The position numbers and the translations under genes were made by a program. Below, in pieces: positions 1-29,069 of a stretch of DNA of 29,069 nt. The notes below the pieces were generated by a model. That model was not told the origin of the DNA and did no database searches. It saw only the letters and a list, made by a program, of their open reading frames with translations. Source of the DNA: a virus. Every line of letters begins with the position of its first letter. Position 1 is the stretch's first letter. Location: IMG/VR virus record IMGVR_UViG_3300048921_000584, positions 1 to 29,069 of that record; one strand, given 5' to 3'.

Positions 1-138
1 ACCGACCGGCCGCGCGAAGCCCTGTCGGGCCAGCCGGCGATCATCGGCGACGGGCGCGGCGCCGCCGTCGCGGCGCGTGCCGCGCGCCTCGCCCGCTTTG
101 CCACCGCGCATATCCCGGCGGGCCCGGCGCCCCGCTGA
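1..138 (+). CDS. C-terminal end of an upstream phage head gene (partial)
   Basis: The frame beginning at base 1 is open to a TGA at 136-138 and gives 45 residues rich in Ala and Arg, with a stretch reading GDGRGAAVAARAARLARFA. The gene starts outside the window. In phages with this order (decoration protein, then major capsid protein), the preceding gene is usually the head maturation protease or scaffold (S49/ClpP-like, as lambda C). That identity is inferred from position only, because no catalytic motif lies in the visible piece. The next gene starts 29 bases downstream after an AGAGGA ribosome binding site. Confidence 0.45.
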   Translation, partial: TDRPREALSGQPAIIGDGRGAAVAARAARLARFATAHIPAGPAPR

Positions 139-167
139 CGCACCCCTTTCCAGAGGACCCATCGACC

Positions 168-617
168 ATGGCCATCGTACAGAACAGCTACAATGCGGCG
201 CCCGCCCCCGGTTATGCGGGGATGGTCGCCAATGGGGAGACCGGCAACCGCATCTCGCGCACGGTGGAGGATGCCGGCGGCATCGGCTTCGGCAAGGCGG
301 TGTGGCAGGCGAGCGGGGACCATGGCTGCTCGACGACCGTCTCCGGCGACTTCCTGGGCGTGACGATCGCCGACCACGGCCTCGCACTGGTGCCGGGGGG
401 CACCGCCGACATCGTGCCGCAGGGCCGCGAGATCGGGGTGATGGACGAGGGCGTGATCTGGGTGATCGCCGGCTCGAGCACGACCGATCGCGCACCGGTC
501 TATGTGACCGCGGGCGGCGCGTTCACGACCAGTGCATCCGGCAACACCGCGATCCCGGCGAAGTTTGTCGACACCGTCGCCAGCAATGCGCCGGTGCGGC
601 TGCGGATCGTGCGGTAA
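168..617 (+). CDS. Head decoration / structural cement protein
   Basis: 149 residues, beginning MAIVQNSYNAAPAPGYAGMV, preceded by AGAGGA at 152-157. The N-terminal pattern of an extended arm with APAPGYAGM followed by a compact beta-rich body fits the Gp24-type structural cement or DUF2190-like decoration proteins that sit directly before the capsid gene. Its likely role is to stabilise the expanded capsid lattice from outside. There is no signal peptide or membrane segment. Support comes from its size, its place just before the major capsid gene and the Gly/Ala/Val-rich beta pattern. The exact family is less certain than the role. Confidence 0.7.
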   Translation: MAIVQNSYNAAPAPGYAGMVANGETGNRISRTVEDAGGIGFGKAVWQASGDHGCSTTVSGDFLGVTIADHGLALVPGGTADIVPQGREIGVMDEGVIWVIAGSSTTDRAPVYVTAGGAFTTSASGNTAIPAKFVDTVASNAPVRLRIVR

Positions 618-673
618 TCGCAGGAAATATCCGGGTTGGATTGAAACAGGCTGGTCCAAGGAGCCTTCCGAAC

Positions 674-1630
674 ATGCAGATCGACTTCAACGACGCGGCC
701 TCGGTCGGCGCCTTCCTCAGTTCGCAGATGCTGCGGATCAACACCGAGATCGACAGGCAGGTTTATCCCAGCTTCGACTATTCGCGGCTGCTGTTCGTCG
801 ACACCGACGGCGGCATGTGGTCGCGCGGGTCGGTGTTCTATTCGGGCGATTTCGCCGGCAAGCCGGAGTGGATGAACGGCGCCGGCTTCGACATGCCCTA
901 TGCCGATGTCTCGACCACCCAGTTCGTCCAGGAAAACCACCTAAAGGGCATCGGCTACGAATGGTACCGGGCCGAGCTGGAGCAGGCGGCGCTGGTCGGC
1001 CGCGATCTCGCCGCCGACAAGGCGGAGGCGGCGCATACCGTTGCCGAGGCGAATATCTATGCGATGGTGATCCGCGGCGACCCCGCCAAGATCGGCGCGG
1101 CCAACATCACCACCGGCCTGATCAACAACGCCGCCGTGCAGACGACCACCGTGCCGGCAAACGGTACGGGAGCGTCGACATTGTGGTCGACCAAGACGCC
1201 CGACGACGTCATCGCCGACGTCAATGCCGCCCTCAATGCGCCATACAACGGATCTGGCGAGACCCTGCGCGCCAACACCCTGCTGCTGCCGACGAGCCGG
1301 CTGCAGGCCCTGGCCACCCGGCGGGTCGGCGACGGCAGCGATACCGTCCTGAAATTCGTCAAGGACACCAACGCCTATACGCTCGAGACCGGCCTGCCGC
1401 TGACGATCATCGGCACGCGTGAGCTGGAGACGGCGGGCGCCGGCAGCAGCGCGCGGATGATGGCCTACGACAACAGCAAGAACGTGCTGCGCGCCTATCT
1501 GCCCGGCCCCCACCAGTTCTTCGAGCCGTGGCGCAAGGGGTCGTTCACCTGGGAGGTGCCGGGCCTGTTCAACTATGGCGGGGTCGAGTTTCGCCGGCCG
1601 CGCGGCGCCGTCTACTATGACGGGATCTGA
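674..1630 (+). CDS. Major capsid protein (DUF2184-type)
   Basis: 318 residues starting MQIDFNDAASVGAFLSSQML, with AAGGAG 10 bases upstream of the ATG. The reading frame stays open far upstream (to about base 77), but that stretch overlaps the cement gene in another frame and has no coding character, so 674 is the supported start. Family features in order: an N-terminal segment with YPSFDYSRLLFVDT; a region around residue 95 with WYRAELEQAA; a helix with KAEAAHTVAE leading to a Gly-rich segment and GLINN near residue 150; LLLPTSRL near 200; ARMMAYD near 262; and the closing GGVEFRRPRGAVYYDGI. This order matches the DUF2184/encapsulin-like HK97-fold capsid proteins. The product forms the capsid shell. 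Confidence 0.88.
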   Translation: MQIDFNDAASVGAFLSSQMLRINTEIDRQVYPSFDYSRLLFVDTDGGMWSRGSVFYSGDFAGKPEWMNGAGFDMPYADVSTTQFVQENHLKGIGYEWYRAELEQAALVGRDLAADKAEAAHTVAEANIYAMVIRGDPAKIGAANITTGLINNAAVQTTTVPANGTGASTLWSTKTPDDVIADVNAALNAPYNGSGETLRANTLLLPTSRLQALATRRVGDGSDTVLKFVKDTNAYTLETGLPLTIIGTRELETAGAGSSARMMAYDNSKNVLRAYLPGPHQFFEPWRKGSFTWEVPGLFNYGGVEFRRPRGAVYYDGI

Positions 1631-1634
1631 GGCG

Positions 1635-1829
1635 ATGGTGCGGATCCGCAACCTCACCGAGGGGCCGAAGGGCGTCCACACCCGTGACGACGGCCTCGTC
1701 TTCATCGCCGGCGGCGAGGCTGCCGATCTGGATCTGTCCGAGGGCGAACGGGCCGCGGCCGGCGCCACCGGCTGGTTCGAGATCGAGCCCGCGCGCGCTG
1801 CCGCGTCCGACCCGCGAAAGGACCGCTGA
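1635..1829 (+). CDS. Small conserved phage protein after the capsid gene
   Basis: 64 residues from ATG 1635, four bases after the capsid stop, with GAGG overlapping that stop as ribosome binding site. The sequence opens MVRIRNLTEGPKGVHTRDDG and contains a beta-rich segment with LDLSEGERAAA and GWFEIEP, ending in a charged tail. Small proteins of this kind often sit between the capsid and connector genes and may help form the head-tail joint, but no function is established from the sequence. A longer in-frame start at 1575 would lie inside the capsid gene and is not preferred. Confidence 0.6.
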   Translation: MVRIRNLTEGPKGVHTRDDGLVFIAGGEAADLDLSEGERAAAGATGWFEIEPARAAASDPRKDR

Positions 1830-1830
1830 G

Positions 1831-2088
1831 ATGTCGCGCGAGATCGACCGGCTGGGGGATACCAGCGCGCTTGGCAATGCGTGTATCGAATACACGCCGG
1901 CCGATGCCGACCTGCCGGAGGGCGTCAAGGCGGTGCATTTCGATGCCGACGGCACGATCGCCTTCAAGAATGACGCGGGCGGTGCCGCGGTCACCGGCTA
2001 TCCCGTGGCCAGGGGCGTGCCGCTGCTGTTCGTGCCGCGGCGGATCACCGCGATGAGCGGCGTCACCAAATGCTATCTGGTGCTGTGA
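1831..2088 (+). CDS. Small virion protein resembling a spike-base domain
   Basis: 85 residues from ATG 1831, one base after the previous stop, with GAAAGGA upstream. The order of short motifs (YTPADADLPEG, a VHFDADGTIAF beta hairpin, VTGYPVARGVPLLFVPRRI, and a final TKCYLVL strand) looks like the short beta domain in proteins named spike base protein, RCAP_Rcc01079 family, where a G-x-L-P-x-R-x-R-x-I segment closes the fold. This is a pattern match by eye. The position between the capsid gene and the DUF4054 connector suggests a capsid-associated protein or a fibre base on the head. Confidence 0.55.
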   Translation: MSREIDRLGDTSALGNACIEYTPADADLPEGVKAVHFDADGTIAFKNDAGGAAVTGYPVARGVPLLFVPRRITAMSGVTKCYLVL

Positions 2089-2089
2089 C

Positions 2090-2494
2090 ATGGCTTATGC
2101 GCGCCCGGACCCGGCGGCGCTGAAGCTGCGCTACGCCGCCTTCGGCGCGGTCGACGACGACCGCGTGCAGTACTGGCTGGACGATGCCGTGCGCGGCGTC
2201 GACGAGAGCTGGATCGAGGCCGATTTCGCGCCGGCGTTGATCGCGCTTGCCGCGCACAACATGGCGCTGGCCGGGCTTGCCGCGGACGCCACCGCGATCC
2301 CGCAGGGGGTCAGCGCGATCACCACCGGCGCGTTCTCGGCGACGCTTGCCGAGGCGGCCGTCCGTCAGCAGATCGACGGCGGCCTCGCCGCGACCCGCTA
2401 TGGCCAGGACTATGCCGCGCTGCTTCGCCGCAACTGCGGCGGGCCACTGGTGACGCGCGCGGGTTCGGTCACCTCGGCGGTGTGCGGCCGATGA
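2090..2494 (+). CDS. Head-tail connector protein (DUF4054-like)
   Basis: 134 residues starting one base after the previous stop. It matches the DUF4054 connector layout: an N-terminal FGAVDDDRVQYWLDDA helix, a W-x-E motif (DESWIEADF), the LAAHNMAL helix near residues 55-65, a Gly/Ser segment, and TRYGQDYAALLRRN close to the C terminus. These all-helical proteins form the ring docked under the portal. The gene ends in an ATGA overlap with the next one, so the two are probably translationally coupled. The neighbouring head-closure and tail-terminator candidates support the call. Confidence 0.75.
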   Translation: MAYARPDPAALKLRYAAFGAVDDDRVQYWLDDAVRGVDESWIEADFAPALIALAAHNMALAGLAADATAIPQGVSAITTGAFSATLAEAAVRQQIDGGLAATRYGQDYAALLRRNCGGPLVTRAGSVTSAVCGR

Positions 2495-2862
2495 CGATCG
2501 CGAGATTCTTCGCCGACATCGCAATCGGCCTGTCGGCGGCGCTCGGCGGGCCGTTCCATGCCGCCCAGGTCATCGACCAGGCAGGCGGCGGCTATACCGA
2601 GGGCGGATCGACCCGGGCCGGCTATCCGCTGTTCCGCGATTGCCGGGCGCAGGTCGACATCGTCACCGATGGGATGCGCGGCGATGGCGTCGCCGACGGC
2701 ACGGCGCAGGTGCTGATCCTTGCCGCAAGTCTCGACGGTGATCTGGATGGCGATGCCCGGCTGCGGCTGCTCGCCGGGCCGAATCGCGGCGACTGGTTGC
2801 TGAGCGCGGTCACCCGCGATCCGGCCGGCGCCTACTGGCAGGGGAGCGCACGGCGTGGCTAG
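2491..2862 (+). CDS. Probable head-closure protein (unrecognised family)
   Basis: 123 residues from ATG 2491, which overlaps the previous stop as ATGA. An in-frame GTG at 2482 is possible but less likely. The N terminus is a hydrophobic helix (FFADIAIGLSAALGG), followed by a beta-rich part with DCRAQVDIVTDGMR and a closing GDWLLSAVTRDPAGAYW strand pair. I recognise no named family. The position between a DUF4054 connector and an HK97-gp10-like protein is where siphoviruses place the head-closure/stopper protein (SPP1 gp16 or HK97 gp9 type). The role is inferred from that order. Confidence 0.55.
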   Translation: MTIARFFADIAIGLSAALGGPFHAAQVIDQAGGGYTEGGSTRAGYPLFRDCRAQVDIVTDGMRGDGVADGTAQVLILAASLDGDLDGDARLRLLAGPNRGDWLLSAVTRDPAGAYWQGSARRG

Positions 2863-3232
2863 GCTGACCGGGGTCGAGGCACAGATCGCGCGGCTGCGCC
2901 GGCTGGCCGGGCCGGGGTTGACGGGGGAAGTCGGCGCGGCCCTGCTCAAGGGCGGCGAAGCGGTGAAGACCGCCGCGCAGCAGGCGCTCGCCGGGGGCGG
3001 ACGCCATGACGATGCGCTGGCCGCCAGCATCACCGTCACCGCCAATGGCCCGCTGACCGTCACGGTTGCGGCAACCGCGCCCTGGGCGGCGGCGGTCGAG
3101 TTCGGGACCAGCCAAGCGGGCGAGCGCCCGTTCCTCCGGCCGGCGGCCGCACGGGCGCGGGGCAGCGTGGTCGCCGCCTGCCGCGCGGCGGTCGGCCGCG
3201 CGATCGGTGGCGGGGGCCGTGGCAATGGCTAG
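2855..3232 (+). CDS. HK97-gp10-like neck/tail completion protein
   Basis: 125 residues from GTG 2855, overlapping the previous gene by 8 bases. The hallmark is near residues 75-98: a V-E-F-G-T motif followed by ERPFLRPA, which defines the HK97 gp10 family (PF04883). A helical N-terminal part (VEAQIARLRRLAGPGL) precedes a SITVTANGPLTVTVAA hairpin. Proteins of this family act at the head-tail joint or in tail completion. The C terminus is Ala/Arg-rich and ends in GGGGRGNG. Confidence 0.8.
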   Translation: MARLTGVEAQIARLRRLAGPGLTGEVGAALLKGGEAVKTAAQQALAGGGRHDDALAASITVTANGPLTVTVAATAPWAAAVEFGTSQAGERPFLRPAAARARGSVVAACRAAVGRAIGGGGRGNG

Positions 3233-3665
3233 GCCCGGCACGCTCGCGATGCGTCAGGCGCTGGTCGCGCGACTGAAGACGGCGGGCAACCTCACCGTGC
3301 TGGTGCCGTCCGCATCGATCCACCGCCAGGCCTCTCCGGCGCGCGCGGCCTGGCCGTTCGTCCGCACCGGCGCGCCGATCGCGGTGCCGCTCACCGGCGC
3401 CTGCCTCGACGGCAAGGACTTCACCATCGCCGTCCACGGCTTCAGCAAGGGCCGCTTTGCCGCCGACAGCGAACTGGAATGCGCCGAGGATCACGCGATG
3501 CGGATCGGCGACGAGATTGCGGTGGCGCTCGACCATGTGAAGATCGACCTGGCCGGCATCGGCGCGATGCGGGTGCGCTGGACGGGCGGGCAGACGATGC
3601 CCGACGGCGCCGAGGCCGGTGCCTTCCACACCGTGCAGAACTTTCGCGTGCGGGTGCTCTCGTGA
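3225..3665 (+). CDS. Tail terminator protein (DUF3168-like)
   Basis: 146 residues from ATG 3225, overlapping the previous gene by 8 bases. A longer in-frame start at 3066 would lie within the previous gene. Family features: an N-terminal MRQALVARLKTAGNL helix, a VLVPSASIHRQ segment, the WPFVRTG strand, and FTIAVHGFSKG followed by a helix. This matches the DUF3168 tail-completion family (lambda gpU / HK97 gp10-neighbour type). The protein caps the growing tail tube and joins it to the head. It ends the head-neck block; an 82-base gap follows. Confidence 0.7.
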   Translation: MARPGTLAMRQALVARLKTAGNLTVLVPSASIHRQASPARAAWPFVRTGAPIAVPLTGACLDGKDFTIAVHGFSKGRFAADSELECAEDHAMRIGDEIAVALDHVKIDLAGIGAMRVRWTGGQTMPDGAEAGAFHTVQNFRVRVLS

Positions 3666-3678
3666 CGCCGCGCCGCGC

Positions 3679-3695
3679 CTGACGGCCCTAAACCG
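3679..3695 (+). repeat. 17-bp repeat, copy 1, upstream of the tail tube gene
   Basis: CTGACGGCCCTAAACCG occurs here and again exactly at 11454-11470, with similar flanking bases (GCGCCG upstream, CAC downstream). This copy lies in the longest gap of the head-tail block, 53 bases before the tail tube start codon. No other copy was seen. A late-gene control site is one possibility, but no convincing -35/-10 pair is visible. Confidence 0.55.
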
Positions 3696-3747
3696 CACTG
3701 CCCGGCCGTCGCTAGCCTGCGCCAGTCATCCGATCGGAGTGCCCTGA

Positions 3748-4203
3748 ATGTCCGAGCCCACGACTTTCGAATTCGCGGTTATCCGCTATCGCCCGCTCGG
3801 TTCGTCCGGCGCCTACACCACCCTCTGCGGGATCCAGACCAGCGGCCTCAACCGCACGGTGCAGAGCGACGACCGCTTCATCGGCGATTGCGCGAAGCCG
3901 GGGAAGATTCCGGCGCGCCGCGTGCGCGTCACCGGGCGGCAGTGGGACGTTTCGGGGTCGGGCCTGGCCGATGTCGACATCGCGCTCAGCACCTTCGACG
4001 ACCTGCTCGGCGTGCGTGCCGACTACCAGTACATCCTGATGGACATCGCCGACCCGGCGACCGAGGAGGGGACCGAGATCGGCACCTATGCCGGCACCGG
4101 CGTGCTCACCAGCGCCAACCTGTCGAACACCGAACGTAGCGACACCACGGTCGAGATCGCCATCGCCTCGCACGGCGACTGGGCGTACACCCCGGCGGCC
4201 TGA
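3748..4203 (+). CDS. Major tail tube protein
   Basis: 151 residues starting MSEPTTFEFAVIRYRPLG, with GGAGT at 3736-3740. The sequence is beta-rich throughout, with a mid-protein KIPARRVRVTGRQWDVSGSG segment, a LSTFDDLLGVRADYQYILM stretch and a late GTGVLTSANLSNTERSDT strand pair, as in lambda gpV-like tube proteins. It sits directly before the chaperone pair and the tape measure, the canonical place for the tube gene. The product polymerises into the hollow tail shaft around the tape measure. Confidence 0.82.
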   Translation: MSEPTTFEFAVIRYRPLGSSGAYTTLCGIQTSGLNRTVQSDDRFIGDCAKPGKIPARRVRVTGRQWDVSGSGLADVDIALSTFDDLLGVRADYQYILMDIADPATEEGTEIGTYAGTGVLTSANLSNTERSDTTVEIAIASHGDWAYTPAA

Positions 4204-4709
4204 TGCCCGCGACCGAAATCGAGCTGAAGGTCGCGGACGGGGATTACCTCTTCGCGCTGCGCCTGCCGCAGCTCGCCGCGCTCCAGGATGCGCGCAAGGC
4301 GGGGATCTTCGCGATCTACGCCCGTGTCCTCAAGGGCCGCTACCTGTTCGGCGACCAGCCGATCGAAAACGTGCTGGAGGCCGAGGCCTTTGCCGAGGAC
4401 ATCTACGAGACCATCCGCCTCGGCCTGATCGGTGGTGGCAAGGGGACGGTGGACGGCGCCGCGGTCGAGGTCAGCGCGTTGAAAGCGCGGGCGATCATGG
4501 AGCAGTACATCCACCCGGCACCCTTGCGCGAGGCCTGGGCGATCGCGGCCGCAGTGCTTGGCGCCAAGATCGAAGGATACGACCCCGGCCCAAAAGCGGA
4601 GCCGGCGGTCGCGCCGGCAAGATCCAGAAAACGCGGATCCCGGAGGGCTTCGACCCCGAGCGCGCCATCGTCGACTGCGCCGGCATCGGACTCGACTGGG
4701 AACGGCTGA
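4203..4709 (+). CDS. Tail assembly chaperone, short form (gpG-like, GTA-gp10 family)
   Basis: 168 residues; the ATG follows directly on the tube stop (TGATG). The N-terminal part has LKVADGDYLFALRLPQLAAL and the IRLGLIGGGKG motif near residues 76-86, both typical of the GTA gp10 / Phage_TAC_11 tail chaperones. The folded domain ends around residue 130. After that the in-frame C terminus turns low-complexity and Arg/Ser/Pro-rich, as expected where a second frame normally takes over. It is the zero-frame product of a frameshifting pair and chaperones the tape measure during tail assembly. It is not part of the finished virion in known systems. Confidence 0.8.
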   Translation: MPATEIELKVADGDYLFALRLPQLAALQDARKAGIFAIYARVLKGRYLFGDQPIENVLEAEAFAEDIYETIRLGLIGGGKGTVDGAAVEVSALKARAIMEQYIHPAPLREAWAIAAAVLGAKIEGYDPGPKAEPAVAPARSRKRGSRRASTPSAPSSTAPASDSTGNG

Positions 4710-4831
4710 CCTGGTGGCAGTACCAGGCCGCCGTCTCCGCCCATAACGACGATTTGAGCGGCGGCGACCTCGCCCCGCCACTCGACACGGGAAAGGCGCG
4801 CGCCGCGATGGCCGCGGTGAAGGTGCAGTAA
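4203..4831 (+). CDS. Tail assembly chaperone, frameshifted long form (gpGT-like)
   Basis: A -1 shift at C CCA AAA (4589-4595) joins the first 131 codons of the short form to 78 codons of the -1 frame, read from 4595 to the TAA at 4829-4831, giving 209 residues. The second-frame part is not random: it reads KIQKTRIPEGFDPERAIVD and then GLDWERLTWWQYQAAVSAHN, resembling the T-domain segment that binds the tape measure. No start codon with a ribosome binding site precedes this part in its own frame, so a frameshift is the simplest way to make it. The stop overlaps the tape-measure ATG (TAATG). Confidence 0.8.
4589..4618 (+). promoter_or_regulatory. Programmed -1 ribosomal frameshift signal
   Basis: The heptamer CCCAAAA at 4589-4595 is read C CCA AAA in the chaperone frame, the X XXY YYZ form that lets both tRNAs slip back one base. 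Five bases later a perfect 7-bp all-GC hairpin follows: GCCGGCG at 4601-4607, loop GTCG, CGCCGGC at 4612-4618. The spacing of a stimulatory structure five to nine bases after the heptamer is the known arrangement for bacterial -1 sites. Phage lambda uses GGGAAAG at the equivalent point. Confidence 0.8.
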
Positions 4832-6630
4832 TGGCCGAAGACGCCGGCACGGTCGCGATCCAGTTCGAAGCGAAGGTCGATGCGTACAACGCCTCGATTG
4901 CCGCGACGGTGCGCGCCTTCGGTGCGGCCGGCGGCGCGATGCAGAATTCTGCCGGAGTGGTCGAGGCTGCTGCGACCCGGCTGGGCGCGGCGGCGAGCGC
5001 GGGGTTTCAGCGCGCGGGGGAGAGCGCGGAGGCTGCAGCGAAGGGCGTCGAAGGCGGTTCGATAAAATCGAGCGAGTCCTCTCGTAAATTTGCGAAAGCA
5101 CTATCTGAATTGGCGCTCGAGGCTGCCGGCAGCGACGTGAAATTCTCTTCTCTCGTTGCTAAGTTTCCACAGGTGGTGGAGGCTCTGGAAGTAACCAAGG
5201 GACCGCTTGTGGGTTTCGTCGGCTTTCTTCAGGGTCCTTGGGGTATCGCTTTAACAGGCGCTGCTGCTGTGGTATTGAAGCTCATCGAACGCATGGGTGA
5301 GTTTAGCGATAAGACAAAAGAAGCCATAAAGAAGGCAGACGAATCATTCGCTAAGATCAAGAGCCTCGTCGAACAAGCGGAGCGACTCAACTACGGTGGG
5401 ATCGACGAAGATAACTTTCGTCTTCGGATGAATGCTCAACGGAGCGTGCGAGAAGCCGAACAGGCTCTTGTAGATGCGAAATCGAAGAATGTGCCGGGCG
5501 CACGCACGCGTGGCGAAGCTACGGCTCTGCGAGGGCCGATGATTGTCAAAGCCGAAAGGAATCTGGCAGCAGCGAAGGAAACCCTCCGGATTGTCAATGA
5601 AAAACTAGAACTTTACTATAGCAAAAAAGAAGCCGAAGCAGCTCTGGAGGAGAAGAGAGAGAAATCCTCCAAGAGCTACCGTCAGTCCATTATTTCAGTC
5701 CGCGATACGCAGGCGCAGGCTGATGCTGCGGCATCTGCGGCCTTGACAGAGCGGAAGCGTGTAATCGACGAAATCAATGCGAGCTTGGTTCAGGCGGCTA
5801 AATCGTGGCAGGACATCATAGCGGGAAATGCCAATCAGGGCATCGCGAAGATCGAAAGCGATATCAACCGACCCGGTGATGAGAAGCTCAAGGCCGGGTA
5901 TCAGGCTCTCATCGACAAGGAAGCCGAAGAGAAGAAGATCAAGGCGCTGGCCGACTTCTATCTCCAGGCGTTCAACGGCGGGACGAAGGGGCTCTTCAAG
6001 CAGTTCAAGGAGGAAGGCCTGAAGGCGGTCGCGACGATCCTGGCGAAGCTGACCGTGGCGCAGTTCGGCGGCGCGGTCGGCGGGGAGGGGGGTGGCGGCG
6101 TCTTCGGCACGCTGTTCGGCGCGATCGTCTCGGCGGTGACCGGGGGGGGCTACAATGCCGCCAAGCTGCGGGCGAAGGGTCCTCCGCTGGGTTACCCCAC
6201 CGGCGGTACGTGGGAACTACCCAAGTCGGGGCCGCTCCTCAACTTCGGTGATCGCGGCCTGTCCTTCGACACGCCCCGTCTTGCGACCGGCGGATCATTC
6301 CGCGTCGGCGGCGCAGGCGGGATCGATGGCAATGTGATGGCGATCAACGGCCAGCCGGTCGCGCAGGTGTCGCGTGGCGAGACCGTCGCGGTGGTGCCGC
6401 AGGGCAAGCGGCTGGCACGGCCGGTGGGGGCGCTCGACAAGCCGCAGGGCGACATGCGCGTGTTCAATATCTCGGTCTCCGCCGACAACAGCGTGACGCC
6501 GGCCACCTTCGGGCGCGAGGTGGTGGCGATGGCACTGCAGGAGGCGGCGAAGATGGATGACGCCACCTTCCGGCGCTCCATGGCGAACGTGCCGGCGCGG
6601 GTGAATCGTTTCCAGCAACTCGGGTCCTAA
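4831..6630 (+). CDS. Tail tape measure protein
   Basis: 599 residues; the ATG overlaps the chaperone long-form stop. The N-terminal 75 residues are Ala-rich helix (AAGGAMQNSAGVVEAAATRL). A hydrophobic segment near residues 124-150 (LVGFVGFLQGPWGIALTGAAAVVL) is typical of tape measures. Residues about 160-330 are charged, Lys/Glu-rich and coiled-coil-like. The C-terminal third returns to Gly-rich sequence and ends RVNRFQQLGS. The protein sets tail length and is ejected with the DNA; at about 0.15 nm per residue, 599 residues suggests a tail near 90 nm. The middle of the gene differs sharply in base composition from its ends. An in-frame remnant of its last 17 codons lies at 6994-7047. Confidence 0.85.
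   Translation: MAEDAGTVAIQFEAKVDAYNASIAATVRAFGAAGGAMQNSAGVVEAAATRLGAAASAGFQRAGESAEAAAKGVEGGSIKSSESSRKFAKALSELALEAAGSDVKFSSLVAKFPQVVEALEVTKGPLVGFVGFLQGPWGIALTGAAAVVLKLIERMGEFSDKTKEAIKKADESFAKIKSLVEQAERLNYGGIDEDNFRLRMNAQRSVREAEQALVDAKSKNVPGARTRGEATALRGPMIVKAERNLAAAKETLRIVNEKLELYYSKKEAEAALEEKREKSSKSYRQSIISVRDTQAQADAAASAALTERKRVIDEINASLVQAAKSWQDIIAGNANQGIAKIESDINRPGDEKLKAGYQALIDKEAEEKKIKALADFYLQAFNGGTKGLFKQFKEEGLKAVATILAKLTVAQFGGAVGGEGGGGVFGTLFGAIVSAVTGGGYNAAKLRAKGPPLGYPTGGTWELPKSGPLLNFGDRGLSFDTPRLATGGSFRVGGAGGIDGNVMAINGQPVAQVSRGETVAVVPQGKRLARPVGALDKPQGDMRVFNISVSADNSVTPATFGREVVAMALQEAAKMDDATFRRSMANVPARVNRFQQLGS
5060..5850 (+). other. Low-GC mosaic segment inside the tape measure gene
   Basis: Hand counts of 60-base lines give about 55% G+C at 5101, 45% at 5281 and 38% at 5581, against 78% at 6061. 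Codon choice changes as well, with many AAA, GAA and TCT codons. The reading frame is unbroken across both edges. The edges given are approximate. Confidence 0.7.
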
Positions 6631-6672
6631 GTTGCCTTGCGTCGGCGCTTTGATCGGGCATATTTGCCGATC

Positions 6673-6945
6673 ATGATCGAATGTCGTTCAATGCTTCTGG
6701 TTCTGGCCGTGCTTGTGGCATGCAGTGAGGCTAAACGGGGACCGGATGCGGCCGAGCGCTATGCGATCTTCGCGCGGCATCCAAGTACGGCAGCAGAAAA
6801 ATGTGCCGAAGCAGCGAAAGTCGCTGAAGCTTATTTGTACGACAAGGACGAGGCCAAATACGATCACTGGCACTCGATGTCCGAGATGAACTGTCTTGTC
6901 GACCAAGCGCGGCGGCTCAACCATCGTGAAGGCATCCGACGATAG
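6673..6945 (+). CDS. Small lipoprotein, intact copy
   Basis: 90 residues from ATG 6673; an in-frame ATG at 6691 and a TTG at 6637 are alternatives. The start at 6673 is favoured because its MIECRS opening aligns with MVRCST of the paralogue at 7086. A signal peptide (MLLVLAVLVAC) ends in the lipobox LVAC, so the mature protein would be lipid-anchored at its Cys. The mature part has GPDAAERYAIFARHPSTAAEKC, then AAKVAEAYLYDKDEAKYDHW, and one later Cys. I recognise no family. Its position after the tape measure and its lower GC (about 48% in the line at 6781) mark it as an accessory gene. Superinfection exclusion is a plausible role for a phage lipoprotein, but it is inferred. Confidence 0.6.
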   Translation: MIECRSMLLVLAVLVACSEAKRGPDAAERYAIFARHPSTAAEKCAEAAKVAEAYLYDKDEAKYDHWHSMSEMNCLVDQARRLNHREGIRR

Positions 6946-6993
6946 TCACCGGCTGCGCTCGGGCTACCGTGGCGGAGAGAAGCCCCCCACCGC

Positions 6994-7047
6994 AGCATGG
7001 TCCACGTTCAAGCGTGCGCGAACCGCTTCCCGCAACTCGGGTCTTAA
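6994..7047 (+). pseudogene. Remnant of a second tape-measure 3' end
   Basis: These 54 bases read SMVHVQACANRFPQLGS-stop. The true tape measure ends SMANVPARVNRFQQLGS-stop at 6577-6630, and 11 of 17 residues are identical, including the stop position. The remnant sits the same distance before the second lipoprotein copy as the real tape-measure end sits before the first (offset about 417 bases). It has no start codon of its own. It shows that the lipoprotein duplication included the end of the preceding gene. Confidence 0.65.
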
Positions 7048-7085
7048 GCCATATTGCGCTCGCATGCGTGCGGTGCGGGGAAGCG

Positions 7086-7394
7086 ATGGTGCGTTGTTCG
7101 ACACTTCTGGCGAGAATGCTCGTTCTGCTCACCGCCTGCGGCAAGGGACCGGCGGCGGAGAAGCGCTACCAGATGGTCGCCGATGGCGGTACCGCGGCCG
7201 AAAGGTGCGTCGAGGCCGGCAAGGTCGCCGAAGCATATCTCTCGGATCGCAACGCGGACGCCTATGACTACTGGCGACTGCAGAAATAGGTGGCCTGTCT
7301 CGAGGCCGAGAACGCCCGTGCCGATTCTGGCCGTACGGATGCCGCGGCCGACGAGGCGCTGGAGGATGCGGCCGAGAACCGGACGAAGCGGTAG
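7086..7394 (+). pseudogene. Small lipoprotein, second copy, interrupted by TAG
   Basis: ATG 7086 follows GGGGAAG. The first 67 codons give MVRCSTLLARMLVLLTAC (lipobox LTAC), then a body clearly paralogous to the upstream copy: TAAERCVEAGKVAEAYLSD against TAAEKCAEAAKVAEAYLYD, and YDYW against YDHW. A TAG at 7287-7289 stops the frame. The same frame then continues 34 codons (VACLEAENARADSGRTDAAA and onward) to a TAG at 7392. Aligning on the shared Trp and Cys puts the TAG opposite a Glu of the first copy, so one base change from GAG would explain it. It may still yield a truncated 67-residue lipoprotein. Confidence 0.6.
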
Positions 7395-7418
7395 CGGCCG
7401 GACCTGCAAACGCGTGCT

Positions 7419-7901
7419 TCACTCCGCGCCGTTCGCCTGAAGCAAAAGCGCATCGTTCAGACAACAATTGTGCTCGGCCGGCAGGACGATCGAACTCGGA
7501 TCGTCGGGAATAAGGGGTTCCGGCTTTTCAAGCGGCACCTCGATGGGAGCCGGGCGGGCATCGACATGTTGTTGCTCGGTGATTGTGAAGTAGCACAACT
7601 CCTTGTCGCGGATGATCGCGCCGTAATGGTTCGAGGCGTCGTATTCGAGATAGACGATGCGCAGCCGCGCCTGCTTGGGCACCGAGATGCGTGGATCGAT
7701 GCCGGTGTAGGCGCGAAATATCGCCGCATCCAAGAGCTGGCTGTCGGAGACGTCGACCGAAATCCGCTTGTAAGACGAGGGTGACGCAAGGTTCGACAAT
7801 ATCCGCCCTTCGCAACTCGTCACTTCCGGCGAATCCGCCGGCTTCATGTCGCAACCGGCAAACGTAAGAACGATGGCTCCCGCCAGCGCGGCTTTTTGCA
7901 T
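7419..7901 (-). CDS. Lipoprotein of unknown function, opposite strand (moron)
   Basis: 160 residues read leftward from ATG 7899-7901, with GGGGGA eight bases upstream as ribosome binding site. A longer start would remove the clean signal peptide. The N terminus MQKAALAGAIVLTFAGC is a lipoprotein signal with lipobox FAGC. The mature part has TSCEGRILSNLASPSSYKR, a motif like that in other small secreted proteins (a Cys followed by L-x-S-P-S-x-Y-K-R), later ELCYF, and HNCCLNDALLL near the C terminus. Family not recognised. It is the only clear minus-strand gene in the tail operon, so it needs its own promoter and may be expressed in the lysogen. I could not find a convincing -35/-10 upstream. 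Confidence 0.7.
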   Translation of the reverse strand: MQKAALAGAIVLTFAGCDMKPADSPEVTSCEGRILSNLASPSSYKRISVDVSDSQLLDAAIFRAYTGIDPRISVPKQARLRIVYLEYDASNHYGAIIRDKELCYFTITEQQHVDARPAPIEVPLEKPEPLIPDDPSSIVLPAEHNCCLNDALLLQANGAE

Positions 7902-8011
7902 GATCAATCCCCCACTTGCCGCTCGGTTGGCGGCGTGCCGAGCCTGACGACCGGCAAGGAATAACACCCGCGACCAAGCCCGCCTATCCCGCCCCACGCC
8001 CCGGGGACCGG

Positions 8012-8611
8012 GTGACGGCCGTAATCTCCGAGGATCTCCCCGACCACGAAGCCGCCATGGGCCTGTTCCGCGAACTCTACCTCGTCCGCATCGCCTCCGA
8101 CCCGATCGCGCGGCTGCATTCGGGGTTCGGCGACCTCGTCATTCCTGCCGACAATGTCGAGGATGATCCGGCACTCTATCTGGGTGGCGGCGGGCTTATC
8201 AACCTGCCCGATTACCAACAGCTCGTGAACGGCGCCGCCGACCGGCTGGACGTCACCATTTCCGGCGTCGCGGCCGAGACGCTGGTGCTGGCCTCGACGG
8301 AGGCGGAGGCGGTCGGCGGCGCGCAGATCCATCTCGGTCGCCTCGACCTCGATGAAGATTGGCAACCGATCGCGCCGGTCGAGTGGGAGGCGGTGTTCCG
8401 CGCCGACAGCCTCAGCGTCAGCAGCACCGCGGGCGAGGTGCGCAACCGGTCGATCAAGTTGTCGATCGCCACCGCTGACACCCGCCGTGCCCGCGCGCCG
8501 AATGCCTATTTCACCGATGTCGACCAGCGCGCGAAATCGCCCGGCGACCGGATCTTCGCGTTCGTCTCGGCGATCACCCAGGGAGCCTCGCGGCGCTTTG
8601 GCCCGAAATGA
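8012..8611 (+). CDS. Minor tail / baseplate protein
   Basis: 199 residues from GTG 8012, with GGGGA just upstream. ATG 8057 (MGLFRELYLVRI) is a serious alternative and would give 184 residues. Features: LYLVRIASDPIARLHSGFGDL, a beta-rich middle with RLDVTISGV and IHLGRLDLDEDW, FRADSLSVSSTAGEVRNRSIKL, and a late YFTDVDQRAKSPGDRIFAFV segment ending RRFGPK. The late pattern (D-x-D-x-R, then PGD-x-x-F-x-F-V, then a Gly-containing end) is common in tail-tip proteins placed between the tape measure and an NlpC/P60-type protein. I cannot name the family. Position suggests a tail-tip hub component analogous to GTA gp12/gp13 or lambda L. Confidence 0.6.
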   Translation: MTAVISEDLPDHEAAMGLFRELYLVRIASDPIARLHSGFGDLVIPADNVEDDPALYLGGGGLINLPDYQQLVNGAADRLDVTISGVAAETLVLASTEAEAVGGAQIHLGRLDLDEDWQPIAPVEWEAVFRADSLSVSSTAGEVRNRSIKLSIATADTRRARAPNAYFTDVDQRAKSPGDRIFAFVSAITQGASRRFGPK

Positions 8612-8629
8612 CCAGCCGACCCGGCGGTG

Positions 8630-9064
8630 ATGGCCATAATTCACGGGCGTGACGGCCTCTACCCGCCCGATATGCCTGATCTCGGACATTATCTGCGCGA
8701 AGCCGGATGCAAACGGCGTCAAGCCGGCGTCCACGATTGCTGCACCTTTCCCGCCGACTGGGCGCTGCGCTGCGGCAGGGCCGACCCGATGGCGCGGTGG
8801 CGCGGCGCCTATGCTTCGGAAGCCGCGGTCGAGGCGCTGATCTTCGACGCCGGCGGGCTTGCCGCGCTGTTTGCGGCGGGCATGCGCACGGCCGGGATCC
8901 CGGAGGTCGACGAACCGGCGGCCGGCGATATCGGTGTGGTCTCGTTGCTCGGGCAGGAGGCTGGCGCGATCTTCAGCGGCCGACGCTGGATGTTCGTCGG
9001 CGAGGCCGGCATTGCCGGGGCGTCGCTGGAGCGGGAGCTCGTCACCCGGATCTGGCGGCCGTAA
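8630..9064 (+). CDS. DUF6950 family tail protein (NlpC/P60-like position)
   Basis: 144 residues from ATG 8630; a GTG at 8627 is in frame. The signature is AGVHDCCTFPADWALR near residue 33-50, followed by GRADPMARWRGAYASE, a Gly-rich helix and DEPAAGDIGVVSLL. This H-D-C ... D-P ... R-G-x-Y ... G-D-I order matches DUF6950, which occupies the place of the NlpC/P60 peptidase in many alphaproteobacterial prophages. The Cys of HDC would be the nucleophile if it is active. It probably acts at the tail tip, possibly on the cell wall during DNA entry. TAATG couples it to the next gene. Confidence 0.72.
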   Translation: MAIIHGRDGLYPPDMPDLGHYLREAGCKRRQAGVHDCCTFPADWALRCGRADPMARWRGAYASEAAVEALIFDAGGLAALFAAGMRTAGIPEVDEPAAGDIGVVSLLGQEAGAIFSGRRWMFVGEAGIAGASLERELVTRIWRP

Positions 9065-11415
9065 TGGGCAGGACCGTCGTCTCCCTCATCGCCGTTGCCG
9101 CGGCGGTTGCCGCGGTCGCGGTCGGGCAGCCCGCAATCGCGGCGTGGATCGGCCATGTCGGCATCGCCGCCGGTGCGACTGCCTCTGCTCTGGCGACGAT
9201 GGTCGTCTCGACGGCGGTCGCGGCCGGCATGCAGGGCTTTGCGACGCTCGCCGGGCTCGGTCCTAAGCTTCCCAAGCCGGACAGCGCCGAGGCGGCGATC
9301 AAGAATCCGCGGCCGGAGCGCGTATCGGCCTATGGTCAATCGCGGCTCTACGGCGCCTATATCTTCTACGACACATCGGCAGCCGGTGTCGCCGCCGACG
9401 CCTTCGCAATCCATGACGGGCAGATGGACGGCGTCGTCGCCTATTATCTTGGCGACGACAAGGTCACGCTGGGCGCGGGCGGCACGGTTAACGCGCTGCC
9501 CGATGGCGCCTATGGCAGCGGCAAGGTGGCGATCGACGTCCGGCTGGGCCTGCCCAGCGAGACCGTGCTCGGCGCGATCAAGGCGCATTTCCCGCAATGG
9601 ACAGACGACCATCGCGGCGATGGCGTCGTCACCGCCTCGGTGATCTGGCAGCCGGCCAGCCAGAAGAAGTATCTCAAAATCTATCCCAACGGCCAGCCGG
9701 CGCTCTCGATCGTCGGCCGCTGGCAACTCTGTCCCGATCCGCGGATCGAAAACTGGACGGATCCGGCGACCTGGACCTGGACCGAGAATGCGGTCCGCCA
9801 TCTCCTGCATTATCGCATCGTTCGCGAGGGCGTCGATATCGCCACCCGGATCCAGCCCGCCTTGGACTCATGGAAGAAGGCCTGCGACGAGGCCGATCGC
9901 CGCATGCCGCTGAAGGGCAGCGTTCGTCTTGCCGGAGAGGCCGGCCCCGGCGACGACAGCGTCGCCTTTCTCGTCATCGGCGATCTTGCGGCCGGCAAGA
10001 GCGTGATTCTCTCGGTCGGCACGGCGCGTGAGGAGACCCGCACCGTCGCGGCGATCGCCGGTACGCTGGTCACCTTCGCCGATCCCTTCTCACACACCCA
10101 TCATGCCGGCGAATTCGCGAGCTGGGACGGGCGGACGGAGCCGCGCTATCGCTCTTGCCTCGCCCACAAGCATACCGACGCCCATCAGAGCGTGATCTCC
10201 GGCCTGCTCGCCTGCTGCGACGGGTGGATGGCGGCGCGTGCGGACGGAGCGATCGTGATCCATGCCGGACGTTACACTGCGCCGACGGTGTCGATCGATG
10301 CCGAGGCGATCGTCTCCTATGAATTCGTCGACGGGGTGAACGATGAAGACAGTGTCAACGAGATCTCGCTGACCTACGTGTCGAAGGATCACAATTACGC
10401 CAGCGTCGATGGCGATGCCTGGACCGACGAGGACGATATTTCCGCACGCGGCGCCGTGCTGTCCCAGTCGCTCGACGTGCAGGTGCCGTCCTTTCCGCAG
10501 GCGCGGCGCCTGGCCAAGCGCAACATGGCCCGCGCGATGGCGCGGTTTCGCGGCACCGTCACGACCAATGTCGCGGGCCGCGCGGTGCGGGGGGAGCGCT
10601 ACATCAACCTCCGCATCGAGGAGGCCGGCAAGGTGTTCTTCGACGATCCGGTCGAGATCACGGCGCTGACCCGCAACATGGCGACCGGCGGAGTAACCTT
10701 TTCCTGGGTCGCGGCCGATCCCGCGATCGACGCCTGGGACCCGGCGGCCGAGGAGGGCCAGGGCGCGCCGGTGACCACGCCGGCCCTGCGCGGCCCGCTC
10801 GACACGCCGGCGATCACGGTGGCCACCGCGACCTATTCGGAGAACAGTGCGGCGGGGACGCCAGGCGTGGTCATCGCGTTGAGCATCGACGGGCCGACCC
10901 GTGACGATGCGATCTGGACGGTCCGCACCCGGGTCAAGGACAGCACGATCTGGCAAAGCCGCCAGTACGAGGATGTCGACACCAGCGCCGAGATCGCCCT
11001 CGTCACCGAATTCGTTCCTGTCGACAGCGAGGTCGATGTCACCGTCGCCTATGAGACGGGGGACGGGCGCCTGTCCCCCTGGTCTGCGCTCGTTTCGGTC
11101 GACACCTCGACCGAAGACCTGGCGCCGGCGCCGACCACCGCGATGACCGCGACCGGCGGTACCGGCGAGATCACCGTCGCCTGGCGTAACCCGCCGAGCC
11201 CCAATTACAGCTACACCCGCGTGCTCATCGCCGCGACGGACGATATCGCTGCGGCGACTGTGCTCTCGCCCGACGATTTCGGCGCGATCCTCGAAAGCCG
11301 GGAGCGGACCTTTACGGGGATCGCCGCGGGGACGTGGTACGTCTGGACGCGGGCGTACAGCAGCACTGACCGGCCGGCGGCGGAGACTGGTGCGGGTCCG
11401 ATCACGATCGGTTGA
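9064..11415 (+). CDS. Tail tip attachment protein, J-like (central fibre / host specificity)
   Basis: 783 residues from ATG 9064, overlapping the previous stop (TAATG). The first 65 residues are hydrophobic helices (VVSLIAVAAAVAAVAVGQ and a second segment). Next comes the family-like junction LPKPDSAEAAIKNPRPERVSAYGQSRLYGAYIFYD. The middle (residues about 100-560) is the beta-rich hub part with repeated short strands. Residues about 580-783 hold two fibronectin-III-like stretches (ITVATATYSENSAAGTPGVV and ATGGTGEITVAWRNPPSPNY). This size and architecture match the J-like tip proteins that cap the tail and carry side-fibre attachment sites. An in-frame start at 8707 lies inside the previous gene and is rejected. 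Confidence 0.8.
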   Translation: MGRTVVSLIAVAAAVAAVAVGQPAIAAWIGHVGIAAGATASALATMVVSTAVAAGMQGFATLAGLGPKLPKPDSAEAAIKNPRPERVSAYGQSRLYGAYIFYDTSAAGVAADAFAIHDGQMDGVVAYYLGDDKVTLGAGGTVNALPDGAYGSGKVAIDVRLGLPSETVLGAIKAHFPQWTDDHRGDGVVTASVIWQPASQKKYLKIYPNGQPALSIVGRWQLCPDPRIENWTDPATWTWTENAVRHLLHYRIVREGVDIATRIQPALDSWKKACDEADRRMPLKGSVRLAGEAGPGDDSVAFLVIGDLAAGKSVILSVGTAREETRTVAAIAGTLVTFADPFSHTHHAGEFASWDGRTEPRYRSCLAHKHTDAHQSVISGLLACCDGWMAARADGAIVIHAGRYTAPTVSIDAEAIVSYEFVDGVNDEDSVNEISLTYVSKDHNYASVDGDAWTDEDDISARGAVLSQSLDVQVPSFPQARRLAKRNMARAMARFRGTVTTNVAGRAVRGERYINLRIEEAGKVFFDDPVEITALTRNMATGGVTFSWVAADPAIDAWDPAAEEGQGAPVTTPALRGPLDTPAITVATATYSENSAAGTPGVVIALSIDGPTRDDAIWTVRTRVKDSTIWQSRQYEDVDTSAEIALVTEFVPVDSEVDVTVAYETGDGRLSPWSALVSVDTSTEDLAPAPTTAMTATGGTGEITVAWRNPPSPNYSYTRVLIAATDDIAAATVLSPDDFGAILESRERTFTGIAAGTWYVWTRAYSSTDRPAAETGAGPITIG

Positions 11416-11453
11416 GCGTGCCGTTTCATCCCACCGGGTCGCCCAAGCGCCGG

Positions 11454-11470
11454 CTGACGGCCCTAAACCG
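11454..11470 (+). repeat. 17-bp repeat, copy 2
   Basis: An exact copy of 3679-3695 (CTGACGGCCCTAAACCG). It lies 66 bases before the preferred start of the next gene, at 11520, and 39 bases after the stop of the J-like gene. If the gene instead starts at 11412, this repeat is coding. Its similar placement relative to the tail tube gene argues that it is a leader element. Confidence 0.5.
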
Positions 11471-11519
11471 GCACCCGTTCCGTCCGCCACAACTCGCCTC
11501 GCTTTTGGAGGCGGCGCGC

Positions 11520-12251
11520 TTGGCTTGTACCTTTCCCACTCATGTCGTGAACCCGGCGACGATCCGGGCGCGAGTGCTCGGGCGGACCCTGTCCAGCGGC
11601 GAGAACCTGCTCGGCGACGAGGACGTCATCGAGATTTCGGGCGGCGGGCGCTGGCGGGTCGATTTCGAGGGGATCGAACTGATCGGGCGGCAGGTCGGCC
11701 AGTTCGACTATTCGGATGCCGACATGGCGCGGCTGTGGAGCGCCTGGGAGGCGCATGCCGCCGCGGGCACCGTCGCGATCGACGTACCGGTGCCGTTCCT
11801 CGATACCGCGCCGCGGCCGGTCGCCGGCGGCCGGCCGCTCTGGCCCGGCGATCTGGTCCACGGCTCACCGGACCCCTATTTCCCCGAGGCGACCGGCTTT
11901 GCCGCGCCGCTGATCGTGGCCCGGATCATCGACCCCGCCGCCCTGCGCGCGACCCAGCTGCACATCCACGTTTCCCGCGGCAGCCAGCCGCGCGGTGGCG
12001 AGCATTTCTCGATCGTCCATCCCACCAAGGGGCCGCGGCTTTACAAGGTCGAGCGCGTCGTAGCGCCGCCCGACCAGCCCGTCACCGTCAGGATCAGCCC
12101 GCCGCTGCGCGAGGCGGTCGCCGACGACACGCCGCTCGACTTCGACTGGCCGAGGCTGCGGGCGCGGCTGGTGCCGAACTCCGACATCTCGGCCGCCTTC
12201 ACCTGGGGCCGCGCCGACAGCCTGTCGATCAGCTTCGTGGAGGCACCGTGA
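11520..12251 (+). CDS. Tail protein of unknown function
   Basis: 243 residues from TTG 11520, with GGAG at 11507-11510. The frame is open upstream to TTG 11412, but that extra stretch reads like non-coding DNA (RRLTALNRHPFRPPQL) and holds the 17-bp repeat. GTG 11547 is another candidate. The body has NPATIRARVLGRTLSSGENLL, a GGGRWRVDFEGIELIGRQ segment, LWPGDLVHG, HIHVSRGSQPRGGEHFSIV and a closing DISAAFTWGRADSLSISF strand set. It is all-beta in character with no membrane segment. Similar proteins sit between the tip attachment protein and the fibres in related prophages, so a fibre-attachment or tip-decoration role is likely. I cannot name a family. Confidence 0.6.
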   Translation: MACTFPTHVVNPATIRARVLGRTLSSGENLLGDEDVIEISGGGRWRVDFEGIELIGRQVGQFDYSDADMARLWSAWEAHAAAGTVAIDVPVPFLDTAPRPVAGGRPLWPGDLVHGSPDPYFPEATGFAAPLIVARIIDPAALRATQLHIHVSRGSQPRGGEHFSIVHPTKGPRLYKVERVVAPPDQPVTVRISPPLREAVADDTPLDFDWPRLRARLVPNSDISAAFTWGRADSLSISFVEAP

Positions 12252-12613
12252 TGGACAGCCTGTCGCCGATCTATCTTCCCATCGAACTCAACCGGAACGG
12301 GAGCTGGGTCCGCACGATCCTGCTCTACGATCTGTCCGGCAATCCCGTGGACGCGTCCCACTGGACCCTGGCGGGCGCGGTCAAGGCGGCGGCGGGGGTG
12401 AGCGGGGGCGCGCTGGCAACGTTCACGATCACGCCGACCCCCGGCGGCGACGGCCAGTACCTGATCGAACTCCTCGGCTCCGACCTGAACGCGGTCGACG
12501 GCGATCAGGCGATCGTTCGCCTCGCCTACGACATCCGCGCGACGCGCAACACCTATCCCCCCGAAATCCTCCTGCAGGGTCCCGTAATCCTCAACCCCGG
12601 AGTGACCGTATGA
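12251..12613 (+). CDS. Small fibre adaptor, BppU-N-like, cassette 1
   Basis: 120 residues; the ATG overlaps the previous stop (TGATGG). It is a compact beta-sandwich-like sequence: LPIELNRNGSWVRTILLYD, then GNPVDASHWTLAGAVKAA, GDGQYLIELLGSDLNAV, and LAYDIRATRNTYPPEILLQG. The order (polar opening, D-x-S/T-G, a Y-D-I strand, and a final L-x-G-x-V-x-L) resembles the N-terminal domain of BppU-type baseplate proteins that hold receptor-binding proteins on the tail. The protein at 16754 has the same layout and the same place before an esterase fibre. Its start MDSLSPI also resembles the start of the next fibre (MSSLSPI). Confidence 0.6.
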   Translation: MDSLSPIYLPIELNRNGSWVRTILLYDLSGNPVDASHWTLAGAVKAAAGVSGGALATFTITPTPGGDGQYLIELLGSDLNAVDGDQAIVRLAYDIRATRNTYPPEILLQGPVILNPGVTV

Positions 12614-15600
12614 GCAGCCTGTCACCCATCAAGATCGTGGTCACGGGTGCCCTTGCCGCGCCACTCGCCGACAAGGCGAACCTCGCCGACCTCGGCAGCC
12701 TGTCCGGCAAGGACAGCGTCGCAAGCGGCGATATCGATCCCGGCGCCGTCACCAATTCGCGCCTCGCCAGCATGGGCGAGGCAACCCTCAAGGGGCGCGC
12801 CGCCGGCAGCGGACCGGGCACGCCGGTCGATCTGAACGCTACGCAGGTGCGCGGGCTCCTCAATGTCGCGGCGGGGGCGACCGCCAATGACAGCGACGCC
12901 AATCTGAAGAGTCGCGCCAACCACACCGGCACCCAGGCGATCGCCACCGTTTCCGGCTTGCAGGCGGCGCTCGACGGCAAGGCCGCAGCGACGGTCGCGA
13001 CCAGCGCCGTAGCGGGCGTGATGTCGGCCGCCGACAAGGCCAAGCTCGACGGGATCGCGGCCGCGGCGACCGCCAACGCCACCAACGCCCAGCTTCGCGA
13101 CCGCTCGACCCATACCGGCAGCCAGGCGATCACGACCGTCGCCGGGTTGCAGGCGGCGCTCGACGGCAAGGCTCCGGCGACCGCCGCGACCAGCGCCGTA
13201 GCGGGCGTGATGTCGGCGGCCGACAAGGCCAAGCTCGACGGGATCGCGGCCGCGGCGACCGCCAACGCCACCAACGCTCAGCTTCGCGACCGCTCGACCC
13301 ATACCGGCAGCCAGGCGATCGCGACCGTCGCCGGGTTGCAGGCGGAGCTCGACGGCAAGGCTCCGGCGACCGCCGCGACCAGCGCCGTAGCGGGCATGAT
13401 GTCGGCGGCCGACAAGGCCAAGCTCGACGGGATCGCGACCGCCGCCACCGCCAATGCGACCAATGCGCAGCTTCGCGACCGTTCCACCCATACCGGCAGC
13501 CAGGCGATCGCCACCGTCACCGGGCTGGAGACGGCGCTCGAGACGAAAGCCGCCGTCACCGCCGCCGTACAGACGCAGGGCAAGCCGGGCGATGTGCTCG
13601 ACCGCTTCACCGCAACGCTGAACGGCACCGCGGCGAGCGCGGCGGCGCCCGGCGGCACACTGGTCGAGACCGACGACATGGGTGCGGCCCTGCGCCAGAC
13701 CGGCGCCTCGGTGACCGCGTTGCGGGAGCGGATCGCGGTCTGGCCGGACAGCGTCATCCGCGTCCGCGCCCGCATCCAGCGCGCGACCAACCCGACTGAT
13801 CCCGCCGGAGACACGGTGCGGTTCGCCGTGAACCGGCTCAACAAGAGCAAGGCGACGATTTCGAGCCCGACCGTCGTTCAGGACGTGACGCTCTCCGTCC
13901 AGCCCGACCCGACCGTGATCGAGGCGGTGTTCGCGGCCGGCGCGGGCGAAGGGGTGGATTTCGCCTGGACGACCACCACCCGCTACATCGTGCCCTTCGT
14001 CCAGACCTTCGGCGCGGACGGCGTCACCGATATCGGCGAGATCGCCTGGGAGGAGGTCGGCGCCGCCGCATCGCTTTCGACGGGCCTCGCCGCCGAACAG
14101 AATGCGCGGATTGCCGCGTTCAACGCGGAGCAGACCGCGCGCATCAACGCTGACAGCGCCGAACAGACCGCCCGCATCGCCGCGGTTGCGGGAGAGGCGG
14201 GCGCGCGCATGAGCGCCGACGCGGATCTTCAGGCCGATATCGACGCCAGTGTCACGGCGCTAACCGCCGCCACGACCGATGCCGCCAACGAGAAGCGGCG
14301 CACACGGCGTATCGCGCTCTCCAGCCTCGGCCAGAACGTCGAGGATGTCGAGACGCTTGCCATCCGTGGCGGCCGGCGGGCGATGGGCGTCGACCTGCAC
14401 GGCCAGCTCCTCGCGCTGGGCATCAGCACCAAATGGGGTATCGACCTTGAAGGCGAGCATCGCCTGGCGATCATCGGCGATGGCGACCGCACCTCCTTCG
14501 CGCTCAACCATGATGGTAGCGTCTTCGCCGTCCTCGACGCCGATACGCGCGCGCAACTGGGCGGCGGGATTGAAGCGATCGACGTTCCCCACGGCCTGTT
14601 CGACCGCGAGGTGTTCGGCGCGAGCGGGCTGTCGCCGCTGCTCGCCCGCGCCTGGTCCGACGAGGAGGGGCAGAGCTATTCCTACGTCTACCGCCGCGAC
14701 ATCACCGCGCAGGCGGCGATCCGCGAGGGGCGGGGGCCGATCGAGGGCTTCGTGTCGAGCGGGCAGTCGCTGCGCGTCGGCGGCGGCGCGCTCGATGCCG
14801 ACCCGCATGTTCTGACCGTCGCCCCGCTTGCCCGCCACATCAACCTGATGCTCGACGACGGGCTCCGCGGGCCGATGACCAGCGCGTGGAACCCGGCTGC
14901 CGCGAGCGACTTCGCGCCGGCAGTCGAAGCCTATGTCTCCACGCAGAATGTCGGCGAGACCGGCCTCGCCGCGACGATGCGCTATCTGTCGGTGCGGGCG
15001 GGGGCGACCGGCCGGGTGCAGGCGCCCTATGTGGCGCGCGCGGATGGCCGCGGCGGCACCATCCTCGCCGATCTCGCCAAGGGATCCGTACCCTATGCCA
15101 ATGCGCTCTCCAGTCTGCAGCGCATGGGCGAGATCGCCTGCGGAAAGTATCGCCGCCCCTTCGTGGTGCGCTGGCTACCCTTCGGCCAGGGCAATGCCGA
15201 TCGCGCCAGTCTGACCCCGCGGGCGAGCTGGGTCGCCACGCTCAAGCAGCTGGCGGAGGATTACAACGCCGACATCCTCGCTTTGCTCGACCAGTTCGCG
15301 ACCACCTGGCCGGATCTCTACGCCGATGTCGCGCTGCCGACGCGGGTTCCGCTGATCACCGCGCAGTTGACCGACGTGATCTCGTCTTCCGGCGACAGCG
15401 GCGACGACATCGTGTTCGCGCATATCGACGCCGCCGAGCAGTCGAACCTGATCTACGTCTCGCAGCCGCAATATTTCTACAAGGACGGCTACGGCTATGC
15501 CGATGCCGCGCATCTCCAGGCGCTCGGCTACGGCGTCCAGGGCGAGTACGATGCGCTCGCCTGCGAGCGGATCGTGTGGAACGGGGCGGCCGTCGGCGGG

Positions 15601-15957
15601 CTGTTCCCCGATCGGGCGAACATCGTGCGATCGGGCGGCAACATCGTCGTGCCCACCAGAGGCCGGGTCGGCGCGCTCAGGCTGAACACCACCGACCTGT
15701 TCCAGGCAACCGGCTGGGGCTTCAACTGGAGTGGCGCCGGCAGCGTGACGGCGGTGAGCTTCAGCGGCGACGATATCGTCATCGCCGGCACCATCGGATC
15801 GGGCACGCTGACCTACGGCAACCGGCATCAGACCACGGCCAAGCCGGGCGGATCGTTCACCTACGGCAATGTCTGCGACAGCGCGACCGCCGACAGCCTC
15901 GCCGTGCCCGGGCTCAAGCTCACCAACTGGCTGCCCGCCTTCGACAAGACCCTTTGA
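12610..15957 (+). CDS. Tail fibre with SGNH/GDSL-type esterase domain, cassette 1
   Basis: 1115 residues; the ATG overlaps the adaptor stop. Residues about 1-90 are the presumed attachment part. Residues about 90-315 are 3.5 tandem copies of a 63-residue unit (189 bp) with HTGSQAI, GLQAALDGKA and VMSAADKAKLDGI, a shaft motif common in fibres. Residues about 494-560 are a coiled coil of EQTARI-type repeats. The C-terminal part holds an esterase-like domain: GFVSSGQSL with Ser720, FGQGN at 858-862, and a D-x-x-H motif (DAAH, Asp965/His968) followed by LQALGYG. These fit blocks I, III and V of SGNH hydrolases of the sialate-O-acetylesterase type. Residues 990-1115 form a beta-rich cap ending NWLPAFDKTL. 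It probably binds and deacetylates host polysaccharide; the substrate is unknown. Confidence 0.75.
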   Translation: MSSLSPIKIVVTGALAAPLADKANLADLGSLSGKDSVASGDIDPGAVTNSRLASMGEATLKGRAAGSGPGTPVDLNATQVRGLLNVAAGATANDSDANLKSRANHTGTQAIATVSGLQAALDGKAAATVATSAVAGVMSAADKAKLDGIAAAATANATNAQLRDRSTHTGSQAITTVAGLQAALDGKAPATAATSAVAGVMSAADKAKLDGIAAAATANATNAQLRDRSTHTGSQAIATVAGLQAELDGKAPATAATSAVAGMMSAADKAKLDGIATAATANATNAQLRDRSTHTGSQAIATVTGLETALETKAAVTAAVQTQGKPGDVLDRFTATLNGTAASAAAPGGTLVETDDMGAALRQTGASVTALRERIAVWPDSVIRVRARIQRATNPTDPAGDTVRFAVNRLNKSKATISSPTVVQDVTLSVQPDPTVIEAVFAAGAGEGVDFAWTTTTRYIVPFVQTFGADGVTDIGEIAWEEVGAAASLSTGLAAEQNARIAAFNAEQTARINADSAEQTARIAAVAGEAGARMSADADLQADIDASVTALTAATTDAANEKRRTRRIALSSLGQNVEDVETLAIRGGRRAMGVDLHGQLLALGISTKWGIDLEGEHRLAIIGDGDRTSFALNHDGSVFAVLDADTRAQLGGGIEAIDVPHGLFDREVFGASGLSPLLARAWSDEEGQSYSYVYRRDITAQAAIREGRGPIEGFVSSGQSLRVGGGALDADPHVLTVAPLARHINLMLDDGLRGPMTSAWNPAAASDFAPAVEAYVSTQNVGETGLAATMRYLSVRAGATGRVQAPYVARADGRGGTILADLAKGSVPYANALSSLQRMGEIACGKYRRPFVVRWLPFGQGNADRASLTPRASWVATLKQLAEDYNADILALLDQFATTWPDLYADVALPTRVPLITAQLTDVISSSGDSGDDIVFAHIDAAEQSNLIYVSQPQYFYKDGYGYADAAHLQALGYGVQGEYDALACERIVWNGAAVGGLFPDRANIVRSGGNIVVPTRGRVGALRLNTTDLFQATGWGFNWSGAGSVTAVSFSGDDIVIAGTIGSGTLTYGNRHQTTAKPGGSFTYGNVCDSATADSLAVPGLKLTNWLPAFDKTL
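12877..13550 (+). repeat. Tandem 189-bp repeats in the fibre shaft
   Basis: Copies begin at 12877, 13066 and 13255, with a partial fourth from 13444. The period is exactly 189 bases (63 codons), and the reading frame is kept. Copies 2 and 3 are nearly identical in DNA, while copy 1 and the partial copy 4 have drifted. Unit content: THTGSQAI, GLQAALDGKA, TSAVAGVMSAADKAKLDGI, ATANATNAQLRDR. Confidence 0.9.
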
Positions 15958-15967
15958 AAGGACCGCG

Positions 15968-16750
15968 ATGCCTGCCTTTCCCATCCGCTCCGCCGGTCCG
16001 ATGCCGGCGATGGCCAAGCCCTCGGTGATCTTCGACTTCGCGATCGGCGGTCATGCAGATCTGATCGACTGGTGGACGATCGCGCCCGATTTCGTGACCC
16101 TTGCCTCCAGTGACATCGCGGCGGTGGTGAGCCGCAAGCTCAGCGCCGACGGTGACTATGTCGGCCGCCCTCTCGCAGCAATCTTGTCCGAGCCTCAGTA
16201 TCTGGAAGACCAGATCAACGGCCGCCCCGCTGCGTCATTTGCCGCTTCGTCGGCCGATCGGCTGGAGGTGCCGGGCATCCTGCCGGGCGGCTCCTTCTCG
16301 GTCAGCCTGATCTTCGACGTACCGGCGATCGCGCCGGTCAGTCTGCTCGCGGGCAGTCAGAACAACGGCGGCGTCGGCCGGTTCGCCGCCTATGTCCGTC
16401 AGATCGGCGGAACCGATTATATCGTCGCGGCCGCCGGCAATGCCGGGTCTGATGCGGTGGTCTCGATCCCACGCGCCCTCGGCAAGACGCATGCCGTCAT
16501 CTCGTGGGACGCGAACGGGCACGAACTGGCGATGTCGGTCAACGGCGGCGCCTTCACGGCGGTGTCGAACGGTTCGGCGGTCGTCACCCAGACCGGCCTG
16601 GCGCTTGGCTCCTATGCGGGGCAGGGCGGCAGTCTGGATGGCCTGATCGCGGACGCGCAGCTCTGGAACGTCGCGCTCCACCGGCCCGCCAATGCCGGCG
16701 CGCTGGACCTCGTCCGCCGCTACGGCCGTTCGGCCTATGCGATCGGCTGA
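15968..16750 (+). CDS. LamG-like lectin-fold protein, cassette 1
   Basis: 260 residues from ATG 15968, ten bases after the fibre stop, with AAAGGA upstream. After a short lead (FDFAIGGHADLIDWW), the body has paired strands such as FSVSLIFDVPAI, RFAAYVRQIGG, HAVISWDANGHELAMSVNGG and the hallmark SLDGLIADAQLWNVAL near the end. That last motif (L-x-G-x-I-x-x-x-x-x-W-x-x-x-L) is typical of concanavalin-like LamG_3 domains. It likely binds surface glycan next to the esterase fibre, or decorates the fibre. A second protein of the same fold type lies at 19075, in the same relative place of cassette 2. Confidence 0.6.
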   Translation: MPAFPIRSAGPMPAMAKPSVIFDFAIGGHADLIDWWTIAPDFVTLASSDIAAVVSRKLSADGDYVGRPLAAILSEPQYLEDQINGRPAASFAASSADRLEVPGILPGGSFSVSLIFDVPAIAPVSLLAGSQNNGGVGRFAAYVRQIGGTDYIVAAAGNAGSDAVVSIPRALGKTHAVISWDANGHELAMSVNGGAFTAVSNGSAVVTQTGLALGSYAGQGGSLDGLIADAQLWNVALHRPANAGALDLVRRYGRSAYAIG

Positions 16751-16753
16751 GCC

Positions 16754-17131
16754 ATGGCCGGCTATCTCGAACTCACCATGCGGCTGAACGCCGACCTGCG
16801 CGTGCCGCTGCGTTTCGAAACCGCCCCCGGCGTCCCCGAGGACGTGACCGGCATCGCCTTCGTCCTCGAGGTCCGGCCCGAACCCGGCAGCGAGGTCCTG
16901 ATCGTCCGCGCCGAGAATGTGGACGGCGAGGGGGAGACCGGCTTCTTTGCGGTCGACCCGGCACTCGGCAGCGTCATCCTGACCATCCGCCGCGCCGATC
17001 TCGACCTCGCGGCGATCGGGTCCGGCGCGGTGGTGCGGATGAGCCACGACCTGCTCAGGACTCGTGACGGCCTGACCCTGTCGCCCTTCGAGGGGCCGTT
17101 CGTCTTCCAGCGCGGGGTCAGCGTCGCATGA
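16754..17131 (+). CDS. Small fibre adaptor, BppU-N-like, cassette 2
   Basis: 125 residues starting three bases after the lectin-like gene. Layout: LNADLRVPLRFETAPGVPED, VTGIAFVLEVRPEPGSEVLIVRAEN in pieces, GFFAVDPALGSVILTIRRADLD, VVRMSHDLLRTRDGLTLSPFEG and a last FVFQRGVSVA strand. The sequence matches the BppU N-terminal pattern (two sheets, a G-x-x-x-L-T strand, an M-x-x-D-L-x-R-x-D-G strand, then G-x-F-x-x-x-x-G-V-S/T) more clearly than the cassette 1 protein. Presumed to join the following fibre to the tail tip. An ATGA overlap couples it to that fibre. Confidence 0.65.
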   Translation: MAGYLELTMRLNADLRVPLRFETAPGVPEDVTGIAFVLEVRPEPGSEVLIVRAENVDGEGETGFFAVDPALGSVILTIRRADLDLAAIGSGAVVRMSHDLLRTRDGLTLSPFEGPFVFQRGVSVA

Positions 17132-19065
17132 GCCGGGTGATCATCGGCAGCGGCGACAGCGCCGCGACCATCGCGCGGCTGGCCGCGCTGCAGGCAGACA
17201 AGGCCGACCACGCCTATGTCGATGCCGGCGATGCCGCGACGGCGCTGTCGGTGATCGATGCCGCACGCGCCGTGGCGACCGCCGCCGGTGCCGCGGCCGG
17301 CGCGGCGGTGGCGCCCGCTGCCGGCGGCTCGGCGACCGAATGGCGCGGCGTCACCCTCTATCTCGACGATGCGCCGGGGGCCGAGATTGTCCTCGACGCG
17401 CTCGGCCGCTTCGTCAGTGCGCCGGCAACCCGTGCCGACCTCGCCAGCCTGCCCGACGGCACCGCGGCGCTGACTGCAGTGTCGGCGCGCGACCCCCTGC
17501 TCCTCTATCTCGATGCCGCGCCGGGGGCCGAGCTTGCCGTCGCCGCCGACGGCCGCCTGCTCGCGGCTTCGCCCGATAGCGAAAGCCTTGCCGCGATCGG
17601 CGACGGTGCCGAGGCGCTCGACCAGATCGCCGCGCGCGATGCGCTCCTGCTCTGGCTGGACGGGCGGGGCGGCACCCTCGATCTCGCCGCCGATGGCCGG
17701 ATCCTTTCGACGTGCGGCGGCCCGGGCGGTCTGGCCGCCCCACCGGCAATCGCATGGTCGTTCGCGCTCGGCTCCGACTACACTACAGATCAGAGCCTGT
17801 CGGTCTGGGACGAGGACTGCATCGCCATCGTCGGCGGCGTCGGTCAGAGCTTCATGGACGCGGCCGCCGCCGGCGATGCGGCGGGCCCCTATTCCACCAC
17901 GCCGCGCGACCCCGGTTACGCGCTGATGCCGGCGCCGGGGGTGGTGCCGAAGGGCGCCGCCTTCACCACCCTCGCCGACCTGCGGTCGACCTATCCGGCG
18001 ACCCCCGCCAAGGAACATCCGTTCTTCGAGATGGCGAACGTCATTCTCGCTTCGATGCAGGCGCGTTTCGGCTTCGAGCGGCCGATCGCCTTCTTCGGCG
18101 CGGCGCATTCGGGTTACGAATATTTTCGCATCGCCCGCGGCTCCGACACGTGGATCGAGTTCGAGCGCTGCCTGACGCAGACCGTCGCGGCCATCCGCGC
18201 GCTCGGCAAGACGCCGCTGATGGCGGCGGTCGCGGTCGCCCATGGTGAGGCCGATGCGGTCAGCACCACCGCCCGCACCACCTACAAACGGTCGCTGCTG
18301 CAGCTTCACGCCGACATCACCAGCCTTGTCCACCGCCTGATCCCCGAGCAGACCGAGCCAGTGCGGATGGTCGGCTATGCCGCCAACCGGGCGACCTATA
18401 CGGGCACGATCCGCACCGCTTGCGGCCCGGTCGCCTGGCACGAGCTGTCGCGCGACCTGCCGCATCTGTTCGGCCATGCTGGCCCGACCTATGCGCGCGA
18501 GCTGGCGGGCGACGCCCATCCGACGGTGCTCGGCTATCGCCAGATCGGTGCCGATTTCGGCGATGCCTTCGTCGATCTCGTCCTCGGTGACGGCAATCGC
18601 GCTCTGGTGCCGTTGCGGGTGGTTCCGCTTACCGCCAGCAGCGTGCGGATCGAGGTCAACGTGCCGCGCGGCGGGGTGCTGGTGCGCGACGAGAGCGGCG
18701 CGATCATCGGCTATCCGTCAGACACTGCCGCCTACAATTATCTCGGCCCGCCGCCCGCCGGACAGGAATCGAGCGGTCGCGACGGCGGCTTTACCGTGCG
18801 AGACGTCGCCGGCGCGTTCGGCGTCGTCTCCGCGACGGTCAACGGCGCGGCGGCGATCGATGTCACCTTCAGCCGCGCCTATGGCGCCGGCGCCGTGCTG
18901 TCGGCGGCGAGCCTGTCGCAGGCGGGCGGCACCGCCGGCAGTCGCGCCGATGGCGCGCGCAGCATCTTCCGCGGCTCGATCGGCCGCTCGATCCCCGACA
19001 GCGACGAGGTGCTCTACCCGTGGCTGGCCCCGGTTGAACTTCAGATCAACGCCGTCAGCGCCTGA
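17128..19065 (+). CDS. Tail fibre with SGNH/GDSL-type esterase domain, cassette 2
   Basis: 645 residues; the ATG overlaps the adaptor stop (ATGA). Residues 1-30 hold SRVIIGSGDSAATIARLAAL, shared with the fibre at 19893 and likely a docking peptide. Residues 77-195 are two and a half copies of a 49-residue unit with LYLD-x-APGAE and GR. The esterase domain follows: GGVGQSF with Ser241, GAAHSGYEYFRIARGSDTW near 330-350, VAVAHGEADA (His372-Asp376) and GDAHPTVLGYRQIGADF with Asp462/His464. HGExD plus D-x-H-P is the classic pattern of sialate-O-acetylesterase-like SGNH enzymes, making this the clearest of the three. The C terminus is beta-rich and ends in an LYPWLAPVELQI strand, similar in place to NWLPAF of the first fibre. 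Confidence 0.8.
   Translation: MSRVIIGSGDSAATIARLAALQADKADHAYVDAGDAATALSVIDAARAVATAAGAAAGAAVAPAAGGSATEWRGVTLYLDDAPGAEIVLDALGRFVSAPATRADLASLPDGTAALTAVSARDPLLLYLDAAPGAELAVAADGRLLAASPDSESLAAIGDGAEALDQIAARDALLLWLDGRGGTLDLAADGRILSTCGGPGGLAAPPAIAWSFALGSDYTTDQSLSVWDEDCIAIVGGVGQSFMDAAAAGDAAGPYSTTPRDPGYALMPAPGVVPKGAAFTTLADLRSTYPATPAKEHPFFEMANVILASMQARFGFERPIAFFGAAHSGYEYFRIARGSDTWIEFERCLTQTVAAIRALGKTPLMAAVAVAHGEADAVSTTARTTYKRSLLQLHADITSLVHRLIPEQTEPVRMVGYAANRATYTGTIRTACGPVAWHELSRDLPHLFGHAGPTYARELAGDAHPTVLGYRQIGADFGDAFVDLVLGDGNRALVPLRVVPLTASSVRIEVNVPRGGVLVRDESGAIIGYPSDTAAYNYLGPPPAGQESSGRDGGFTVRDVAGAFGVVSATVNGAAAIDVTFSRAYGAGAVLSAASLSQAGGTAGSRADGARSIFRGSIGRSIPDSDEVLYPWLAPVELQINAVSA
17356..17712 (+). repeat. 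Tandem 147-bp repeats in cassette 2 fibre
   Basis: Units start at 17356, 17503 and 17650 (partial), with a period of exactly 147 bases (49 codons) and the frame kept. Protein units: LYLDDAPGAEIVLDALGRF, LYLDAAPGAELAVAADGRL and LWLDGRGGTLDLAADGRIL, each followed in the full copies by a S-L-x-x-x-x-D-G-x-x-A-L segment and an A-R-D-x-L-L end. DNA identity is highest over the first 25 bases of each unit. Confidence 0.8.
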
Positions 19066-19074
19066 GGAGCCCGC

Positions 19075-19887
19075 ATGACCGTCGCCCCCGTCCTCGTCCG
19101 CCCCAACCCCGCGATCGCCACCGGCACCGGCGCGGTAATCGTCGCGCCCACCGAAATGGCGGTAGCGCGGCTGAAGGGATCGTCGAAGCTGCGCAACTGG
19201 TGGAAGGCGGAGCGCAACTTCGCCGCCGCCGGCTGGACCGACTTCGTCGGCGGGGTGATGCTCGCCCCCGTCGCCGCCACCGCGCCCGTCCGGACCGACG
19301 CCGCCGGTCCGAACGGCCGGCCGGCGATCGTCGCCGGATCGGCCGCCAATCCCGGCGTCATGGCGGTGCCCGACGGGCTTACCTATTGGGACAAGACCAG
19401 GGACTTCTCCGCGCAGATCGTCGTGAAGACGGGTATGACCACCGCGCAGAAGGCGATCCTGTCGAGCACCGGCTACAACAACGTCCCGACGATCGGGGTG
19501 AACAGCTCGGGCCGGGTCCTCGCCGATTTCAATGTCGACACCGCCGGCGCGGTGAGCACGGCGGTAAACGCCATCCTCGACAGCCGTTTCTACGTCCTCA
19601 CCTATGTGTGGGACGCGACCGCCCAGCAATGGCGGGTCCGCATCGGCAACGGCACCTGGCTGTCGGGCAGCGACACCGGCATCCCCGGCGCCGCCAAGCT
19701 GGTGGTGTTCGGCGGGCAGGAGCTGGAGCCGGCACTGACCCCCGGCAGCCCGCGCTACCGCATTCCGGCCAAGGACGTACTGGTCAGCGACATCCTCTGG
19801 CTCGACGCCAATCTCTATACCGACAGCGCGAGCTGGGACCTGCTGCGGACGCACTGGCTGGCCGACGCGCCGGCGGCGGTAGCGTGA
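19075..19887 (+). CDS. LamG-like lectin-fold protein, cassette 2
   Basis: 270 residues from ATG 19075, with GAGGAG just upstream. Body: WWKAERNFAAAGWTDFVGG, PNGRPAIVAGSAANPGVM, a YWDKTRDFSAQIVVKTG strand region, FYVLTYVWDATAQQWRVRIGN near residues 165-190 and VLVSDILWLDANL near the end. The Y-x-W-D ... W-x-V-R-I-x-N-G and D-x-L-W-L-D-A-x-L patterns are those of concanavalin-like LamG domains. It occupies the same relative place as the protein at 15968. Likely a glycan-binding or fibre-decorating module; the ligand is unknown. It ends in a GTGA overlap region with the next gene. Confidence 0.58.
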   Translation: MTVAPVLVRPNPAIATGTGAVIVAPTEMAVARLKGSSKLRNWWKAERNFAAAGWTDFVGGVMLAPVAATAPVRTDAAGPNGRPAIVAGSAANPGVMAVPDGLTYWDKTRDFSAQIVVKTGMTTAQKAILSSTGYNNVPTIGVNSSGRVLADFNVDTAGAVSTAVNAILDSRFYVLTYVWDATAQQWRVRIGNGTWLSGSDTGIPGAAKLVVFGGQELEPALTPGSPRYRIPAKDVLVSDILWLDANLYTDSASWDLLRTHWLADAPAAVA

Positions 19888-19892
19888 TCGCG

Positions 19893-22800
19893 ATGACCGA
19901 GGAACAACCGATCATCGTCTGCGGCCAGCACGACCCGCGCATCATCGTCGGCGCCGGCGACAGCGCCAGCACCGTGCGCACGATCGCCGCGCTCAAGGCC
20001 GGCAAGGCCGACCGCGTCACCCCTGCCGGCTTCCGCCGCGCCGGGACCTGGCTGCGCAGCACCGGCGCGACGACGGCCGATGGCCGCCGCGTCGCCCGGC
20101 TCATCCAGGTGGTGTGCCAGTCGCAGGGGATCGGCAACGGCGCCTTTCGCAACCGCCATCCGGTCTCGCGCTATCCGGCCAACGCCTTCATGCTGGCGCT
20201 CGCCGATGCCGGCAACCGGCCGCTTGCCGACGCGTACCAGTCGGCGCATCTCGCCTCGAACCCGCTGCTCGATCCGCCAGCGCTGATCCCGCTGCACGAG
20301 CAGGTCGGGCGGACCAACCCCGACTATGTCGATCCGGTCGGAGGCGCCGTGACCCCGTTCGCCTCGAACACAGGCAACACCTTCGTCACCGCGATGGTCG
20401 AGGCGGCGCTGGATGCGGAGGCGTTCGAGGGCGTGCTGCCGGCCGATCTCAGCCTCTACGTCGTTGCCAATTGCGGGATCGGCGGGCACCGCCTCAGCCA
20501 TCTCGGCCGCGGCACCTATGCCGCCAAGCGCCGGCGCGAGGCCCGCGCCGCCTTCCGTGCGATCTGCGACCGGGAGGGCTGGGTGCCCGAGGTCCATACC
20601 CTGATCTGGCAGGGCACCGCCGAGGTCGCCCAGAACGAGCTGGAAGAGGTGAGCGATCAGCTCACGCCCGAGAACCGCGCCGCCACCGTCCTCCAGTTCC
20701 GCCAACAGGAGGCCGACGACATCGCCCGCGAAGGCTTCACCGCCACGCCGCTGACCTTCATGATCCAGGCCGGGCCGACCTATCCCTCGGCCTCGCCCGC
20801 GGTGCCCGTGCTCAACGGCCGCCGCGGCACGATCAGCGATGGCGACCGGCTCGCCTGCGCCGCCCACCCCGACCTGCGGATGGTCGCTGTCGACTATGTC
20901 GGCCCGCGATCGGACGGGGTCCACGTCACCGCCGAGGGCGAGGACATGATCGGCGCCGCCGCCGGCCATGCCATCGGCCGCACCCTCACCGGCATCGGCG
21001 ACGGCGGCCTGGTCGAGATGATCGGCAGCCCGCGGATGACCGCGCCCGACACCGTGCTCGCCGTCTACGACACGCGCGGCCTGCCGCTGCGCCGGCTCGG
21101 CTGGGAGGTGACGCGCTTCACCGTGCTCGACGGCGGGTTCGGAAACGATCCCGGCCAGATCGTCGCGGTGCCGGCGATGGACTATGCCCAGGCGCTGGTC
21201 CGCATCGATACGGTCGACGACGCGGGCCGGATGCTGACCGGCACCATCCTCGACAACGGATCGGCCTCCACCGACCCTTCCGGCCCGCAGCCGACGATCA
21301 ACGTGCTCGCCGGCATCCGGGTCGATGCGCCGGGCGCGCTCTACCAGCAGGGCGCGATCGTGCCGCTGGTCGGCGGCGAGGCCGATCGGCCGGGCAAGGT
21401 GCGGCTCACCACCGACGGCGCCGGCCATATCCTGGCGGTCACCGTCGTCGACCCCGGCATCTACACCACCCCGCTGTCCGGCCAGTTCACCGTGCGCGGC
21501 GGCGGGGTCGGGGCAGGGGGCGCGCTGCTTTCCTTCCAGAGCGCGGGGACGCCGCCGGTCCTCGCGGTCGGTTCGCTCTCGCAGATCGGGCAGGACTGGG
21601 CGCATGGCTCGATCCTCGGCCCGCTGGTGCTGTCGGGCACGGTGACGCCGGTCGGCACGACCCTGCCGATGGTCGGCGCCGACATCGCCGCCGACGGCTA
21701 CAGCCCGACCGCGGTGGTCGCCGGCACCGATCTCGGCACCGGCGCGGCGAATTACATACGCATCGCCTGCGGCGGGCCGCTCGACACGGCGCCGGGCGAG
21801 ACGGTGACCTTCTCCAACGGCACCGACAGCGTCGTCGCCCGTGTCGCACGCGGCGCCTTCCCACTGCTTGACCCCGGCGATGGCGGGATCAGCCTGACCG
21901 ACGATTCCTACCCCGGCGGCAATCAGGATGCGAACCTCGTCGCCTTCCCGCCGCTCGCCGCGATGACACCGAAGGACGAGGCCGGGATCCTCGGCTCGGC
22001 GATGGCTTATCGCTTCGCCGGCGCGGTCGGGCCGAATCCCGTGCTCCATGTCGGCCAGTATGCGCAGTCGCTGGAGGGGCCGAGCTGCGGCGCGCGCGCC
22101 TGCATCGGCACCGCGCCGATACCCGGCGCGCCGGCCGGGCCCTATGGCCTGCTGCCGCGGCTGCACCTGCCGCGCGGGTCGTATCGCTTCGTCAACCCGT
22201 ACCGCGCCGCGCCCGCGCCGATCCTCGACAATGCCAGCTTCGCCATCGCCGCCGATGGCGACCTCGTCGCGCTCGGCAATACCGGCGCCTATGCCGCCGA
22301 TCGCTGGCGCGGCTACCGCAACACCGGCGGCGGCTTCGTCGCCCGGGTCGCCGGGTCCCGCCAGGCGCGCGCGCTGCGCATCGGTCGCAGCGACGGCACG
22401 ACCGCCGCCGCCGCGATCGGCCTTGCCCATGTCGTCGATGGCGAGGCGGCGCGGCGGCTGCGCGGCAAACCCGTGACGTTCACCGCCGATTTCTCGCGCG
22501 GGGGCGGCTGGTCGCCGCCGGGCGGGACCGTGATCGTCCGCATCTACACCAATACCAGCGCCGCCGCCGCCTTCGGCACCGCCAGCCTGCCGGCCGGATC
22601 GGTCCAGCTCGTCACCGACAGCGTGGTGCCGGGGACGACGCCGGCGACCGTCTCCTTCTCCACCGGCGCCGCGACCGTCCCCGCCGATGCCGAGCTGGTG
22701 ATCGTCTACCTGCAGGCCGCGGGCTTCACCGGCACCGCCGCGGCCGACTGGTTCCAGATCGAGGCGCCGCGGCTCTGCCCCGGCACCCAGCCCTGCGACT

Positions 22801-23042
22801 ATGTCGAACTCGCCGAAACCGAGGAGCGCGAGCGTTGCGAGCGGCATTACCGCCGCCTGGCCGGCTTCGTGCCCGCCGGCCCGGGCCTGATCGCGAGCTT
22901 CGACCCGCCGCTGGCGCGCACCCCGGTGGTGACCGGCGGCGGCCCGGGCTTCACGGTCGACTTCGCGAGCGCCGACCTCCTCTGGGCGCACCAGGCGAGC
23001 GCCGGGGCGGCGACGCTGACCATCGATGCGAGGCAGCAATGA
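19893..23042 (+). CDS. Third tail fibre with SGNH-type esterase domain
   Basis: 1049 residues from ATG 19893; GTG 19884 overlaps the previous stop and is an alternative adding three residues. Residues about 15-40 repeat the docking peptide (PRIIVGAGDSASTVRTIAAL and KADR). The esterase domain is N-terminal here: VVCQSQGIGNG with Ser77, NCGIGGHRLSHLG at about 193-205, IWQGTAEVAQNE at 238-247 and SDGVHVTAEGEDMIG with Asp341/His344. These correspond to SGNH blocks I, II, III and V. Residues about 365-720 are beta-rich and unassigned. Residues about 760-960 resemble a carbohydrate-binding module (DRWRGYRNTGGGF to WFQIEAPRLCPGTQ), followed by EERERCERHYRRLAGF, the closing pattern of many fibres. 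No adaptor gene precedes it and no lectin-like gene follows. Confidence 0.75.
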   Translation: MTEEQPIIVCGQHDPRIIVGAGDSASTVRTIAALKAGKADRVTPAGFRRAGTWLRSTGATTADGRRVARLIQVVCQSQGIGNGAFRNRHPVSRYPANAFMLALADAGNRPLADAYQSAHLASNPLLDPPALIPLHEQVGRTNPDYVDPVGGAVTPFASNTGNTFVTAMVEAALDAEAFEGVLPADLSLYVVANCGIGGHRLSHLGRGTYAAKRRREARAAFRAICDREGWVPEVHTLIWQGTAEVAQNELEEVSDQLTPENRAATVLQFRQQEADDIAREGFTATPLTFMIQAGPTYPSASPAVPVLNGRRGTISDGDRLACAAHPDLRMVAVDYVGPRSDGVHVTAEGEDMIGAAAGHAIGRTLTGIGDGGLVEMIGSPRMTAPDTVLAVYDTRGLPLRRLGWEVTRFTVLDGGFGNDPGQIVAVPAMDYAQALVRIDTVDDAGRMLTGTILDNGSASTDPSGPQPTINVLAGIRVDAPGALYQQGAIVPLVGGEADRPGKVRLTTDGAGHILAVTVVDPGIYTTPLSGQFTVRGGGVGAGGALLSFQSAGTPPVLAVGSLSQIGQDWAHGSILGPLVLSGTVTPVGTTLPMVGADIAADGYSPTAVVAGTDLGTGAANYIRIACGGPLDTAPGETVTFSNGTDSVVARVARGAFPLLDPGDGGISLTDDSYPGGNQDANLVAFPPLAAMTPKDEAGILGSAMAYRFAGAVGPNPVLHVGQYAQSLEGPSCGARACIGTAPIPGAPAGPYGLLPRLHLPRGSYRFVNPYRAAPAPILDNASFAIAADGDLVALGNTGAYAADRWRGYRNTGGGFVARVAGSRQARALRIGRSDGTTAAAAIGLAHVVDGEAARRLRGKPVTFTADFSRGGGWSPPGGTVIVRIYTNTSAAAAFGTASLPAGSVQLVTDSVVPGTTPATVSFSTGAATVPADAELVIVYLQAAGFTGTAAADWFQIEAPRLCPGTQPCDYVELAETEERERCERHYRRLAGFVPAGPGLIASFDPPLARTPVVTGGGPGFTVDFASADLLWAHQASAGAATLTIDARQQ

Positions 23043-23063
23043 GGGGGCGGAACCGAAAAACCC

Positions 23064-23079
23064 CTCCCCTTCAGGGGAG
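23064..23079 (+). terminator. GC hairpin between the fibres and the lysis genes
   Basis: CTCCCC, loop TTCA, GGGGAG: a perfect 6-bp stem. An A-run lies before it and only CTTT after it, so it would be a weak terminator at best. Short C4-T-C4 / G4-A-G inverted repeats are also common as dispersed intergenic elements in high-GC alphaproteobacteria. It sits in the 64-base gap before the lysis block. Confidence 0.4.
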
Positions 23080-23106
23080 CGGCTTTCAATCACGGGAGGA
23101 TCACCC

Positions 23107-23583
23107 ATGACCTTCGCCGAATTCGGCCAGCACGCCGCCGCGGTCGTCCCCGCGCTCTTCGCCTCGGGCGGGATCGGCTTCGCGGTCAAGACCGTGCTCG
23201 ACCACCTCCGCGCCAAGCGCAAGGCGTCCGACGACGTGGCGATGACCCTGGTCCAGCAGCTCAACGACCGCGTCCGCACGCTCGAGGCGGCGCGCGACGG
23301 CGACCGCGCGCTCTACGACGCCAACATGGCGATCATGCGCCACCGCATGAACAACCTGAAGCAGTCCTTCGACGGGCTCCTGATGCTGATCGAGGCCGAT
23401 CCCCGCCGCGCCGGGGAGTTCGTCGCCAAGATCAAGGAGATGCGCGTCAAGCAGGAGGCCGAGGAGCTCGCCGAGAAGGCCGCCGTCCAGGCCGCGCGCC
23501 TGGCCGCGACCGGATTGGCGAGCGGCATGCCCGGTGTCGGAGCGGGCGCCGGCATCGGTGCGGGGGAGGCGGCAGCGGCATGA
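23107..23583 (+). CDS. Membrane-anchored coiled-coil protein in the lysis block
   Basis: 158 residues from ATG 23107, with GGGAGG at 23094-23099. An in-frame start at 23026 would run back into the fibre gene. Residues about 10-28 form one weak membrane helix (AAVVPALFASGGIGFAV). Residues 35-125 are charged helix with heptad character (LVQQLNDRVRTLEAARD, MRHRMNNLKQSFDGLLMLI, FVAKIKEMRVKQEAEELAEK). The tail is Gly/Ala-rich. No lipobox and no Cys. One N-terminal helix plus a periplasm-facing coiled coil would suit an inner-membrane spanin; a holin-like role is the other option. The identity is not established. The stop overlaps the lysozyme start (ATGA). Confidence 0.6.
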   Translation: MTFAEFGQHAAAVVPALFASGGIGFAVKTVLDHLRAKRKASDDVAMTLVQQLNDRVRTLEAARDGDRALYDANMAIMRHRMNNLKQSFDGLLMLIEADPRRAGEFVAKIKEMRVKQEAEELAEKAAVQAARLAATGLASGMPGVGAGAGIGAGEAAAA

Positions 23584-24236
23584 GCACCGAACAGGCCATC
23601 CAGCGCGACCTGCTGCGCCTCGGCCGGGCGATCGGCCCGGTCGATGGCGTGCTCGGCCCGCGCAGCAAGGCCGCGATCCGCGCCATCCTCGCTGCGCTGC
23701 CGACCCCGGTGCCCGTCCCGGGCACGGCCGCAGGCGGCATCGAAAGGCCCGCCGCCGTCTCGGCCGCGGGCATCGACCTCGTCCGCCGCTTCGAGGGCTG
23801 CCGCCTCGCCGCCTATCCCGATCCGGCGAGCGGCGGCGAGCCGTGGACGATCGGCTGGGGTGCGACCGGCCCGGGCATCGCGAAGGGCACGGTCTGGACC
23901 CAGGCCGAGGCCGATGCCCGCCTCGCCGCCGATCTCGCCGCGGTCGCCGCCGGCGTCGCCCGGCTGACCGCCCCCGGTGCGGCCGCTGGCGCAACCGCCG
24001 CGGCCACGAGCCAGGCGCAGTTCGATGCGCTGGTCGCCTTCGCCTATAACGTCGGGCTGGCGGCGCTCGCCGGTTCCACCCTGCTGCGCCTGCACCGCGC
24101 CGGCGACACGGCCGGCGCCGCCGCCCAGTTCGCCCGCTGGAACCGGGCGGGCGGCAAGGCGCTGGCCGGCCTCACCCTGCGCCGCGCCGCCGAGGCCGAC
24201 CTCTACCGGGGTGCCTCGCAGGAGGTGCCGCGATGA
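23580..24236 (+). CDS. Endolysin, GH24 lysozyme (muramidase)
   Basis: 218 residues; the start overlaps the previous stop. Residues 1-40 look like a short peptidoglycan-binding motif (AIQRDLLRLGRAIGPVDGVLG then KAAIRAIL). The GH24 catalytic set is clear: Glu72 in RRFEGC, Asp81 in AYPDP and Thr90 in WTIGWGAT, the E-8-D-n-T arrangement of T4/P22-type lysozymes, here with eight rather than five residues between Asp and Thr. FDALVAFAYNVGLAAL near 145-160 and the RW-x-x-x-GG-x-x-L-x-GL-x-x-R-R-x-x-E stretch at the end are also family motifs. It cleaves the MurNAc-GlcNAc bond of peptidoglycan. There is no signal peptide, so release needs a holin, and the next gene fits. Confidence 0.9.
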   Translation: MSTEQAIQRDLLRLGRAIGPVDGVLGPRSKAAIRAILAALPTPVPVPGTAAGGIERPAAVSAAGIDLVRRFEGCRLAAYPDPASGGEPWTIGWGATGPGIAKGTVWTQAEADARLAADLAAVAAGVARLTAPGAAAGATAAATSQAQFDALVAFAYNVGLAALAGSTLLRLHRAGDTAGAAAQFARWNRAGGKALAGLTLRRAAEADLYRGASQEVPR

Positions 24237-24529
24237 CCGGCCCGGGCTGGCCCAGCGAGCGCGGCTGGCTGGTGCTGATCACCACCGGCCTCATGGTCTA
24301 CGTGCTGTCGCTGCTCGCCTTCGTGCCGGCGCTCGACCAGTCGCAGCTGTTCGCGGCCCTGGCCGGCGGGGTGGTCGGATCGGGCTTCACCGCAGTGATC
24401 GGCATGTGGACCAGCGCCACCAAGGCCGGCTCGGATCTCGCCGCCCGCGCAATGGACCGCATCCACGAACAGGCCGGAAAGACCGAGACGATGAAGGTCG
24501 AGGCCGACAATGTCGAGGTGAAGTCATGA
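24233..24529 (+). CDS. Holin candidate (two membrane helices)
   Basis: 98 residues, starting in an ATGA overlap with the lysozyme. Residues about 11-31 (GWLVLITTGLMVYVLSLLAF) and 39-60 (LFAALAGGVVGSGFTAVIGMW) are membrane helices, followed by a charged helical tail (ARAMDRIHEQAGKTETMK). Size, two helices and direct coupling to the endolysin are those of class II holins. It also ends in an ATGA overlap with the spike gene, so lysis and spike genes form one transcript. Confidence 0.7.
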   Translation: MTGPGWPSERGWLVLITTGLMVYVLSLLAFVPALDQSQLFAALAGGVVGSGFTAVIGMWTSATKAGSDLAARAMDRIHEQAGKTETMKVEADNVEVKS

Positions 24530-26760
24530 TCGGTGTCGGCCTCTCTCTCACCCAGATCGCCGTGCGCGCTCGCGCTGCCGGCACCGCCTCAGGAGACGAA
24601 GACGTGGCGAAATTCTCTATCTCGGGTCCATCTTCGATCGGCGAGGGAAATTCGGGGACGACGAACGTCAACTACAACGTCACCCGCTCCGGCTACACGG
24701 TCGGCCCTGCGTCAGTCGATTGGGCGGCGAGCGGAACGGTCAACGCCAGCGACTTCGTCGGCGCAGCGATCCCCTCGGGCACGCTGAATTTCGCGGATGG
24801 CGACACCGACAAGACTATCACGATCCAGATCCAGGGAGACACCACGGTCGAGTCCGACGAGATGCTGACCGTCACCCTTTCGAACGCGCTGGCGGCAGGC
24901 ATGATCACCACGGCGAGCGCGTCGACGACGATCGTCAACGACGACACCGTGAGCGCGCCGGCAAACTCGGTTGCGCCGGTGATCAGCTATTCCGGTGGCA
25001 CGTACTCAACGACGAACGGGACGTGGTCGAACACCCCCACGGCTTACGCCTACCAATGGCGGCGGAACGGCGCGGCGATCAGCGGCGAGACGGCGTCTAC
25101 CTACGTCACCTCGGTCGCGGATGCGGGTGCATCGATCACGTGCAGGGTCACGGCCAGCAACATCGGCGGTTCCAACGCTGCCACCTCGAACGCAATCACC
25201 GCCGCCGACTACTTCGTCACGGACGGCGCCACCATGCTGTCGGCGTTCTCGGCTGCCACGTCGGGCATGGTGATCGAGTTCCGCGCGGACATTCCCGCTC
25301 CCGCGACCCCTACCCGCGTCGCGGTCGTTCCGGGCGTCACCGTCCGAACCGACGGCGTCGATCGAACGATCGGCACGGCCGCGCAGGCCGCAGGCTACAG
25401 CTTCGAGTGCGACGCGAGCGCCGGCCAGTCCGCACTGACCACCTTTGGCGATGGCAGACTCACCCTATTCGTCGCCAACAGCTATGCCGCCTCCGGGCCG
25501 CCTTCCGCCTACGCCGGAATCCTTTTCGTGTGCGGCAACGTGCGGCTCGACATGAAGCGGGTCAGCGGCGATCGTGGTGCGGGCGTCGGCGGCAGCCAGA
25601 ACGTCCTCTGCCTCTTCATGGAGGTCGACGCGTCCAGTTCGACGCCAGCGATGATCGCCGATATCTACGGTCAGTATGACACGAGCGGCGGCGATATTAT
25701 CTCGTCGCGGGGCTATGGCGGCTTCACCGGCACGGTGACCCAGAACAATCCGGCCAGCCGGGTCACCCTTCACGACACGCGCATCTTTGGGGCCGGCTCG
25801 GGTGGCATCGACAATTGGGTCACCTGCCACTCGGGCTTGGCGATCTACGCTTATGGTGGGTACTGGACGAACCCCGGCGGCGGTCCGCCGGTCAACCACA
25901 ACCCGTCGAATGGCACCTGCGAGCTGTACGGTGTCCGCATGGATATCACCTCGACGGTCAACTATTCGGGCAACTCGATCACCTGCACCAAGATGGTCGG
26001 CTGTATCGTCGAAGGCACGCCGGCAGCCGCGGATACGGGCGCAGCGGTGCGGATCTACGGCGATCCCCAGAAGCCGACGGAGCGGAGCTGCTGCATCAAG
26101 ACAACCAGCACGATCTCGATCCTCAGCGCCGGCACGCTGAGCAAGGAGACGGTGTTCGCGCGCAACACGCACTCGCCGGACACATCGAAATCGAATTACG
26201 TGTGCTGCGGCGACTACTCTGGCAGCGACCCGACCATGGGGTCGCTGCTCTACGGCTCGACGTTCAACGTCAACAGCTCGGGAGCTCGCCAGTACGCGGT
26301 GCAGAACCGGATCGCCTGGCCGGTGATGGCGAACTGCGACCTGAACAGCCTCGTGGCCAGCTCTTCCGGCATCGGCATCCGCCCCGCCACGGGGCGCGGC
26401 ATTGCACAGGCCGCGGATAGCTGGAAGTGGACCGGTAGCACCACCGCCAACGCCGCCGCCTACGACAATGCCTCGTCGACCGTGACCGACTTCGCCGCCA
26501 AGACGACGAACGCCACGCTGCTCGTCAACGGCACGAACCCCGCGCTGACTGGCACGGCTGTAAACTGCACGTCCGATGGTTCCACGCCGCCGGGCGCGTC
26601 CGTTGGAACCGCGGGCCGCGGGGGCCAGCTTCAGGGCGGCGTGGGAGCGTCTATGTGGACCAGCGTCGAAGCTTACTTGTCCGCCAACGTCAGTGGCCGA
26701 GGCGCTGGCGTCGGCTTCATCCCCTACACGTCTGTTGACGCCACAATGGCGGCTTTCTGA
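24526..26760 (+). CDS. Tail spike with Calx-beta, Ig-like and beta-helix parts
   Basis: 744 residues from ATG 24526, overlapping the holin stop; an in-frame start at 23977 lies inside the lysozyme gene and is rejected. Residues 28-139 are a Calx-beta domain (SISGPSSIGEGNSG, VDWAASGTVNASDF, LNFADGDTDKTITIQI, ESDEMLTVTLS, closing VNDD). Residues about 145-226 are Ig-like (PVISYSGGTYS, YAYQWRRNGAAISG, ITCRVTASNIGG). From about 230, FVTDGATMLSAFSAATSGM and then many short strands suggest a right-handed beta-helix, as in receptor-binding spikes. The region is rich in Cys for a phage spike. No catalytic motif was identified. It may be a virion spike or a surface protein of the lysogen; its position downstream of lysis genes is unusual for a fibre. 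Confidence 0.65.
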   Translation: MIGVGLSLTQIAVRARAAGTASGDEDVAKFSISGPSSIGEGNSGTTNVNYNVTRSGYTVGPASVDWAASGTVNASDFVGAAIPSGTLNFADGDTDKTITIQIQGDTTVESDEMLTVTLSNALAAGMITTASASTTIVNDDTVSAPANSVAPVISYSGGTYSTTNGTWSNTPTAYAYQWRRNGAAISGETASTYVTSVADAGASITCRVTASNIGGSNAATSNAITAADYFVTDGATMLSAFSAATSGMVIEFRADIPAPATPTRVAVVPGVTVRTDGVDRTIGTAAQAAGYSFECDASAGQSALTTFGDGRLTLFVANSYAASGPPSAYAGILFVCGNVRLDMKRVSGDRGAGVGGSQNVLCLFMEVDASSSTPAMIADIYGQYDTSGGDIISSRGYGGFTGTVTQNNPASRVTLHDTRIFGAGSGGIDNWVTCHSGLAIYAYGGYWTNPGGGPPVNHNPSNGTCELYGVRMDITSTVNYSGNSITCTKMVGCIVEGTPAAADTGAAVRIYGDPQKPTERSCCIKTTSTISILSAGTLSKETVFARNTHSPDTSKSNYVCCGDYSGSDPTMGSLLYGSTFNVNSSGARQYAVQNRIAWPVMANCDLNSLVASSSGIGIRPATGRGIAQAADSWKWTGSTTANAAAYDNASSTVTDFAAKTTNATLLVNGTNPALTGTAVNCTSDGSTPPGASVGTAGRGGQLQGGVGASMWTSVEAYLSANVSGRGAGVGFIPYTSVDATMAAF

Positions 26761-26836
26761 GCCTCCGCATTGATCCCCGCGCCTCTCTTGTGCTGAGACA
26801 CTTCCTCATTCCGACGGGGTAAACGTCTTGGCTACG

Positions 26837-28726
26837 ATGGCGCGCGGGGATCATCGAAAAGATATTGACGGGCTGCGCGCGGTCGCCGTGCTGCCCGTCG
26901 TGCTGTACCACGCGGGCGTCAGCTGGTTGGGCGGCGGATATACCGGCGTCGACGTCTTCTTCGTCATATCCGGCTTCCTGATCACCGGCATTCTCGCCCG
27001 CGACATCGCCAAGGCGCAGAGCGCATGGGAGGTGCTGGTCGCCTTCTACGATCGGCGGATCCGGCGCATCTTCCCGGCGCTTTTCGCCATGCTCGCGGTG
27101 CTGTTCGCCGTCGGGCTGGCGTTCTTCCTTCCGCAGGATCTGGTCGGACTCGCCCGCTCGCACCTCGCGACTCTGATCTCCGGATCCAACGTCCTTTTCT
27201 TCCGCGAATCCGGCTATTTCGATCTTCCTTCGGAGAGCAAGCCGCTGCTCCACACATGGTCGCTCGCGGTGGAGGAGCAGTTTTATCTGGGTTTTCCGGT
27301 CCTTCTTATCCTGATCGCGCGCTATAGTCCGCGCCTCCGCTCGCCGGCGATCTGGCTGATGTTCGCAGCCTCGCTGGCGCTCGCCGCGGTCGGCGCGTTT
27401 CGGGCGCCATCGTTCACCTTCTATCTCCCGGCCACGCGGATGTGGGAGTTGCTCGCCGGCTCGATCGTCGCGCTGGCGATGGTGCCGCCCATCCGCGGGC
27501 AGGCTGCGCGGGAGGCCGCCGCCGGTCTCGGTGTGGCCGCGGTGCTGGCGCCGATGTTCGTGTTGACCAGCAAGACGCCGTTCCCCGGCCTCGCTGCACT
27601 GCCAACGGTGCTCGGCACGGCGCTGCTGCTCCATAGTGGCGAGGGCACAGTTGTGGGCCGCGCACTGAGCGCCCGCGTTCCGGTTGCGATCGGCCTGATC
27701 TCCTATTCGCTGTACCTTTGGCACTGGCCGATCATCGTCGCCGGCAAGTACCTGCTGGTCGAGGCGCCGGAGGGGCTGTGGTGGCTCGCCTTCGTGCTGG
27801 CCGCTTCGATCGCCGCCGCCTGGCTGTCCTGGCGCTTCGTCGAGCGGCCGTTCCGTCGACCCGGCTGGCGTCTGCGCACCACCTATGCGCTGGCGGCCGT
27901 CGGGATGGTCGTCATGGCGGTGCCGGCCGTGGTCGTCATCGCAACCGACGGCCTGCCGCAGCGCATGACGCCGGCCGTCCTTGCCCGCGTTGCCGCTGCC
28001 AGGGACTTCAGCCCGATGCGGCGGCAGTGTCATTTCGAGGAGGGCAGCGCGAAGCCGATCGCCGCGAGCTGCGTGTTCGGCGCGCCGGTGCCGCCGGCGA
28101 TGGCGATATGGGGCGACAGCCATGCCGTCGAATTGTCTTACGCAATGGGCGAGGTCGCGAAGGCCGAGGGCAGGGCAGTGCGCGAGATCTCCTATTCCGC
28201 TTGCCCGCCGGTGACCGGCACGGCGTTGTTCACCCGCGCCTGCCGAGCCCACAATCAGGCGGTGCTCGACTATCTGGTTGCCGATCGCACGACCCGGACG
28301 GTGGTGCTGATCGCCTTCTACGGGTCGGAGTTCATCACCGATCGCGCCGACTTCGCCGCCAGCCTGCGCCGCTCCGTCGAGCGACTGCGCGCCGCCGGGA
28401 AGACTGTGGTTCTGGTCGACCCGATGCCGTTGCCGCGCATGAACGTGCCGAGCGGTCTCGCCCGCTACGCCGCGCGCGGGGTGGAGGATGAGCGGTTGAA
28501 CATCACCTGGGCGAGCTACCGGCGAACCTACGGCTGGGTGTTCGCGATGCTCGATGGCCTAGCCGGTCCCGGCGTCGTGCGCGTCCATCCGGCCGAGCGG
28601 CTGTGCCGCGGCGATCGCTGCTTCGTCGAGGGGCCGGAGGGGGTTTATTATTTCGACGGCCACCATCTCAGCATGACCGGCGCGCGGCGGGTGGCCCCTC
28701 TTTTTCGAGATCTGATCTCTCGCTAG
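26837..28726 (+). CDS. O-acyltransferase (acyltransferase 3 with C-terminal SGNH domain), OafA/OafB-like
   Basis: 629 residues from ATG 26837; TTG 26828 has a better-spaced GGGG and would add three residues. Residues 1-360 are the AT3 membrane part, with about ten helices and the family motifs DIDGLRAVAVLPVVLYHAG, YTGVDVFFVISGFLITG, RRIRRIFPALF, HTWSLAVEEQFYLGFP and SYSLYLWHWPI. After one more helix (about 360-380), a periplasmic SGNH domain follows, with IWGDSHAVEL (Ser428) and FDGHHLSMTGA (Asp607/His610). Fused AT3-SGNH proteins O-acetylate O-antigen or other surface glycan in Salmonella-type seroconversion. As a moron at the end of the late operon it is a strong lysogenic-conversion candidate. 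Its substrate sugar is unknown. Confidence 0.85.
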   Translation: MARGDHRKDIDGLRAVAVLPVVLYHAGVSWLGGGYTGVDVFFVISGFLITGILARDIAKAQSAWEVLVAFYDRRIRRIFPALFAMLAVLFAVGLAFFLPQDLVGLARSHLATLISGSNVLFFRESGYFDLPSESKPLLHTWSLAVEEQFYLGFPVLLILIARYSPRLRSPAIWLMFAASLALAAVGAFRAPSFTFYLPATRMWELLAGSIVALAMVPPIRGQAAREAAAGLGVAAVLAPMFVLTSKTPFPGLAALPTVLGTALLLHSGEGTVVGRALSARVPVAIGLISYSLYLWHWPIIVAGKYLLVEAPEGLWWLAFVLAASIAAAWLSWRFVERPFRRPGWRLRTTYALAAVGMVVMAVPAVVVIATDGLPQRMTPAVLARVAAARDFSPMRRQCHFEEGSAKPIAASCVFGAPVPPAMAIWGDSHAVELSYAMGEVAKAEGRAVREISYSACPPVTGTALFTRACRAHNQAVLDYLVADRTTRTVVLIAFYGSEFITDRADFAASLRRSVERLRAAGKTVVLVDPMPLPRMNVPSGLARYAARGVEDERLNITWASYRRTYGWVFAMLDGLAGPGVVRVHPAERLCRGDRCFVEGPEGVYYFDGHHLSMTGARRVAPLFRDLISR

Positions 28727-28744
28727 CTTATTTGTAGTTTCTAA

Positions 28745-29069
28745 GAGCCCGTTTTGAATCTCATGCGTAACGAGGGAGACGTCTGACGAGGACGAGCGCT
28801 GCGGCGGCGTAGAGCAATGCGGTGGCGGAGCGGAGGGAGCGTTCGAAGTCCTTGGTCAGTCGTCGGTTTCGATTGATCCAGGCGAAGGTTCGCTCGACGA
28901 CCCACCGTCGCGGATGGACCGCGAAGCCGGTCTGGTCGGCGAATTTTAGGACGATCTCGATGGTGATGGAAGTGGCATCGGCGACGCGCGCGCTGTTGTA
29001 GGCGCTGTCGGCGAAGGCGTACTCGACAAAGGGATGTCGCCGCCGAGACTGTCGGAGAAGCGGCACCAT
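28745..29069 (-). mobile_element. IS5-family insertion sequence, one end (partial)
   Basis: The element end is placed at 28745, where GAGCCCGTTTTGAATCTC begins; this is a plausible terminal inverted repeat for this family. CTAA at 28741-28744 just outside fits the YTAR target duplicated by IS5-type elements. The other end is outside the window, so neither the repeat pair nor the duplication can be confirmed. The transposase gene reads inward from the missing side. Confidence 0.6.
28761..29069 (-). CDS. IS5-family transposase, C-terminal part (cut by window edge)
   Basis: At least 102 residues read leftward, ending at 28761; the 5' end lies beyond 29069, and the ATG at the very edge is probably internal. 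Motifs: FADSAYNSARV, then the block FAVHPRRWVVERTFAWINRNRRLTKDFE, which contains the last catalytic Glu of the DDE triad in the Y-2-R-3-E-6-K style region (R..VVER..AW...RRL.KD.E) typical of IS5/IS1031-type transposases. The closing LVRRLPRYA matches the usual short basic end. Confidence 0.85.
   Translation of the reverse strand: MVPLLRQSRRRHPFVEYAFADSAYNSARVADATSITIEIVLKFADQTGFAVHPRRWVVERTFAWINRNRRLTKDFERSLRSATALLYAAAALVLVRRLPRYA

What the first reader, a model, noticed from the sequence alone, without database searches (positions are those of the whole stretch)
6561..7394. Tandem duplication carrying a tape-measure tail and a lipoprotein gene
The last 17 codons of the tape measure reappear at 6994-7047 (11 of 17 residues identical, same stop), followed by a second copy of the small lipoprotein at the same spacing. 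The offset is about 417 bases. The second lipoprotein has an in-frame TAG opposite a Glu of the first copy, with clear homology continuing beyond it. The region looks like an insertion point for accessory genes just after the tape measure.
Basis: seen in the sequence. Interest (0 to 1): 0.6.

Follow-up and report, generated by a model that had tools for sequence, protein, structure and literature searches.

The report
Doubled phage lipoprotein beside tape-measure gene
A bacterial virus carries two anciently diverged copies of a small membrane-anchored protein gene, one of them broken, just after the gene that sets its tail length; relatives of this uncharacterised protein turn up beside tail-length genes and defence genes in related bacteria, which suggests, but does not prove, that it shields infected cells from rival viruses.

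Summary
The last 18 codons of the tape measure gene (6574-6630) recur at 6991-7047 (74% nt, offset 417), and each copy is followed by a homologous small lipoprotein gene (lp1 6673-6945, lp2 7086-7394; in-frame TAG at 7287-7289). A second contig confirms the arrangement to 7280 but stops short of the TAG. It is not a recent tandem duplication: lp1 is 55-56% identical (nt) to lp2 and to the single lp of a near-identical phage (L008), while lp2 and L008 are 73% identical to each other. L008 has one copy, itself frameshifted; more distant relatives have none. So this is a moron (accessory-gene) site where diverged alleles were stacked or swapped, leaving a tape-measure scar; lp2 is probably decaying. 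New here: lp belongs to an undescribed three-cysteine, three-helix lipoprotein family, found in about 2-3% of sampled Sphingomonadales genomes. In prophages it recurs next to tape measure genes (twice between chaperone and tape measure with a terminator-like hairpin, as HK97 gp15), once after a CI-type repressor, and elsewhere beside Dsr1 or type I restriction genes. Best reading: a superinfection-exclusion lipoprotein. Function is inferred, not shown. Known kind, new sequence family.

The parts
4831..6630 (+). tape measure protein gene (599 aa), intact; its last 18 codons are repeat copy 1
   Evidence: PHROG 7025 tape measure E=0.001; homologous to L045/L015/L013 tape measures; precedes tail genes; tail chaperone GTA-gp10-like Phage_TAC_11 at 4203
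6574..6630 (+). functional tape-measure 3' end, repeat copy 1
   Evidence: 84% identical to L008's tape-measure end
6631..6672 (+). spacer 1, with hairpin-like inverted repeat GATCGGGCAtatttGCCGATC ending at the lp1 start codon
   Evidence: sequence; local fold, not significant against shuffles
6673..6945 (+). lp1: intact 90-aa lipoprotein, lipobox LVAC (Cys17), conserved Cys44 and Cys74, three-helix model
6946..6990 (+). junction between lp1 and the scar; homology to the tape-measure end becomes detectable about 6971
   Evidence: alignment
6991..7047 (+). non-functional scar of the tape-measure 3' end, repeat copy 2, keeping the TAA stop
7048..7085 (+). spacer 2 (38 nt), similar to the spacer of L008
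7086..7394 (+). lp2: second lipoprotein gene, in-frame TAG at 7287-7289 cuts it to 67 aa and removes most of helix 3 and the third conserved Cys; probable pseudogene
7419..7901 (-). lp3: unrelated 160-aa lipoprotein (MQKAALAGAIVLTFAGC), convergent with lp2; also present in L008
8057..8611 (+). next tail gene; in L012/L013 its homologue directly abuts or overlaps the tape-measure stop, marking the empty site

Best explanation
This is a moron site between the tape measure gene and the next tail gene of a siphophage or prophage, probably of a Sphingomonadales host. Two anciently diverged alleles of one small lipoprotein gene stand in tandem. Recombination (old unequal exchange, or joining of two alleles at the tape-measure 3' end) left a 57-nt tape-measure scar in front of the second. 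lp1 is intact; lp2 is probably decaying through the TAG, as the single allele of L008 is through a frameshift. Proposed working: the lipoprotein is made in the lysogen, is lipid-anchored, and its periplasmic or surface three-helix domain, held by a Cys44-Cys74 disulfide, excludes superinfecting phages, most likely by blocking the injection conduit in which the tape measure takes part. Shown: architecture, homology, divergence order, family, context, confident fold model. Inferred: lysogenic expression, membrane location, disulfide, exclusion, tape-measure target.
For: Repeat and lp homology; second contig; near-identical phage with one diverged allele and otherwise 98-100% identity, with differences clustered between about 6367 and 7380, i.e. 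a swapped patch; empty sites; lp1+lp2+L008 as one group with support 78/85, not conclusive. Family of 16 with three invariant Cys (56) and core pLDDT 97-98. Contexts: between tail chaperone and tape measure with a terminator-like hairpin before the tape measure in L073 and L074, antisense just 5' of the tape measure in L044, in the tail operon of L045, directly after a CI-like repressor in L046, beside TerL in L043, beside type I RM in L047 and Dsr1 in L075. HK97 gp15, a known exclusion moron, sits between chaperone and tape measure with a terminator; gp15 and Ltp exclusion maps to the tape measure (PMC10883804); lipoproteins in the structural gene cluster of mEpimmI coliphages exclude phages when expressed (PMC11893012).
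Against: No promoter, and no terminator above chance level, was found around lp1/lp2 in the window. No sequence relation to Ltp, gp15 or Cor beyond one weak PHROG Cor match in one member (E=0.003, probably lipobox-driven). Several members are chromosomal without visible phage genes (L028-L030, L032). Tape-measure adjacency rests on few independent events (about 0.015 by a rough binomial that leaves the window out and assumes 50 gaps per phage).
Confidence: 0.5

Rival explanations
1. Old tandem duplication within this phage lineage, with later loss of one copy in L008 by allele swap; lp1 and lp2 simply drifted apart. (This rivals only the historical part of the best explanation.)
For: Tandem arrangement with tape-measure end, similar spacer and lp in the same order; lp1, lp2 and L008 group together at 78/85.
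Against: G+C and GC3 of lp1 (55%, 57%) and lp2 (65%, 77%) differ though both sit in one genome of 69% G+C; copy 2's tape-measure scar is still 74% identical while the lps are 56%.
Confidence: 0.35
2. The lipoproteins act in virion assembly or entry of the phage itself (for example a tail accessory or release protein), not in exclusion.
For: Location inside the late tail operon, on the same strand.
Against: Absent from relatives with the same tail genes; broken in L008 and one copy broken here; homologues on host chromosomes and in defence loci; terminator-like hairpins after lp in L073/L074.
Confidence: 0.15
3. Spanin-like lysis lipoprotein.
For: Small lipoprotein; weak NCBIfam spanin2 matches in two members.
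Against: The lysozyme gene lies 16 kb away at 23580-24236; chromosomal homologues without lysis genes; weak matches look lipobox-driven.
Confidence: 0.04
4. A host lipoprotein picked up by phages as neutral cargo, with an envelope housekeeping role.
For: Chromosomal versions L028-L030 and L032, without visible phage genes nearby.
Against: Recurrent placement beside tape measure, CI repressor and defence genes.
Confidence: 0.2
5. The TAG at 7287 is a sequencing or assembly error and lp2 is intact. (This rivals only the pseudogene part.)
For: Only one record covers it; L007 stops at 7280.
Against: L008's allele of the same gene is also broken, by a one-base deletion outside a homopolymer, so decay at this locus is plausible.
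Confidence: 0.2

Closest known systems
HK97 gp15 moron (superinfection exclusion)
   Same: Extra gene next to the tape measure in a tail operon; L073/L074 members sit exactly where gp15 sits, between tail chaperone and tape measure, with a terminator-like hairpin before the tape measure.
   Different: gp15 is predicted to be an inner membrane protein (PMC10883804), lp is a lipoprotein; the window's copies lie on the 3' side of the tape measure; the two were not compared by sequence here.
TP-J34 Ltp superinfection-exclusion lipoprotein
   Same: Small lipid-anchored prophage protein; one lp member (L046) directly follows a CI-like repressor, like a lysogeny-module gene; Ltp escape maps to the tape measure (PMC10883804, PMC3952083).
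   Different: Ltp is from a phage of a Gram-positive host; no sequence or fold match to it was found here.
mEpimmI coliphage Lpp exclusion lipoproteins and Cor
   Same: Short lipoproteins encoded in the structural gene cluster, several sequence types per phage group, exclusion shown on expression (PMC11893012).
   Different: Enterobacterial, no clear sequence relation as far as tested (one weak Cor-profile match in one member); thought to act on receptors or on DNA ejection.

Membership tests
phage moron | extra gene between two genes that are adjacent in relatives | tested here: met
   empty site in L012, L013 and L035
phage moron | base composition unlike the flanking late genes | tested here: met
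   lp1 55% G+C, GC3 57%; tape measure GC3 71%, next tail gene 84%. lp2 (65%, GC3 77%) does not stand out.
phage moron | own promoter and terminator | tested here: inconclusive
   none above chance in the window; terminator-like hairpins after lp in relatives L073 and L074
Ltp-type superinfection-exclusion lipoprotein | lipobox and lipid-anchored small protein | tested here: met
   LVAC / LTAC lipoboxes and an invariant Cys; anchoring itself not testable here
Ltp-type superinfection-exclusion lipoprotein | sequence or fold relation to Ltp | tested here: inconclusive
   no PDB sequence hit, no significant fold hit
Ltp-type superinfection-exclusion lipoprotein | blocks injection; escape maps to the tape measure | not testable with these tools
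   needs plating assays and escape mutants
HK97 gp15 moron | located between tail chaperone and tape measure | tested here: not met
   window copies lie 3' of the tape measure; relatives L073 and L074 do meet it
Cor exclusion lipoprotein | match to the Cor family profile | tested here: inconclusive
   one of 13 members matches phrog_1119 at E=0.003; lp1 has no PHROG match
spanin | encoded in the lysis cassette | tested here: not met
   lysozyme at 23580-24236, 16 kb away
recent tandem duplication | copies closer to each other than either is to the allele of a sister phage | tested here: not met
   lp1-lp2 55.9%, lp2-L008 72.8%

The most novel reading that the evidence does not exclude
The lipoprotein family is a new, so far unnamed superinfection-exclusion system of Sphingomonadales phages that acts on incoming tape measure proteins. 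The lp gene and the 3' end of the tape measure gene are exchanged as one allelic block (the patch swapped between the window phage and L008 spans both), and a copied tape-measure end serves as the homology anchor by which further lipoprotein cassettes can be stacked.
Probability: 0.2. Interest if true: 0.65.

Novelty: new member of a known kind. Interest (0 to 1): 0.42.

Why it matters
If the exclusion reading is right, it adds a recognisable lipoprotein family, with an easy sequence signature (lipobox plus two Cys) and a location cue (beside the tape measure), to the few exclusion proteins thought to act at DNA injection, in a bacterial order for which I came across no such report (not searched exhaustively). 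The window also catches a moron site in the act: zero, one and two copies, a gene scar at the junction and decaying alleles, in phages that are otherwise nearly identical.

Tried and rejected
Recent duplication: rejected on three-way divergence. Assembly chimera: unlikely given contig L007. Known families: no significant Pfam, NCBIfam, PHROG or PADLOC family for the lps (weak lipobox-type matches only). Phage and plasmid record collections: no relatives of the lp members tried, L057 against phages and L032 against plasmids and phages, and no nucleotide relatives of the region among phages. Fold search: best hits are TPR-like helical hairpins at Z of about 7, within the range of common helical arrangements, so not used; no entry of a phage exclusion protein appeared. 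Promoter scan of the window region: nothing; terminator-like sites at chance level there. No RNA family in 6400-8100 and no tRNA in the window, so no suppressor tRNA for the TAG. I translated the lps in a wrong frame; that protein part is void and was redone. In one search lp3 was also translated in a wrong frame, so its protein identities are not used.

Full report
1. What is there. The window is a 29,069-base virus record with a major capsid protein, HK97-gp10-like tail component, GTA-gp10-type tail chaperone, tape measure, tail genes, phage lysozyme and an acyltransferase. After the tape measure stop (6630) comes a 90-aa lipoprotein gene lp1 (6673-6945), then a copy of the last 18 codons of the tape measure including the stop (6991-7047), then a second lipoprotein gene lp2 (7086-7394) interrupted by a TAG at 7287-7289, then an unrelated lipoprotein gene lp3 on the other strand (7419-7901), then the next tail gene (8057-8611). 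The repeat is 58 nt at 74% identity, spacing 417. The local alignment of the two halves scores 127, against a maximum of 42 in shuffles and 54 elsewhere in the window. lp1 and lp2 score 148 against a maximum of 53 in 1000 shuffles.

2. Is it an artefact. Contig L007, from another IMG/VR record, is 99.97% identical over window positions 831-7280 and carries the same doubled structure. It ends seven bases before the TAG, so the TAG rests on one record. L008, from a third record, is 98-100% identical in its flanks, but its tape measure runs straight into a single lipoprotein gene. That gene reads in two frames, with one base fewer than lp2 outside any homopolymer, so it also looks broken.

3. History. 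Differences between the window and L008 are few in the first 500 codons of the tape measure, then cluster from about 6367 to about 7380 and nearly vanish again; codons 532-542 hold eight of the eleven amino acid changes. A patch covering the end of the tape measure and the lipoprotein locus has therefore been exchanged. Within it lp1 is 55.9% identical to lp2 and 55.0% to the L008 allele, while lp2 and L008 are 72.8% identical (these figures are for the whole repeat unit, tape-measure end included); for the tape measure end alone, copy 1 and L008 are 84% identical and copy 2 is 74% from both. lp1 has 55% G+C and GC3 of 57%, lp2 65% and 77%. A recent duplication is excluded. An old duplication, or joining of two alleles at the tape-measure end, remains possible; the tree puts lp1, lp2 and L008 together with support 78/85, which is not decisive. 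More distant phages (L012, L013) and prophages (L015/L033, L035) have no lipoprotein here, and in L012 and L013 the homologue of the next tail gene directly abuts or overlaps the tape measure stop. The place is an optional-gene site.

4. The protein family. A profile of the three alleles found 11 of 397 genomes of the family of Rhizorhabdus (the host of L015); a wider profile found 8 of 396 genomes of the order, partly the same genomes, and 1 of 381 of the class. Sixteen members share the lipobox Cys and two more invariant Cys. No member has a significant match in Pfam, NCBIfam, PHROGs or PADLOC beyond weak lipobox-like hits. AlphaFold2 gives three helices with pLDDT of 97-98 in the core of lp1, helix 2 carrying Cys44 and helix 3 Cys74. 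The TAG in lp2 removes most of helix 3 and the third Cys, so the truncated product is unlikely to fold as lp1 does (inference).

5. Contexts. L073 and L074: lp lies between the tail chaperone region and the tape measure, and a hairpin followed by a T-rich run stands between lp and the tape measure in both. These tape measures are identified by PHROGs (L073) and by homology (L074). That the genes just before lp there are the chaperone is inferred from gene order; L073:5930-6349 had no PHROG match. L044: lp is antisense immediately 5' of a 2018-aa tape measure. L045: lp lies in the tail operon, upstream of the tail tube-like gene, again beside a second, unrelated antisense lipoprotein. L046: lp directly follows a CI-like repressor gene. 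L043: lp faces a terminase large subunit gene. L047 and L075: lp neighbours type I restriction genes and Dsr1. Others are chromosomal, for example L028-L030 and L032. With the window left out, two of five independent phage-borne placements touch the tape measure; with an assumed 50 gaps per phage that has probability of about 0.015, a rough figure.

6. Mechanism. In HK97 the exclusion moron gp15 stands between a tail protein made by -1 frameshift (the chaperone) and the tape measure, with a putative terminator, and exclusion by gp15 and by the lipoprotein Ltp depends on tail genes that include the tape measure of the incoming phage (PMC10883804). Lipoproteins in the structural gene cluster of mEpimmI coliphages exclude phages when expressed (PMC11893012). 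Position, anchoring, small size, composition, optional presence and neighbours of the lp family fit this kind of gene. I therefore propose a superinfection-exclusion lipoprotein, with the tape measure as the likeliest target. Neither exclusion nor the target has been shown, and no promoter was found in the window.

7. Verdict. Real, largely ordinary phage mosaicism at a moron site, with a more interesting by-product: an undescribed lipoprotein family with a recurrent place beside tape measure genes.

Noticed in passing
window 7419-7901 (-): Third lipoprotein gene (MQKAALAGAIVLTFAGCDMK...), antisense in the tail operon; also present in L008. Asp at +2 could mean inner membrane retention by the E. 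coli rule.
   Followed up: partly
L045:7387-7698: In another prophage the lp homologue is again paired with an unrelated antisense lipoprotein gene inside the tail operon.
   Followed up: partly
window 26828-28726 (+): Acyltransferase-3 fused to an SGNH domain after the lysis region: a candidate surface O-acetylation (lysogenic conversion) gene.
   Followed up: no
window 28761-29069 (-): C-terminal part of a DDE transposase at the window's end, which suggests a prophage or an insertion at the edge of the record.
   Followed up: no
window 6652-6672: Hairpin-like inverted repeat GATCGGGCAtatttGCCGATC ending right at the lp1 start codon; operator, start-site occlusion or chance.
   Followed up: partly
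window 12610-13500: Tail fibre-like protein with several near-identical repeats (TANATNAQLRDRSTHTGSQAI...).
   Followed up: no
L026, L078: The two-Cys helical domain also occurs without a lipobox, after a transmembrane-like segment (L026) or behind a zinc-ribbon membrane protein (L078).
   Followed up: no
L075:6831-11943, L047: lp homologues lie next to Dsr1 and next to a type I restriction locus with a PDC-S11 gene: possible defence islands.
   Followed up: partly
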